This document shows positions 1-64,000 of a DNA stretch of 64,000 nucleotides, one piece after another. The stretch is from NCBI RefSeq assembly GCF_024509055.1, contig NZ_JANINM010000538.1, positions 1 through 64,000 on the forward strand, written 5' to 3'. The stretch's first letter is position 1. Each line of letters opens with the position of its first letter. Source of the stretch: Mesorhizobium sp. GTDB taxonomy: Bacteria > Pseudomonadota > Alphaproteobacteria > Rhizobiales > Rhizobiaceae. The translations under genes and the position numbers were made by a program. The notes beneath the pieces were generated by a model. It had not been told where the DNA came from. It did no database searches and worked only from the letters and a program-made list of their open reading frames with translations.

Positions 1-1068
1 GCCCAGGTCGGCGACTATCCGGTGGTGCTGGTGCGCGACCAGCAGGGCCGGATCAACGCCTTCCACAATTCCTGCCGCCATCGCGGCAGCCGCGTCTGCA
101 ACGCCGACAAGGGCACGGCGGCGAAGCTTGTCTGCCCCTATCATCAGTGGACCTATGAGCTCGACGGCAAGCTGCTGTTCGCCCGGCAGATGGCGGAAGG
201 CTTCGACAAGAGCCAGTTCGGTCTGAAGCCGGTAGCCTGCGAGAGCGTCGGTGGCTACATCTTCATCTGCCTGGCAAAGGAGCCGGCCGACTTCGCGCCG
301 TTCCGCGCCATGATGGAACCCTATTTCGCGCCGCACCGGTTGACGGAAGCCAAGGTGGCCTACGAGTCGACGATCATCGAGAAGGGCAACTGGAAGCTGG
401 TCTGGGAAAACAACCGCGAGTGCTACCACTGCGCCGCCAACCATCCCGAGCTATGCAAGACGTTTCCGGAGGCGCCGACGGTGATCTTAGCCACGGGTTC
501 TGAAAGCGATCCTGAGGTAGACGCGCTCTGGCAGCGCTGTGAGGCCGCCGGCTTGCCTTCGCGCTTTACCATTGACGAGGCAGGGCAGTACCGAGCCACC
601 CGCGTGCCGCTTCTACGTGATGCGGTGAGCTATACGGCAACAGGGCGGCGTGCGGTTACGAGAAATCTGTCCGACAGCGTAGCGACCGATCGGATCGGCG
701 CTCTCCTGCTCTATCATTATCCGACCACCTGGAACCACGTGCTGGGCGACCACGCGATCACCTTCCGCGTGTTGCCAATCAGCGCGACGGAAACGGCGGT
801 GACGACCAAGTGGCTGGTGCACAAGGATGCCGTCGAAGGTGCTGACTACGATTTGGCCGACTTGATCCACGTCTGGACTGAAACCAATGATGAAGACCGA
901 CGCATCGTCGAGGAAAATGCGTTCGGCATCAATTCGCCAGCGTACGAACCCGGCCCGTACTCGGAATTGCATGAGGGCGGCGTGATTGGGTTTGTCGATT
1001 GGTATACAACTTTCATGGAGCCCCGGTTGCTTGAGGGTGGGAAACCTACGCTGCGCAGCGTTGCCTGA
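1..1068 (+). CDS. Rieske [2Fe-2S] aromatic-ring-hydroxylating/glycine-betaine-demethylase-type oxygenase alpha subunit, 5' truncated by window edge
   Basis: Rieske motif CRHRGSRVC...CPYHQWTYELDG, then catalytic-domain motif NWKLVWENNRECYHCAANHPEL. Frame is open to base 1. Resembles GbcA/stachydrine demethylase. Confidence 0.85.
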   Translation, partial: AQVGDYPVVLVRDQQGRINAFHNSCRHRGSRVCNADKGTAAKLVCPYHQWTYELDGKLLFARQMAEGFDKSQFGLKPVACESVGGYIFICLAKEPADFAPFRAMMEPYFAPHRLTEAKVAYESTIIEKGNWKLVWENNRECYHCAANHPELCKTFPEAPTVILATGSESDPEVDALWQRCEAAGLPSRFTIDEAGQYRATRVPLLRDAVSYTATGRRAVTRNLSDSVATDRIGALLLYHYPTTWNHVLGDHAITFRVLPISATETAVTTKWLVHKDAVEGADYDLADLIHVWTETNDEDRRIVEENAFGINSPAYEPGPYSELHEGGVIGFVDWYTTFMEPRLLEGGKPTLRSVA

Positions 1069-1234
1069 CCTCCACGGGACTAGCCCGGCCGACTACGTCG
1101 CGGCTGGGCCAGTCTCTTCGAGCATCCCGAAACTCTGCTGCCAAGAGGCAGGAAGCCTCTTTAGCTTTTACTGAAATTCTCGTGAGTTGACGTGTTGGCA
1201 AGCCTTCGCCTAACTGAGGCTGACGGTTCCCGAC

Positions 1235-1445
1235 GGGCAGTCCGACGGGAATAATAGGGAACACGGTGCAAGCGCTTCGACCGCGCCTAAGCCGTGGCTG
1301 CACCCGCAACTGTAAGCGGATTGTCTGACATCCTTGTGGTGCGCACATCTCGTGCACCATGCCACTGCAAAAGAGCTTCGCTCTCTGTGGGAAGGTAGAT
1401 GTGAGGCGCAAATCGCGAGCCAGGAGACCTGCCGTCAAGACAGAG
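1235..1445 (+). promoter_or_regulatory. Cobalamin (AdoCbl) riboswitch
   Basis: Conserved core 'gggaacacggtgcaa...ggctgcacccgcaactgtaagcgg...gccactg...gggaagg...gcgagccaggagacctgcc', including the B12 box AGCCAGGAGACCTGCC (~1418-1433). Lies upstream of an ABC uptake operon. Confidence 0.93.
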
Positions 1446-1692
1446 TTCATCATCCCGGACGGGGTTATCCGGATAGGAGCTAAAATGACGGTTTGCGATC
1501 CAAAGCGCCCAAGCAGCGCTCAATTCCTCTTCACGCAAAATCGCCGGCCATATCCTTGAAACGGTCGTCCTAGGAACGCACTCGGTCGCGGTTAGCCCAG
1601 ATCTCCTGCGTGCGCCCGAGACCGCGAGCGCTCTCTGTCTGTTGTCGTTGCAGCTTCGCCGCTGCGCCCACCCACGAACGCCGAGGATAATC

Positions 1693-2721
1693 ATGAACCG
1701 CAACATAATACGAACTGCAGTGTTAGCCGTGACGGCAATTTCGACCAGCCTGTTTGCTGCCGAAGCAAATGCGGCTGCAACCAAATATCCGCTCACCATC
1801 ACAAACTGCGGCCAATCCGTCACCTTCGACAAGGCCCCGGAAAAAACCGTGTCGATCGGCCAGGGCATGACCGAGATCCTGTACTCGCTTGGATTGGCGG
1901 ACAAGATCGTCGGGACCGCGGTCTGGGTCGGCCCGGTGCTGCCGGCTTACGCGGATGCCAACAAGAAGATAAAGCGCCTCGCCGACAACGACCCCAGCTT
2001 CGAGGCCGTCGTCGGGCAGGAGCCGAACCTCGTCGCCGCCGAGTTCGAGTGGCATGTCGGCGCCCAGGGGTCGGTGGGCAAACGCGAGCAGTTCTCGGCG
2101 CTCGGGATCAACACCTACATTGCTCCCGCGGACTGCGTTGCCAAGATCAACACCGACGGCGGCGACGGCGTGCGCAAGGAACTGTTCACGATGGACCTGA
2201 TCTATCAGGAGATCGGCGAACTGGCTCAGATATACGACGTGCAGGATCGCGGCGATGCGCTGATTGCATCGCTCAAGAAGCGTGAAGCGGATGCCGTCGC
2301 GTCGCTGGGCGGGTCGGCCAAGGACCTCCCGATCGTCTTCTGGTTTTCCAGCAAGGAAGTTAAGGGCGACGCCTTCATCGCCGGAAAGAACAGCGCACCC
2401 GCCTACATCCTGAAGACGCTGGGCGCAAAGAATGTCGTGACGACGGAGGAGGAATGGCCGCTGGTCGGATGGGAGACGATTTCTCAGGCCAATCCGGCCG
2501 TGATCGTCATTGCCACCATGGACCGCCGCCGTTACGCCGCTGACGATCCGAAGGTCAAAATCGACTTTTTGGAAAAGGACCCCGTCACCAGCCAACTCGA
2601 CGCGGTGAAAAACAAGCACTTCGTTGAGATGGATGCGCAATCGATGAATCCTACGATCCGCACCATTGACGGCATCGAAACCCTGGCTGCCGGGATCAAG
2701 TCCTTTGGGCTTGTGAAGTGA
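1693..2721 (+). CDS. Periplasmic substrate-binding protein of a BtuF/FecB-like metal-chelate ABC transporter
   Basis: Signal peptide MNRNIIRTAVLAVTAISTSLFAAEANA, then 'ITNCGQSVTFDKAPEKTVSIGQGMTEILYSLGL'. Downstream of a cobalamin riboswitch. ATG at 1693 preferred to 1642. Confidence 0.85.
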   Translation: MNRNIIRTAVLAVTAISTSLFAAEANAAATKYPLTITNCGQSVTFDKAPEKTVSIGQGMTEILYSLGLADKIVGTAVWVGPVLPAYADANKKIKRLADNDPSFEAVVGQEPNLVAAEFEWHVGAQGSVGKREQFSALGINTYIAPADCVAKINTDGGDGVRKELFTMDLIYQEIGELAQIYDVQDRGDALIASLKKREADAVASLGGSAKDLPIVFWFSSKEVKGDAFIAGKNSAPAYILKTLGAKNVVTTEEEWPLVGWETISQANPAVIVIATMDRRRYAADDPKVKIDFLEKDPVTSQLDAVKNKHFVEMDAQSMNPTIRTIDGIETLAAGIKSFGLVK

Positions 2722-3758
2722 GCCACGGCATTTTGGCCCGGCATGGATGGGGAGCACTTGCGGCATTCTCCATCCTGGCGGTCGTCGCGCTCGGTGTTGC
2801 GATCAGTCTCGCCGTTTCAATCGGCGAGATTTCCATTCCTGTCGACACCACCATCAAGGCAGTAGCGAACCGCCTTCTAGGAACGACATTCCAATTGAGC
2901 CGCATCCATGAGGGTATCGTCTGGGACTATCGCCTGAGCCGTGCCTTGGTGGCGGCGAGCGCAGGAGCGGCCCTGGCGGTTTCGGGCGCCATCCTTCAGG
3001 CCATGCTGCGCAATCCGCTGGCTGAGCCCTACGTGCTTGGCATCTCGGCAGGCGCGTCAACCGGCGCCGTTGCGGTGATGATCCTTGGCTTCGGCTACGG
3101 GGTGCTCACGCTTTCAACAGGCGCATTTGTGGGCGCGGTGGTGGCCTTCGTGATGGTGTCCCTGCTTGCCGCCGGCGCCGGCGGAGGCTCGGATCGCATT
3201 ATCCTGGCCGGCGTTGCCGGCTCGCAGATGTTCAATGCCCTGACGTCCTACATCGTGACCACGTCAGCCAATGCCGAACAGGCACGCGGCGTCATGTTCT
3301 GGCTGCTGGGCAGTCTTTCGGGCGTGCGATGGCCAGATGTCTATCTCGCCGGCCCAGTCGCCATAGGCGGCTTCGCGCTATGCATGCTTTACGCTCGGGC
3401 TCTCGATGCCTTCACCTTCGGGGCGGATGCCGCTGCCGCGCTTGGCATCCCGGTCATGCGCGTACGCCTCGTCCTACTCGGCCTGACTGCCCTTTTGACG
3501 GCTACGATGGTGAGCATCGTCGGCTCGATCGGCTTCGTGGGGCTCGTCATTCCACATGCCGCACGGTTCCTGGTCGGTCCTGGTCATGGCCGTCTGTTAC
3601 CCGCGACTGCAATGACAGGTGCGATATTCATGGTGCTCGCCGATATCGTATCGCGGATCATTATCCCGCAGCAGATTCTGCCGATCGGCGTTGTCACGGC
3701 TCTCTTTGGTGCTCCTGCATTCGCCTTCATCCTCTACAGGGCGAGGCAATCCGTATGA
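2718..3758 (+). CDS. FecCD/BtuC-family ABC transporter permease
   Basis: 'SGAILQAMLRNPLAEPYVLGISAGAS' and 'GFVGLVIPHAARFLVGPGHGRLLPATAMTGA'. GTGA overlap with the upstream gene. Confidence 0.9.
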   Translation: MSHGILARHGWGALAAFSILAVVALGVAISLAVSIGEISIPVDTTIKAVANRLLGTTFQLSRIHEGIVWDYRLSRALVAASAGAALAVSGAILQAMLRNPLAEPYVLGISAGASTGAVAVMILGFGYGVLTLSTGAFVGAVVAFVMVSLLAAGAGGGSDRIILAGVAGSQMFNALTSYIVTTSANAEQARGVMFWLLGSLSGVRWPDVYLAGPVAIGGFALCMLYARALDAFTFGADAAAALGIPVMRVRLVLLGLTALLTATMVSIVGSIGFVGLVIPHAARFLVGPGHGRLLPATAMTGAIFMVLADIVSRIIIPQQILPIGVVTALFGAPAFAFILYRARQSV

Positions 3759-4525
3759 GCATCTCTGTTCGTGACGTGCATTGGGGCACGAACGGCGTCC
3801 TGATCGTCGACGGGGTCAGCCTCGATTTGGCCACTGGCAAAACCCTTGGGCTTCTCGGCCCGAACGGTTCTGGGAAGTCCAGTCTTCTTCGCCTGATCTG
3901 CCGGCTTCGGAAGGTCAGAAGCGGTGTCATCACGCTCGGCGAGACAGAGCTTTCGAGCATGAGCAGGCTCGACATCGCCAAGCGTGTTGCACTGGTGGAG
4001 CAGCAGGCAACCACGGAAGCACGCGTGACCGTGCTGGATGTGGTGCGCCTCGGCCGCACGCCGCATCGAGGGCCAATTGCGCCCTGGAACGCCAGAGACG
4101 ACGAGGCGGTGACGAATGCCCTCAACTATGTTGGCATGACAGGCAAGGCCCAACAGCTCTGGCATACCCTGTCGGGCGGTGAACGCCAGCGTGTGCACAT
4201 CGCTCGAGCGCTCGCTCAAACGCCGACGGAGTTGCTCCTCGACGAACCGACCAATCACCTGGATATCCAGCACCAGCTGGAAATCTTGTCCCTGGTGACC
4301 AAGCTGCCGGCGACAAGCATTATTGCGCTGCACGATCTCAATCTCGCATCGATGTTCTGCGATTCCGTAGCGGTGCTCAGTCGCGGCCGTGTTGTCGCGT
4401 CCGGCGCGGCGGAGGATGTGCTTTCCGAGGACCTGCTTGCCGACGTGTTCGGCGTGAGGGTCCGCGTCGAGCGCTCGCCCCACCACGGTCGCCATCACAT
4501 TCATTATCTTGGACGGGTGACGTGA
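3755..4525 (+). CDS. ABC transporter ATP-binding protein (FecE/BtuD-like)
   Basis: Walker A GPNGSGKSS, signature LSGGERQRVHIARALAQ, Walker B LLLDEPTNHLD. ATG at 3755 overlaps the permease stop (ATGA). Confidence 0.9.
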   Translation: MSISVRDVHWGTNGVLIVDGVSLDLATGKTLGLLGPNGSGKSSLLRLICRLRKVRSGVITLGETELSSMSRLDIAKRVALVEQQATTEARVTVLDVVRLGRTPHRGPIAPWNARDDEAVTNALNYVGMTGKAQQLWHTLSGGERQRVHIARALAQTPTELLLDEPTNHLDIQHQLEILSLVTKLPATSIIALHDLNLASMFCDSVAVLSRGRVVASGAAEDVLSEDLLADVFGVRVRVERSPHHGRHHIHYLGRVT

Positions 4526-5301
4526 CCGCTCAAAATTTCAGCCTGAAAGATGAAATCAGGGAATACTGGTCCAAACGTTCCGAAACGTTCGACGTGGCGT
4601 TCGGGCACAGGATACCCCGAGGCCCTGAATTTGATGCCTGGCAGAAGCAGATCAGGGATCATCTGGGCCCGAAGCCATTGCGCGTTCTGGAACTGGCATG
4701 CGGAACCGGCGAGGTTACCGCACTCATTCATGACCTCGGCCATGACGTGACCGCGCTCGACTTTTCAGAAGCCATGCTTGCGGTCGCCAAGACCAAACAA
4801 GCGGCGAAGGATCGGCTCCGATTTTTACTGGCCGATGCCGAAAATCCCATGGAGCCTGAGGCAAGCTACGACGCGATCATATGCAGGCATTTAGTATGGA
4901 CGCTCACTGATCCGGCTAAGGCTTTCAACGAATGGCATAGCCTCCTGAGACCAGGAGGAATTCTTCTCATCTTTGACGGAGATTGGGCCAAGCCGACGAG
5001 CTTGGGACGAGTGGCGTCCAGCCTCATATCGATGATCGATCGCTTTCAAGGTGAAGACGCTTACTACGACGGAGCCATGGGCGACCGTCACTCTGCGATC
5101 ATGACGCAACTTCCGTTTGGGTCTGGTTTGGTTCCTGGTCGCATCCTGCCGCTTCTCGCTGAGGCTGGTTTCGAGGGCTTCCAGGTGGCAAGCCATTCGC
5201 CAATAGCCAAGGCTCAACGAACGCAAGCGAATTGGCGCAACTGGCTGCGAACCTTTGTGTACCGGCGCTTCATTCTCCTCGCTACAGCCAAGGCGATTTG
5301 A
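4522..5301 (+). CDS. Class I SAM-dependent methyltransferase
   Basis: 'VLELACGTGEVTALI...ALDFSEAMLAVAK...FLLADAENP'. GTGA overlap with the ATPase gene, so co-transcribed. Confidence 0.85.
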   Translation: MTAQNFSLKDEIREYWSKRSETFDVAFGHRIPRGPEFDAWQKQIRDHLGPKPLRVLELACGTGEVTALIHDLGHDVTALDFSEAMLAVAKTKQAAKDRLRFLLADAENPMEPEASYDAIICRHLVWTLTDPAKAFNEWHSLLRPGGILLIFDGDWAKPTSLGRVASSLISMIDRFQGEDAYYDGAMGDRHSAIMTQLPFGSGLVPGRILPLLAEAGFEGFQVASHSPIAKAQRTQANWRNWLRTFVYRRFILLATAKAI

Positions 5302-5755
5302 GGGAAGGCAGCGCTCGATAGACTATCCATCACGTTGGCCATCCCACCAAACAGCAGATTCAGCATCACCATCTCTGCGCTTGCTGCCAGAGAGTTTCTT
5401 GGCAGCCGATGCTCAAGCGCTCGGAGGTTGAGATCGTCCAGTCCTGACAGATGATCGTCGATCGCCGGTATGGCATCGCGGAATTCCACCATCAACTCGA
5501 CCGCAGCGACCTGCGTCAGCGGCACCTTCCGCAGGGGACCAAAATATGCCGCCGAGCGGCCTGCTAAAATATGTTAGCTTTGCTTAACCGCGCCGATAGC
5601 CGAAAATTGCCGGCAGGAAATCCAGCCTGGTCGCCTAATCCGCTGCCGCATCGAACTAGGCGGTGATAGGATACGAGGATTGAGGTTTCAAACGCGTCGT
5701 CCGGTGCACGGGACTATTGCGGCGCCACGTGCCCGGCGGATCATTCGAGAAGACA

Positions 5756-6361
5756 ATGAGCAAGTACAAGGACCATCGAGATCAGCGCCGGCATCGGCAT
5801 CACGATGAGGACGCTCGCTTTTCAGAGAGGACACCAGAACCGAGCTACTTCCAGCAGCGGCCGGCCGTCGTTGCCGCGATTCAAGCCGACGCAGAAGTAG
5901 TATGGTTCAATTCAGGAAAAGGCTTTGGCTTCGTCAAGCTCGTAGACGGTGCTGAGGTTTACCTGCACATGCGTGCCCTGGAGATGGTCGGAAAACCCGA
6001 CCTTTCAGAGGGTATGCGTCTCAAAGTGACGGTCGAAGAAACGCCGCGGGGCCGTCAGGTCGCGCAGGTGCTCGAGGTTGGCGACACTGTTTCGAAGGTT
6101 CGTGCGGACAGCGGCCGTCCCACAGGGGCTTTGGGCGGGAGCAGGTCGCAGCTGAAGAGCGAAGGAACCGTCAAATGGTACAATCCCGAAAAAGGATTTG
6201 GCTTTATCGCTCCCTCTAACGGCGACAGGGACATCTTCGTCCATGCGACCGCACTGGCCCGGTCGGGGCTCAGTGCGCTCGCGGAGGGGCAGAAGGTCGT
6301 TGTGGAATGCGGGCAAGGTAAGAAAGGCCTGGAAGTCCAAAGTATACGCCTTGAGGGGTGA
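5756..6361 (+). CDS. Protein with two cold-shock domains
   Basis: Two CSD cores: 'AEVVWFNSGKGFGFVKLVDGAEVYLHMRAL' and 'GTVKWYNPEKGFGFIAPSNGDRDIFVHATAL'. His/Arg-rich N-terminus. Confidence 0.88.
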   Translation: MSKYKDHRDQRRHRHHDEDARFSERTPEPSYFQQRPAVVAAIQADAEVVWFNSGKGFGFVKLVDGAEVYLHMRALEMVGKPDLSEGMRLKVTVEETPRGRQVAQVLEVGDTVSKVRADSGRPTGALGGSRSQLKSEGTVKWYNPEKGFGFIAPSNGDRDIFVHATALARSGLSALAEGQKVVVECGQGKKGLEVQSIRLEG

Positions 6362-6558
6362 GGACCTGCCATCGGACCCCAGACTGGGATCATGTCGGAC
6401 TGTCTAATTGGCCACACGATCGGCAGGTACCGCGCCGATGATCCCCTGTTCGCTCTAGGGCAACGCGGCAACTTCATTCGAGTTAGCCGCGGCTCGATAT
6501 GCAAGTTCTCACATTAACTGCGCGATGAGGGCGACAACGAAGGGAAAGGACTAGACGA

Positions 6559-7350
6559 ATGCACGTAATGTCGCTTCTCAAGACGGAAATGTTCGACATC
6601 TCGATAAATGGTCGACCTGCCTCGGTGGAGGACCTATTCCCGGGCTGGAACCAACACGACCGATTTGGGCTCGTCATCGACGAAGCTTTCGGCGGGATCG
6701 GTGCGACGCATTTGCTCCAGTTGGGTATGACCGCCTACTACGATGTCAAGCCATCACGTCGTACCACGCTGACGGTCTACCCGGAGATTTATGCGTTTCA
6801 CATCGGCAAGGGCCACGGAGCCCACGCCCATTATGACTTCTGGCCAGCCAGGCGGGAGGTCATTTTAGCAACTAACGATCATCGTGAAATCCTGGACGCT
6901 ATCAACGATCGTGGAATAACCCGCCTCGCGGTTCCCGACCGTCCGATGCGTAATGTTGTCCATCGGCCAAAAGAAGAGGATGCCGCCTTCGATCGGATTG
7001 CCTCCGCGTTTGTTTATGATTCGTCGGGGCGGGCAGCTGGGTCGGACGTGACGATAGCCGGCAAGGACAAGCGTACAGAGTACAATCCCACTCAGACTCT
7101 TCGGCCCCTTTCGGAGTTGCGATTGAATCGGATCTCTTCGGCGACAGGGCGTCCCATGAAGGAAGCGGACGACACCTTTCTTCACTGGATAGTTGAACGT
7201 GACGCTGACGTGACGGATGAGGATCGCGCATTCGCTCGAGCGCGCCGAGAGCTAGTAAAGACCGGAGGTCTCGGCTCGGAAGCCTATCGTCGAGTACCTG
7301 TTGCAGAAGCACTGAAGCGCCTCGCATCAGCAGGTCGTGGGGACGCATGA
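6559..7350 (+). CDS. Hypothetical protein, 263 aa
   Basis: Long ORF without competing frames of similar quality. No domain recognised. Confidence 0.55.
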   Translation: MHVMSLLKTEMFDISINGRPASVEDLFPGWNQHDRFGLVIDEAFGGIGATHLLQLGMTAYYDVKPSRRTTLTVYPEIYAFHIGKGHGAHAHYDFWPARREVILATNDHREILDAINDRGITRLAVPDRPMRNVVHRPKEEDAAFDRIASAFVYDSSGRAAGSDVTIAGKDKRTEYNPTQTLRPLSELRLNRISSATGRPMKEADDTFLHWIVERDADVTDEDRAFARARRELVKTGGLGSEAYRRVPVAEALKRLASAGRGDA

Positions 7351-7643
7351 TCTACATACAGGGGAGACGTAGCTAGCCTGCGACGGCTTAGTAGAACTGC
7401 AGGACCTATATCAGCGAGCAAATGTTCCGTCCCGGCGAATGGTCCAGTCTTGCGGCCTTCCAAAGGAGGATATTGCGATCCGCGGATTTGCAGCATTGAA
7501 CGATAGCTCGCGCTTCACTCGCTCGAAGTCGATCCCGCTGGCCTGCTAAGTGGCTTGCGCCGATAATCAGCACGGCGTTGGTCTCCCTTTCATAAACCTG
7601 TTCTGCTACTCCCGTCGTTCCAGGGATTGGGGCGCGAGCAGAA

Positions 7644-9320
7644 ATGGGTCAGCGTAATGCCATCGACTCGTGGCGCGAAATACGCCTTCAGGTTCTGGAG
7701 CGTGACAACCATCGCTGCGTTTCGTGCTCGACCCCGGTGAGGTCGGCAGAAGCGGACATCCATCATCTTTTGCCCAGGTCGATGGGGGGAACGGACGAGC
7801 TCTCCAACCTGATTACTCTCTGCGATGGCTGTCATGCCGTCCATCACCCCAACCTGGCCGGTGGTCTCGCGAGGCGGATTATTGAGCGATGGGCGGCCAG
7901 GCTTGCCCGTTGGTTGGACACCGAGGGCACGGTTTCTGAGGGCGTTGGCAACTTCGGCCCGGTCCTTCGTCTTTTCGGAAAGGATCGCTTCCGGGAAGGT
8001 CAGCTGCCGATCGTGTTGGCCGCTCTCGCTGGAAAATCTGTCCTGGTCGTCAGTCCGACTGGATCAGGCAAGACCCTTTGCTTCCAGCTTCCTGCCGTCC
8101 TCCGTAGTGGCCTGACCATGGTTGTCAGCCCCCTGAAAACGCTGATGTCGGAACAGGTGTCCGATCTGCTGGCGAGGAAGGTCCCTGCCACCTTCATCAA
8201 TAGCGACCTGAGCATTGAAGAGAAACAGACCCGTTTTTCAATGCTCGAAAGGGGCGCGATCAAGTTGCTCTATCTGGCTCCCGAGCGCTTCTTCGTCAGG
8301 AGCGAGAGCGAACGTGCTCGCCTGAAGCAGACGCAGCCTTCGTTCATCGTCGTGGACGAGGCCCACTGCGTCGATCAATGGGGCAGGGACTTCCGGCGGG
8401 AATACGGCCGGCTGAAGGAAGTTCGTGAAAAGCTTGGTGCACCACCAGTCCTTGCGTTCACTGCGACCGCTGGGCGCGAGATGCAGCAGCGCATCCTGCT
8501 GTCGCTTGGGATCGAGGACGTTGAGGTCTTTGTCCGGGATGTCGACAGACCAAACATTGCGCTCCTTCGCTGGCGATGCGCCGCCGAACAGCGGGCAGGG
8601 GAAATCGCATCTCTCCTGCGACTGCGAGAGCTCAAGGGACAGAAGGCGATGGTGTTCGTGCCGTCGACGAAGGTCGGAGAGGAATTACAAACTGCGCTCG
8701 GCAATTTGGGGCTCGACGTGCCCCTCTATCATTCCAAGCTGGGGAACGCGTGGGAGCGGCAGGAACTCGTCAAGAGGTTCCTTGGGCAGAGCAAGCCACC
8801 CTTAGACCAGATCATCTGCACCAATGCCTTTGGCATGGGGCTCGACGTGCCGAATGTCCGTCTGGTAATCCATTGGCAGCAGTCGGCCTCGGTTGAAGAC
8901 CAACTGCAGGAGTTCGGCCGAGCCGGAAGGGATGGAAAGGCTGCCGTGGCAGTTATGTTCCACACTGGGGCGAGCGTCGGCCGCGATATCTCGCGGCTGC
9001 GTTTCATGGCCGAAAAAACGGTGGAGGCTGCACACGTCCCTGGGCTCGACTTGGAGCAGATGCTGGAACAGCGCTATCGCCAGATTGATCAGGTCGCCGA
9101 GATGATGAAGGCGCGAGCCTGCATGCGCGCTTCAATCTCAGAGTATTTTCAGGGGCCGAAGACCACTCGGCGGCCAAGCCTTTCAATCAGGATTCTTGAT
9201 TGGGCATTCGGCGCGCGAACAAAATCTCGGCGTTTCCGAGCCTGTTGCGATCATTGCGACAAGGCGGAGATCAAGCGCCGCGGCGCAGCGCGATACGTTG
9301 CCCGGGTGATTGCTGGTTAG
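7644..9320 (+). CDS. N-terminal HNH domain fused to a RecQ-family DEAH-box helicase
   Basis: N-term 'VLERDNHRCVSCSTPVRSAEADIHHLLPRSMGGTDELSNLITLCDGCHAVHH' (HNH). Then Walker A 'VVSPTGSGKTLCFQLPA', 'VVDEAHCVDQWGRDFRREY', 'AFGMGLDVPNVRLVIHW', 'QEFGRAGRDGK' (RecQ). Cys-containing C-terminus. Confidence 0.92.
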   Translation: MGQRNAIDSWREIRLQVLERDNHRCVSCSTPVRSAEADIHHLLPRSMGGTDELSNLITLCDGCHAVHHPNLAGGLARRIIERWAARLARWLDTEGTVSEGVGNFGPVLRLFGKDRFREGQLPIVLAALAGKSVLVVSPTGSGKTLCFQLPAVLRSGLTMVVSPLKTLMSEQVSDLLARKVPATFINSDLSIEEKQTRFSMLERGAIKLLYLAPERFFVRSESERARLKQTQPSFIVVDEAHCVDQWGRDFRREYGRLKEVREKLGAPPVLAFTATAGREMQQRILLSLGIEDVEVFVRDVDRPNIALLRWRCAAEQRAGEIASLLRLRELKGQKAMVFVPSTKVGEELQTALGNLGLDVPLYHSKLGNAWERQELVKRFLGQSKPPLDQIICTNAFGMGLDVPNVRLVIHWQQSASVEDQLQEFGRAGRDGKAAVAVMFHTGASVGRDISRLRFMAEKTVEAAHVPGLDLEQMLEQRYRQIDQVAEMMKARACMRASISEYFQGPKTTRRPSLSIRILDWAFGARTKSRRFRACCDHCDKAEIKRRGAARYVARVIAG

Positions 9321-9772
9321 GTTTTCACAAGGGTCGATGCTAGTTGGCTGCTGCCGCCGGGTTGGGAAATGTTTTCCTGAGTTCTTTGTTGAACCCCCCC
9401 TATGAGGATTCGATAATGGTTCCCAAGCCAACTGCGTCTCATCTGACGAAAATGGCGCGTTTGCATCGCCAACGCTACCGGCGAGGTTGTTGGATCGCAG
9501 CCCGAAAGTCGTGAATTGAGCTGAGTAGCAACCGCAACCGAATGCCGTGTTTTGACGGCCGATCGCGCTGCTGCGCACCAGCGCGTTTCCACCATTGGTC
9601 AAACCGATTTTCATAGCGAGGTCCGTCCAAACCCGGCGCCACCGACGCCGGCGTTCTCGCTAGCATATTTGCCCTCGACGACGGACGTCTCGACGCCGGC
9701 CCATTGCCTGCAGATGGCAGAGCAGTTGCGGCGTCAAGAAAATTTTGGAACTGCCTTGAGCGTGACTGCGCC

Positions 9773-11059
9773 CTATCCGAGAAGCACGGACAGCGTGCCA
9801 TTTCCAACGAGACCGCGAGTGATGCTTCCTTTGGCTGGCAGGAGCGGGATAATACACGCCTGGACGGCGTGATAGATATCGGGACGTCCAATGAAGACCC
9901 GATTAACAGACCGCAACTGCCTGTCGAGTTCGGGGATCCACCCGCCAGCGCGCCGATCGATGAAGTGGTTGCTCACGAAGGCCCAGATGCGTCGATACCA
10001 TTCTTCGAAACAAGGGCTATCATCGACGGACGCCAGCACGGCTGCTGCGCAGATGCCTTCGGCGCAGGGCCACCAATACAGATCACTGCGATCAGGAATG
10101 TCGTCCCAGGTCAAAGTGTAGTAGAAGCCTCCGGTCTCATTGTCCCACCCGGTGGCCACCGTCTTGAGGAAGAGGCCCTTCGCCGCTTCGAGCATCCACG
10201 GATGGGTGCGGTCGCCCAACTCCCATAGCTGGATCAGCAGTCGGCTCCACTCCAGGGCATGTCCTGGCGTTGTGCCTCTCGGTCGGAACATCGGATCGCC
10301 GGCATATGCGAGATCGACGGTCCAGTCGCGCCTAAAGTGCTCGGCTACACGCCAGCCCTGCTCGCGCGCATGACGCCCGATGATCAGCTCGGCGATCTTT
10401 ACAGCTTTGTCCAGGAGCTGTTGCTCGCCAGTGGCCTCGAACGCAGCCATCAGCGCTTCGCACAAATGCATGTTGGAATTCTGACCGCGGTAGCCGCTTA
10501 TCTCGCCCCAGTCCGCCGCGTATTCTTCTGAGGTCGCCCCGACGCCGGCTTCCCAGAACCGGAGGTCGAGCACGTCGAGGACGTCGCTCATCAGGCGATC
10601 GGCGTCAGGATGACCCACGACTTTGGCTGAGGACGCAGCCAGGATCACGAAGGCGTGGCCGTAAGCCAGTTTTTCCGGACTTATCGGCTTTTCGTCGTCG
10701 ACGCCCCAAAAATAGCCGCCGTTTGTAGTGTCTCGGTGGCGTTTCCAGATAAAATCCATACCATGATCGATGCTTCGTTCGGCGCCGGGCAGACCGAGAA
10801 GATGAGCAACCGAGAAACAGTGCACCATTCGCGCGGTGTCGTGGAGTCGACGTAAACTACCGACATGGCCTGGAGAGGGAGGATTGGGTTGCCCATCATC
10901 GCCCAGCGTGAAGAACCCGCCCTTCGGATTGAAGGACGGGAATTGGAAGTAGTCGAACAGCGAGCGCGCCTGCGACAATAGCCAATGACGGTGGACAGGG
11001 CGCTCTATGAAACGGGGCGCGGCGGTTCCGATCCAGGATGGCTGAGTGCGATCAGTCAT
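9773..11059 (-). CDS. AGE-family (N-acylglucosamine 2-epimerase/YihS-like) sugar isomerase
   Basis: Alpha/alpha barrel signatures 'LAYGHAFVILAAS', 'RPRGTTPGHALEWSRLLIQLW', 'WWPCAEGICAA'. Confidence 0.85.
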   Translation of the reverse strand: MTDRTQPSWIGTAAPRFIERPVHRHWLLSQARSLFDYFQFPSFNPKGGFFTLGDDGQPNPPSPGHVGSLRRLHDTARMVHCFSVAHLLGLPGAERSIDHGMDFIWKRHRDTTNGGYFWGVDDEKPISPEKLAYGHAFVILAASSAKVVGHPDADRLMSDVLDVLDLRFWEAGVGATSEEYAADWGEISGYRGQNSNMHLCEALMAAFEATGEQQLLDKAVKIAELIIGRHAREQGWRVAEHFRRDWTVDLAYAGDPMFRPRGTTPGHALEWSRLLIQLWELGDRTHPWMLEAAKGLFLKTVATGWDNETGGFYYTLTWDDIPDRSDLYWWPCAEGICAAAVLASVDDSPCFEEWYRRIWAFVSNHFIDRRAGGWIPELDRQLRSVNRVFIGRPDIYHAVQACIIPLLPAKGSITRGLVGNGTLSVLLG

Positions 11060-11241
11060 TGAGCAATCCCTTCGTGGCGTTCGGCGATGTTCAATCAGTT
11101 GTGGCAGCTAGCATGATGACGCGCGCCGTTGACGCTCAGCTGAGCCGCATGAACCACATAAAGCATTCGGGTAGCCGTGATGAGAGGCGGTTGCGTACCG
11201 GCCGGAACGACAGCCTTCAGTTTGGCTTTTTTGCGTTTCGG

Positions 11242-11853
11242 TCATGCCTTCCTGACATCCACGACTGCCATGGCGGCGCGGCCGGCTGCCTCAATGCCCT
11301 CGTCGCTATCTTCGAACACTAGACAGTCGCCAGGCTCAACGCCCATCCGTCTGGCGGCCTCGAGAAAGAGCGCAGGCGAAGGTTTGCCCATGCCAACGTC
11401 GTCGAAAGTGACGACGTGGTCGAAGAACGGCCAAAGGCCGCAGGCCGTCAGCGTGCGGTGTACGAGTCGGCGGGGGCCGCCGGACGCGACGGAAATTGGA
11501 AGCTGGCCCCTCAACTGTTTGGCGATGCCGGCGACACGCTTGATCTCCAATATAGGAAGCGAGGCGTCGCAATAAATTTCCTCGCTCCTTGCGATAGCCG
11601 CATTCCGATCGATCTTCACGTTGAACTGGGCGTCGAACTCGTCGAAGAGATGCCCTCGCGACAGCCCGAGTCGGGCAAAGTACCAGCCTGTCGGCAACAC
11701 TAAGCCCTGCTCTGCGAGCGCCGACCTGAGCGAGTTAAAATGATGCGGAGCAGTTTCAGCCAACGTCCCGTCGCAGTCGAAGATCAGGGCCTTGAAGTCA
11801 TAGCCCGAGATGTCGATCAGTTCCGGCGGGTCGGCTGTTCGATCACCAGACAC
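11242..11853 (-). CDS. HAD-superfamily sugar-phosphate phosphatase/beta-phosphoglucomutase-like hydrolase
   Basis: 'ALIFDCDGTLAETAPHHF', 'SVASGGPRRLV', 'GKPSPALFLEAARRMGVEPGDCLVFEDSDEGIEAA'. Confidence 0.88.
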   Translation of the reverse strand: MSGDRTADPPELIDISGYDFKALIFDCDGTLAETAPHHFNSLRSALAEQGLVLPTGWYFARLGLSRGHLFDEFDAQFNVKIDRNAAIARSEEIYCDASLPILEIKRVAGIAKQLRGQLPISVASGGPRRLVHRTLTACGLWPFFDHVVTFDDVGMGKPSPALFLEAARRMGVEPGDCLVFEDSDEGIEAAGRAAMAVVDVRKA

Positions 11854-12601
11854 AGTATCCTCCGTCGGCGACGACGATCGAGCCTGTCATGAGGCTCGAC
11901 GCTTCCGAAGCCAGGAACAGAACGATCGACGCGATCTCATGCGTTTGGCCGACCCGTCCGGTTGGCGTGTTTCCGAGCCAAATCTTCGTCGTCTCGACGT
12001 CGTTCTTCAAAGCGAAGGCGTTCATCGGTGTCTCGATGAAGCCCGGCGCGACGGCATTGACGCGAACTCCGCGAGGAGCCCATTCGGCGGCCAGCGACTT
12101 GGTGATGTGGTGCACGCCCGCCTTGGAGGCGTTGTAATGCACGTTCTTCTGGGGCCGTACGACGATCTCGCCGGCCATTGAGCCGATGTTCACGATCGAT
12201 CCGCTGCCGCGCTCGATCATATGCCGCCCGAATGCCTGCGCACACCAGAACACGCCGTTCATGTTGACGGCCACCACCTCGTTCCATTCGCTTTCGGTGA
12301 TGTCTTCGCCAGCAGTCTGTCTGCCGATCCCGGCATTGTTAACCAGGATGTCGACCGGCGGCAGCCGGTCGGCGAGAGCGCGCACCGCTTTCGCGTCGGT
12401 GATGTCAAGCTGTTCGAAAGACACCGCCAACCCGTCGAGACGCTGTTTCGCGGCTGCGAGGTTATTGGCACTGTAGTCGACTACAATGACCTCGGCTCCC
12501 GCCTGCAGCAACGCGTCCACGCAGGAAGCGCCGATGCCTCCGGCCCCGCCAGTGACGACGGCCTTCATGCCGTCCAATCTGAATTTCGAGAAGTAGTCCA
12601 T
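11843..12601 (-). CDS. Short-chain dehydrogenase/reductase (SDR)
   Basis: 'AVVTGGAGGIGASCVDALLQAGAEVIVVD', 'NNAG', 'YNASKAGVHHITKSLAAEW', 'VNAVAPGFIETPM'. Confidence 0.92.
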   Translation of the reverse strand: MDYFSKFRLDGMKAVVTGGAGGIGASCVDALLQAGAEVIVVDYSANNLAAAKQRLDGLAVSFEQLDITDAKAVRALADRLPPVDILVNNAGIGRQTAGEDITESEWNEVVAVNMNGVFWCAQAFGRHMIERGSGSIVNIGSMAGEIVVRPQKNVHYNASKAGVHHITKSLAAEWAPRGVRVNAVAPGFIETPMNAFALKNDVETTKIWLGNTPTGRVGQTHEIASIVLFLASEASSLMTGSIVVADGGYCVW

Positions 12602-12602
12602 C

Positions 12603-13571
12603 TTAGCCTCCGATGGCCGCAGGTTGTTTGATCAAGTCAAGCGCGAGCGATGCCGCGCCGACCAATCCCGCGTTGTCGCCGAGCTCCGCGGGGACGACCT
12701 TCACGTCCTTGAACGGCGCCATGGCGTCCCGCCTGATCACGGCATGGATGCCGTCCGAAAGCAGGTCGAAGGCCTTAGAGACCCCGCCGCCCATGATGAC
12801 GACGTCCGGACTGAAGATGTGGATTAGGCCGGTGAAACCCACTCCGAGATAATCGGCTTCTTCGGCCATGAGCCGAACGCATTCCGCATCGCCCTGGCGA
12901 GCGCCCTCGACGACGTCTTTCGACAAGACCTCTGCGGTCGCGGCCCGATGTCCCAGATAGCCATTGGGGTTTGCGGCGGCGGCCGCCTTGGCGCGCTTGC
13001 CCAAGGCAGTGCCCGCGGCGAGGGCCTCGAAGCAGCCTCTCGTTCCACAGGAGCAAACCGGACCATTGGGGACGATCTGGAAATGCCCGATATGGGCTCC
13101 CATTCCCCGACGGCCATGCATCAGGCGGCCGTCGACGACGGCTCCTCCGCCAAGGCCCGTGCTGACGGTCGCGTAGACGATGTTGTCAAGGCCGCGGCCC
13201 GCACCGTGTTTCCACTCGCCGCAGGCTGCGGCAGTGCCGTCGTTTTCCACCGCCACCGGAAGGCCGAACGCGTCTGCAAGAGCGCGCCGCAATGGGAACT
13301 GATCCCAGCCAGGCAGCGTCGGGATGTGGTCGACGACGCCGCTGACGGTATCCAGGGGACCTGGTGCGGCTACTCCAACCGCCTTGATTTCGGACTCCGG
13401 AAGATCGCCCCGCACCATGGCCGCGAGGTTCCGGAACTGGCGCATGACGGCGGCGGGCCCGGCGATGTCCGTGGCCGCAGCGGTGCGGACGAGCACTTCA
13501 CCGTCTCGGACCAGGGCAGCGCGGACCTGGGTCCCGCCGAGGTCGAAACCTATGGCGTGATTTCCGGGCAT
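12603..13571 (-). CDS. ROK-family sugar kinase
   Basis: 'AIGFDLGGTQVRAALV', 'ENDGTAAACGEW', zinc motif 'GPVCSCGTRGCFEALA'. Start placed at MPGNHAIGFD because longer starts overlap the upstream gene. Confidence 0.9.
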   Translation of the reverse strand: MPGNHAIGFDLGGTQVRAALVRDGEVLVRTAAATDIAGPAAVMRQFRNLAAMVRGDLPESEIKAVGVAAPGPLDTVSGVVDHIPTLPGWDQFPLRRALADAFGLPVAVENDGTAAACGEWKHGAGRGLDNIVYATVSTGLGGGAVVDGRLMHGRRGMGAHIGHFQIVPNGPVCSCGTRGCFEALAAGTALGKRAKAAAAANPNGYLGHRAATAEVLSKDVVEGARQGDAECVRLMAEEADYLGVGFTGLIHIFSPDVVIMGGGVSKAFDLLSDGIHAVIRRDAMAPFKDVKVVPAELGDNAGLVGAASLALDLIKQPAAIGG

Positions 13572-13575
13572 TTCC

Positions 13576-14283
13576 TCAGCCCTCAATCGCTTGAGCATGG
13601 ACCCATTCCATCCTTTTGGGGAAATCCTCGGCGTTGAACGCCAGCGAGCCCATGACGATCGTCTCGGCTCCGGCCCGACGAAGTCCAGGCACGGTATGCT
13701 CCCGGATGCCGCCATCGGCGGCGAGCAGGACTCGCTGCAGCAAGTGGGCGTCGGCGATCAGCTTCCTGGCTTCTTGGAGACGGAGTTCCGCCTCCGGATC
13801 GAGCCCCTGACCCTTGACCCCGATCCGCGTCCCGAGAAGGGTCAGGATGCCGATCCGGTCGACATAACCAGCCGCATGGGACACGGGGGTCTGGAGCTGG
13901 AGAACGACGCCCGTTTCGGCGCCGAGCGACGCGATGAGGTCGAGTCCCCGATGCAGGTTGCCGTTCTCCGCATGGATGCTGATGAGATCGGCTCCTGCGT
14001 CGGCGAACTGGCGGATCTGGTCTTCAAGGATGTCGTCGGTAGCCATGAGGTGAACGTGGAGAGGCTTGGCCGTCTTCTTCCGGCATACGGCGACGAGATC
14101 GGGGAAGAAGAGCAACGCGGGCGAGAAATGTCCGTCGGCGACATCGATATGGTAGATGTCGGTGAGCCTATCGACGCGGTCGATTTCCTCGGCGAGCCTA
14201 CCGAGATCAGCCGACCAGAGCGACATCTCCGCTAGCAAACGGTTCGTGGGCAGGGCTTCGAGCCAATCGGAGGGCGGTTTCAA
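13576..14283 (-). CDS. Ribulose-phosphate 3-epimerase family protein (possibly allulose-6-P 3-epimerase-like)
   Basis: 'YHIDVADGHFSPALLFFPDLVAV', 'HVHLMATD', 'LLAADGGIREHTVPGLRRAGAETIVMGSLAF'. Confidence 0.85.
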   Translation of the reverse strand: MKPPSDWLEALPTNRLLAEMSLWSADLGRLAEEIDRVDRLTDIYHIDVADGHFSPALLFFPDLVAVCRKKTAKPLHVHLMATDDILEDQIRQFADAGADLISIHAENGNLHRGLDLIASLGAETGVVLQLQTPVSHAAGYVDRIGILTLLGTRIGVKGQGLDPEAELRLQEARKLIADAHLLQRVLLAADGGIREHTVPGLRRAGAETIVMGSLAFNAEDFPKRMEWVHAQAIEG

Positions 14284-14285
14284 AG

Positions 14286-15089
14286 TCAGATCTCCTTCAG
14301 GAATTTCGAGAGCGCGGAACGGAAGTCGTTGCGGTAGGCGAGGGCGTCGTCAGCCTTGGGGGTGATTTCCACGAAGTTCGCTCCGGGAATCCAGGACGCG
14401 ATCTTGCGGGCGTATTCGATCGGATGCACGGCGTCCCGGCCGTGTCCGATGACAATCGTCGGTACGGAAATGGCCCGGAGCTCTTCCTCGGTGACACCTG
14501 GGCCATCCGCGGAAATCCTGCGCAGCAGCGCAGACGTGACGCCGATCGGCTCTTTGGCAAAGAAACCGCGGATCGAGGTCAGGTTGTCCGGACCTTCCTT
14601 GGCCAAATGCTCGGCGGCGTCGGAGAGCTCGAAACGGCGCCTCGCCTCGTCCGGCGGGAAAAGCTCGAGCAGCTCGCCCGCAAGAAGGTTGGGAAACATG
14701 TTGTCGGGACCGCTGGCACTGAGCCACGCGGGGCGGGCGATGACCAGAGCTTTCACGAGGTCGGGCCGCTTCACCGCGAGGTGGAGGGATATCGCCGCCC
14801 CCATCGAGATTCCGCCGATCACAGGATGCTCAATTCCGGCGCCTTGGATGACCGTGGCGATGTCCCTGGCAAACGTCGGGATCGAAAAGTCGGCCAGGGG
14901 CCCCGGGTCCGAGGCTCCGTGGCCGCGGCACTCGACTGTCACGCGCGAAAAGCCTTCGCCCGACGGAAATACCTGACCCGGCTGCGCCTGGTCGCCACAT
15001 AGCCCGTGCTGGAAGACGAAGGGCATTCCTTCGCCTTCCGCATAGACGGCAAGGCGGACACCGCCGGCGGTCTGGAAGTTCCGGCTCAT
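14286..15089 (-). CDS. Alpha/beta hydrolase
   Basis: 'FQHGLCGD', nucleophile elbow 'GGISMGAA', 'VIGHGRDAVHPIEYA'. Confidence 0.88.
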   Translation of the reverse strand: MSRNFQTAGGVRLAVYAEGEGMPFVFQHGLCGDQAQPGQVFPSGEGFSRVTVECRGHGASDPGPLADFSIPTFARDIATVIQGAGIEHPVIGGISMGAAISLHLAVKRPDLVKALVIARPAWLSASGPDNMFPNLLAGELLELFPPDEARRRFELSDAAEHLAKEGPDNLTSIRGFFAKEPIGVTSALLRRISADGPGVTEEELRAISVPTIVIGHGRDAVHPIEYARKIASWIPGANFVEITPKADDALAYRNDFRSALSKFLKEI

Positions 15090-15922
15090 CCCGGCGCCTT
15101 CTCACCCAAGGCAGTCTTGAGGAACGAGGCGACCCCCCGGGCTTCAGCCGCACCGAGACCGTGGGTGATGAGGTCGCCGTGGAAGCCTGCTGCCTTTAGC
15201 GACGCGATGTACCTTGGATAGTCGATGACGCCCTTGCCCGCGGTGGCGAACGATCCGTCCGCGTTGCGGTCCTTGGCATGCGCGATCGCGATGCTGTCTT
15301 CGAGCAGACGCACCGCTTCTTCGATGATCGCGGCCCGCTTGTCGTCGTCCTCGACCTCGAAGAGGTTCGCGGGGTCGAAGACGATGCGGATGCGATCCGT
15401 GCCCATCGTGTCCAGTAACGTTCGTGCCTTGTGGGCGGAGTTGATGACGTTGGCGAGCTCTGGCTCCACGCCGATGTAGATGTCGTACCGCTCTGCGACG
15501 GCGACCAAATGGCGGAATTCTGCAATCATCTCCGCCCATGCTTCCGATGACTGGTTCTCCGGGTGGTCGCGCCACTGGTCGGCTGCGTCGCGGCTGCCCG
15601 TGCACACTGTGAGCAAGTCGGAGCCGATCTCGCGAGCGACGGCGGCAATGGCCTCGAAGCTGCGCCGGCCCTTTTCGCGCGTCGCGAGGTCTGGATGGAT
15701 CATGTTGTAGGTCGCTGAAATCGCTGCGATCGCGACATTCGTCTCCGCGGATGCCGAATTGATCGCCTTCACGGCCTCGTCGGGGATCGACGCCGGCAAC
15801 GCGCCGATGCCAGAGCAGGCGAAATTGTACTGGACCGAGGCGAACCCGGCGTCGCGCGCTGCTGTCAGGACCCCGATCGGGCTTTCGCCTGGGAAGGTCT
15901 TCGCGAAGATACCGAGGCGCAT
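15086..15922 (-). CDS. Xylose-isomerase-like TIM-barrel sugar phosphate isomerase/epimerase
   Basis: 'RLGIFAKTFPGESPIGVLTAARDAGFASVQYNF', 'GVEPELANVINSAHKARTLLDTMGTDRIRIVFDPANLF', 'HAKDRNADGSF'. Confidence 0.85.
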   Translation of the reverse strand: MRLGIFAKTFPGESPIGVLTAARDAGFASVQYNFACSGIGALPASIPDEAVKAINSASAETNVAIAAISATYNMIHPDLATREKGRRSFEAIAAVAREIGSDLLTVCTGSRDAADQWRDHPENQSSEAWAEMIAEFRHLVAVAERYDIYIGVEPELANVINSAHKARTLLDTMGTDRIRIVFDPANLFEVEDDDKRAAIIEEAVRLLEDSIAIAHAKDRNADGSFATAGKGVIDYPRYIASLKAAGFHGDLITHGLGAAEARGVASFLKTALGEKAPG

Positions 15923-17007
15923 CAGACCTTGCCTCCGACGTCGGCGAGCTTGACGGACTTGCCGCTCTTGACCGATTGCATCGCCGCCACCATGCCCCTG
16001 ACCGAGGCGACGCCGTCGTCGATGTTCGCGCCAGTCATCGGCGCGCCATTGAGAATGGTGTTCGCGAAGCCCTCAAGCTGGCGCCGATAGAAATGGCCGT
16101 CCGCACCGAGTATCCGGCTCGTCGCGCCGGTCTTCTCGCTGAAGATGTCGACGTCGCTGGTTTTGAAGAGCCACGGATTGTAGGTCTTGGCGACGATGCT
16201 GCCGTTCTCGCCATAAATCTGGAAGCCCTCGTGCCAGTCCATCCGGACCGGGACCGTGAGGTCGAGATGGCCCATCACGCCGTTTGAGAACTCGACGTCG
16301 ATGAACCACGAGAAGGCGTTGAAGCGGTTCCGCATGCGGGCCTGGAGTTCGACGATCTCGCCGGCGAAATAGCGCGCCGTGTCGAGGAGGTGGCTGCCGT
16401 GCGCAAGCATGTAGTACTGGGCGAGGTCCGCCTTGGGATTGCCCGAAGGCTTCTTGGCGTTGGCGCTCTTGATCATGAAGGGCTGTACGGCGTCCGTGAC
16501 AGCGTAGCGGTGGGTTGAATCGCAATACCAGGCCTTGAGCGCGAGCATCTCGCCCATCTCGGCACCGATGAACTCCTTTGCGCTCTGGAGGCCAGCGTCG
16601 TAGCGCTTCATGTGTCCGACTTGCAGCACCCGGTCGCTCTTGCCGACGGCGGTGCGAAGCTCTTCGACCTCATCAACCGACGTTCCGATCGGCTTCTCGC
16701 AAAGGACGTGCTTGCCCGCCTTGAGCGCTGCGACTGACGCCGGGACGTGGAAAGCGTCGGACGTGGCGATGATGACAGCATCCACATCCGGATCGGCGAG
16801 CATCGCGTCATAGTCGCTGTAGCTCCTGGCAGGGGCATAGGTCGCCGCCATGCGGTCGCGGAGGTCGTCGGCCACATCGCAGATCGCATAGAGTTCAACG
16901 TTCTTGGCCTTAACCGCGCTTTCGAAATGCGCCGCCTGCGAGATCGGTCCGCAGCCCAGGATGCCTATCTTCAACATCCGGTTACCCTCAGTCATGTTTC
17001 TCTCCAT
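15922..17007 (-). CDS. Gfo/Idh/MocA-family oxidoreductase
   Basis: 'LKIGILGCGPISQAAHF', 'VIIATSDAFHVPASVAALKAGKHVLCEKPIGTSVDEVEEL'. Confidence 0.92.
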   Translation of the reverse strand: MERNMTEGNRMLKIGILGCGPISQAAHFESAVKAKNVELYAICDVADDLRDRMAATYAPARSYSDYDAMLADPDVDAVIIATSDAFHVPASVAALKAGKHVLCEKPIGTSVDEVEELRTAVGKSDRVLQVGHMKRYDAGLQSAKEFIGAEMGEMLALKAWYCDSTHRYAVTDAVQPFMIKSANAKKPSGNPKADLAQYYMLAHGSHLLDTARYFAGEIVELQARMRNRFNAFSWFIDVEFSNGVMGHLDLTVPVRMDWHEGFQIYGENGSIVAKTYNPWLFKTSDVDIFSEKTGATSRILGADGHFYRRQLEGFANTILNGAPMTGANIDDGVASVRGMVAAMQSVKSGKSVKLADVGGKV

Positions 17008-17031
17008 ATCCTGGACGCAGGTGCGCCCGTG

Positions 17032-17805
17032 TCAGCTCAAAATGTTGCCGCCGTCGACATTGAGTGTCTGGCCGACGATGTATTCGGAATCCGCCGATGC
17101 GAGGAACACCGCTACCGAGGCGATCTCGGCGGGCGTTCCCATTCGTCCAATCGGCACGGCTGCGCCGGCTTGCCGGCGCTTCTCGCCAGCAGCGACTCCG
17201 TATTGGCGGGCGTAGAGTTCGTCGATGCGGTCCCACATTTCGGTCTCGATCACGCCGGGCGCGATCGCGTTGACCCTGATGCCGTCCTTGACGAGCGCGA
17301 TGGCGGCGGATCGGGTGAAGCTGATAACGGCTGCCTTGGTCGCCGCGTACACCGACGATGCAGGTTCGGCCTGCCTCCCGGCCTGCGACGCCATATTGAT
17401 GATCGAGCCGCCTTTGCCGTCGGACTTCATCTGCCGGGCGACGGCCTGCATTACGAAGAACAGGCCGCGCACGTTGACGTTGAACAGGCGGTCGAAATTC
17501 TCGGTCGACACGTTCAGCAACGGCTCCATGCCGAAAACGCCTGCATTGTTGACCAGCACGTCGATCCGGCCGACCTCGTCCGCCAGCTTCGTGAGGCGTA
17601 CACCGATGTTCGCGACGTCGGCGACGTCGAGCTCGAGCGGCACGGCCCCGCGTCCGATCTCGGCGGCGGCTGCAACGGTCCGTTCCTTCCGGACATCCGC
17701 GACCACAACCTTGGCACCTGCAACCGCAAACGCCGCCGCGACCGCCCGGCCGATGCCGGCCGCCCCGCCGGTCACGAGAACCGTTTTCCCAGCAAAGTCG
17801 GGCAT
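17032..17805 (-). CDS. Short-chain dehydrogenase/reductase (SDR)
   Basis: 'TVLVTGGAAGIGRAVAAAFAVAGAKVVVAD', 'NNAGVFG', 'YAATKAAVISFTRSAAI', 'VNAIAPGVIETEM'. Confidence 0.92.
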   Translation of the reverse strand: MPDFAGKTVLVTGGAAGIGRAVAAAFAVAGAKVVVADVRKERTVAAAAEIGRGAVPLELDVADVANIGVRLTKLADEVGRIDVLVNNAGVFGMEPLLNVSTENFDRLFNVNVRGLFFVMQAVARQMKSDGKGGSIINMASQAGRQAEPASSVYAATKAAVISFTRSAAIALVKDGIRVNAIAPGVIETEMWDRIDELYARQYGVAAGEKRRQAGAAVPIGRMGTPAEIASVAVFLASADSEYIVGQTLNVDGGNILS

Positions 17806-17807
17806 GG

Positions 17808-19343
17808 TCAGGCCCGTGAAGCGTGTTCGAGGGCGCCGAGCATGTCGCCATTGTCGATCATCGCGTGCGCCTTTTCGAAGGCTTCGACCATGCGGGGGTC
17901 ATCGGCAAGCCGGAGCGACTTGAACATGGAGAGACGCAGGATCGCGAGATGGTCATCCGTCTCAAGGATGGCGCGGTCTTCGGCGGTGAGCTTCGGCTCG
18001 TTGACGAGGATCGGCCCGCCCTGCAGGTCGCTGCCGGCGAGGTAGCGCTCGAAGCATGCCAAAGCCAGAGCCACCCTGGCAAACGAGGCTTCGCCGGCGA
18101 GCATCATCGACAGAGTTTTGGTCAGAAACACCGGCAGCTTGGCGGCGCCGTTGTTGGCGATGCGTTCCAGCTGGTCGCCGATCGCCGGATTTGCGAAACG
18201 CTCGAGGACCATATCCTTGTAGGCGGCCAGCGACAGGCCTTGCGGGCCCGACACACGCGGCATGGCATCGCGCTCGAGGAAACCGTCAAGGTAGGCGCGG
18301 ATGGCCGGATCACCCAGCGCGTCGTGCACCAGGCGGTAGCCGCACATCAGCGCCGGATAGCTGAGCATCATATGGGAGGCGTTGAGCAGCCGCCCTTTCA
18401 CGGCTTCGAAGAGCTCCACGTCGTCGCGCAGTTCAACTCCGACCTGCTCGAGGGGCGGCCGTCCCGCGACAAAGCGGTCCTCGACCACCCATTGGGTGAA
18501 GGACTCGGCCGTCACCGGAGCCCGGTCATCAATTCCGGTCAGGTCGCGGATCTGCATTATGGTTGCATCGTCGACCCGTGGCGCAATCCGGTCGACCATG
18601 CTGTTCGGGAAGGTGACGTTGGCGGCAATCCACGAAGCAAGCTCCGGATCGCGGGCGCCGGCAAAGCCGAGGATCGCCTTCTCGGCGACCTTGCCGTTGC
18701 TGCGCAGATTATCGCAGGACAGGACGGTGAATCCGGCCAGACCTGCCGCGCGACGGCGCTCGAGCGCCTCGACGATGTAACCGAATGCCGTGCGGGGTTG
18801 GCTTGGCTGGCGCAAATCCGCCACTACATCGGGATTGGCGAGATTAAACGCGTCCGACGCCTCATCGATGTTGTAGCCGCCTTCGGTGATGGTCAGAGAG
18901 ACGATGCGCGTGCTGGGGGCGGTCAGCGCGGCAAGAGCGTCAGCGCCTGCCGTAGGCGCGTGGATGTAACGGAGCAGCGCGCCAATGATCTGCGTAGCGC
19001 TGGTGCCATTGGGCGCGAATTCCGTAAGGCTGTAGAGCCCGTCCTGCTGGCTGATGGCCCGTGCCTTACCCGACGCCGCAGGGCTGTCCCCCAATCCGAT
19101 TCCGATGATGCCCCAATCGCTCACCCCAGGTAGGTGGAGGCAGCGGTCGACATAAAGCGCTTCGTGCGCCCGATGGAAGTTGCCGACACCGATGTGGACG
19201 ATGCCAGGCCGGACGGCGGAACGGTCATAGCCGTAGGCGGAGGCGCGACCATGTATCCGCGAAATTGTTTCCGGGGTGAGTGAAATCCGCTCGCGGCCGC
19301 CCGCCTGACGCTCCGCGCGGTTGGTATTTTTGAAAGCCATCAA
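17808..19343 (-). CDS. Mannitol dehydrogenase/mannonate oxidoreductase family (polyol dehydrogenase)
   Basis: 'GIVHIGVGNFHRAHEALYVDRCL', 'FTVLSCDNLRSNGKVAEKAIL', 'FPNSMVDRIAP', 'QWVVEDRF', 'RLLNASHMMLSYPALMCGY'. Confidence 0.92.
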   Translation of the reverse strand: MMAFKNTNRAERQAGGRERISLTPETISRIHGRASAYGYDRSAVRPGIVHIGVGNFHRAHEALYVDRCLHLPGVSDWGIIGIGLGDSPAASGKARAISQQDGLYSLTEFAPNGTSATQIIGALLRYIHAPTAGADALAALTAPSTRIVSLTITEGGYNIDEASDAFNLANPDVVADLRQPSQPRTAFGYIVEALERRRAAGLAGFTVLSCDNLRSNGKVAEKAILGFAGARDPELASWIAANVTFPNSMVDRIAPRVDDATIMQIRDLTGIDDRAPVTAESFTQWVVEDRFVAGRPPLEQVGVELRDDVELFEAVKGRLLNASHMMLSYPALMCGYRLVHDALGDPAIRAYLDGFLERDAMPRVSGPQGLSLAAYKDMVLERFANPAIGDQLERIANNGAAKLPVFLTKTLSMMLAGEASFARVALALACFERYLAGSDLQGGPILVNEPKLTAEDRAILETDDHLAILRLSMFKSLRLADDPRMVEAFEKAHAMIDNGDMLGALEHASRA

Positions 19344-19375
19344 GGCTCCTCCCAGTCAACAACAAACCCCGTCCC

Positions 19376-19406
19376 ATTAATTCCTTTACAAAAGAAATAA
19401 ATTGTC
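19376..19406. promoter_or_regulatory. Candidate ROK-repressor operator upstream of the leftward catabolic operon
   Basis: ATTAATTCCTTTACAAAAGAAATAAATTGTC. Nearly identical AT-rich element at 20725-20754, in an otherwise high-GC region. Confidence 0.6.
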
Positions 19407-19443
19407 ATCAAGGCGTTTTTTGGACGGCGCATGCGGGTTTTCG

Positions 19444-20646
19444 TTAAGGGTGGACCTCAGGCTCGGCCAGGCTCACCCTCGAAATGTCGAACGCGTTGTG
19501 GTGCGCGATCGCGGCCGCGCCGACCGCGCATTCGTATTTTCCAAGGGGAGAGAGCCTGACGTCGGGCATAGCGATGCCTGGGATGATAGAGGTCCTGATC
19601 TTGTCCCTGACCTCCTCGAGGCATGCCTCCGCGACTGGCAGCATCGCCCCGCCCAGCACCACGGTGCCGGGATTGAACACGTTGACCAGAGAGACGAGCC
19701 CTATGCCAAGCCAGTGGGATAGCTGCTTGATCGCCTCGATGGCCTTGGCGTCCCCGTCCGCGGCCTTCATCGCGACTTCCGCCGGGAGAGCGAAGAGCTT
19801 CTCTTCGGACAGCTCGTCAGTTCCGAGGTAGCCGCGCGCCAGGGCTCGGAGATTGGTCCTTGCCTCGAGGCACCCGCGCTGCCCGCAGCTGCAAAGGGGG
19901 CCGTTCTCGGAGAGCTTGATGTGCCCCAGTTCGCCCGCCGTTCCTGTGGCTCCGCGGAGAAGCCGGCCATTCAGGATGGCGGCGCCGCCCACGCCCGTTC
20001 CGAGCTTGAGAAACACGGCTGAAACGCTTGAAAGCCCGGGCTGCGTGTAGACCGATCCGAAGGCCGCGGCGTTGGCGTTGTTCTCGATGGAGCAGGGGAG
20101 CGACGTGACTTCCTTGAGCAGCGCGCCAAGATCGACGTCCTTCCAGCCGAGGATCGGAAGGTTGATGATGTAGCCGCTGTTGGTGACGAGTCCGGGGATG
20201 GTGACCCCGACGCCGAGGATGCGGTCGCGGAACCGGATGTCGTGCGACAGCATGGCGATGTGGTCGCCGATCGCCTTGACAGCCTCGGCCGGCTCCAGTG
20301 ACCTGGAAACGAAAACCTCGGACGAGTTGACGGTGAGGGCGAGCAGGTTGAGGAGGGCAAACCGGATGATGCCGACGCCGATTTCGATTCCAAGAAAATA
20401 GGCCCCCTCGGGGTCGATCTCGACGTTTAGTCCGGGCCTACCGACCTCCCTGGCTCCGGAAACACGTTGCTGGCGGACCTCCCGGACGAGCCCTCGAACC
20501 TCCAAATTCGCGATCAGCCGAGTAATGGTTGCAGGGGTCAACGAGAGCTTTCGGGCGATGTCTGCGCGGCTCTGTCCGCCCTGTGTCCGGAGCACGGTCA
20601 GGATGCTGAGTTCGTTCACGTATTTGGCTAGGGTCTGGTCTGCCAT
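19444..20646 (-). CDS. ROK-family transcriptional repressor (XylR/NagC-like) with N-terminal winged HTH
   Basis: 'LTVLRTQGGQSRADIARKLSLTPATITRLIANLEVRGLV' HTH, ROK 'NPGTVVLGGAMLP', zinc 'GPLCSCGQRGCLEA'. Start at MADQTLAK preferred to the longer ORF. Confidence 0.88.
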   Translation of the reverse strand: MADQTLAKYVNELSILTVLRTQGGQSRADIARKLSLTPATITRLIANLEVRGLVREVRQQRVSGAREVGRPGLNVEIDPEGAYFLGIEIGVGIIRFALLNLLALTVNSSEVFVSRSLEPAEAVKAIGDHIAMLSHDIRFRDRILGVGVTIPGLVTNSGYIINLPILGWKDVDLGALLKEVTSLPCSIENNANAAAFGSVYTQPGLSSVSAVFLKLGTGVGGAAILNGRLLRGATGTAGELGHIKLSENGPLCSCGQRGCLEARTNLRALARGYLGTDELSEEKLFALPAEVAMKAADGDAKAIEAIKQLSHWLGIGLVSLVNVFNPGTVVLGGAMLPVAEACLEEVRDKIRTSIIPGIAMPDVRLSPLGKYECAVGAAAIAHHNAFDISRVSLAEPEVHP

Positions 20647-20724
20647 GGCGGCCTTCGGTCCCGGGACGAGATAATTTGTTACATCAGTAGCGGATGCCAC
20701 TTGGAAAGCCAACGCAAGGCCCTA

Positions 20725-20754
20725 ATTAATTACTATACTAAAAAAATTATTGAC
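20725..20754. promoter_or_regulatory. Candidate ROK-repressor operator upstream of the rightward ABC-transporter operon
   Basis: ATTAATTACTATACTAAAAAAATTATTGAC aligns with 19376-19406 over ~23 columns before a 1-nt indel. Confidence 0.6.
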
Positions 20755-20825
20755 AGAAGTCGCACGACGATGCTTGTTTGTCGCCGCCGCTCAAGGAGGA
20801 GCGGCTATCCAACGGGAGGAACTCC

Positions 20826-21842
20826 ATGAAGTTCGTAACGGCCGCCGTCGCGTTTGGCCTCGCCGGAATGTTCGCGTCGAGCGCGTTTTCGGCAGAAATC
20901 ATCGGCATCATCACCAAGACCAATACCAATCCGGGCTTCGTGAAGATGCGCGAGGGGGCCGAGGAGAAGTCCAAGGAACTCGGTCTCGAGCTGCGGTCTT
21001 TCGCGGGCAAGTTCGATGGCGACAACGACACCCAGGTCCAGGCAATCGAAAACCTCGTCGCCTCCGGCGCTAAGGGCATTCTCATCACCCCGAGCGACAC
21101 CCAGGCCATCGTTCCGGCCGTCCAGGCTGCACGCAAGGCAGGCGTCCTCGTCATCGCGCTCGACACCCCGCTGGAGCCGATCGACGCCGCCGACATGACG
21201 TTCGGCACCGACAATTTCCATGCCGGCGAGCTGATCGGCCAGTGGGCGCAGAAGACGCTTGGCGACAAGGCCGCCAAGGCCAAGATTGCGTTCCTCGACC
21301 TTGCCGTTAACCAGCCGAGCGTCGACTATTTGCGCGACCACGGTTTCATGAACGGCTTCGGCATCGACTTCAAGAACCTGAACCACTACGGCGACGAAAC
21401 GGATCCGCGCATTTGCGGCCATGAGGTGACGGGCGGCGCCGAGGATGGCGGGCGCACCGCGATGGAGAAACTTCTCCAGAAGTGTCCGGACACCAACGTT
21501 GTCTACACGATCAACGAGCCGGCCGCTGCGGGAGCGTGGGAAGCGCTCAAGGCGGTAGGCAAGGATGATGGTACGGTTCTAGTCGTCTCCATCGACGGCG
21601 GCTGCCCCGGCGTCAAGAACGTCAAGGCGGGCGTGATCGGCGCAACCAGCATGCAGTTCCTCAAGAACATGGGTTCGCTGGGCGTCGAGGCGCTCGACAA
21701 ATACATCAAGACCGGCGCTAAGCCGCAGGCGACCCCGGGACTGAAGTTCTTCAACACCGGCGTGGAGCTCGTCACCGACAAGCCCGTCGAGGGACTCAAG
21801 TCCATCGACACGCAGCAGGGCCTCAAGCTCTGCTGGGGCTGA
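20826..21842 (+). CDS. Sugar ABC transporter periplasmic substrate-binding protein (RbsB/Peripla_BP_4 type)
   Basis: Signal peptide [53 protein letters not shown]. '[10 protein letters not shown]'. Followed by permease and ATPase genes. Confidence 0.9.
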
Positions 21843-21900
21843 TCCCTAAGGCGTGGAGGCGCGACTGCCTCCACGCGACCTTCCACCGGACGCAGTTACA

Positions 21901-22968
21901 ATGAGCGATCAAACAATATCGGCCGAGGCCGGGCTTGAGGGCGCGCCGACGGACGTGGCCGCATTTGCCACGAACCGCCATGGCCCGATGCGGCGGCTCC
22001 AGGGCTTCCTGCATAAACACCCCGCATCGATACCATTCTTCGTGCTTTCCCTCGGCTTGTTGGTGTTCGCCGTCGGCGTCGGTCGCACCTTCTTCGCGCC
22101 GTTTAACCTCAGTCTCGTCCTCCAGCAGGTGACGATCATCGGCACGCTCGGCATTGCCCAGACCTTGATTGTCCTGACTGCCGGCATCGACCTCTCCGTC
22201 GGTGCGATCATGGTCCTGTCGTCAGTCGTGATGGGTCGTCTCGCGGTCGTTTTCGGGCTGCCGCCGGAACTCGCTTTCGCGATCGGGCTGCTCACCGGCA
22301 CTGCGTGCGGCTTCATCAACGGTCTGTTCGTCGCCCTGATCAGGCTCCCGCCCTTCATCGTTACGTTCGGCACCTGGTCGATGTTCGGCGCAATGGTGCT
22401 CTATGTGTCGCACTCCGAAACCATCCGGTCTCAAGACGTCGCTGCAGCTGCCCCGATGCTGCAGTGGATGGGCACGAAGTTCCCGATAGGCGGCGGCGCC
22501 GTAGTCACGACTGGCTCGCTGCTGATGATCGCCCTGGCGATCCTCATCTGGTACGTCCTCAACCGCACCGCCTTCGGCCGCCATGTCTACGCGACCGGCG
22601 ACGACCCTGAAGCCGTCCGGCTGGCAGGCATTAACTCCGCTGCCACCCTCGTCAAAGTCTACACGATCGCGGGGTTTATCTGCGCCCTGGCCGGATGGAT
22701 CGTGATCGGCCGCATCGGAGCCGTGTCGCCGCTCTCCGGCGCCAACGCCAATCTCGACGCCATCACCGCCGTCGTCATCGGTGGCACCTCGCTCTTCGGC
22801 GGCCGGGGTTCCATCGTGGGCACCCTGGTGGGAGCCTTGATCGTCGGCACTTTCCGCAACGGCCTCGCTCTCTGGGGCGTCGATGTCCTTTGGCAGGAAT
22901 TCGCCGTCGGCGGGCTGATCATCGTCGCAGTCACGATCGACCAGTGGATCAGAAGGATCGCGGCATGA
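21901..22968 (+). CDS. Sugar ABC transporter permease (RbsC family)
   Basis: 'IGTLGIAQTLIVLTAGIDLSVGAIMVLSSVVMG', 'IVTFGTWSMFG', 'ITAVVIGGTSLFGGRGSIVGTLVGALIVG'. Confidence 0.9.
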   Translation: MSDQTISAEAGLEGAPTDVAAFATNRHGPMRRLQGFLHKHPASIPFFVLSLGLLVFAVGVGRTFFAPFNLSLVLQQVTIIGTLGIAQTLIVLTAGIDLSVGAIMVLSSVVMGRLAVVFGLPPELAFAIGLLTGTACGFINGLFVALIRLPPFIVTFGTWSMFGAMVLYVSHSETIRSQDVAAAAPMLQWMGTKFPIGGGAVVTTGSLLMIALAILIWYVLNRTAFGRHVYATGDDPEAVRLAGINSAATLVKVYTIAGFICALAGWIVIGRIGAVSPLSGANANLDAITAVVIGGTSLFGGRGSIVGTLVGALIVGTFRNGLALWGVDVLWQEFAVGGLIIVAVTIDQWIRRIAA

Positions 22969-23747
22969 TCCAAGCGGATCCTCCATCCCAGACCCCTATG
23001 CTGCAGGCGCGTGGACTTTCGAAACGGTACGGACGCGTGGTCGCAATGGACAGCGCCGATTTCGACTTGATGCCGGGCGAAATCCTCGCGGTCATCGGGG
23101 ACAACGGGGCTGGCAAGTCGACCTTGGTCAAGGCGCTCTGCGGCGCGGTCTCGCCCGACCAAGGCTCGATACATCTCGACGGACAGCAGGTTCACTTCCG
23201 CTCCCCGGTGGAGGCGCGCAACGCCGGGATCGAGACGGTTTACCAGAACCTGGCTCTGGCTCCCGCCCTCTCCATCGCCGACAACCTCTTCCTCGGCCGG
23301 GAGGTGCGAGCGAAGGGCCCGCTGGGCACATGGTTCCGTTTGCTTGACCGCAAGGGCATGCAGGCGCTCGCACGGCAACGGCTCTCGGAACTCGGTTTGC
23401 TGACCATCCAGAACATCGGCCAGGCGGTGGAGACGCTGTCCGGCGGCCAAAGGCAAGGTGTGGCCATCGCCCGCGCCGCGGCCTTCGGCAGCAAGGTCAT
23501 CATCATGGACGAGCCCACGGCCGCACTTGGCGTGAAGGAGAGCCGGAAGGTCCTCGACCTGATCCTGGACGTCAAGCGACGCGGACTGCCCGTTATCCTG
23601 ATCAGCCACAACATGCCGCACGTCTTCGAGATCGCCGACAGAATCCACGTCCACCGCCTCGGGAAGCGGATCGCCGTGATCAAGCCCTCCGACTACACGA
23701 TGTCGGACGCGGTCGCGATCATGACGGGCGCGCGGAAACCGGATTGA
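22965..23747 (+). CDS. Sugar ABC transporter ATP-binding protein (single ATPase domain)
   Basis: Walker A 'GDNGAGKSTLVKAL', signature 'LSGGQRQGVAIARAAAF', Walker B 'VIIMDEPTAALG'. Confidence 0.9.
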   Translation: MIQADPPSQTPMLQARGLSKRYGRVVAMDSADFDLMPGEILAVIGDNGAGKSTLVKALCGAVSPDQGSIHLDGQQVHFRSPVEARNAGIETVYQNLALAPALSIADNLFLGREVRAKGPLGTWFRLLDRKGMQALARQRLSELGLLTIQNIGQAVETLSGGQRQGVAIARAAAFGSKVIIMDEPTAALGVKESRKVLDLILDVKRRGLPVILISHNMPHVFEIADRIHVHRLGKRIAVIKPSDYTMSDAVAIMTGARKPD

Positions 23748-23757
23748 GGGCGGGCCG

Positions 23758-24312
23758 ATGCTTGTTCCTGAAAACGTCCGCATAGACAGCGTTTCCGGCG
23801 CGATCGCACCGGAAACCGAACGCTACGAGAAGCGGCTGTCCGAGCTGAGCCAGATCTTTGCCGACAGGGAAGCGCTCGGCCGCATGGTCGTGGAGGGGGA
23901 CCCTCTCGTCTACAAAGTGCTCGCCTACCGCAAGGACGGCAGCGACCTCTGGTTCGGAACGACCATCATCGAAGCAGGCGACGTGGGCGGCGAGTACTTC
24001 ATGACCCGGGGCCATTTCCACAAACGCCACGACATGGGGGAGGTCTACTACACACAGTCCGGCAAAGGCGTTCTGGTCCTTCAGTCCCGCGACGGCCGTG
24101 TCGAGCTTTTGGACATGTTGCCCGGCACCTGCTCGTTCATCCCGCCCAACTGGGCTCACCGCTCGATCAACGTTGGCCCGGAGCCGCTGGTGTTCGTTTG
24201 GGTCTGCGATACCGAAGCGGGGAACGACTACGGGGAAATCCTCGAAAAGGGAATGGCAAAGCGGGTCATCGTGGGCGGCGACGGACTACGGGTCGTCGAC
24301 CGCGCCGACTGA
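23758..24312 (+). CDS. Cupin-type glucose-6-phosphate isomerase
   Basis: 'EYFMTRGHFHKRHDMGEVYYTQSGKGVLVLQ...VELLDMLPGTCSFIPPNWAHRSINVG' metal-binding cupin, as in archaeal/rhizobial cupin PGIs. Confidence 0.82.
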   Translation: MLVPENVRIDSVSGAIAPETERYEKRLSELSQIFADREALGRMVVEGDPLVYKVLAYRKDGSDLWFGTTIIEAGDVGGEYFMTRGHFHKRHDMGEVYYTQSGKGVLVLQSRDGRVELLDMLPGTCSFIPPNWAHRSINVGPEPLVFVWVCDTEAGNDYGEILEKGMAKRVIVGGDGLRVVDRAD

Positions 24313-24472
24313 CCTTCTTCGCCGCGAAGGCTGGCGGCGCGATCGAGCTCTCCCGGCACGAGGTCGGCGCAGGGAGGATGGAATGAAATGCAAGCGGCGC
24401 GTCTGCTGAATGCAATCGGCTCGGTGCAGCCGGAGAAAACTGACTTCAACAAACGGACGATGCGGATTTCCA

Positions 24473-25420
24473 ATGGTATCGAAGCTTGAACAACTGCGCG
24501 CGATGACGACCGTGGTCGCCGACACCGGCGACATCGAAGCGGTCGCCCGCCTCAAGCCTACGGACTGCACGACGAACCCTTCGATCGTGTTGAAGGCAGT
24601 CGGCAACGCCCAGTTCGCCGACACCGTCGCGGAAGCTATAGCCTGGGGCAAGCGCCAAAGCGGCGACGCCGCGGCGGCGGTCGCCGACCGTCTCGCCATC
24701 TCCGTGGGAGCCGAGCTCGCCAAGCTCGTTCCCGGTCGGGTCTCTACCGAGGTGGATGCCCATCTTTCGTTCGACACCCAGCCGTCCATCGCCAAGGGGC
24801 GCAGCATCGTCGCGGCCTACGACGAACGGGGCATCGCCCGCGACCGCATCTTGATCAAGCTGGCTTCGACCTGGGAAGGCATCCGCGCCGCGGAGGTCCT
24901 GCAGAAGGAAGGCATCGACTGCAATCTCACCCTGCTGTTCAGCAAGGCGCAGGCGATCGCGTGCGGGGACGCTGGGGCGTTCCTGATCTCGCCCTTCGTC
25001 GGCCGCATCCTCGATTGGCACGTCAAAGCGACCGGGAACGCATTCACGCCCGAGACCGATCCGGGCGTCCGGTCGGTCCGCGAGATATTCGCCTACTACA
25101 AGTCCCAAGGCATCCCCACCGTGGTCATGGGCGCTTCGTTCCGCAACGTGGGAGAGATCGAGGCGCTTGCGGGATGCGACCGCCTGACGATCAGCCCGGC
25201 GCTTCTTGAAGAACTGGCGAGCGACCACGGGCAGCTCGATCGGAGACTCGATGCCGACCAAGTCCCCGCCATGGATCGGATCGAAATGAGCGAGGCGAAA
25301 TTTCGCTGGATGATGAACGAGGACCAGATGGCTTCGGAGAAACTCGCCGAGGGCATTCGCGGGTTCGCGAAGGACCTGCTGACTCTCCGTGCGATGGTGC
25401 AGCGGCAACTGGCCGCCTGA
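24473..25420 (+). CDS. tal: Transaldolase (TalB type)
   Basis: 'DCTTNPSIVLKA', 'VSTEVDAHLSFDT', 'ILIKLASTWEGIRAAEVLQKEGIDCNLTLLFSKAQA', 'ISPFVGRILDW', 'TVVMGASFRNVGEI'. Confidence 0.93.
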   Translation: MVSKLEQLRAMTTVVADTGDIEAVARLKPTDCTTNPSIVLKAVGNAQFADTVAEAIAWGKRQSGDAAAAVADRLAISVGAELAKLVPGRVSTEVDAHLSFDTQPSIAKGRSIVAAYDERGIARDRILIKLASTWEGIRAAEVLQKEGIDCNLTLLFSKAQAIACGDAGAFLISPFVGRILDWHVKATGNAFTPETDPGVRSVREIFAYYKSQGIPTVVMGASFRNVGEIEALAGCDRLTISPALLEELASDHGQLDRRLDADQVPAMDRIEMSEAKFRWMMNEDQMASEKLAEGIRGFAKDLLTLRAMVQRQLAA

Positions 25421-25456
25421 CTGTCGAAGGCTTCCAAGGGGCGAGGAGAAGGTTTT

Positions 25457-28066
25457 GTGGCCGCATATCGCAGCGTTGCCGCGGTCGCCAACGCGATCGG
25501 GCCAGCCGGCGGGGAGGTTCCCGTCATGATCCCGAATGCTCACTCCGCTCGCAAAGAGGTGCTCGGCCTGAGGGGCGCGGCGAAGTCGTTCGGTTCCGTC
25601 GTTGCCCTTCACGAGGCCACGTTCACCCTCCGCGAGGGTGAAGTGTTGGCGTTGCTGGGTGAGAACGGCGCGGGCAAATCGACATGCGTCAAGCTGATGG
25701 CCGGGCTCTACCGGCCTACCCATGGCGCCGTGGTGATGGACGGCCGGGACGTGTCCTTCGGCAGCCCGTTCGACGCCAGGTTGGCTGGCATAGCGGTCAT
25801 GCATCAGCATCCGGGACTCTTTCCCGACCTTACCATCGCCGAGAACATTTTCGCCGGGCACCTCTCCAAGTCTTCCGTCGGCTACGTGGATCACGCCTGT
25901 CTCGAGCGCGAGGCGCGGGAGTGGATGGACATCGTCGGCATCCGGCACGCTGCCTCCGAAAAGGTCGGTTCGCTGCGCATCTCCGAACAGCAGCTTGTCG
26001 AGGTCGCGAGGGCGCTGTCGTTGCGCGCCAAGGTGCTCATCATGGACGAACCCACCGCGGCCCTGTCCCAGAGGGAAGTGGAGAGCCTCTTCAAGGTGGT
26101 CAACGACCTGAAGCGGCGCGACGTCGCGATGATGTTCGTTGGCCACCGGATGGACGAGATTTTCAGAATAGCGGACCGCATAGCCGTTCTGCGCGACGGC
26201 CGGCTGGTCGGGGTCGAGCCCGCCGCTACGCTCGGCAGGGATCGGGCGATCAGCCTGATGGTGGGGCGGCAACTGTCCAACCTCTTTCCGGACCACGGCG
26301 CAACGCTTGGCGATGTGGTTTTGGAAACGAGGGGCCTGACCCGGGAGGGTCTGTTCAAGGATATAGACCTGACCGTGCGGGCCGGAGAGGTTGTAGGTAT
26401 CGGCGGGCTGGTCGGAAGCGGCAGGACGGAACTGGCGCGCGTCCTGTTCGGTATCGACGAGGCTACCGCAGGCGATGTCTTGCTGGCGGGGAACCCAGTT
26501 TCCTTTTCCTCGCCCGCCGACGCGATGCGCGCAGGGGTGGCCTACGTCTCCGAGGACCGCCTCGGGCAAAGCCTCGTCATGGACTTCTCCATTCTCGATA
26601 ACGCATCGCTTGCCGTGCTTGATCGCGCGACGCGTCGCGGTTTCAACAGCCGCAAGCGCGCGATCGGCCTCACCCTCGCCGAACTCGAGCGAATGCAGCT
26701 TCGCTACAGCGACCTCGATCAGCCTGTTTCGACCCTGTCGGGCGGTAACCAGCAGAAAGTGGTCTTGTCCAAATGGCTGGCGACAAAACCGCGCCTGCTC
26801 ATCCTCGACGAACCCACGCAGGGGATCGACGTCCAGGCTAAGGCCGAAGTCCATGCGATGATCGCGGAGCTCGCGCGCCAGGGACTGGCTATCCTGGTGA
26901 TCTCCTCGGAATTGCCGGAATTGCTGGGCGTTTCGGACCGTATCGTCGTGTTCCGCGAAGGTCAGAAGACCGCCGAGTTCGCCGACAAGGAAGCCACCCA
27001 GGAAATGGTGCTTGCCGCGGCGACGAAGAGCAGGTCCGAAACGGCCGACTTCGGTCAAGGCGGCAGTTTGGACGCCCCGGTGGCGGGATCGAGGCGGCCC
27101 TGGTTGCGAAGGCTTGCGGCCCAGCGTGAAATAGGGCTCGTCGCGGCGGTTCTCGCCATCCTCATCCCAGTCGGCCTGATCAACCCGAGGGTATTCAGTC
27201 TCGAGAACCTCACCGCGGTCTCCATGGACGTCGCCCTGCTGTCGATCGTCGCGCTCGCGCAGATGTTCGTCCTGGTCTCCCGCAACATCGATCTGTCCGT
27301 GGCGTCGATCATCGGCCTCAGCGCCTACGCCGCCGCGCGGGTCCTTGAGCTTCATCCCGAGGTCGGTATCGCAGGAGGCATCGCCGCCGCATGTGCCGTG
27401 GGGATGGGGGCGGGCGCGTTCAATGGCGCGCTGGTGGCCTACGGGCGACTTCCCGCCATCGTCGCGACGCTCGGAACGCTGTTCGTCTACCGGGGAGCGA
27501 ACGCGATCTTCGCGGGCGGACACCAAATCAGCGCCGACAAGGTGCCGCAGGCCTGGCTCGATATGACGACCTCGCGGATAGCAGGCGTTCCGCTCATTGT
27601 CGCCATCGCCGCCGCCGTGCTGATTGTCGGTAGCCTGTTGCTCGGCCGGACAACCTTCGGAAGGGAGCTCTACGCGACTGGGTCGAACCCGGACGGCGCG
27701 AGGTTGATCGGGATTCCGACGCGATCGCTGGTCATGTGGGCGTTCTCGATCGCCGGACTGCTAACAGGTCTTTGCGGCGCGCTCTGGGCATCCCGTTACG
27801 CCACCGTGGACGCCCGCGTGGCCAACGGTTTCGAGCTGACCGTCATCGCCGCGGTGGTGGTGGGCGGCGTGGCGATCAGAGGGGGCGCGGGCACCGTGAA
27901 GGGTGTCTTGCTCGGCTGCATCACGCTTCTCGTCATCCGGAACGGACTGACGCTCGTCCGCGTCGATCCTCTTTGGCTCCAGGGCATCTACGGGCTGGTG
28001 ATCCTCGCGGCGATCGGCGTCGACTCGCTCGTCATCCGCCGTGGTGCCGCTGCCCATGGGAAGTGA
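25457..28066 (+). CDS. Sugar ABC transporter fusion: duplicated ATPase (RbsA-like) plus RbsC-like permease in one 869-aa chain
   Basis: Walker A 'GENGAGKSTCVKLMAG', 'VLIMDEPTAALSQREVESLF', second ATPase 'LSGGNQQKVVLSKWLATKPRLLILDEPTQGID', then permease 'LAQMFVLVSRNIDLSVASIIGLSAY...IAAVVVGGVAIRGGAGTVKGVLLG'. Confidence 0.88.
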   Translation: MAAYRSVAAVANAIGPAGGEVPVMIPNAHSARKEVLGLRGAAKSFGSVVALHEATFTLREGEVLALLGENGAGKSTCVKLMAGLYRPTHGAVVMDGRDVSFGSPFDARLAGIAVMHQHPGLFPDLTIAENIFAGHLSKSSVGYVDHACLEREAREWMDIVGIRHAASEKVGSLRISEQQLVEVARALSLRAKVLIMDEPTAALSQREVESLFKVVNDLKRRDVAMMFVGHRMDEIFRIADRIAVLRDGRLVGVEPAATLGRDRAISLMVGRQLSNLFPDHGATLGDVVLETRGLTREGLFKDIDLTVRAGEVVGIGGLVGSGRTELARVLFGIDEATAGDVLLAGNPVSFSSPADAMRAGVAYVSEDRLGQSLVMDFSILDNASLAVLDRATRRGFNSRKRAIGLTLAELERMQLRYSDLDQPVSTLSGGNQQKVVLSKWLATKPRLLILDEPTQGIDVQAKAEVHAMIAELARQGLAILVISSELPELLGVSDRIVVFREGQKTAEFADKEATQEMVLAAATKSRSETADFGQGGSLDAPVAGSRRPWLRRLAAQREIGLVAAVLAILIPVGLINPRVFSLENLTAVSMDVALLSIVALAQMFVLVSRNIDLSVASIIGLSAYAAARVLELHPEVGIAGGIAAACAVGMGAGAFNGALVAYGRLPAIVATLGTLFVYRGANAIFAGGHQISADKVPQAWLDMTTSRIAGVPLIVAIAAAVLIVGSLLLGRTTFGRELYATGSNPDGARLIGIPTRSLVMWAFSIAGLLTGLCGALWASRYATVDARVANGFELTVIAAVVVGGVAIRGGAGTVKGVLLGCITLLVIRNGLTLVRVDPLWLQGIYGLVILAAIGVDSLVIRRGAAAHGK

Positions 28067-29057
28067 GGAGGGCGCGTTGAAAGGCATTCGACGACTAGCA
28101 GCTTGGGAGACGTTTCTCGCGATTGCGACCATCGCGCTCATCGCGTTCGGCGCGCTTACGACTCCGGGATTCCTGACCGAATTCAATATCTCGCAATTGG
28201 CGGCGGGCGTGTCGGAGAAGGCGCTCATCACGCTGCCCATGGTGCTGCTTATCATCTGCCGGGAGATCGACCTCTCCGTAGCCTCGATGCTCGCCCTGTG
28301 CAGCGTGATCTTCGGCGTGCTCGTCCAGAGCGACGTTCCCTTGTGGCTGGCCGTTCTTATCGCGCTTCTGGCGGGAGGGCTGCTCGGCGCCTTTAACGGC
28401 GTGTTCGTGGTCAAGCTCGGTCTGCCGTCGCTGGTGGTGACGCTCGGGACGATGGCGTTGTTCAGGGGTGCCGGGTACGTCCTGCTTGGCAGTGGTTCCA
28501 TCAACGTCTTTCCCGACAGCTTCCTGAACTTCGGCATCGACAACGTTCCCGGCACGCCCGTGCCGTGGACATTGGTGCCATTCATAGCGATCGCGCCGCT
28601 GTTCGCCATTGTCCTGCAATACATGCCGATCGGGAAGCGGATCTATGCGCTCGGCGCCAGTCCCGAGGCTGCCAAGTATTCCGGTATCATGACGCAGCGC
28701 ATCCGCTTCTGGCTGTTCACGATCACGGGAGTCGTCTGTGCCGGAGCGGGGATAGTCTACGCGGCGCGGCTGGCGAACGCCCGCGCCAACAACGCCGTCG
28801 GCATGGAACTCGACGTGATCACTATCGCGTTTCTCGGAGGCGTGAGCGTGTTCGGCGGGAAGGGCAAACTCACCGGCGTTCTTTGGGCGCTCGTCCTTGT
28901 CGCCTCGGTCCGCAACCTTCTCGGACTCAACCAGATCAGCGGCGATACCCAAGGCACCGTCATCGGACTGCTTCTCATCGTGTCGCTGCTCGTCAGCAAC
29001 GCCACAGGATTCCTTGCTGGATCTTTCCGGACGATTTTCGGCGAGCGCAAGGCATAG
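28056..29057 (+). CDS. Sugar ABC transporter permease (RhaQ/YtfT-like)
   Basis: 'ALITLPMVLLIICREIDLSVASMLALCSVIFGVL', 'LVVTLGTMALFRGAGYVLLG', 'ITIAFLGGVSVFGGKGKLTGVLWAL'. Confidence 0.88.
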   Translation: MGSEEGALKGIRRLAAWETFLAIATIALIAFGALTTPGFLTEFNISQLAAGVSEKALITLPMVLLIICREIDLSVASMLALCSVIFGVLVQSDVPLWLAVLIALLAGGLLGAFNGVFVVKLGLPSLVVTLGTMALFRGAGYVLLGSGSINVFPDSFLNFGIDNVPGTPVPWTLVPFIAIAPLFAIVLQYMPIGKRIYALGASPEAAKYSGIMTQRIRFWLFTITGVVCAGAGIVYAARLANARANNAVGMELDVITIAFLGGVSVFGGKGKLTGVLWALVLVASVRNLLGLNQISGDTQGTVIGLLLIVSLLVSNATGFLAGSFRTIFGERKA

Positions 29058-29105
29058 GGGTCCCGGGCGCCCCTCTTTCCCGCCCAAACCATTTGGAGGA
29101 ATTTG

Positions 29106-30108
29106 ATGTCACAGGTGAGGAAAATAGCGTTCGCGGGCGCCGCGGCGCTGCTCTGGTCGTCGGCCGCTTTCGCGGGGAATTGCGCCACATCCGCGGTGAA
29201 GATCGGTTGGCTGCCGAAGCTCGACACCGATCCGTACTTTCAGGTTGCCGGAGACGGAGCGCTGGAGGCGGCGAAGGAGATTGGCGGGGAGATAGTCCGG
29301 CTAGCGCCTTCGCAGGCGACGGCGGAAGCTCAGGTCGAAATCGTAAACAACCTGGTGTCCCAGGGCGTCAAGATAATCGCGCTGTCTTCGAATGACGCCA
29401 ACGCGATCGCGCCGGCCCTCAAAGCGCGCGGCAAAGCAGGGCGTCAAAACGGTCACTTTTGACTCCGACGCAGCCGCCGAGGCCCGGACCGTTTTTGTGA
29501 ACCAGGCGAAAGGCGACAGCCTCGCAGACATGATGCTGCAGAGCATGCATGACCTGATTGGCGGGGAGGGCGAGTTCGCGATCCTCTCCTCAACACCAAC
29601 CGCGACGAACCAGAATGCCTGGATCGATTTCATGAAGCAAAAGCTATCAAGCGATCCTAAGTACGGCAAAATGAAGCTGGTCCAGATTGCCTATGGCGAA
29701 GAAAGCGAACAAATCAACCAGCAGCAGGCGCTGGCGCTCGTGCAGGCGTTTCCAAACTTGAAGGGGATTATCGTGCCGGCTGGCATCGGACTGCCGGCTG
29801 CCGCCCGCGCGCTCGATGAAGCCGGCTTGGCCGGGAAGATAAAGCTCACCGGCCTTGCTCCGGCATCGCTGATGAAGAAGTACGTGGCCAACGGCTCTGC
29901 GCAGGTCATTTGGTGGAACGTCACTGACCTTGGCTATCTGACCTACTATGCGGCGCAAGCGGTGGCCCAGTGCAAGCTCACAGGCACTGACGGCGAGAAG
30001 CTCCAAGCGGGGCGGTTGGGGAGCTACCAGGTGGGCGCCAAAGGCGAAGTTGTGCTCGGCCCCGCCAAGATCGTAACGCCCAGCAACGTTGAGGAATTTA
30101 AGTTCTGA
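29106..30108 (+). pseudogene. Sugar (rhamnose-type) ABC transporter substrate-binding protein interrupted by a frameshift near 29433
   Basis: ORF 29103-29462 (signal peptide, 'IGWLPKLDTDPYFQVAGDGALEAAKEIGGEIV...ALSSNDANAIAPALK') continues in another frame as ORF 29392-30108 ('AAKQGVKTVTFDSDAAAEARTVFVNQ'). Consistent with a 1-nt insertion in 'aaagcgcgcggcaaagcag'. Confidence 0.82.
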
Positions 30109-30130
30109 GCCTCGGGCTCTTTTCCGAAAG

Positions 30131-30156
30131 TTGATGCCGCCGTCAGGCGGCGTCAA
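30131..30156 (+). terminator. Strong hairpin after the binding-protein pseudogene (possible terminator)
   Basis: TTGATGCCGCC-gtca-GGCGGCGTCAA, 11-bp stem (one G-U). No clear T-tract. Confidence 0.45.
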
Positions 30157-30192
30157 CGCAGTCCAATTAAGACTGCCGTTCACAAACGGATC

Positions 30193-30368
30193 AGTCGTAC
30201 CAGGAGGCCGAAAACCACTCGGCTGCCAAGCCTCTCGGTCCGGCTCTTAGATTGGCGTTCGGGGGCCGTGCGAAGTCCGGACTTCGCTTCCGCCTGTCGC
30301 AATCATTGAGACAGGCGGACTCAAGCGCCGCGGTTGGCAGGTTACGTTGAAGGGTCGTTGCCGGCTAG
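30193..30368 (+). pseudogene. Decayed remnant of the 3' end of an HNH-RecQ-type helicase gene
   Basis: Translation 'RPKTTRLPSLSVRLLDWRSGAVRSPDFASACRNH*DRRTQAPRLAGYV' matches the C-terminus of the 7644-9320 protein 'GPKTTRRPSLSIRILDWAFGARTKSRRFRACCDHCDKAEIKRRGAARYV'. Confidence 0.8.
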
Positions 30369-30516
30369 GTTTAGAGAGCCGTGCTTGCTCGGAGAAGGCT
30401 GCGGGTTGGGAAATGTTTTCCCGAATTGGCTCTTTGACCAAGCGGTGACTCTGTTGGCTGCACCGACATTGGAGGCAGTTCGGTTGGTTGGCACCGGGAG
30501 CGGGCTTACGCCAAGC

Positions 30517-30744
30517 TCATGAGCGACGAAGGCGCCGTCGCCGGCTACTGGCACTCTTGGCAGGCGCGGCAACGTACCGCCGCGCCTGCCCGTGCCCAGC
30601 CGTCTCATGGAGGATGACCTGGCGAAGGTCACGCATGTCGACTGGCTTGCCGCAGCTTGGGCAGGTGTAGAAGCGCCTGCGCTCGTCGGCGATATCGCCG
30701 CCGGCGCGTTTTCCCTTGATCGCGGGGCCGACGTTGGGAATCAC
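30517..30744 (-). CDS. Small zinc-ribbon-like hypothetical protein
   Basis: 'YTCPSCGKPVDMRDLRQVILHE'. Abuts the DUF3606-like ORF. Confidence 0.45.
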   Translation of the reverse strand: MIPNVGPAIKGKRAGGDIADERRRFYTCPSCGKPVDMRDLRQVILHETAGHGQARRYVAAPAKSASSRRRRLRRS

Positions 30745-30926
30745 GATCTCAGCTTCCTGACCTCATGCTCCAGCGCCTTCCGGTCGCTGCCGTGCTGACG
30801 GATCAACTGCCGGACAACGCCTGGCGAGATGCGGTGTCTCTTGGCGAGGTATTCGACCTCGTCGTCCTCGTCGGCTGCTACCTGTTCGCGGTCGCGGAAG
30901 TCCTGTTTGCTCTTGTCGTTTACCAT
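30741..30926 (-). CDS. DUF3606-like small protein
   Basis: 'MVNDKSKQDFRDREQVAADEDDEVEYLAKRHRISPGVVRQLIRQHGSDRKALEHEV' resembles the DUF3606 pattern. Confidence 0.6.
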   Translation of the reverse strand: MVNDKSKQDFRDREQVAADEDDEVEYLAKRHRISPGVVRQLIRQHGSDRKALEHEVRKLRS

Positions 30927-31049
30927 GGACCTGCTCCTTGGGAAGGAACACTAGGCAGAAGCGATTGTTCCCTTGCTTGTTGAGCAATCGCTAACGGAAC
31001 GGGTGCGGCCGTGCGATATTGAATCCAAAATGGAGTCGCGTGGGTTCCG

Positions 31050-31928
31050 ATGCGAAAGCCCGTCGACGCAGCCAGGCTGTCCTTCATCAGGCCCATGGAG
31101 CCGGAGCTCGTCGAGCAGCCGCCCAACGGCGCCGAATGGAGCCACGAGGCCAAGTTCGACGGCTATCGAACCCAGATGATCAAGGATGCCGAGGGCATAC
31201 GTCTCTTCACCAAAAATGGCTTCGACTGGACCTCGAAATATCGGCTGCTTGCCGAAGAAGCCAAGTCGATCGCGGCGGGAAGCTTCATCATCGACGGGGA
31301 GGTGATCGTCACCAACGAAGCTGGCCTATCGGACTTCCATGCTCTCAGGTCGGCCATCTCAAAACGCCCGCGCGGTCTCTATTTTGTCGCGTTCGACCTG
31401 CTGCATCTCAACGGCCATGACCTGCGCGACATGGCCCTCTTAGACCGCCGCGAGATCCTTCAGGCCGCCTTCGCTCCTGGCGGCCATATCCAGTTCAGCG
31501 AGGCCTTTCCGGGGACTGGTGACGTTGTCTACCAACTAGCGTGCGAGGCGGGACTGGAAGGCATTGTCTCGAAGCGGCTGGACAGCGTCTACCGCAGCGG
31601 CCCGACAATGGCTTGGCGCAAGATCAAGTGCTACGTCGAGAAGGAGATGGATATCATCGGCGTGAAGCGCGATAGCGGCAAGCCGGCGATGGTCCTTATG
31701 GCCGACGACGGCCGGTAAATGGGGGGCGCCTTCGTCACCTTTAGAGCCGACCGACGGAAGCAGCTATGGGATCTCGCGCAAGGGAAGGCGGGAGCACCTC
31801 CGCCGAAGGGCCTGGCGAAGGAGAAGGCCGAATGGCTCAAGCCCGGGCTGCGCGGCCGCGTGAAGTTCCTGAAGGGGGAGGGCAGGCTTCGCCACGCCTC
31901 GCTCAAGGACTTCTGGGAACAAGATTAG
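31050..31928 (+). pseudogene. ATP-dependent DNA ligase (LigD/LigC-type ligase module) interrupted by an in-frame TAA at 31716-31718
   Basis: Adenylation motif 'EAKFDGYRTQM', 'DGEVIV', 'EGIVSKRLDSVYRSGPTMAWRKIKC'. After TAA the same frame continues 'MGGAFVTFRADRRKQLWDLAQGKAGAPPPKGL...WLKPGLRGRVKFLKGEGRLRHASLKDF' (OB-fold C-terminus). Confidence 0.82.
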
Positions 31929-32054
31929 GTCCGTGCGGATCTTGAGTGCGCGGGGCGGGACCTCGGTTTAATCAGCCCGGCCTTTCGGGCTTCAAGGTCA
32001 AGGCATACTGTGCAATCTATCATCCGGGCAGACTTTGTCGGATCGGGTGGTCGA

Positions 32055-32540
32055 ATGAGAAGGCTGGTAGGGTTAGTCGCTGCGCTTCTTCTTTCGGGCG
32101 CTGCCAAAGCGGCGGTCGTGCAGAAACTGCCTCAATCCCCTGGCTCGCCGGACGTGATCGCAGTCACTGGCGTCATCGAGCCAAATGACGACCTCAAGTT
32201 TCAATCAGATCGCGGCGACTGAAAGCCAGGCTGTTGTTCTCCTGAACAGCGAGGGCGGGTCAGTCCTCCCAGCCCTTGAAATCGGAAGATCCATACGCCT
32301 GAAAGGATTCGCGACCGCAGTCGCAAGCAACACCCTCTGCGCTCTCGTTCGCGATGCTGGTACAGGTTCTCGGGCGGCGGGGCGGTTCGTCGCTCATGGC
32401 AGCCTGATTGGGTGGATCGAGGATGGCCTTTCGCGTGATCGCCACGTTCTTCTGCGGAAGGAGGCCGGTCGGAACTCGGCTGCGACCTCAAATACTGGGG
32501 TCTCAATCCGCAGCGACAGTTTTGCCATAGGGCAGTGAAT
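32055..32540 (+). pseudogene. Degraded secreted/periplasmic protein gene (ClpP-like periplasmic protein remnant)
   Basis: Signal-peptide ORF 'MRRLVGLVAALLLSGAAKA...VIAVTGVIEPNDDLKFQS' stops at ~32222. A sister frame continues 'IAATESQAVVLLNSEGGSVLPALEIGRSIRLKGFATAVASNTLC', followed by garbled sequence. Confidence 0.5.
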
Positions 32541-32604
32541 GAAGTGCAGTTGCCATCCCCAACGAACGACGCGAAGGGTATCGAATTGCGGTGACAACTC
32601 CCCC

Positions 32605-34245
32605 TCAAGCCGCGACGCTTTTGCGCATGCGTAAGTCCGTAACCCTAACGTTTATCCTTCCATCTCCCCCGAGTATGTCCGCGATCTCGTTGGCAAAAAT
32701 TTGGGAATGGCCATCTATGAGACCCTCTCGCTCATTCCGCCAGCCGCCGTCGCGGCGCTTCTCCTCGATATCGCGATCAATCACGACGTACTCAACTTCC
32801 ATGTCAGTAGGAACGAGATCGACTACCTGTAGGCGGTTGCGGCGCTGGATGTTAGTCGCGTCGAGAACTGCCGTGTCTCCGCGCGCAAGGCGCGTGGTCA
32901 GACGCTTCATCGCAACCTCAAACACATGCGCCTGGGAGCCGGGCGTTGCTTGCGACCCGAATAGCTCGATCCGAATGTCGTCGGACGATACGATTTCGTC
33001 GGCAGCGAAGTTTGCTCTAGCGTAAGTACTCTTGCCTGCGCCGCTGGGGCCGATCATCAACACCAGCCGCTGTCCACAGCGCGGCCAGTTCCAACCGGCC
33101 ACTTCCTTGCGGCCGGTTACAGCGTACGTGCTCCACGAAGACGCCAGGAGACTAAGCAGGGACGGATCCGGCACCTCATTGTGAGCAATATTATTCCTGG
33201 CCTTGTTGGTGGCCCGCAAGAAATTGACATCCTGTCGTTCGAGCATTCCTTCGAGGCAGTCGCGTAGATGCTTGTTCTCCATGTCGTACCTGTGCGTGAC
33301 AAGCTGCTCGCCCCTCGCAGTCTCGATCCTATAGGGGAGCCGCGCCTCAATAGCTTGTGCGTAGACGTCTGCGAAATGTCTGCAGACCGTTGCGTTAAAA
33401 TCGAGCACGGGACCACTGACTGCCCGCCACCGCCTAACATCGAACGCCTTGCGGTTTCCGGAGGCGAGCAGGCAAGCGGTGTGAAGGAACACCTCCCCAT
33501 CGACTGTATCCACAAGGCCATTGCCCCAGCGAGGATGCACATCGGCGCTTCGCCCGTATGCTCGCTGAAGAAGTTCCCAAGGGTCGATCGCCGTTAGCGG
33601 CTCCTGTCTGCACAGCATCTCAGCCAGATATGGGTCGTAGCCGGCCAGCCCGATCGCCACTTCGATGGCGGACCGGTCCAGCAGGTCCTCGCCCAGGGTC
33701 CGGCCGGTTCGCCGCGCAACGTAGGTGCGCATATCGAACGACGATACCCGACCACGCCATCGGACCACGGCGCCGGGAAACAGGCGATCAACGTCATCCT
33801 GGGGGGTGTCGGGCGGGATGAACGCGACGAGGACGGGTAGCAGGACAGCACTGCGCCTGCGTCGGCGTTCGACTGTGAATGACCGGAGGAATGAAGACCA
33901 TGCTGACCACTCTTCAAGGTCGATGCCGTCCGCGACGAATGCAGTGCCGCGGAGCGTCGGCGAGTCGAGCATCGAGCCGACGGATCGCAGCGATTGCCGG
34001 ATCTCCCCCGCGGCAAACGCCATCCTATGCACAATGGATGCGCGGGAGCGGTCAGAAACCCTGTGAACGGGGGCCATGCCGTCTGCTTCGAGCCCGCGGG
34101 TTAAGGCATCGACGAGGCCGGGTGGGCGGTATGTCGGCACCTGCACGGCGACGAAGCCATCGCGCTGCGCCGCATCCACGACCGCCCGTACGAAGCCGGC
34201 TGGTCCGCCGAGCGACCAAAAAAGGTTCTCGTCGATGTCTATCAT
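32605..34245 (-). CDS. Fourth gene of the pPIWI_RE-like operon: unknown ~390-aa N-terminal domain plus C-terminal P-loop (AAA_33/polynucleotide-kinase-like) domain
   Basis: C-terminal 'RLVLMIGPSGAGKSTYARANFAADEIVSSDDIRIELFG', 'DTAVLDATNIQRRNRLQVVDL', as in T4 Pnkp/zeta-like P-loop kinases. ATGA overlap with the upstream giant gene. Confidence 0.85.
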   Translation of the reverse strand: MIDIDENLFWSLGGPAGFVRAVVDAAQRDGFVAVQVPTYRPPGLVDALTRGLEADGMAPVHRVSDRSRASIVHRMAFAAGEIRQSLRSVGSMLDSPTLRGTAFVADGIDLEEWSAWSSFLRSFTVERRRRRSAVLLPVLVAFIPPDTPQDDVDRLFPGAVVRWRGRVSSFDMRTYVARRTGRTLGEDLLDRSAIEVAIGLAGYDPYLAEMLCRQEPLTAIDPWELLQRAYGRSADVHPRWGNGLVDTVDGEVFLHTACLLASGNRKAFDVRRWRAVSGPVLDFNATVCRHFADVYAQAIEARLPYRIETARGEQLVTHRYDMENKHLRDCLEGMLERQDVNFLRATNKARNNIAHNEVPDPSLLSLLASSWSTYAVTGRKEVAGWNWPRCGQRLVLMIGPSGAGKSTYARANFAADEIVSSDDIRIELFGSQATPGSQAHVFEVAMKRLTTRLARGDTAVLDATNIQRRNRLQVVDLVPTDMEVEYVVIDRDIEEKRRDGGWRNEREGLIDGHSQIFANEIADILGGDGRINVRVTDLRMRKSVAA

Positions 34246-37200
34246 TTGGACGCAGCTGCTGGCGCGAGGCCCAGCACCTGGGCTACCAACGGGGATGGCA
34301 TATATCGACCCCGCGCTCGCTCACCAGCCGGCTTTCCCGGGGCGGCGACGAGAAGGCCCATCGTTACACCGTAATCTACGACCGCTTGCGCCGAAACTCC
34401 GAGCGAGGAAAGTTCCTCATCAAGCCCGATGTACTCCTCGATGTCTGCGAGCGACAGGGACGACGGGCCATGGAGGCGAGCCAGCATTGCCAGCGCCTTG
34501 CCGTAGCGGCCTGTCAGGCCGATCGCTTCAGCGTCTATCGGATCAGGCTGCACCCTCGCACTTCCCTTTTGTCCGCCAGCAAAAAGCTGCGACATGGGTT
34601 GGTTCCAGCCACCGTTCGAGGTTGCAGCAGCCTCGAAATGTGTCGAAAGCGAGACTACGTTGTCCTTGTTCACCATGTCAGTGAAGAACGCGGTCGACCA
34701 TGGCTCTAAAGGCACGACGTCGACATGCGATGTGAGAGCGGCCAACTGCCCGTCTCCGATCACTGAGGATGCGTGCTCGGGGCCGCCCACGAAAACGACA
34801 CGCACGTCGCCGCGCGCAACAGTCTTCACGTTGATTGCCGAGCGCACCCATTCGGCGGTCCAAGGTGCTGATGCCTGTACGATCGCAATCAGCTTGCGCC
34901 CCTGGGCGACCTTCTGGTCCCTCAGCGTCGCATCCAGTTCAGCCAACGATGAAACCGACAGCAGACGCACATCGTAGGATTCGCCGTCGGAGAAAGAGTC
35001 TGGCACGCTCTTTAGGGCCCAGGCCACCAATGGATAGTCGGCTAGTTTATTGCCGACAATAACGGTCGCGCGGGCCTTCGATAAAAGAACGTCACGCTCC
35101 TGCCCAAGCGTGAGGGGAGACGGGCGGCGCTCTGACAGCACGTTCTTCGCAGGCGCCAGGATGCGCCGGTGCGATTTCGGATCGAACCCGACCGGGGCGT
35201 CCCGGTGGGCAAATTCAAGGAGGGCAGTGTCGATCTCGTCGCGATTTCCCAGCAGCCGCACGACGGCCGTAGAGCGCAGAGTCCACCTATCGCCGCCGAC
35301 GCGGCGCACGATTCCCAAGCCTTCCATCTCATCCAGAAGGTCATCGAAAAGGGAGAACCTGTTTCGGTCATGGAAACCAGCCTCCCAGAAATAGATCGCC
35401 TGATCGCGGATCTCGTGAGTTGGGAAGCCCTCCTCGAGTCGTCCCTCTGCTTCGGCCTGAAACACCAGATTCGCAACGACATAGGCAATGAGGCGGTAGC
35501 GAAGGTCGATGCCGAGGGTGAACTCGAAAATCTTCTTGATCTCCGAGCGGGTGGCGAGGTCCTCCATGACCTCTGAGACGAGACCCGTGGGAACCTTGCG
35601 CATCGGCTTTTGGCTGGACTTCACGTGATCCATCACGGCTTGGAGCAACCGCTGGGCGTAAGTTTGAATGAGGACAGGGTAGTAGTTGGCATGGGACAGA
35701 ATGCGCCAGACGTCGGTCCGCTCCAATTCCAGTCCCAGCGCAGCGAAGGGCCGCAGAACAAGGTCCTCTGCGTCCTTCCGCTCTTCTCCGGTCAGAGACC
35801 CGATGCGCCGTGGGTTGGCGGAAATCTGCTTGAGCGGGGGGTTGCCCGTCTGGACGAGCCGCGTCACATCCGAAAGGCCCGCCAGCACGAACTTGAAGCG
35901 GCGGCGGGTGTCGGTCATTAACTGTTGGAGATCGCGAAATTCCCGGTAGCCTTGGGCGGCGTCGCTGACGACGAAGTGGTCGCATTCGTCAAGCAGCAGA
36001 AGGACTCGACGACGGTCGTCCTCATCGAGCCAATTGCGAATTGCCTCTCTGACACGCTTCGGCTCAGGCGTGGGTGAGGCCCCGAAGATGTCCGGAAGGG
36101 CCGTCGCTATTTCGGACCAGACGACTTTAGTAGCAGTATTGCCGCGTCCGATGTCCTGCGCGTCGACAAAGGCGACAAGCGTCCCCTTTTCGGGGGCGTT
36201 TCTGATCGTGACCAAATGCCTGAGAATGGCGGTCTTGCCCATGCGGCGGCCGCCATACACGATGTTGGAACCCTCGCTATCGAAAATCTGGGCGATGTCA
36301 TCTTCACGGCCAACGAACATCTCAGGCGGAACCGCGTCGCGGCCCCAGTCCTTGTAGGGTGCAACGTAGCTGTAAGGCTGGGCCAGTTCGATCAAGGTCA
36401 GCGCGCGTATAGACGGCTCGGCGAGGGCGTAGAACAAGGTCGCAGAGTCGACGAGTAGGACGCGCCGATGGGCCGCGATGTTGCGCAGGAGGAAATTCCT
36501 GCGCTGGTCCGGAGAAACCACGTCGTTCACGAAAAGGATCACGCCAAGCTTGCCCTGAGAGCAATGTTCGGAGATCACAGAATCCGGCGGCATGGTCTGG
36601 ACCACGACTAGCCGATACGTCCCCTCGGTACGGGAACCGAAATCCGGTAGAAGCAAGCTTTCTTGGTCAGTCGGAATCTTTACGCGGAAGTCTCCGACGA
36701 ATGTCCTGCGCTGGCCGCCAGCCGGGCCGGATAGATGCTTGATCTCGGCCGAGATGCCCAGCTTGTCGAGGAAAGAAGACAGGTGAGCGGAAAACGAAGT
36801 GTCGTGGAAGCGGCGGAAGAGATCGCGCCAGATGTCGGCGATATCTGCCGACTCCTCCCGACGGGCGTCTGTGAGCTGGCTGAACCGCATTCCGGCGAAA
36901 TCGGTGCCTCCTCGCAGGGCGCTAGCGACCTGCTGCGGAAGGTCGCGCCGGTGGTCGACAAGAGCGTGCAAGACCTCCGAGAACGCATCGAAACGCCAGT
37001 TTCGGCGGCGAGATTCAGAGAGACGGCCCGTCTTCTCCACCTCGTCGATGTGCTCCTCCGCAGTCAGAAGGTCGTCGGACTGGCATAGCTGGCGCAGGCG
37101 GTCGCGCAGCTGACGGTCTGCAGTGGCGGGGAGCCGGTCGATGCGCCCTTCAAGGCGGATGCGCGGCTCGTCAAGGAGAGCTTGGGCCTCAGCCTTAATG

Positions 37201-40200
37201 GCCTCGGTCTCGTCGATTGCGACACTGACGTCGTAGATGCCATCCGCCTCCTGTTCGGTACGGTCACCAGGGCCGACGATCGCTGGAACCTGCATGGCTT
37301 CGAGCTTGTCGATGCGGTCGAGCAGGGCGGTGGCCTCCTCGGCGTCGCTGCCTTGCCGCAGCGAACCGAAACGAATGACTCTTTCGACTATCCGCCTGAC
37401 CCGGTCGAAGTCGTCTTTCAGAGCCTCTTTCGCGTCCGCGACGCTGGTCTCGAACTCGCCGGCAAGGGCGGCGGTGAGTTCCTCGTCGATTCCGAAGAAA
37501 GAGGCTGCGTCCAGAAGCATCCTCGCGCCTACGTAGGAGTTGCGCTCCATGCGGGCACGAACGGCATCCTCGAAGGTCTCGTCGCGAGTCGCCGTATCGG
37601 TGGACAGGAGAGGCGGTTCAATCTCACACAGGATGTCGACGATGCGGCTAGGTTCGTATGGCGTGGGCAACCACGAGCGCCCGAATTCCAGCTCGGTTAT
37701 CAACGCCAACTCGGCATGACAGGACTGGTAGATGTCAGTGCCTGGCGCCACGGACATTCCAAGTTCGCCCGAAAGGATGGCTGCGAGTTTTCGCAAACGA
37801 GGACCGACATGACTAGCTGCTATGCTGACCCTGCCTAGATCGGAAGCTGCGGCATCAACCGCTGCGATCATGCCCTCGAGCGAACGAGCAATTTGCATAG
37901 CGAACTCGCGTCCCTTGGGCCGCTCTGCGTTTTTCGCCTGCTCGACCTCAGACGTGAGTTCAATGTAGTTGCTGGCGATATCGCGGAAGCTCTCGAAGAA
38001 GGCTACCAGACGATTTCGAGCGACTCCATCGAGACCCTGAATCCTGTTGTTTACGGCGCTCTCGATTTCTTCGAACAGCTGAAGGATGCGGCTGCGGTCT
38101 TTCACGCGATCGACGAAATTCCTCACCATCTCCGCGGTGCGCGTGTCGTCGAGGCCTTTCTGCAACTGGAGGCGCAGGCTCCCGACCAGGCTATCTCCCC
38201 GGTTCAGTTCATTGCGAATCTTGTTTCCGAGTTGAAAGTCGAACTTGATGGACTGAAAAGCCGCTGCTTTCTTGAGTAGCGCTGCGCGCGTGTCCGCGAG
38301 AGCCTTCGAGCAGTCAAGCTCGTTCTGCACATTCGCCAGCATCGCGCGCGAGAATGTCAGATTGGTATGCTGAATACGCTCGATGCTCTCGAACACTTCC
38401 TGCGCGTGCGTCCCCAGGTCGCCGGGCAGTGAGCCGAACGAACGAAGGAGTTCTGCTGCGCCAAGTGAGGGGAAAAAGATTCCGAGTTCCAATAGAAGCG
38501 GCATCAAGGTTATCAACCTAGCGGCGGCGCGCTCCGTGTGGGGATCGGAAGCGATTGTGTCGATCGAACGGAAACCCGCCTGGATCCAATCGTTCACAAG
38601 TTCGATATTGCTTTGAAGCGCCGTATGGTTGAGATGCCCAGAGAGCGCCGCGAGCTTCGCCTCATCCGAAGTTACACAAAAGCGGCGAGGAGAATTTCCT
38701 TCGTTTGAAGCCAGGGCCTTCTCGGAAGCCAAAGCCAGATTGTAGGCGAGGGAATAGCTGCCGGCCGTCATCAGCCGCTCCAGCGCCTCATCGATCCGAG
38801 TAGCCTCGAGATCTTCGAAATCGCCCGCGACGGACCCAAGACCGGACCCCATCCTGGCTAACGGCGCAGGGACTTGCTGTGGAGCCTTCTCCTCAATTGC
38901 TGCGACGGCGGACGCGAGTTCACTCAAGCTCAGTTGGTCGGATTCGTCGTCCTCGTCGAGTGTATCTTCGGCATCGCTGTCATCGGCTGCAGCGGCAAGT
39001 TCGTCATAGACCAGTGGTTCGGCATCGGCCGCAAGGGAAGTTTCCGGCTCCTCTGATGATGAAACGGAATCAACCGTGCCCAAACCTTTCGCCAGTGCTG
39101 TCAAGTCCACACCGGTTTCCGACAGGGGTGATTCTACGGCAACGCCTGAAACCATTGCTGTCTTTTCCGGCAATGGCGCTGCTTCCCGAGGGCTTGAGAC
39201 GCCGTCGTTCGGCCCCTCTGCTGCTGGGACAACCGAGCGAAGGGCTGCGGGGGGCGCGCCGGGATTCAACAGCGAGATAGCTTCGGAGAACGACCTTACC
39301 ACGGTTTCAAGGCTGAACTGGACATCTTGGATGCGCTGCTGCGCTGCCTCGTAGATGGACGCGCGTTCCAGAAGCTTCGCGGTCATTGCTTCGGCTTGCA
39401 GCTGGCCTGCTTCGCGCAGGGCGTCGTGGGCGGCCTCCGCGGCGGCCTCGCCGGCCCGCAAGTGCCCCTCGGCGACTCCCGCGTCTCGTGTGCGGATCCT
39501 TCCTTGAGGAGGGAGCGCCGGCATAGAAATCGACTCGCCAAGGTGTTCTGAGATGAGTGTGGCCTCGCGGCCAAGGGTTGCGGCTCGTTGGAGAAGGACA
39601 CTGTTCTCCACAAGCCGGGGAGTCCTTGCGGCAGCCTTAAGTGCTTGCGCTAGGAGCTCCCCTATGCGTTCTAAAGCGCCGTCAAGTTCCAGAAATGTAT
39701 TATCGTTCAAGGCGTTTCTGGTTTGGCGGGCTTCGTCTTCGATTCCTTTAAGAACTTCAGACAGCTGCAGCGGCGTAATATCCGTTTCAGGTTGAATTTT
39801 CCTCGGCGAAGAATCGAACCTGCCGTGATGTGTCATGGCTTCGATGACGACGCCTTCATTTTCCTCTCCGTCATTCCGTTCGTCCATGTCCCCCTCCAAA
39901 GTTTGCTCTGCGGGAAGGCTCGCCTCGCCTTCGTCGAAAGCGGCGAGGTATCCCGCAAATAGTTCGTCCTCCGCACGCTCGTCATTCGCAGCGAACCACA
40001 ACGTCGCCTTTCGCCGCGCGGAGACATACTTGGCTACCTCGTCAAACTCCTCGCCCGCCTGCGTCACTGCCTGCTCTAGGCCAAGGCTCGGATTGTCCAC
40101 CGCCCGGACTAGCGCGAATTCCGCGGCGTAGTTCCGGTATCCGCCGCGCGACAGAAAGGCGAAAACGGATGGCGCCTCGCTCGACAAGACCCAGTTCGCT

Positions 40201-43200
40201 GATAGCGAAGGAAGTGCGCCAGCGGGCCGGCTTTCCTCGATGGCCCGAAGAGTGCTTTCGATCTTTCGATAGAAGGGCCGGAAGAGACTCTCTTTGTCCT
40301 TCAGGTCAATCGCCGCAAGCACCGGCTCAGGTACCGAGAAAAGCCGTGCGACGCACGCGGTGATTGCTTCCGTCGATGGCTTGTCATCAGGCCATGCTCC
40401 GGGGTCAGAAAGTGCCTGGCGAATCAAGGAGCGATGGGCGTGAAGGTGGCTGCGAAACGCGCCGCTTAAAGAGATCTTGTCCCGGAGCCAACCAGCGTCC
40501 ACGCCAGGCGCGGGCGCTTTCGGGATGTGCGGTAGGTCGATTACCTCCTCGACGTCAGTCATATCGGCTCGACCGAGCTTTCTCAGGTCCTTCTTCGAGC
40601 CTTCGCGCTTCGCATAGTCGTCAATCCGGGCTCGGACCTCTTCGGCGCGGGCCTGACAGGCTGCGGCACGCGCGCAGAACGCCGCGACGTCTGCGTACTC
40701 GCTGCCGAATTCGTCGAGCAGCTTTGCCGCGGTTTCGGCAAAGGTTGAGGAATGCTTCGGCATGAAAAGTGACTCAAGCGCCAGGTAATGACGCATTGAA
40801 TTTCCATGCCCCGCTAGGTGCAGAGACCGTCCGATCTGGAGCGGGGAATGGGCTAGGGTGTAGGGAAGACTCTCCGCCGCGTCGAACTTCCTGACCGATC
40901 GAACATCCCTGAAAAGCTGATCGTAGACCGGGTTAAAGATCCAGCGCTTCGAGTTGCGGCCCATCGTGCGCGGGATGAACTTCCAGAGGAACCCGATCCC
41001 GTCAGCCAAGTGCATCAATCCGAGCATGAAGTGCGCGAAGGACGTTTCGGATTTGGGATCGAACTCCGGCAGGAAGCGACACAGCGGCAAATGGCTTTTG
41101 CCCACTGCGTCCTTCACCTGCTGCCGAGTCCTTGGCGCGGCGTGCGCTGATACCAGGGGTAGGAGCCATGCCTCGCTCATGAACGAAGGCAGCGGGCCAA
41201 CCCAACACATCTCAAGCAATTCCTCGAGGAGAGTGTCCCCGGCGGCCAAATTCCGTATTTCCGCTGGGATTGCGAGCGAAGGTGCGAGCGCGATGCCCTT
41301 CCTGGCGATTGTGGGCAGGGCGGTTCCGCTAGCTGGGACTGGCCTCGAAGAGATGTCTGCCGCTCTGTCCAACGACAACGGTGCGACTGCTTTGGAAAGG
41401 ATGAACAGGGGATTGGAGGCGCGGATAGCCTCCGATTCAAGCGCGTGAACAGCACTTCGCACTGGCGAGGCTATTTCGTCTGCATCAAGGGTAGACGGTT
41501 TGCTTCTGTTAGTTGACGGTGACGACGACGCGTCATGGTTGGCTGGCTTAGCCGATTCCTCATCGTCTTCTTCCGATGGTTGCGAGACGGGCGTCGGTTC
41601 GTCGGATGAATCCTCTTCGACGGGCTCGGCCGCATCCACGGCTTCGTCCTCGTCCTCCTGCTCGTCGAGGATATAGGCTGGGATGTACTCTGCTACCTTG
41701 CGCGTCTGGAATAGCGGTGCGGGCATCTTCACCGGCGAGCGCGTGTGGCCGAAACCCGTCCGCAGGCCGTGGCAGAGCGCAGCGATCCTGTCAGGGTCGT
41801 CGCTAGGCAGGCAATGCGCGACAAGGATGCCGATGGTACCCGGAAGCTTGTACGGTTCTTCGGTCAGGTCGCGGACTGCTGGCGAGTAGAGTTTCTCATC
41901 TGATAGGGAAGTGGGAAGGTCGTCTGCAGCCACTAGCTTGAACTGCGGTGGGGTGCGGTACACCGATAGCCCCTTGGCAATCTTTTGCTGCCCGTCATGG
42001 TCGCCTGATGAGACATAGTTTGGCGCCGTTCCAGGAAGACGAACCAACCGGCCAGCCTCTGTCAAAGTCGGCGTAGACTGCACGACGCTTTCGATCTCAC
42101 TCCCTGTCGTTTGGTCAATCTGGACGAATGTTCGGGATTTCCGCGTAACCACATTCGGCTCGATCATGTCCTGGACCCGTACGATTCGGGCGCCAGGCCA
42201 GTCGACTGCTGGGTCGAGGGGGCGCCCCCGAAGCGTGTAGGGTCCTCCCCATCCCTTGTTTGAAATCAAGCGCCACAGGTTTCGAGCGTGCGTCCCATCG
42301 AACAGGACGAGGGGGTTCTCTCCCCGCTCGCAGGCATTGCCGACGACTTCTTCGACGAACTCCTGAAAGTCTTGCATGGCAGTCTCGCCGCTGCCGACGC
42401 TTGCTCCGTCCCAGGCGGCGACGGCCTTGAGGAGGTCATAGAATGGGAGAGGACCAGCGAAATCGAGCGTTCCATCTTTCGGGCGCGCCGCGGTGGCGGA
42501 TGTTCGCCCGCTCGCGACATCGATGCTGACGGACAGGAAGAAGGAGGCTGCCGAGCGGCTGAACGTTCGATTCTGCGAGACCACAGAGATGCCGATGATT
42601 GAGCGAGGCCGCGCCGCCGCTTCAGGAAAAGCCTCGGAAACGTTCCGTGCGACTGGGGAGACGAGACCGGAATGGCCGAACATCAGATCGAGGACCGCAG
42701 CTTGAATCCGGAAGAACCACTCGTCAGCTTTCGCTCCGCGCGCGTCGAGGTATTGGACGTTGCTGTCGCCGTAGCGCGCGAGAGCGATGCGCCCGGCTAT
42801 CTTGTTCACCGGGTCGTCTCGAAAGCGGGACGCGTGGACCAGGATGCGACAGGGACCGTGCTCCTTAAGAAGATGCTCAGCAAAAGGCCTCCAGATGCTC
42901 ACGCGGTTCTCGTAGCGTTCTCTGGCCGGACGACCCGCGGCGGCCAGGGAGTTCCTCGAGCCATGCACGCCTTGGGGGAGCAGCCGATGTTCAATGTGCA
43001 TGCGCCCGTCGAAAAGCGTTCCGATAACATCCGCGATCGCCGCTCCCTCTCTCGCGTCCGCGGAAAGCACGACGATCGTTGGCACCTCCGTGCCGAATGT
43101 CTGGCGAAGGCGTTCCGTGTTGGAAGCCCGGAGTTCGTCGAAGCGACGCGCTTCATCGTCCGCCTTGGGCGATATGCTCACGCCTCGCGGCAACGCCCCG

Positions 43201-44468
43201 CCGTGGAGCATCTCCCAGGCATCCGCGATGGCTTCGTCGTCGATCTCGTTATGGCCCAGAGCTCGGGCGACATCGCTAAGGATGTTGGCGGCCTTGAGGG
43301 CCGGAATATCCTCGCTCGTACGCGCCACGCGTTTGGCCGCCGGAACCGAAATTCCCGTAAGCGGCTCAAGGATACCGGACATCGCTCTAGCGACCGCGTC
43401 ATGGCAATCTAGCCAGTCAAGCTCGGTGGCGCCAGTTGCTACTGATGGAGCGGGTTTGTAGGCCGGGGCATATGGTATGCCGACGAATGCGCCGTCTCGC
43501 GGCCCTATAGACACCAGCGAGGCGAACCCCTCGCCTGGGTCGATCCCCGCCCTCAGCGCGGAGAGCGCATATGCCGGATCCTCAGGGTTTTGCACGGTAC
43601 CGCGGTGGACGGGAACGTCAAAGGAGATTGCCCTGCGTTCGTCGATCCCGAATACTGCAGCGGAGATTCTCCGCTGACGGGGCATGAGGTTGGTCGGAAT
43701 TTCTGGGCACCAGCGCATCCGCGAGACCTCGATGCGGACGAATGGTTGCGGGAGCCCTGGCGAAGTCTCGACCGCGAGACGGGCGCGCATCGACCACGAA
43801 CCGCTAGGGACACGGCGTGGGAAGGTGATGAACGATATCGCGTTGTCACGGGCGTGGGAGCGCACCAGAGCGCGGACCGGCCCCATGCCAGCAAAGAGCT
43901 CCGTCCCGGCAATCCGGCGGAATGCAGCTGCGTGGATGGCATCACGAATGTCAGGGAACCCATTTGCAAGCGGATCGGGAGCGATGAGGTCAACTATTTT
44001 CCGTTCAGCGCGCGCGATGCTGCCGCCGAGTGCAAGGCTTGTTACCTCGGACACAAGCCCCGACTGAATCCCACGCGCCTGAGCCCAAGGCCCGAGCACG
44101 TTCGTCGCCCAGCTGCGTACCGCGAGGTTTGCGGCGCGGACGCATGCCTCTTCCCCTCCAGCGCATTCCGCGAACGGCGGCCTTCCGGTCTCGCGCTCAG
44201 CCTGACCGATGAGGGCGAGGTCGGAGGCGACGTACAGGGGGTCGGGCAGCCCAGCCGAAAGAAGCGCCCGCAAGGTTGAATAGGGCAGGCGATTGCCGGG
44301 GTCGGTCGCCCTGGCAGCAGCCGAGATCGCCAGGAAAGCGTCGGCGGCTTGGGGCGTCCAACTGACGCGAACGCATTCAATAGGCTCGGTCGCGCCAGGG
44401 ACTACTGAAAGGCCCAGCACCTGGATGCTTTCGCTCTCTGAACCGGGCTTCCTCCTGAAGAACATCAC
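34242..44468 (-). CDS. Giant 3408-aa protein: N-terminal pPIWI_RE (PIWI/Argonaute-like) module, acidic linkers and helical region, C-terminal STAND/AAA NTPase with wHTH-like tail
   Basis: aa ~1-925: 'FPRRVPSGSWSMRARLAVETSPGLPQPFVRIEVSRMRW', MID-like 'VPTIVVLSADAREGAAIADVIGTLF', RNase H-like 'IGISVVSQNRTFSRSAASFFLSVSIDV...PLVLFDGTHARNLWRLISNKGW', ending 'PDRIAALCHGLRTGFGHTRSPVKMPAPLF'. aa ~2716-3000: 'FVGREDDIAQIF...VYGGRRMGKTAILRHL...RRVLLLLDECDHF'. Confidence 0.8.
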   Translation of the reverse strand: MMFFRRKPGSESESIQVLGLSVVPGATEPIECVRVSWTPQAADAFLAISAAARATDPGNRLPYSTLRALLSAGLPDPLYVASDLALIGQAERETGRPPFAECAGGEEACVRAANLAVRSWATNVLGPWAQARGIQSGLVSEVTSLALGGSIARAERKIVDLIAPDPLANGFPDIRDAIHAAAFRRIAGTELFAGMGPVRALVRSHARDNAISFITFPRRVPSGSWSMRARLAVETSPGLPQPFVRIEVSRMRWCPEIPTNLMPRQRRISAAVFGIDERRAISFDVPVHRGTVQNPEDPAYALSALRAGIDPGEGFASLVSIGPRDGAFVGIPYAPAYKPAPSVATGATELDWLDCHDAVARAMSGILEPLTGISVPAAKRVARTSEDIPALKAANILSDVARALGHNEIDDEAIADAWEMLHGGALPRGVSISPKADDEARRFDELRASNTERLRQTFGTEVPTIVVLSADAREGAAIADVIGTLFDGRMHIEHRLLPQGVHGSRNSLAAAGRPARERYENRVSIWRPFAEHLLKEHGPCRILVHASRFRDDPVNKIAGRIALARYGDSNVQYLDARGAKADEWFFRIQAAVLDLMFGHSGLVSPVARNVSEAFPEAAARPRSIIGISVVSQNRTFSRSAASFFLSVSIDVASGRTSATAARPKDGTLDFAGPLPFYDLLKAVAAWDGASVGSGETAMQDFQEFVEEVVGNACERGENPLVLFDGTHARNLWRLISNKGWGGPYTLRGRPLDPAVDWPGARIVRVQDMIEPNVVTRKSRTFVQIDQTTGSEIESVVQSTPTLTEAGRLVRLPGTAPNYVSSGDHDGQQKIAKGLSVYRTPPQFKLVAADDLPTSLSDEKLYSPAVRDLTEEPYKLPGTIGILVAHCLPSDDPDRIAALCHGLRTGFGHTRSPVKMPAPLFQTRKVAEYIPAYILDEQEDEDEAVDAAEPVEEDSSDEPTPVSQPSEEDDEESAKPANHDASSSPSTNRSKPSTLDADEIASPVRSAVHALESEAIRASNPLFILSKAVAPLSLDRAADISSRPVPASGTALPTIARKGIALAPSLAIPAEIRNLAAGDTLLEELLEMCWVGPLPSFMSEAWLLPLVSAHAAPRTRQQVKDAVGKSHLPLCRFLPEFDPKSETSFAHFMLGLMHLADGIGFLWKFIPRTMGRNSKRWIFNPVYDQLFRDVRSVRKFDAAESLPYTLAHSPLQIGRSLHLAGHGNSMRHYLALESLFMPKHSSTFAETAAKLLDEFGSEYADVAAFCARAAACQARAEEVRARIDDYAKREGSKKDLRKLGRADMTDVEEVIDLPHIPKAPAPGVDAGWLRDKISLSGAFRSHLHAHRSLIRQALSDPGAWPDDKPSTEAITACVARLFSVPEPVLAAIDLKDKESLFRPFYRKIESTLRAIEESRPAGALPSLSANWVLSSEAPSVFAFLSRGGYRNYAAEFALVRAVDNPSLGLEQAVTQAGEEFDEVAKYVSARRKATLWFAANDERAEDELFAGYLAAFDEGEASLPAEQTLEGDMDERNDGEENEGVVIEAMTHHGRFDSSPRKIQPETDITPLQLSEVLKGIEDEARQTRNALNDNTFLELDGALERIGELLAQALKAAARTPRLVENSVLLQRAATLGREATLISEHLGESISMPALPPQGRIRTRDAGVAEGHLRAGEAAAEAAHDALREAGQLQAEAMTAKLLERASIYEAAQQRIQDVQFSLETVVRSFSEAISLLNPGAPPAALRSVVPAAEGPNDGVSSPREAAPLPEKTAMVSGVAVESPLSETGVDLTALAKGLGTVDSVSSSEEPETSLAADAEPLVYDELAAAADDSDAEDTLDEDDESDQLSLSELASAVAAIEEKAPQQVPAPLARMGSGLGSVAGDFEDLEATRIDEALERLMTAGSYSLAYNLALASEKALASNEGNSPRRFCVTSDEAKLAALSGHLNHTALQSNIELVNDWIQAGFRSIDTIASDPHTERAAARLITLMPLLLELGIFFPSLGAAELLRSFGSLPGDLGTHAQEVFESIERIQHTNLTFSRAMLANVQNELDCSKALADTRAALLKKAAAFQSIKFDFQLGNKIRNELNRGDSLVGSLRLQLQKGLDDTRTAEMVRNFVDRVKDRSRILQLFEEIESAVNNRIQGLDGVARNRLVAFFESFRDIASNYIELTSEVEQAKNAERPKGREFAMQIARSLEGMIAAVDAAASDLGRVSIAASHVGPRLRKLAAILSGELGMSVAPGTDIYQSCHAELALITELEFGRSWLPTPYEPSRIVDILCEIEPPLLSTDTATRDETFEDAVRARMERNSYVGARMLLDAASFFGIDEELTAALAGEFETSVADAKEALKDDFDRVRRIVERVIRFGSLRQGSDAEEATALLDRIDKLEAMQVPAIVGPGDRTEQEADGIYDVSVAIDETEAIKAEAQALLDEPRIRLEGRIDRLPATADRQLRDRLRQLCQSDDLLTAEEHIDEVEKTGRLSESRRRNWRFDAFSEVLHALVDHRRDLPQQVASALRGGTDFAGMRFSQLTDARREESADIADIWRDLFRRFHDTSFSAHLSSFLDKLGISAEIKHLSGPAGGQRRTFVGDFRVKIPTDQESLLLPDFGSRTEGTYRLVVVQTMPPDSVISEHCSQGKLGVILFVNDVVSPDQRRNFLLRNIAAHRRVLLVDSATLFYALAEPSIRALTLIELAQPYSYVAPYKDWGRDAVPPEMFVGREDDIAQIFDSEGSNIVYGGRRMGKTAILRHLVTIRNAPEKGTLVAFVDAQDIGRGNTATKVVWSEIATALPDIFGASPTPEPKRVREAIRNWLDEDDRRRVLLLLDECDHFVVSDAAQGYREFRDLQQLMTDTRRRFKFVLAGLSDVTRLVQTGNPPLKQISANPRRIGSLTGEERKDAEDLVLRPFAALGLELERTDVWRILSHANYYPVLIQTYAQRLLQAVMDHVKSSQKPMRKVPTGLVSEVMEDLATRSEIKKIFEFTLGIDLRYRLIAYVVANLVFQAEAEGRLEEGFPTHEIRDQAIYFWEAGFHDRNRFSLFDDLLDEMEGLGIVRRVGGDRWTLRSTAVVRLLGNRDEIDTALLEFAHRDAPVGFDPKSHRRILAPAKNVLSERRPSPLTLGQERDVLLSKARATVIVGNKLADYPLVAWALKSVPDSFSDGESYDVRLLSVSSLAELDATLRDQKVAQGRKLIAIVQASAPWTAEWVRSAINVKTVARGDVRVVFVGGPEHASSVIGDGQLAALTSHVDVVPLEPWSTAFFTDMVNKDNVVSLSTHFEAAATSNGGWNQPMSQLFAGGQKGSARVQPDPIDAEAIGLTGRYGKALAMLARLHGPSSLSLADIEEYIGLDEELSSLGVSAQAVVDYGVTMGLLVAAPGKPAGERARGRYMPSPLVAQVLGLAPAAASK

Positions 44469-47400
44469 GCGTCCTCTGCCGCTTTTGCTGTCCGCTGAAT
44501 AAGTCCCGCGCAGCGCGAGAGAGGTTCTAAGTAAGGGCGGTAGAGCGCGTCGTAAACTTCGCGGTGGATGGCATCCCCGGAATTCACGAGTCGCTCAAGA
44601 ATCGATTGCATCGCCACGAGATAGCTCGTGCGCGTGCCGTCCGGCCGCGGGTCCCGCAGGTGCATGGAATTCGGCGCCCAGGCCGCATCGACGAACAAGA
44701 CGCGGGTCTTGCACCCATTGCGCATCGAGCGCCCGATGGTCTGGATCACATCTATCATCACATCGGCGACAAACGCGTCGGTGAGGTTTCCGAGTGTGCC
44801 TACGCGGATGGAATGGCGCAGGAGCCGTCTCACGTCAGCAAGCGCGGCGCGGCGCGCAGCGCGCAGCGCGTTTGCCAAATCTGTCACACTATCGTGCGCC
44901 GGGAAACGCAGCGCATCGAAGTTCATGGAGTCTCGGCCGACCATCCCGGCTACGAAGTCGAAGCTCTCCTGCGCTGGGTGTGGACGGGTGAGAAAGGCAA
45001 CTGTGCCAATGGCCGCCTTATCGAACAAATCTGAATTCCGAAACAATGGGCCGCCAAACACGATGTTAACGCCCCGGGACAATGCCTTCATTGGAAATAC
45101 GACTGCGTCCCAGTCATCGCGCTGCCCGAGCCTCTCGACTTGGGCTGCTGTGATATAATCGCCTTGGTTCTTTTCCGGCACGCTATCGACCACAGCGACT
45201 ATCCGGCGTCCGACGCGTTCGGCGACGGCCATAGCATGGTCTTTGACCAAGCGGACCTGTTCGTAACCGTTCACGACAAACGCAACCCTTCGGCCGCCAG
45301 AAAACCTGTCCGCGACCAAGGCTGGCAGCGCAGCGTTGTCACCTCGCACGAAATGGTCGACCATTGCCCGCAGGATTCGCTCTCGGTCGTCATAGGGCGC
45401 TCCGGAGAAACGGAGCGCTCGCGATGGATCCTGAGGGTCCGATATTGGCCGGAGCAGGTAGCGTGAATCCCGCCAAGCCTCGTCCGATTGGACCCGGCGC
45501 AGCACGTAGTCCGGACCGACTGGGACGTGGAACGACGGACTGTCGAGCAGGAAGGATGTCGCGCTCGTCAAGAGAACGTTAGGTCCGCGACTGACGCCGT
45601 CGTGGCGCAGAAGCTCGTGCAGGCGATAGAGGAAGAGGCGGGGAGCCCCCTCGAAGGTGACGTAGTGCAGCGACAGGCTTGTTCTGCGGCCCCGCTGCTG
45701 GAACAGAAATCGCACGCCAGCAAGGCGGCCTGTAACCGCGTCTGGCACGAGCCGGGCAGAATCCGCGCTGATGCCGTCCCGGAAGATCGGCGCCTTGTGC
45801 ACACCTTCCGCCATCATAGCATGCTGGGCCGGGACCAAAGACAAGAACTGCATGACGACGCTTGAGACGTTCACCAGGAACGAGAATAGCGCCACGGCGC
45901 GCGGCTTGGCATGCTCGGGGTTCGGCGGAACGAACCCGAACATGGCTTCGCGTGCCAATTCCACCGCCTCAGCCTTCTGGACGTGCGATGGATAGGAAAT
46001 CCAGTCGAGCAGCGCGTCTACGCACGCGCGGAACGCGCCTTGTACCTCGTCTTCGCTTTTTCCTAGCGCGACCGCGGTCCGCACGAGGTCGAAGTCGCGC
46101 TCGCCGAGCCCCGCCGCATCCTGCGACCGGAATAGGGCCTGGCGGACGCAACCGTCCCAGAAGGCCATGATCGCGCCGATCCGCTCGTCCTCGGCCGCGC
46201 GCTCGGCGTCGGTCATTGTCTGGCGGTCGCCACGTCGAAAGAGGTCTGCAGCCACGCGGTTCCCCGTGACAAACGCGTCGTCATACTCAGCAAGGAAGCG
46301 AGATCCGCTCGGCGCACGGTCGTCTTGAAGCTGCCGGATAAGCGCCCGGTTGAGGTCCATGAACCGCGTCGCCTTGCTCGCGTAGTCGGCAACGTTGCTC
46401 CCGGTTCGGTCGTTCTCGCCGAGGGCTAGAGGCTTCAGAAGATCGTCAAGCAGCCGGTTTTCATAGGAGGACTTCGCGCCGGAAATGCTGATTTCCGAAA
46501 CAGCCTGCCGGTCAAGTGCTGACTGGATTCCGTCGGCCTCGTCCGCGATAACGACGTCCGCAGTCCGGGCGACCATCTCTAGATGGCGGAGATGCTCCTC
46601 TGCAAAATGCGGCGGCAAGCGCGTGTCAAGCGACATCACGTGGCCCAGCCAGACATGGCGCTCGGCGAGTTGGCGGGAAGCCTTCATGCGTCCGCACCAG
46701 GATGCTGCCGGGCAAAGCGAAACGCTTTCGGTAGGACGCAATTCGCCGTTCGCCTTCAGTCGCGCCTGGACGACGTTCGCGCAGGGCGGGTCGAGGTGAG
46801 GAAAGGGTTGTTCGGGACGGTAGTCGTCGTCGAAACCGGCGAGTGCGCAATTGACGGACATGAGGTCTGCGAACGGCACCGTCCGGCCAAAGCCCCGCGC
46901 CTCGTCCAGGGACCCGATGCGCTCCGCGAGTTTGCGCGCGTGGCGTAGACGTGTCTCGGCCGACTGCCCCATGAGCAGGCCGACCTCGATGCCGTAACTA
47001 TATAGCTCCGACATAAGGTTGAAGGAGACTTCGATAGATGGAAGAAGCACGACCGTTCGTAGCGATCGTTCGTAAAACCAGGCCACCAGGAGAGTCACAA
47101 GCGTGGTCTTGCCCGTGCCCGGCAATCCGATCATGTGTTTGAGCCCATCAAGCTGGATATATTCGACAGGTTCGAGCTGGGAACGGTCGGCGGCGGGCTG
47201 AAGAACCTCCACCTTGACAGTGCCGGCGGCATCCCAGAGGCGGCGGGACCAGCCCTTCGATGCTCGGTTGGCGTCCGCAGCATCGATGGAGTCGAAGCGC
47301 TCAGCGATGGCCTGAAGGTCAGCGAGAGGAATCGTCACAGGCGCCCGGGGCCGCAGCGCGCTGTCGTGGCGGGGGGCGACTCCGAGGTTCTGGGCAACGT

Positions 47401-47890
47401 CCGAGAGATCGAGAGTAATCCGGCGTCCGCCGACCTGCCTCGGCTCGACCGCAAACGACCTCCTCGCGTCCGCAGCGGCAAGTCCATGCTCACGAAGCGG
47501 CAGCCCCGCCGCCAGTGCGTCAGACCACTGGACGATCCTGGGGTCGTTGCCTGCCGTCCGCCGGAAGCTGATATTCCGAGACTTGGGATTAATCTGAAAC
47601 GGTTGGTCGACGTAGCTATCGTCTTCCTGCCGGCGGCTCTCCTCCCAGGTGAGGAACTCATAAACTGCTTGGCGCAGATCACTCTCGGAGGTATAGCTCA
47701 CGCCTAACTGACGAAGAGAGAAGGCGGCGCGCGCGAAGGGTGCCCCGGCCGCATGGTCGGACACGGAGCCGAAGCCGGTCAAAAGAGGCGGGATGTCGGC
47801 AAGAGCCGAGAGACCGAGGAATTGATCCACTGCCGCGCAAAGCCACTGCACGGCAACGATGCGTGTGAAACCCTCCGGCTTTGCCCTCAA
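44465..47890 (-). CDS. DinG/XPD-like superfamily 2 helicase of the pPIWI_RE-like operon
   Basis: Walker A 'MIGLPGTGKTTLVTLLVAWFYERS' (47103-47132), DEAD box 'VVIADEADGIQSALD' (~46521-46560), four Cys between them (NCALAGF, DPPCANVV, LCPAASWC) as in Fe-S helicases, C-terminal 'IDVIQTIGRSMRNGCKTRVLFVDAAW'. TTG at 47890 overlaps the upstream stop (TTGA). The ORF track start 47947 is longer. Confidence 0.82.
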   Translation of the reverse strand: MRAKPEGFTRIVAVQWLCAAVDQFLGLSALADIPPLLTGFGSVSDHAAGAPFARAAFSLRQLGVSYTSESDLRQAVYEFLTWEESRRQEDDSYVDQPFQINPKSRNISFRRTAGNDPRIVQWSDALAAGLPLREHGLAAADARRSFAVEPRQVGGRRITLDLSDVAQNLGVAPRHDSALRPRAPVTIPLADLQAIAERFDSIDAADANRASKGWSRRLWDAAGTVKVEVLQPAADRSQLEPVEYIQLDGLKHMIGLPGTGKTTLVTLLVAWFYERSLRTVVLLPSIEVSFNLMSELYSYGIEVGLLMGQSAETRLRHARKLAERIGSLDEARGFGRTVPFADLMSVNCALAGFDDDYRPEQPFPHLDPPCANVVQARLKANGELRPTESVSLCPAASWCGRMKASRQLAERHVWLGHVMSLDTRLPPHFAEEHLRHLEMVARTADVVIADEADGIQSALDRQAVSEISISGAKSSYENRLLDDLLKPLALGENDRTGSNVADYASKATRFMDLNRALIRQLQDDRAPSGSRFLAEYDDAFVTGNRVAADLFRRGDRQTMTDAERAAEDERIGAIMAFWDGCVRQALFRSQDAAGLGERDFDLVRTAVALGKSEDEVQGAFRACVDALLDWISYPSHVQKAEAVELAREAMFGFVPPNPEHAKPRAVALFSFLVNVSSVVMQFLSLVPAQHAMMAEGVHKAPIFRDGISADSARLVPDAVTGRLAGVRFLFQQRGRRTSLSLHYVTFEGAPRLFLYRLHELLRHDGVSRGPNVLLTSATSFLLDSPSFHVPVGPDYVLRRVQSDEAWRDSRYLLRPISDPQDPSRALRFSGAPYDDRERILRAMVDHFVRGDNAALPALVADRFSGGRRVAFVVNGYEQVRLVKDHAMAVAERVGRRIVAVVDSVPEKNQGDYITAAQVERLGQRDDWDAVVFPMKALSRGVNIVFGGPLFRNSDLFDKAAIGTVAFLTRPHPAQESFDFVAGMVGRDSMNFDALRFPAHDSVTDLANALRAARRAALADVRRLLRHSIRVGTLGNLTDAFVADVMIDVIQTIGRSMRNGCKTRVLFVDAAWAPNSMHLRDPRPDGTRTSYLVAMQSILERLVNSGDAIHREVYDALYRPYLEPLSRCAGLIQRTAKAAEDA

Positions 47891-48975
47891 ACACCAAACT
47901 CCGTCATCACATCGCCGACCGACATGAACTCGATGCCCTCCGGGCAACCGGACACCAGAGAAGCGGTGCGAACGTAATCGCGGTCGATCCGGATCAAGAA
48001 GTCCGGTATCGCCACGATCCTGCGACGAAACGCAGCCAAGCCGCCTATACCGCGAGCGAAGCGCTCCCCGATCACGGCCGCGCTCGAATAGGACTTCACG
48101 TCGATACCCACCTCGATTCCGCCGATGCTGATGTCGGCGGCGTCACACATAGGGTACAGCTCGACGTCGGGCCTGCGAGGCCGCAGGAAGTCATAGAGAC
48201 TAATCTCCGGGAGTCCGGGACCGACCCAATAAGTCATGATTGCGGGATCTGCGACTCTCCACTCGTTCGGTGCCGCAACTTCATGTTGGTCTCCGACGAT
48301 GGCTTCTGGCCACGACATCCGGCACTCCCGGACTGCACAGCGCCCAAGCGGATACGAGACCCGGTCGGAAACCGGAATAAGTGGCGACGAGCAGTGGCCG
48401 CAGATACGAAGTGTTCGTCCGTGAAGTGCTGAGGCCGGCAACGGCCGGAAAAAGCTGGGAAGGTCTCCTGCGAGCTCTGGCACCTCCTGTGCAAATGCAA
48501 GCACCTCCGAACGGCGCCGACAGGGTTGGCGGACAATGTTCTCGCGAACGAGTCGGTAAAGCTGGGGCGCTGCGGCACCGACAGCCGACAACGCGGTTCG
48601 AAGGCGCTCGTGAAATATATCTTCGGCAATTCCTGACTCGTCACCGATATTGGCCAGTTGGAGGCAGTCCTCCGTCGGGGTGCCATAGCCTGGGTCGACG
48701 AGTATAGCAGCCCGCTCATCGCAACGGGCAAAGGCAATAGGACCCCACTCTCCAACTGGCAGACAGGCCATCGCCGTGAAGGAATTCACTTGGGCGCCGA
48801 TATCTTGCTCGTAACCGTCGCGGAGGGCAATTGCAGAGACCAACGCCATCCCTCGGCGGAGGGTCTCGGGCATCGACGGTCCTTGGCACAGCACATCGCC
48901 GGAGGTGACAGAGGCCCGGTGAGCTTCCACTAATCCCCGCGCGGCCATTCGAACGGCAATGCTCGCCCGGTCCAT
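47887..48975 (-). CDS. REase-fold protein of the pPIWI_RE-like operon, with a zinc ribbon
   Basis: 'CGHCSSPLIP...GRCAVRECRM' (4-Cys) followed by 'ELYPMCDAADISIGGIEVGIDVKSYSSAAVIGERFARGIGGL' (D...D-x-K nuclease motif). Confidence 0.78.
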   Translation of the reverse strand: MDRASIAVRMAARGLVEAHRASVTSGDVLCQGPSMPETLRRGMALVSAIALRDGYEQDIGAQVNSFTAMACLPVGEWGPIAFARCDERAAILVDPGYGTPTEDCLQLANIGDESGIAEDIFHERLRTALSAVGAAAPQLYRLVRENIVRQPCRRRSEVLAFAQEVPELAGDLPSFFRPLPASALHGRTLRICGHCSSPLIPVSDRVSYPLGRCAVRECRMSWPEAIVGDQHEVAAPNEWRVADPAIMTYWVGPGLPEISLYDFLRPRRPDVELYPMCDAADISIGGIEVGIDVKSYSSAAVIGERFARGIGGLAAFRRRIVAIPDFLIRIDRDYVRTASLVSGCPEGIEFMSVGDVMTEFGV

Positions 48976-49475
48976 TATACTTGTCGTGCCTCAGCAAACT
49001 GTGACGCTTGCACCGAACGAGACCGATGCTTGTCTACCGACATGTACGCCAGTTCATTTCCCCGAAACACGGGATTGCGACCCCACCCAATGAAATTGGG
49101 GAGACTATACAAGTTAATTCTGGAGCGCAATTCTGCCGAATAAGGAAACGGTGGAATAGACGGGCCTTTTCGAAGGGCGAGCCTAGTTCCGACAGCATCC
49201 TCTTGATCGTGCGACATCGGGCAATTGAGGCCATGGAGGCGGCCATAGATGGCGACACCGGCGAGCTGTCAGGTTGCTCCTCGAGCGTCGATTGGGTCAA
49301 TGTGATCTTGTAAGATTGCATCACTTCGTCTGGCGACAATCCCCAGCCTCGGTCGGCGCGAGCGATTGTGATCGGCAGGACGTGGGCCAGCGCGAGGCCA
49401 TGGAAAGCTGAGGCAACCAAGCGCGAGGCCCTTCCCATCGCACGTCCTCCCGTTGTCGCCACACGCCTCAAGCTA

Positions 49476-49913
49476 TCAGCGGGCCTTCCGCGGTGTCGAC
49501 TTCTTTGCAACCTTGGCTTGGGCTTTCCGACCAAGTCCCATGGACTTGGCCATTTCCGACCGCGCAGCTGCATAATTGGGCGCCACCATAGGATAGTCCG
49601 CCTTCAATCTCCACTTCTCGCGGTATTCGTCCGGAGTGAGGCCATAATGAACACCAAGATGGCGCTTCAGCGATTTGAACTTCTTTCCGTCTTCGAGGCA
49701 CACGATGTAGTCGGGAAATACCGACCTCTGTGGATTGACTGCGGGCGCCTGCGCCGGCGTCTCAGGTTCGGCTTCCTGGCCGATCCTTGAAAGCGATGAG
49801 TTCACGCTAGAAATCAGTTCGGGCAGGGAGGTCACGGGCACCGCGTTCTTACTTACGTATGCGGACACGATGTCGGCGGTAAGCTCGATCAGATTGACGG
49901 TATCGTCGGCCAA
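49476..49913 (-). CDS. MucR/Ros-family zinc-finger transcriptional regulator
   Basis: 'LADDTVNLIELTADIVSAYVSKNAVPVTSLPELISSV...SVFPDYIVCLEDGKKFKSLKRHLGVHYGLTPDEYREKWRLKADYPMVAPNYAAARSEMAKSMGLGR'. TTG start with upstream AAAGGAG. Confidence 0.93.
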   Translation of the reverse strand: MADDTVNLIELTADIVSAYVSKNAVPVTSLPELISSVNSSLSRIGQEAEPETPAQAPAVNPQRSVFPDYIVCLEDGKKFKSLKRHLGVHYGLTPDEYREKWRLKADYPMVAPNYAAARSEMAKSMGLGRKAQAKVAKKSTPRKAR

Positions 49914-50277
49914 GCAAATTCTCCTTTGAAGGTATTGGTCTACCAAGAAACCCCAGTTGATTTGTTCAACAGAAGAACTGCACTTTATATTGGTAAAGGC
50001 AACTGGTTTATGCCTGCTCGGTCGGCTCCCGTAGAATCTTCCGACTCTTTGGGGAATGTTTTCCCGGCCCGCCGAGTGCTAATGGGGCCAACGTCGGATA
50101 GGTTGCTGCGAACGGGGCCTCGGTGACATCGTCGCCGAGGTCCGATACGGAAAGCCAAAGAAGGCCAGCCATCGCGTCCAATACTTACAGCCAGCAGTAA
50201 CGCTTCCTAGGCTCTAGTTGGCGGATTGATAACTGCCCAATTTGAGAATCTAATGCGGCGTTCCCAGGGGGACGGGC

Positions 50278-51393
50278 ATGAAGGGGAAACTCGCGTCCGT
50301 TGTCACCGTGTCGCTGGCGTTGCTCGTTCCAGGCGGAATGGCGCGTGCGCTGGAATACCAGCTTCCGTCTGACCCGATTTCTCCTACTTCGGCCAGCGAA
50401 TGCGACGAGGTCTATGACCAGTATTCCGCGATCGCCGATCAAGTTGGCACCCGCGCCAAGGCGGCGGGAGACCAGGCATGGGCGATCGTCCTGCAGTCGG
50501 GACCTGGCGATCCGGAAGCCAAATCCCTTTACGCGCAGTCTGGCCAGCTGTTCGACGAGGCTTCCCAAATCCGCTCCGAAGGCTCTGCCGCCCGTCTTCG
50601 CTGCATGAAGCAGGTGTATGCATATCAGGCGTCCCATCAGGACGAACAGCGGCTTGGCTCTTACGGTTCGCCCGGGAAGTATGCCGCGGACCTGAGCGGC
50701 CCGGTGGCGAAGGCAGCGGCGCTGAACGGCATCAAGACCTTGGATGAACTGGGGAAAATCCCTCCAGACCTGGCGATCTTTGAAAAGGTGAACAAGATCG
50801 GCGAGACGGTGAGCGACCTCTCTGGACGTGGAGGGGCCGGAGGCTACCTAAGCCAGTTGGTCGGTGGTGTCTCAGACCTACAGCAGTGGGGGCCGCTGCG
50901 GACCTTCATGGTCAAGAACTCGCTTAGAGAGCTCCTTGCGATCAACAGCGCGGCGACGTCGGCCCTGCAGTCCGAACTGTCGTCGTTCGACAGTTCGGAG
51001 ATTGACCGCATGGTTTCAGACGCACGCCGGGCCGACAGCACGCTTCTCTCGGGGAACGTGCCAGCGTCGGGCTCGTCAGGAGCGGACACGTTGTCGGACG
51101 AGGAACTGGAGGCGTATCGCGAGCACCAAGGCATGTATGCCGGAAGGGGAGAGGCATACGAAGAAGCCGTCGCGAGCATGCAGCGTGAGTACAGGAAAGT
51201 TGTCGGTCGCCCTGCTTCGAACGGCGGCGGGCGAAGTGGCACCCGGTATTCAGCCACACAGTGTCAGCAGCTGCTGGAGCAAATCCAGGAATACAATCAG
51301 CTACTTCCTCAATATTCGGCAGCAGGGCAGGGCGCCATGATCCAGATGGGCATAAACGCCAACCAAAGCGCCTGCAACAGGGGGTGTCGATGA
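50278..51393 (+). CDS. Secreted hypothetical protein
   Basis: Signal peptide MKGKLASVVTVSLALLVPGGMARA. ATGA overlap with the ankyrin gene downstream. Confidence 0.75.
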   Translation: MKGKLASVVTVSLALLVPGGMARALEYQLPSDPISPTSASECDEVYDQYSAIADQVGTRAKAAGDQAWAIVLQSGPGDPEAKSLYAQSGQLFDEASQIRSEGSAARLRCMKQVYAYQASHQDEQRLGSYGSPGKYAADLSGPVAKAAALNGIKTLDELGKIPPDLAIFEKVNKIGETVSDLSGRGGAGGYLSQLVGGVSDLQQWGPLRTFMVKNSLRELLAINSAATSALQSELSSFDSSEIDRMVSDARRADSTLLSGNVPASGSSGADTLSDEELEAYREHQGMYAGRGEAYEEAVASMQREYRKVVGRPASNGGGRSGTRYSATQCQQLLEQIQEYNQLLPQYSAAGQGAMIQMGINANQSACNRGCR

Positions 51394-53429
51394 CCGGACG
51401 CAGGTCCACGCTTGGCTTCCTGTCTTTCGGAGCCGCCGTTGCCTTGGCGGCGTGCCTCGGGGCCACGACGGGTCCGGCATTCGCGGAAGACGCGGGTGCG
51501 CAGCCGAAACTGACGACGGGAGGTGCGTCTTCCTCGTCAGCTGGCTTGACGAAGACGATAGAAGACCTGCGAAAAGGCAGCCTCACCCAAGCCGAGTTCA
51601 AGTCACTTGACGGCAAGGCGGTGGGAGACGCCCTTTCCTATCTCGCCGGCCGCAATGATGCCGAGATGATCAAGCGTCTCGTAGCCTTGGGCGCTTCGCC
51701 AGACCAGCCTAACTCGTTTGGCACGAACGCGTTGATCGTCGCGATCGGAGGGGACAGCCTAGCCGCCGCATCGGCGTTGATCGCCGCCGGAGCCAATCCG
51801 AAGTCGGAGACGGCGAGAAGCACCCCCCTCGACTATGCGAGCAAGGTAGGCTCGATCGAGATGAAGGCCCTGCTGGACGGCAAGGTCCTCGATGCCGGGG
51901 AGCGACTTCGCTTGGCCGCCAGGAAAGGCTACCTGGAAGCCATTCGCGAGTTGGCCAAGTCCGGCGTGGACCTGAATTCGGCGGACGGCCAAGGCGTGAC
52001 TCCGATCCTGGAGGCAGCCCAGGCAGGCAACCATGAAGCGGTCAACACGCTGCTCAAGCTCGGCGCAGGCCCGGACGGCTCGCCGAAGGCTCAGGTCACC
52101 CCGCTGGCGGTAGCTATCGTTCTCGGGGACGCGGAGATGGCCAAGGCCTTGCTGGACGCCCACGCATATCCAGACATGAAGGTGCAGGGCGTTCCGACGC
52201 TTACGCTGGCCGTGGCCGCGGGCAGAAAGGAAATCGTGGACCTCCTCCTTGCCGCGCAGGCGGACAAGGGAATCAAGGGGGACGATGGCACCAGGCCGGC
52301 GGACGTCGCCGCGGTTATGGGACAATCCTCCCTTGCACAGGAGCTTGGCGGGTCAAGCGCGTTCAAACCCGCGACGGATCTGTTTGCCGCGATAAAGGCC
52401 AATGACGAGGACAAGGTGAAGGCCGACCTGCGTGCCGGGACGGACCCTAACCAGAAGAATGAGGAAGGATATCCGGCCCTGGTCTATGCGGCCGCTTTCG
52501 GGAACAGCCGTCTGGTCCATGACCTCTTGGTGGCGGGAGCTGATCCGACGACTGTCGGTCCTGGCGCTGTCTCCGCTATCCTTGCCGCCTACGCGCGCAA
52601 GGATACGGAAGAAGCGGTTTCCATCGCGAAGACATTGCTCGAGGGAAATCCTGATGTAGCCCGGCGGCTCCTGACCATGAAGGACGCGAAAGGAAGGTCG
52701 GCGGCAGTAGTCATGGCCGCCCATGCCCGCTACCTGGATGATCTTGTTTCCTTTATGGACCGAGCCCAGGTCGCGCAGTTGGCCAATGCGCAGGACGGAG
52801 ATGGCATAACCCCGCTTGAGGCGGCTGTCTTGGCCGACAACGATGACATCGTGAAAGAATTCATCGATGCCGGAACTGAACCGGACAAGGTGAAAGGGGA
52901 TATGTCGCTGCAGGACCTGGCGCGCGCCCGGGGTTCGTGGGCGGCCCTGGCCCGGCTGCCGAGCGACCGTGTCCTTCCTGACGGCCTCGAGAAAGGAGCG
53001 TCGCAGTCCGTGAAGAAGGATTTTCAGTCTCTCCTTGCCCAGTGGGGATACTACAAAGGCAAGGTGGACGGGACTTTCGGGAAGGCGGCGTTGGCGGCCG
53101 CCGCGGCGTTCTTCAAGGACCGCGGCAAGGAGATCCGGAAGATGGAGGAGAGCGGTTCCGATCCAATCCCGCGCGAGGAGAGACCAGGTGCAGCACCAGG
53201 CGATGCCAAGTTGACGTTGGCTTGGCCCAGCGAAGGAGGCGGTTGCACGTGGAAAGTCATCGACTGGAACCCCAGGAACAGGAATTCTTCCGCCAGCTTC
53301 GTCGGCTGCGTCAAGGGAGGGAACGAATGGAACTCCCACGGGATTGGCTACACGGTCTTCGGTGATGGCTCGGAAGAGATCCTGCTTTTCGGCGACGGAG
53401 GATGGAAAGGAGAGGTCCAACTGAAGTGA
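51390..53429 (+). CDS. Exported ankyrin-repeat protein with a peptidoglycan-binding-like segment
   Basis: Signal/lipobox-like N-term 'FLSFGAAVALAACLGATTGPAFA'. Ankyrin repeats ('GVTPILEAAQAGNHEAVNTLLKLGAGPDG', 'YPALVYAAAFGNSRLVHDLLVAGADP'). 'FQSLLAQWGYYKGKVDGTFGKAALAAAAAF' resembles PG_binding_1. Confidence 0.82.
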   Translation: MTGRRSTLGFLSFGAAVALAACLGATTGPAFAEDAGAQPKLTTGGASSSSAGLTKTIEDLRKGSLTQAEFKSLDGKAVGDALSYLAGRNDAEMIKRLVALGASPDQPNSFGTNALIVAIGGDSLAAASALIAAGANPKSETARSTPLDYASKVGSIEMKALLDGKVLDAGERLRLAARKGYLEAIRELAKSGVDLNSADGQGVTPILEAAQAGNHEAVNTLLKLGAGPDGSPKAQVTPLAVAIVLGDAEMAKALLDAHAYPDMKVQGVPTLTLAVAAGRKEIVDLLLAAQADKGIKGDDGTRPADVAAVMGQSSLAQELGGSSAFKPATDLFAAIKANDEDKVKADLRAGTDPNQKNEEGYPALVYAAAFGNSRLVHDLLVAGADPTTVGPGAVSAILAAYARKDTEEAVSIAKTLLEGNPDVARRLLTMKDAKGRSAAVVMAAHARYLDDLVSFMDRAQVAQLANAQDGDGITPLEAAVLADNDDIVKEFIDAGTEPDKVKGDMSLQDLARARGSWAALARLPSDRVLPDGLEKGASQSVKKDFQSLLAQWGYYKGKVDGTFGKAALAAAAAFFKDRGKEIRKMEESGSDPIPREERPGAAPGDAKLTLAWPSEGGGCTWKVIDWNPRNRNSSASFVGCVKGGNEWNSHGIGYTVFGDGSEEILLFGDGGWKGEVQLK

Positions 53430-53648
53430 GCCTTCATCCGCCTGGGGCTGTCGGCTTCCGGTGGCGGCGGACAATCCGCGAACTGCGCCTGAATATCGGG
53501 ATCGGGTTCTGACTAGATTTCAGCCCACCCTCTCCAAGAATAGTTGGAGCGACTTGTCGACCATTTCGGAGCGAGGGTTGAACAGGCTGTGATTTGCACG
53601 CGCCCTAGAACTAATGTACCTGCTAAATCATGAGGACCAGTCGGCGCT

Positions 53649-54101
53649 ATGGGCAACCAAGATAAGCCTTCCTCCGAAGTGTTGGGCATCCTACTACCCT
53701 TGCTCGGCTTCGGTGTCCTTTTTGTTGCGTATCATATAACGAATCCACCACCTCCAGAGACTCCGAAAACCGCCGTACAGTTGAAGTTTGAACAGGAGCG
53801 AGCGGCGGCGCGCGAGCAGGCACAGGCGGAGAGTGCGAAAGCGCAGGCGGAGAGCCAAGCCCGGCACGCAGAACTTTGCAGATGGGTAGCACTATGCAAG
53901 AAGTACGGGGAAGCTCGGCAGGCTTGTGCAGTAGCCGGCGATTTCCAAAATTGCCTCGAGGTAAAGATGGGTGAAGTTGCTTCAATTTTGAACCAAGACT
54001 GTCACAACGACGGAACGCTGATCAACGATCAAAACGACACGCCAGCGTCGTGGAAATGCATCGACGTTAGCATCGAGGACACGCTGCACATCGGCAATTA
54101 G
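53649..54101 (+). CDS. Small membrane-anchored coiled-coil hypothetical protein
   Basis: N-terminal hydrophobic helix 'VLGILLPLLGFGVLFVAYHI', then a charged helix 'KFEQERAAAREQAQAESAKAQAESQARHAELC'. Confidence 0.55.
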   Translation: MGNQDKPSSEVLGILLPLLGFGVLFVAYHITNPPPPETPKTAVQLKFEQERAAAREQAQAESAKAQAESQARHAELCRWVALCKKYGEARQACAVAGDFQNCLEVKMGEVASILNQDCHNDGTLINDQNDTPASWKCIDVSIEDTLHIGN

Positions 54102-54301
54102 CTCCATCTCGGACAATGCCCGATAAAGCCCGTTATCAGGCAGTCTTGTCAGTCCTTCAACGAGGCGGTCTTCAGACTCAGAGCGCCTCGCGTTAGGGCC
54201 CACCAAATATCATGCGCTGCTAATGTTTTTATGGTGCGGCCGCCATGGATGCGATAAAAGCAAGGGCATAGTCCAGACAGGGTACAGGACGGGGTTACAA
54301 C

Positions 54302-55444
54302 ATGCTGCGTGATGAGCAAGACGAAGCCATCATCGACCGCCTGTATGAAGCCGCCACGATACCTGAGAAATGGGGCGGCAGGGGCGTATTGGAGACCCTG
54401 GCCAACCTTTGTGACTGCACAGACTCCGCAATAATGTCAGTTCGCGACCACGCCCTAGCAGGATGGACCGCCAACGAGACAGCATTTCCGAAACTGGTCG
54501 TTTACCTTCGCGACAATTGGATTGCCCAGAACCCGTACGTCGAGAGCGACGAACGCCTGCGCCGGTTTTCGCAGCCTCGGTTCGTTCTCGCCACCGAGGT
54601 GATGTCGGCCGAGGAGATGCAGGAAAACTTCTACTACCAGAATTTCATGCGTCCGTACGGCATGTACTGGCACGCTGGTACGAACGTCATGTCGCCGAAC
54701 GGCGATACGGTGAAAGTTTCGGTTCACAGGGGTTACGACGCAGGACCGCTCGATCCCAAGCTCGTCGACAGGCTGAACAGGCTAAGACCCCACATCGCTC
54801 GCGCCTGCGTCATGACTGCAAGGCTGAGGTTCGCTCAGCTTCATGCCGCAGTGGAAGTCTTGAACTCCGTCGGGCTGCCCGCCGCGGCCCTGCGGGACGG
54901 GCGGCTGGAGGTGGCGAACGGCCTTTTTGAAATATTGATGCCCGACGTCGTCCAGCACCGACGCCAGCGCCTGACGTTCCTGCAGGCTTCAGCCGACCAG
55001 AGGTGGTCCAGCATCCTCGAGAAGCCAGCAATGCATCGGAACGGAACGTTCCCCATTTCCGCGACCGAAGCGCGCCCGATGATGATCGTCCACGTTCTTC
55101 CCGTTGCCGGAGCGGGGAGGGACATTTTCCCGGTCGCGGATTCGCTGATGATCTTCGCGTCGAGCGAGACAAGCCAGAAGATCGCCCCCGAGATACTGCT
55201 CAGCCTCTTCGATTTCACGCCAGCGGAGATTTCCGTGACGAACAGCATGCTCTCGGGCACGCCGATCGAGGAGATCGCCAGGGCGCGGGGAGTGTCGGCG
55301 GACACCGTGCGCGTCCAGCTGAAGTCAATTTTCGCCAAGACCGGAACTCACAGGCAGGCAGACTTGGTAAAGCTCCTCGGCGGCATCGCAAGCGCCTCGA
55401 ACATCATAGACCGCCCGCCTGCGGAAAAGCCGCGTTCCCACTAG
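54302..55444 (+). CDS. LuxR-family transcriptional regulator (C-terminal HTH)
   Basis: C-term 'FDFTPAEISVTNSMLSGTPIEEIARARGVSADTVRVQLKSIFAKTGTHRQADLVKLL'. Confidence 0.88.
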   Translation: MLRDEQDEAIIDRLYEAATIPEKWGGRGVLETLANLCDCTDSAIMSVRDHALAGWTANETAFPKLVVYLRDNWIAQNPYVESDERLRRFSQPRFVLATEVMSAEEMQENFYYQNFMRPYGMYWHAGTNVMSPNGDTVKVSVHRGYDAGPLDPKLVDRLNRLRPHIARACVMTARLRFAQLHAAVEVLNSVGLPAAALRDGRLEVANGLFEILMPDVVQHRRQRLTFLQASADQRWSSILEKPAMHRNGTFPISATEARPMMIVHVLPVAGAGRDIFPVADSLMIFASSETSQKIAPEILLSLFDFTPAEISVTNSMLSGTPIEEIARARGVSADTVRVQLKSIFAKTGTHRQADLVKLLGGIASASNIIDRPPAEKPRSH

Positions 55445-55488
55445 CGGCGCGCATACGGACTGATGGGCTTCATACGCCTTGGTAAATC

Positions 55489-55704
55489 TCACTTCTTGGT
55501 CAGGAAGGCCTTGCAGGACGGGGTGATTTCGCTCAGGTGCTGCTTAAGACAGCCCTGTGCATTGATATCATTGGTCATTTTGCACACTCGCAGTGCGTCG
55601 GCATGACAAGGCGTCTTGTAAGCATCCTTCGCCAAAGCGGCGTCGGTGAGGAAAAGCGAGATAGAGGCCAGAAGCGCCAGCTGAAGCGGCTTTCGATTTT
55701 GCAT
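55489..55704 (-). CDS. Small secreted Cys-containing protein (cysteine-rich-repeat type)
   Basis: Signal peptide, then 'TPCHADALRVCKMTNDINAQGCLKQHLSEITPSCKAFL'. Confidence 0.65.
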   Translation of the reverse strand: MQNRKPLQLALLASISLFLTDAALAKDAYKTPCHADALRVCKMTNDINAQGCLKQHLSEITPSCKAFLTKK

Positions 55705-56073
55705 GGTTGTTTCCCCTTCGGAAATGCGCGCGGAAGCGCAATATATCTACGACCACGCCAAACTAAGTTAATTTCGTCCGTCAGTCATACCCCATATGGG
55801 GCATGGGAATGACTTCGTGGCGACTACAATTGCGGCCTGTTGAGGGGCTATATACCTGTAGGGAGCAGGTGTCTGCCAAGGAGACAGGAACGGCTATTCC
55901 GGCTCGATAGGGTGAAGATGCTGACTACGAACGTGTCGGTTGCTTTTACCCGCCGACGATTTGGCTTTACTGTATATTCCTGGGAATCTGGAGCAGTGCC
56001 TCCGGCTCGCAAGCCTTGATTGCACTGGAGCGACCGAAACAGGGTTCCACCAGCCAGATTTCCCGGCGGCCGG

Positions 56074-57495
56074 TCACCGTTCGCGCAGGCTGTCATGCCC
56101 GTACCGCAGCAAAGGGGACAACAGGTAGTCGATGACCCTGCGCGAACCTGTCTTGACTTCGGCCGTGACCGCCATTCCCGGCGACAGGTCGATCACGTTG
56201 TCATCGACCTTCATGCTCGTCCGGTCGAGCGAAATCCTCGCGACATAGACCGAAGCCTGGCTGCTCCGTTCGCCGCTACCGGATCGTTCCAGCGTTGCGG
56301 CGCCCGCATTCTCCTGCCCGGCATCGCGCGGTATCGCGTCGCGGGAGACGCTCAGCACCTTCCCGTGCAGGAGGCCGTATCGGGTGAAGTCGAAGGTGTC
56401 GACCTTGATGGCGGCCGCTTGGCCGGGCTTGATGAAGCCGATGTCGCGGTTCGAAACCATCGCCTCGATCTCGAGATGGCTGTCGGTCGGCACGAGAACG
56501 AGCAGGGGCTGCGCAGGCGTGACCACCCCGCCCACCGTGTGCACCGAAAGCTGCTGGACGACCCCGTCGATCGGCGCAGTCAGGACCTGGAGATTGGTGA
56601 GCTGCTCGGCCTTGACAAGGTCGGCGGCGAGGCCTGCGGCCTTCCGCCTGGCTTCGGTCAGGTCGCTGAAGAGGGTGCGGTCATATTCGGCATCGGCCTG
56701 CCGGCGGGCTTCGACGATAGCCGCCAGCGATGCCTCCGCCTCTTGGTGGCGGCTTTTTCCGACGACGACATCCTGCTGCTGCTCGACGAGCTGCTGCAAG
56801 GTATCCAGGTAGTCGAGCTTCGAATCCAGTCCCTTGTCGAGGAGGTTCTTGCGGACCTCCAGGCGCTGCTCGATGACGGGTATGGTCGCGTTCATCTTGT
56901 CGACCTGCGCGTCGATCGTGTCGCGTTCCGCCGTCTTTTGCGCCTCCTGCCGGTCGAACGACGCCAGCTTCGCCCGGTGCTCCTCGACCTGCTTTGCCAG
57001 GAACTGGCGCTGGTTCTGGACAAGCTCCGCCGGAGCCTCGTCAGGCGGCTTGAAATCGTCCAGGGGATCAGCAGCGGTGCTCAGCGCCGCGACGAGGCGG
57101 GCGATGTCGAGCTGGACCGCCACGAGGTCGCCGCGCAGGTGGTCTCGCTCCGCCGCGTTCATGGTCGGGTCGAGTTCGACCAGGACGTCGCCCGCCTTCA
57201 CGGCTTGCCCGTCCTGAACGTGGATGGCGCGGACGACGCCTGCCTCGAGCGGCTGGATGACCTTAGTCCGCCCGCTTGGGATGATCTTGCCCGGCGCGGA
57301 CGCGACGATGTCGACCTTGCACAGCGTCGCCCAGGCGAGGGCGAGACAGAAGACGGTCACGATGACCGCTGCTATGGCGCGGCCTATCGGCGAGGGCGGT
57401 GTCTCGATGATCTCCAGCGCCGCAGGAAGGAAGGCGAGCTCATGTCGCCGCTGCGGCGCCTTCGGAAACGGAACGACCTTGCTGGCGGATCTCAT
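56074..57495 (-). CDS. HlyD-family type I secretion membrane fusion protein
   Basis: 'DIVASAPGKIIPSGRTKVIQPLEAGVVRAIHVQDGQAVKAGDVLVELDPT', 'TAPIDGVVQQLSVHTVGGVVTPAQPLLVLVP', 'GLLHGKVLSVSRDA'. Confidence 0.92.
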   Translation of the reverse strand: MRSASKVVPFPKAPQRRHELAFLPAALEIIETPPSPIGRAIAAVIVTVFCLALAWATLCKVDIVASAPGKIIPSGRTKVIQPLEAGVVRAIHVQDGQAVKAGDVLVELDPTMNAAERDHLRGDLVAVQLDIARLVAALSTAADPLDDFKPPDEAPAELVQNQRQFLAKQVEEHRAKLASFDRQEAQKTAERDTIDAQVDKMNATIPVIEQRLEVRKNLLDKGLDSKLDYLDTLQQLVEQQQDVVVGKSRHQEAEASLAAIVEARRQADAEYDRTLFSDLTEARRKAAGLAADLVKAEQLTNLQVLTAPIDGVVQQLSVHTVGGVVTPAQPLLVLVPTDSHLEIEAMVSNRDIGFIKPGQAAAIKVDTFDFTRYGLLHGKVLSVSRDAIPRDAGQENAGAATLERSGSGERSSQASVYVARISLDRTSMKVDDNVIDLSPGMAVTAEVKTGSRRVIDYLLSPLLRYGHDSLRER

Positions 57496-59633
57496 TTGTG
57501 GCCCGCCTGCAGCCTGTGCAACGAGGCGTAGCGGCCGTTGCCGTTGACAAGGTCGTCGTGCGTTCCGTCCTCCACCAAACGCCCCTGGTCGAGGGTAAGG
57601 ATTCGGTCCGCGCCGCGCACGGTGGAAAGCCGGTGCGCGATGATGATCACGGTGCGGCCCTCCGCGATTTCCTCCATGTTCTGCTGGACCACGCGCTCGC
57701 TCTCGTAGTCGAGGGCGCTTGTCGCCTCGTCGAAGATCAGGATGCGCGGGTTGGTGACAAGCGCCCGGGCGATCGCGATGCGCTGGCGCTGACCGCCGGA
57801 CAGGGTGCCGCCGCGCTCGCCCACGATGGTGTCGTATCCCTCCGGCAGCTGCAGGATGAAATCGTGCGCTCCCGCCCGGGACGCGGCGCGGATGACCTCG
57901 TCCATCCCCAAGGCCGGATCTGCGAGCGCGATGTTGTCGCGGACGGACCGGTTGAACAGCGTGGCGTCCTGCAAGACCACGCCGACCTGCCTTCGCAGCC
58001 AGCTGGCGTCGATCATCGCGAGGTCGACGCCGTCGACCAGGACGCGGCCGCTTTCGGGGACATAGAGCCGCTGGACAAGCCTTGCGAGCGTGCTCTTGCC
58101 GGAACCCGATGGGCCGACGATGCCGACGACCTGGCCAGCTGGAATGTCGAAGCGCACGTCCTTCAACACTTCCGGTCCGTCGAGGCGATAGCGGAAGGTG
58201 ACGTGGTCAAAGCTGATGTCGCCGCGGATCGACGGAAGCGCTGCCCTGCCAGGATTGAAGGCAGGCTCGGTTGGCGTGTTGAGGATGTCGCCAAGCCGGG
58301 ACACGGATAGCCGCGCCTGATGGAAGTCCTGCCAGATCTGGGCGACGCGCAGCACTGGAGCGCTGACCCTGGCCGCAAGCATGTTGAAGGCGACAAGTCC
58401 GCCGACTGTCAGGTCTCCCGAGATCACCAGCCGCGCCCCGAAATAGAGAACCCCTGCCGTCACCAGCTTGCTCACCATCTGGACGGATTGGCTGGCTGCG
58501 TTGCCGAGGCTGAGCACCCGGAAGCTGGCCGAGACGTAGCCTGCAAGCTGCTCCTCCCAGCGCAACTGCATCTGCGGTTCGACGGCCATCGCCTTGACCG
58601 TCTCGATGCCGGTCACGCCTTCGACGAGGAAGGCCTGGTTTTCCGCGCCGCGGGCGAACTTCTCGTCGAGCCGCCGCCTGAACAGCGGAGTTAACCCTGC
58701 CGAAATGGCGACATAGAAGGGGAACGATCCCAACACGATCCATGTCAGCAACGGCGAATAGAGGAACATCACCGCAACGAAGACAAAGGTGAAGAACAGG
58801 TCGATCACCAACGTCATGGCCGAGCCGGTGATGAAGTTCCGGATGTTCTCGAGTTCGCGTACCCGGGCGACGGAATCGCCCACCCGGCGCGCCTGGAAGT
58901 AGGAAAGCGGCAACGCCGTCAGGTGGCGAAAGAGCCGTGCGCCCAGCTCGACGTCGATCCTGTTGGTGGTATGCGCGAAGAGGTAGGTACGCAGGATTCC
59001 CAGCACCGTCTCGGCCACCGCGATGGCTGCCAGGCCGAGCACCAGCACGTCAAGCGTGCCTAGGCTCTGGTGCACCAGCACCTTGTCGACCACGACCTGG
59101 AAGAACAGGGGCGACACCAGCGCGAACACCTGAAGGAAGAACGAGGCGACGAGCACCTCTCCCAGAAGCCAGCGATACTTGCGGATAGCCCCGAGGAACC
59201 ACGTGATGTCGAACCGCCGGGCGAGGTCCATGAGGCTCGCCCGGCGCGTCATCAGGACGATCTGGCCGTCCCACGCCGCTTCGAACTCGGCGCGGCTCAT
59301 CAACCGCGGCGCGGCGGCGTCCGTTGGCTGCACCAGGGCCTGGTCTTCGCCGACCTTACCCACCACCAGGAATCCGCCGTCACGCAGCGACGCGATGCCG
59401 GGCAGGGGCGTGCCCAGCAGCCGTCTCCAGTCCGTCCGTCGCGCCTGCGCCTTGAGGCCGAGGTCCCTGGCGCAGCGCAGCATTTCGCGTGTGCCGATCA
59501 CGCGTCCGGCGAAGCGGTGCCGAACCTGTTCTTCGTCGACCGCAACGCCGTTCAGCCTGACAAGCAGGACCAGGGCGACCAGCCCGGGATCGCTGGACGG
59601 CAAGCTTTCGGCGTTGGCAGACATCGGCTCCAC
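57492..59633 (-). CDS. Type I secretion ABC permease/ATPase with a degenerate C39-like (HlyB-type) N-terminal domain
   Basis: C39-like N-term lacking a catalytic Cys at the expected position, TM region 'LVSPLFFQVVVDKVLVHQSLGTLDVL', Walker A 'GPSGSGKSTLARLVQRLY', 'LSGGQRQRIAIARALVTNPRILIFDEATSALD'. Confidence 0.93.
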   Translation of the reverse strand: MEPMSANAESLPSSDPGLVALVLLVRLNGVAVDEEQVRHRFAGRVIGTREMLRCARDLGLKAQARRTDWRRLLGTPLPGIASLRDGGFLVVGKVGEDQALVQPTDAAAPRLMSRAEFEAAWDGQIVLMTRRASLMDLARRFDITWFLGAIRKYRWLLGEVLVASFFLQVFALVSPLFFQVVVDKVLVHQSLGTLDVLVLGLAAIAVAETVLGILRTYLFAHTTNRIDVELGARLFRHLTALPLSYFQARRVGDSVARVRELENIRNFITGSAMTLVIDLFFTFVFVAVMFLYSPLLTWIVLGSFPFYVAISAGLTPLFRRRLDEKFARGAENQAFLVEGVTGIETVKAMAVEPQMQLRWEEQLAGYVSASFRVLSLGNAASQSVQMVSKLVTAGVLYFGARLVISGDLTVGGLVAFNMLAARVSAPVLRVAQIWQDFHQARLSVSRLGDILNTPTEPAFNPGRAALPSIRGDISFDHVTFRYRLDGPEVLKDVRFDIPAGQVVGIVGPSGSGKSTLARLVQRLYVPESGRVLVDGVDLAMIDASWLRRQVGVVLQDATLFNRSVRDNIALADPALGMDEVIRAASRAGAHDFILQLPEGYDTIVGERGGTLSGGQRQRIAIARALVTNPRILIFDEATSALDYESERVVQQNMEEIAEGRTVIIIAHRLSTVRGADRILTLDQGRLVEDGTHDDLVNGNGRYASLHRLQAGHK

Positions 59634-59685
59634 GACTACCTCCGACCGCTATCCTCTACGATCTTCCTCCGACGGTCTGAGCCGC

Positions 59686-62600
59686 TCAGGCGTGGTGCGG
59701 CTGGGCAAGGAAACCCTGTTGGCTGATCGCCGCCAGCGACGCATCGCCGATGAGCGAGCTTCCAAGCCCGTGTCCGCCCTGCGGGAAAGCCGAAGCCATG
59801 TAGTTGACCAGCAGCGCGAGGTCTGGACCTCGGCTCTCCGGCACGCTTGCCACGAGCGGCGGCGCGGGGGCCGCGCTCGGGTCGATCACCAGCGTTCCGG
59901 TGCCGCTGCTGTCCTTCGAAAGCTTCCAGGTGGAATGCGTATAGTCGCCGACGAGGCTTAAGCTGACGCTCTGGGTCCCGTTGCTGATCTTGAGGGTGCC
60001 GCCCGCGGTTGTTCCCGTGTAGACGGCGGTGGTTTTGCCCTTGACGAAGCTGAGATCGGCAAGGTCGACGGCATTGTTCGGGGTCAATCCGGATATCTTT
60101 CCGGTGAACGGTCCCGTCAGGCTGTGGTCGAGCTTGAGCGTTCCGGTTGCTCCCGCCGCGAAGGTAACGTTCTCCGTATCGGACGAAGCGAATTCCAGGT
60201 TGCCGGTGTTCGCCAAGGTGAAGGATCCGGGGCCGATGACGGCCGTTCCGATAACCGCGGTAGCACCGTTTTGGACTGTCACTTTTCCGGATCCGCCGAG
60301 ACCGCCGTTGAAGGTCGCGGTGATACCCTTCGAAGTGGCGCTAGCCAGTGTGATCGCGCCGTTGTCGGTGATCGTTTCCGCCAGGGCGTAAGACTGCGAT
60401 ATCTGGAGAACGCCGCCGCTGGCGATCAAGATTGATCCAGCCGCCAGGCTGCCGCCCGCAAGGGCGAAGGTGCCTGCGGAGATGGTGAGCGCGCCATTGG
60501 AACCGCCCGTCCCCGCAAGGGCCAGCGCGCCATTCTTGTTGTCCGAGACGGTTGCGCCTGCGTCGTTTACAAGCAGCCCGTAGGTGGCGGCCGCGCCCGA
60601 GATCGTGAGCGTGTAGGTCCCGCTTCGGTCGATGTCCGCGGCAACGCCAGCTGCGGGCACGCCGTTCCCCCAGTTCGAAGCCGTGCTCCAGCTTCCGCCC
60701 GCGGCGTTGGTCCAGTGATCCAGCGTGTCGACGATGAAACTTGCGGTAGCGCCTCCAGCGCCTGGGTTACCATTGCCCTCCTGCCAGCTGCTCCCGGCCA
60801 CGCTGACCGAGGCATTGCTGATCAGGGTGTTCGCGGCGGCCGTGAAGGTCGCGGTATAGGTCGTCGCATTGACCTTTTGCAGGTTGCTCAACGCGCCGCC
60901 GACTGCGGCCGTATCCGCCAGCACGAAGGAAACAGGCGCCTCGCTGAAGGAGAAGGTGACCGTCGCGGTTCGCGCAGACAGGGTCAGGTGGCTGTTGTTG
61001 ATCGACACCGCGACCGATGGCGTGACCGTGTCGACCACGAACGAAGCCGTTCTCCCGCTGGTTCCGGCGTTGCCGTTGTTCTCATGCCAGGCATTGTCGA
61101 CGGCCACGCTGGCCGTGCCGATGTCGGTGGCGGCCGAACCCGTGAACGTTGCGGTGTAGGTCGTGGCGTTCACCTGTTGGAGATTTGACAGGGTGCCGCC
61201 AGTGGCGCTGACATGCGCCAGGCTGAAGTCAGTGGGAGCCTCGCTGAAGCTGAACGTGACCGTTGCCGTGCCGTGGGCGAGATTGACGTCGCTGTTGTTG
61301 GTCGTCGCTGAAACCGACGGGGCCACCGTGTCGACGGTGAAGCTGCCAGTGCTTGCCGCGCCGCCTTCATTGCCGGCCAGGTCCTGGTAGCCATTGGCAT
61401 TGACGGCCACATCCGCATTGCTGATGTCGATGCCGTTCGTCGCCGTGAACGTCGCCGTATAGGTCTTCCCGCCGTCGCTGGTCTGCAGGTTGCTGAGCGA
61501 GCCGCCATTCTCGGTGACGCTGCTCAGGCCGAAACCCGTGACCGCCTCGCTGAACGCGAACGTCACAACAGCAGTTTCGGCCGCCAGATTGACCGTGCTG
61601 TGGTCGAGCGAGACGGTCGCCTGGGGCGGGGTCTTGTCGATGGTGTAGGTTGGCCCGGGTATGGCGGGCGGTGTGTTGAAGAAGAGGGAGAGATCGTTGC
61701 CACCGAGATTGGCCGCTACCAGATCGGGCCGCCCGTCGCCGTTGAGATCGCCGGCGGCGATGCCATAGGTTTGCGTTCCCGCGGCGTAGGTCACCTGGTT
61801 CTGGAACGTGCCGTCGCCGTTGCCATACAGCACCGAAACTGAGTTGCCGCCCTGGTTGGCCACCGCAAGGTCAAGCTTGCCGTCACCGTTGAGGTCGACA
61901 ATGGTGACCGTCCGCGCTCCCGCTCCCGCTGCGTAGTCGGTCTCTTTTTGGAAAGTGCCGTCGCCGTTGCCCAGCATCACCGAGACCGTCCCGCTGCCTT
62001 CATTCACCCAGACCAAATCGAGCTTGCCGTCGCCGTTAAGATCGACGAGATGCACGCTGTTCGGCCGATTTCCCGATCCGACGTGCACCTGTGGTTGGAA
62101 GGTGCCATCGCCGTTGCCGAGCAGGACCGCGATATCGTTGGTGCCGAAGTTGCTGGAGACCACGTCGAGCTTGCCGTCGCCGTTGAGGTCGCCTACCGCA
62201 ACCGAGGTCGTCTCGCCGCCTGTGGCGATCTCTTTGTAGGGTTGGAAAGTCCCGTCGCCATTGCCAAGCAGGGTTACCACCCCGCCCGCATTGTCGGCAA
62301 GGATAAGGTCGGCCTTGCCGTCGCCGTTGAGGTCGCCGATCGACACGGTTTCGTCGTTGCCCCCGCCGGCATAGTGGACCGGAGACTGGAAGGTGCCGTC
62401 GCCATTGCCCATAAGAACCGAAACGCCACCACCCGGGTCCGCGGCCACGATGTCCTCCTTGCCGTTTCCAGTCAGGTCCCCGACGGTAAGCGAATAGGCA
62501 GAGGCGACATACTGATGGGCGGTCTGGAAGGTTCCGTCGCCGTTGCCCAACAGGACGGAAATCGTGTCCGCGTTGAGATCGCTGACGATAATGTCGGCCT

Positions 62601-64000
62601 TGCCATCGCCATTGACGTCGGCGATCACCGGAAAGAGCGGGCCGGCCGCCGTGGGGAGCGTGACCTGCGGCTTGAACTGGCCTCCCGGCAGCGGATTGCC
62701 TGCCAGATCATCGATGCCGGTTCCGACCAGGTCGATTCCGACGGTCCCATCGCCGCTGCCAGTGTTGACCGCGACCGAATAATGCGTCGCGTCGATCTCC
62801 GTAACGGCAGCGATCGAAGCCCCGTTCACAGTGCTCGCCGGATCGACCTGGAACTGGCTGGCGTCAACGCCCGTCACGGGCTCGGAGAAGGTGACGCTGT
62901 AGGAGACCTGCCCTGCGTTGGTCGGACCGCTTGAACCGGCGCGGTTGAAGCTCACAAGTTCCGGTGCAGTCGTGTCCAGGGTGAAGGTCAGCGATGCCGT
63001 ACCTGTATTGCCTGCAGCGTCCGTCTCGCTCGCGACAACAGTGTGCGAACCGTCGGCGAGTCCGGTCGGCGCGAACGTCCAGTTGCCGCTGGCGTTGGCT
63101 GTCGCCGTCTGCGCGATCGGCGTGCCGTCCACAGTGAAGTGGACCACCGCGTTGGGATCGCCGGAGCCCGTCAGCGTGTCGTTGTTGGTGATCTTGTCGG
63201 TCGACGAGATTCCGGTGTCGTTCGCCAGGCCTTCCGTCACTTGGGGCGCTGTCTGGTCGAGACTGGCGGCGTTTCCGGCGACTGCCGTGAAGCTGTTGCC
63301 CGCCGGGTCTGTGGCAACCGCCAGCGTCGAGGTGATGGAACCGTCTGCAAGCGTGGTCAGATTGGCCGTATAGGCTGTCTGACCGCCGCTGACGCTGACT
63401 ACCACGGTTTTGTTGTTGACATCGGTGAAGGTCACCGTGCCGCTGTCCTCCGGATCGAGCCCGGCGACCGTGAACGCTACCGCACCTGCTCCCGCCGACC
63501 CGATCGGGGCCGCCGCGTTGCCGTTGACTGTCAGCGAATGCGCAGCCTGCCCCGACGCCACTGGACCCTGCCTGACGAGCAGGGAGGTATACGGGGCACC
63601 GTAAGGAAGATAGCCCGCGGTGTCAGGAGCTTGCTGGCCCGGCGCCGACAACAAGAACGCTGTCGAACCGTACGAAGGATTATTGGTTGCCCAAAACGCA
63701 GCCTCGTGCGTGCCCGGGGAGACAGTGTCGGCCGTCAGGCCGTACACCTCACGTGAGCCGGTGGGCCAAACATCTCCAACGCCCAGGTCAGCCTCCAGCA
63801 AAGCGACCCCGGCGGCAGGATTTGCCGTAATGCCGAAGTCTGCCCAAAGTTGCTGGACTTCGGCGGCCGTGGCGTAGCGGTATCCTGCATAGAGCTGCCC
63901 GGCGCCGAGTTGACTGGAGACGGCATCGTAGGACTGGCCCGCGGTGAGGCCGACATTCAGCCATTCCAATCCTGTGTTTGTGTCGGCTGTCAGGGTTTGT
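59686..64000 (-). CDS. Very large repeat-containing exported protein (Ig-like and FG-GAP/VCBS repeats), N-terminus beyond the window; candidate T1SS substrate
   Basis: Frame open to the window edge ('QTLTADTNTGLEWLNVGLTAGQSYDAV'). Seven 'GDLNGDGKxDLxxxN...VLLGNGDGTFQ' repeats, several 'VTFSFSEAPxxFxLA...NLQxVNATTYTATFT' repeats. Immediately upstream of T1SS genes. Confidence 0.88.
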   Translation of the reverse strand, partial: QTLTADTNTGLEWLNVGLTAGQSYDAVSSQLGAGQLYAGYRYATAAEVQQLWADFGITANPAAGVALLEADLGVGDVWPTGSREVYGLTADTVSPGTHEAAFWATNNPSYGSTAFLLSAPGQQAPDTAGYLPYGAPYTSLLVRQGPVASGQAAHSLTVNGNAAAPIGSAGAGAVAFTVAGLDPEDSGTVTFTDVNNKTVVVSVSGGQTAYTANLTTLADGSITSTLAVATDPAGNSFTAVAGNAASLDQTAPQVTEGLANDTGISSTDKITNNDTLTGSGDPNAVVHFTVDGTPIAQTATANASGNWTFAPTGLADGSHTVVASETDAAGNTGTASLTFTLDTTAPELVSFNRAGSSGPTNAGQVSYSVTFSEPVTGVDASQFQVDPASTVNGASIAAVTEIDATHYSVAVNTGSGDGTVGIDLVGTGIDDLAGNPLPGGQFKPQVTLPTAAGPLFPVIADVNGDGKADIIVSDLNADTISVLLGNGDGTFQTAHQYVASAYSLTVGDLTGNGKEDIVAADPGGGVSVLMGNGDGTFQSPVHYAGGGNDETVSIGDLNGDGKADLILADNAGGVVTLLGNGDGTFQPYKEIATGGETTSVAVGDLNGDGKLDVVSSNFGTNDIAVLLGNGDGTFQPQVHVGSGNRPNSVHLVDLNGDGKLDLVWVNEGSGTVSVMLGNGDGTFQKETDYAAGAGARTVTIVDLNGDGKLDLAVANQGGNSVSVLYGNGDGTFQNQVTYAAGTQTYGIAAGDLNGDGRPDLVAANLGGNDLSLFFNTPPAIPGPTYTIDKTPPQATVSLDHSTVNLAAETAVVTFAFSEAVTGFGLSSVTENGGSLSNLQTSDGGKTYTATFTATNGIDISNADVAVNANGYQDLAGNEGGAASTGSFTVDTVAPSVSATTNNSDVNLAHGTATVTFSFSEAPTDFSLAHVSATGGTLSNLQQVNATTYTATFTGSAATDIGTASVAVDNAWHENNGNAGTSGRTASFVVDTVTPSVAVSINNSHLTLSARTATVTFSFSEAPVSFVLADTAAVGGALSNLQKVNATTYTATFTAAANTLISNASVSVAGSSWQEGNGNPGAGGATASFIVDTLDHWTNAAGGSWSTASNWGNGVPAAGVAADIDRSGTYTLTISGAAATYGLLVNDAGATVSDNKNGALALAGTGGSNGALTISAGTFALAGGSLAAGSILIASGGVLQISQSYALAETITDNGAITLASATSKGITATFNGGLGGSGKVTVQNGATAVIGTAVIGPGSFTLANTGNLEFASSDTENVTFAAGATGTLKLDHSLTGPFTGKISGLTPNNAVDLADLSFVKGKTTAVYTGTTAGGTLKISNGTQSVSLSLVGDYTHSTWKLSKDSSGTGTLVIDPSAAPAPPLVASVPESRGPDLALLVNYMASAFPQGGHGLGSSLIGDASLAAISQQGFLAQPHHA
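61710..62640 (-). repeat. Tandem FG-GAP-type coding repeats (~48 aa per unit, seven units)
   Basis: Repeated plus-strand motif 'gttgccgttgagatc / gccgtcgccgttgcc', i.e. translated (G/V)DLNGDGK and GNGDGTFQ. Confidence 0.9.

Follow-up and report, generated by a model that had tools for sequence, protein, structure and literature searches.

The pPIWI-RE proteins were described in 2013 in only two contexts, standing alone or as part of three-gene systems, apart from a rare N-terminal fusion to a zincin (PMC3702460). The catalytic residues survive in only part of the family (PMC3702460), most members seem to be without nuclease activity, and the role of the family has been open since that description. 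One member, PsPIWI-RE, needs both D525 and D610 (PMC10991935). Here we analyze a stretch of 64,000 nucleotides from Mesorhizobium sp. (contig NZ_JANINM010000538.1), referred to as the window. It contains an operon that resembles the three-gene systems (PMC3702460) in its REase-DinG-PIWI order, its Y/REase, Z/DinG and X-MID-RNase H domains and its gene overlaps, and differs from them in two ways: its PIWI protein is longer by about 2480 residues, which contain a STAND NTPase, and the PIWI gene is followed by a fourth gene with predicted HEPN and polynucleotide kinase (PNK) domains.

The operon comprises four overlapping minus-strand ORFs with uninterrupted reading frames, encoding a Y domain plus REase, a Z domain plus DinG helicase, a giant of 3408 aa and a protein of 546 aa; the gene junctions overlap by ~4 bases (Table 1). 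The ORFs confirm the positions and sizes (362, ~1140, 3408 and 546 aa) that an earlier note on this DNA had given for four minus-strand genes. The frame of gene 2 is open to 47947, where the listed TTG would yield 1160 aa and place the start within the REase gene; a start at the TTG at 47890, which overlaps the stop codon of the REase gene, is more likely and yields ~1141 aa. A gene with a DNA ligase domain (31050-31718) was left out of the operon, and the left-flank synteny shared with relatives stops near window position 30114.

Table 1 Features of the operon (positions in the window).
Feature	Position	Strand	Basis
Gene 1, Y domain, zinc ribbon and restriction-endonuclease fold, 362 aa	47887..48975	-	Pfam/PADLOC
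Gene 2, Z domain and DinG-type SF2 helicase, ~1141 aa	44465..47890	-	Pfam/PADLOC, motifs
Gene 3, fusion of pPIWI-RE core and STAND/AAA+ NTPase, 3408 aa, GTG start	34242..44468	-	Pfam, PADLOC, homologs
Giant, pPIWI_RE_X domain, aa 31-266	43671..44378	-	Pfam 24.9 bits
Giant, MID domain, aa 498-605	42654..42977	-	Pfam MID_pPIWI_RE 31.1 bits (cut-off 26.6)
Giant, RNase H-fold PIWI domain, aa 624-930	41679..42599	-	Pfam RNaseH_pPIWI_RE 70.9 bits (cut-off 25)
Giant, acidic linkers and variable, mostly helical region, aa 931-1885	38814..41678	-	poor conservation
Giant, conserved region, start of portable STAND module, aa 1886-2560	36789..38813	-	local matches from aa ~1860-1900
Giant, STAND/AAA+ NTPase, aa 2718-2960	35589..36317	-	Pfam, motif alignment, model, fold search
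Giant, helical/winged-helix region behind NTPase, aa 2961-3064	35277..35588	-	AlphaFold model
Giant, putative second alpha/beta domain without Walker motifs, helical lid, terminal winged helix, aa 3121-3391	34296..35108	-	AlphaFold model
Gene 4, Walker-less AAA+-like, HEPN and polynucleotide-kinase domains, 546 aa	32605..34245	-	Pfam, structure model
Gene 4, predicted HEPN domain, aa 256-380	33106..33480	-	conserved motif, Pfam, PDB sequence search
Gene 4, HEPN catalytic-type motif R350-N-N-I-A-H355	33181-33198	-	alignment
Gene 4, polynucleotide-kinase domain, aa 390-540; GPSGAGKS, SSDDIR	32626..33078	-	AAA_33 65.2 bits; fold

Genes 1 and 2 carry the two partners of a classical triad. Gene 1 matches pPIWI_RE_REase in Pfam (44.8 bits, cut-off 26.1) and PprRE in PADLOC (E=5.4e-40). 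Its Y domain scores 22.4 bits, under the cut-off of 26.7, and exceeds that cut-off in homologs (56 and 30.9 bits). The catalytic D...D-x-K of the REase is present and is kept in all 13 aligned homologs. The helicase matches pPIWI_RE_Z (29.6 bits, cut-off 25) and PprDinG (E=8.6e-159) and has an intact Walker A (GLPGTGKT), Cys-rich region of the Fe-S type and DEAD box.

PADLOC assigns aa 13-942 of the giant to PprPIWI (E=2.5e-33), and the X, MID and RNase H domains of pPIWI_RE all lie in this one protein, which bears out the earlier reading of its first ~925 aa as a pPIWI_RE layout. The X domain remains below the Pfam cut-off of 30.5 bits in the window giant and passes it in two homologs (46.1 and 37.2 bits). 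In the MID domain, the motifs VNK..R...NVQYL are retained and the alignment shows the MID residues to be conserved. As for the catalytic site, the first Asp, on β1 of the RNase H fold, is replaced in the window giant (IIGIS) and the second, D724, is kept. The same holds across the alignment, where the β1 Asp is missing from 13 of 13 giants and the second Asp is present in most. The classical triads that we compared likewise lack the β1 Asp, and its absence therefore does not set the fused systems apart. Of the two residues that give the family its name, the Arg (ARIVR/FVRVR) is conserved in the aligned proteins. The Glu is replaced by G880 in the window giant and by Gly in Aureimonas and Mesorhizobium waimense, by Asp in Microvirga and Azospirillum and by Asn in Bradyrhizobium diazoefficiens; it is kept in the giants of Rhodobacterales, other Bradyrhizobium, Gemmataceae and Cupriavidus. 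Because this position is Gly in the window giant, we treat the protein as belonging to a derived sister lineage of pPIWI-RE and not as a strict member. Judged by its residues, the PIWI part of the giant looks like a nuclease-dead guide-binding sensor. The poorly conserved region that follows it is far shorter in the Rhodobacterales homolog.

The other half of the giant is built around an NTPase. Pfam detects AAA_22 at aa 2732-2870 (31.7 bits, cut-off 27), and the window giant carries FVGRE, Walker A (GGRRMGKT) and Walker B (LLLLDECD); across 11 homologs FVGR, GGRR.GK and LL.DE are invariant or near-invariant. An AlphaFold model of aa 2481-3408, computed from an 11-sequence alignment (mean pLDDT 78.6), matched the folds of the Walker-type ATPase PABY2304, archaeal Cdc6/ORC, CED-4 and Avs3. 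The hhGR motif, Walker A, Walker B and a winged helix after the NTPase are thus all found, and the fusion of a PIWI protein to a STAND/AAA NTPase with a wHTH-like tail, as originally proposed, stands. Further towards the C-terminus, the order of secondary structure elements in the model suggests the domain assignment given for aa 3121-3391. The sensor of a STAND receptor is usually a set of repeats at the C-terminus. A superstructure-forming repeat sensor at the C-terminus was not found in the AlphaFold model (aa 2481-3408), and the long helical region of the giant sits N-terminal to the NTPase; with the repeat sensor missing, we refer to a STAND-type NTPase domain only and not to a typical STAND receptor. 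The giant shares FVGR, Walker A and B and the winged helix behind them with the STAND NTPases of prokaryotic defence (Avs; PABY2304), but here a PIWI module is the input and the C-terminal repeat sensor is not seen. The PADLOC models for Avs gave no match at E<=1, and the likeness to Avs3 is at the level of the fold only. Just before the NTPase, at aa ~2560-2700, the modeled elements follow a REase-like order (alpha-beta3-alpha-beta) without active-site residues; a REase-like fold at this position is a guess from the model.

The fourth gene had been taken for a P-loop kinase. A C-terminal kinase domain is indeed present, but the most conserved part of the protein is a HEPN domain. In a structure model (mean pLDDT 83.2) the N-terminus is predicted to adopt an AAA+-like fold without a P-loop, for which the fold search returned clamp-loader matches; this AAA+ fold is inactive. 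Between this fold and the kinase lies a helical domain, in which the HEPN-type motif R-x3-A-H occurs in 18 of 18 homologs of the protein, together with a further invariant Trp and Glu, and in the model the helix 337-354 terminates at it. HEPN families are the top Pfam matches, with HEPN_Swt1 found in 8 of the 18 homologs scanned singly (best E 0.0017), followed by DUF4145, pEK499_p136 and Apea HEPN; no single HEPN profile match reaches its curated cut-off. A profile search of PDB sequences ranked CRISPR-associated proteins, matched at RNSVAH, and Csm6' highest, with weak scores; the HEPN of Csm6 falls on the same motif. Though weak, these matches all indicate one fold and one motif, and we predict an RNase role from them.

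The kinase domain combines a P-loop kinase, a PNK fold and a conserved D..R acceptor motif in the window protein. Its fold matches the PNK of Clostridium thermocellum (TM 0.70-0.74 to the target) and also the Pnkp1/Rnl/Hen1 RNA-repair complex. The domain is missing from the gene 4 proteins of Cupriavidus, Thermoflexus, Thiodictyon and the genomes G1005 and G987, and its motif is degenerate in a PIWI-free copy from Agrobacterium. As five proteins lack it, PNK is not essential and HEPN is the constant part; we therefore rejected a reading of gene 4 as just a kinase, since the kinase is optional and HEPN universal. The motif R-x4-H is common to the HEPN RNases Swt1/Abi2 and Csm6, and the combination of HEPN with a polynucleotide kinase is common to the Las1-Grc3 nuclease-kinase; here, by contrast, a single bacterial polypeptide unites both with an inactive AAA+ domain and is linked to a STAND protein.

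To find related loci, a genome scan with the single giant sequence gave no matches, and a scan with an alignment of the C-terminal part succeeded. The latter identified ten loci, namely in M. waimense (the same operon, giant of 3316 aa), a Rhodobacterales genome of another family (REase 377, helicase 1132, giant 2865 and gene 4 566 aa), Aureimonas, four Bradyrhizobium, Cupriavidus, a Gemmataceae MAG and Thermoflexus. In every sufficiently long locus of the scan except Thermoflexus, a giant of 2865-3411 aa lies between the helicase and gene 4. Altogether we compared 15 giants of this size range from Alphaproteobacteria, Betaproteobacteria and one planctomycete, encoded on chromosomes and closed plasmids; the plasmid carriers are Microvirga, two Azospirillum and four B. 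elkanii records. All four genes occur in order in 8 loci, and helicase, giant and gene 4 in 7 more whose flank sequence ends before the REase, in agreement with the expectation that homologs keep the helicase and REase as neighbors. The giant is a single frame in 15 independent loci, and on closed plasmids of Microvirga, A. oryzae and one B. elkanii it is annotated as one CDS of 9.3-10.2 kb. As the frame recurs in 14 loci besides the window at ~30-70% protein identity, chance, frameshift and misassembly are ruled out. A split version of the PIWI-STAND fusion was not seen across the sampled clade.

The system is patchily distributed, plasmid-borne and accompanied by WYL regulators. A survey with PF13032 detected carriers in 2 of 397 genomes of the order, both with giants, and 2 of 101 relatives are carriers. 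In one family elsewhere in the phylum, 7 of 246 genomes were positive: two with giants (frames of 3227 and 3090 aa), three with ordinary proteins (1071, 1011 and 911 aa) and two with fragments. Four of these seven loci were read and comprise two four-gene and two three-gene operons. We built trees from the 15 fused systems and five classical proteins, rebuilding them after removal of the PIWI reference G707, whose branch was far too long. One branch parts the giants from the classical proteins in the PIWI tree (100/99) and the helicase tree (99/99), and it is present in 99% of bootstrap trees. The trees do not fix the root and are equally compatible with a single gain and a single loss of the fusion. 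The planctomycete (Gemmataceae) copy is placed among those of Bradyrhizobium, implying horizontal transfer. A full-text literature search, with preprints and subscription journals outside its scope, found neither a fusion of pPIWI-RE to STAND nor a HEPN partner described. The configuration, which the earlier note did not know to be described, recurs as a widespread, conserved lineage that spans at least two phyla and is not a one-off. To our knowledge, it would be the first PIWI-STAND receptor.

The STAND half also occurs by itself. PIWI-free proteins from Agrobacterium (on a Ti plasmid), Bosea, Thiodictyon, Methylocystis and Brasilonema, 1927-2289 aa long, match the giant from aa ~1890 onwards and have the region aa 1886-2560 in common with it. 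Over ~1500 residues, the Agrobacterium protein shares 50% identity with the B. diazoefficiens giant. When it is aligned with other giants, its N-terminus falls right behind their PIWI part; we therefore read this protein as a fused system that has probably lost its PIWI end. The Brasilonema protein bears a complete sigma-70 factor at its N-terminus. In Thermoflexus the STAND module and gene 4 are present and PF13032 was not found in the genome. Agrobacterium, Thiodictyon and Thermoflexus thus have the pair of STAND and HEPN with no PIWI, and the pair is a separable module. Because HEPN accompanies STAND when PIWI is absent, it probably belongs to the output of STAND and not to the handling of guides.

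The operon is probably a defence system, and mobile elements would be its target. We put at about even the chances that it represents a derived four-gene pPIWI-RE lineage in which the guide-binding PIWI module has become the sensor of a STAND-type NTPase switch. More tentatively, and at somewhat under even chances, the giant may act as a guide-programmed immune receptor, whose nuclease-dead PIWI base-pairs with foreign nucleic acid and switches on STAND and through it the HEPN RNase, the cut ends being 5'-phosphorylated. In the proposed working of the four-gene lineage, a nuclease-dead X-MID-PIWI module would hold a small guide, probably RNA, and find matching plasmid or phage nucleic acid, with the DinG helicase assisting at R-loops. 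Target binding would free the C-terminal STAND/AAA+ NTPase to oligomerize with ATP, as in its family. The NTPase would then activate the gene 4 protein, whose inactive AAA+ domain may dock on it, and HEPN would cut RNA. PNK may phosphorylate the 5'-OH ends, which would keep the cut RNA from simply being resealed or would direct it to decay. In parallel, REase and helicase may cleave the DNA of the target, the role proposed for them in classical triads. The coupling of a guide-binding PIWI module to a toxic effector would resemble that of short pAgo systems such as SPARTA (PMC11156904); the differences are another PIWI family, an NTPase switch and a HEPN instead of a NADase output. The operon proteins gave no match to TIR, Sir2 or APAZ in Pfam or PADLOC. 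The sequences support the domains and their order, the intact REase, helicase, NTPase, HEPN and PNK motifs, the lost PIWI Asp, the conservation of the fusion and the separability of its output. The clean split in both trees and the patchy distribution with plasmid-borne copies and WYL regulators also speak for the four-gene lineage and its proposed working. Counting against it are the HEPN call, which rests on a motif and weak profiles, the dispensable kinase, the missing repeat sensor and the lack of the β1 Asp in the classical triads too.

HEPN cutting leaves 5'-OH ends, which PNK converts to 5'-P. The fourth gene might accordingly produce guides: HEPN would cut transcripts, PNK would add the 5' phosphate for anchoring in MID and the STAND NTPase would load the guide, with defence exerted on DNA by the REase and helicase and no killing or stalling of the cell. 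This chemistry of the ends fits the idea, as do the conserved MID residues, the intact REase motif and the resemblance of the HEPN-PNK pairing to the Las1-Grc3 RNA-processing machine (PMC10942766). We nevertheless consider it unlikely, since STAND and HEPN exist without PIWI, several fused systems have no PNK although their genes are intact in other respects, and PsPIWI-RE uses 5'-OH RNA guides (PMC10991935).

Alternatively, two systems could have been fused for co-inheritance or guarding, the triad alone restricting DNA and the STAND-HEPN pair serving as a back-up that fires on inhibition of the triad or on a separate phage signal. The portable module, which exists alone, and the long, acidic, poorly conserved linkers between the halves speak for such an arrangement, which is improbable given that all sampled members of the clade keep the fusion as one polypeptide. 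For the Pseudomonas stutzeri PIWI-RE, whose knock-out affects cell division and ciprofloxacin sensitivity, a cellular role has been claimed in the replication or segregation of the chromosome (PMC10991935). For the fused system we regard such a role as very improbable, considering its sporadic presence and plasmid carriage and the planctomycete copy nested among Bradyrhizobium.

If the reading as a guide-programmed immune receptor is true, sequence recognition, a signal switch and shut-down at the RNA level would be united in one giant and its partner. The STAND and HEPN output module exchanges its input heads, which include PIWI, a sigma-70 factor and unknown domains. With the PIWI module hard-wired to an immune-type NTPase and an RNase partner, a signalling role becomes directly testable in one operon with five mutable active sites and closed plasmid-borne examples. 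The lineage points to a way in which PIWI-RE systems, which are poorly understood, could trigger an intracellular alarm.

DNA similarity between the window and the sugar ABC operon of relatives ends near position 30114, which is likely to be an edge of the accessory region. A gene for a periplasmic-binding protein, its first part missing, is also found here. The only domain of a 222-aa ORF oriented toward the operon is the catalytic domain of an ATP-dependent DNA ligase, and DNA related to this ORF is present in many relatives. Elsewhere, the window encodes an ankyrin-repeat protein of 722 aa, whose peptidoglycan-binding match is weak, and a HlyD/C39-ABC export pair adjoining the gene for a 1427-aa protein. 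The latter is composed of bacterial Ig-like and FG-GAP repeats and is probably secreted and adhesin-like.

At three loci an AddAB-like pair, comprising a PD-(D/E)XK nuclease gene and a UvrD-type helicase-nuclease gene, adjoins the operon (40-78% identical). A similar pair adjoins a PIWI-free STAND in Methylocystis; none was found in the window. A WYL-domain regulator adjoins or lies close to the operon at seven loci (L003, L017, L026, L029, L036, L037 and L057) but is absent from its surroundings in the window.

Coordinates of features in the window and in loci compared with its operon (L numbers).
Source	Feature	Positions
Window	Periplasmic-binding protein gene	29392-30108
Window	Ligase-domain ORF	31050-31718
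Window	Ankyrin-repeat protein	51261-53429
Window	Export pair, 1427-aa protein	56074-63969
L003	AddAB-like pair	3458-9504
L017	AddAB-like pair	16308-22360
L021	AddAB-like pair	14723-20661
L026, Agrobacterium leguminum pTiCFBP4996	WYL regulator, PIWI-free STAND, HEPN protein	9812-18265
L030, Methylocystis	Nuclease/helicase-nuclease pair	2554-8321
L031, Brasilonema plasmid pBOCT2	Sigma-70-STAND fusion	7879-14748
L039, IMGVR_UViG_3300025116_000059	Fused giant, HEPN protein	3314-14043

A putative viral contig (L039), classified as such, carries a fused giant, with an open stretch of 3181 aa, and a HEPN protein. The pTiCFBP4996 locus, where the kinase of the HEPN protein is degenerate, looks like a former fused system that has since lost PIWI, helicase and REase. 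On pBOCT2, a complete sigma-70 factor (regions 1.2, 2, 3 and 4) is fused to the STAND module, and a helicase gene follows. This fusion has the NTPase of the giants under a different head, sigma-70 in place of PIWI.
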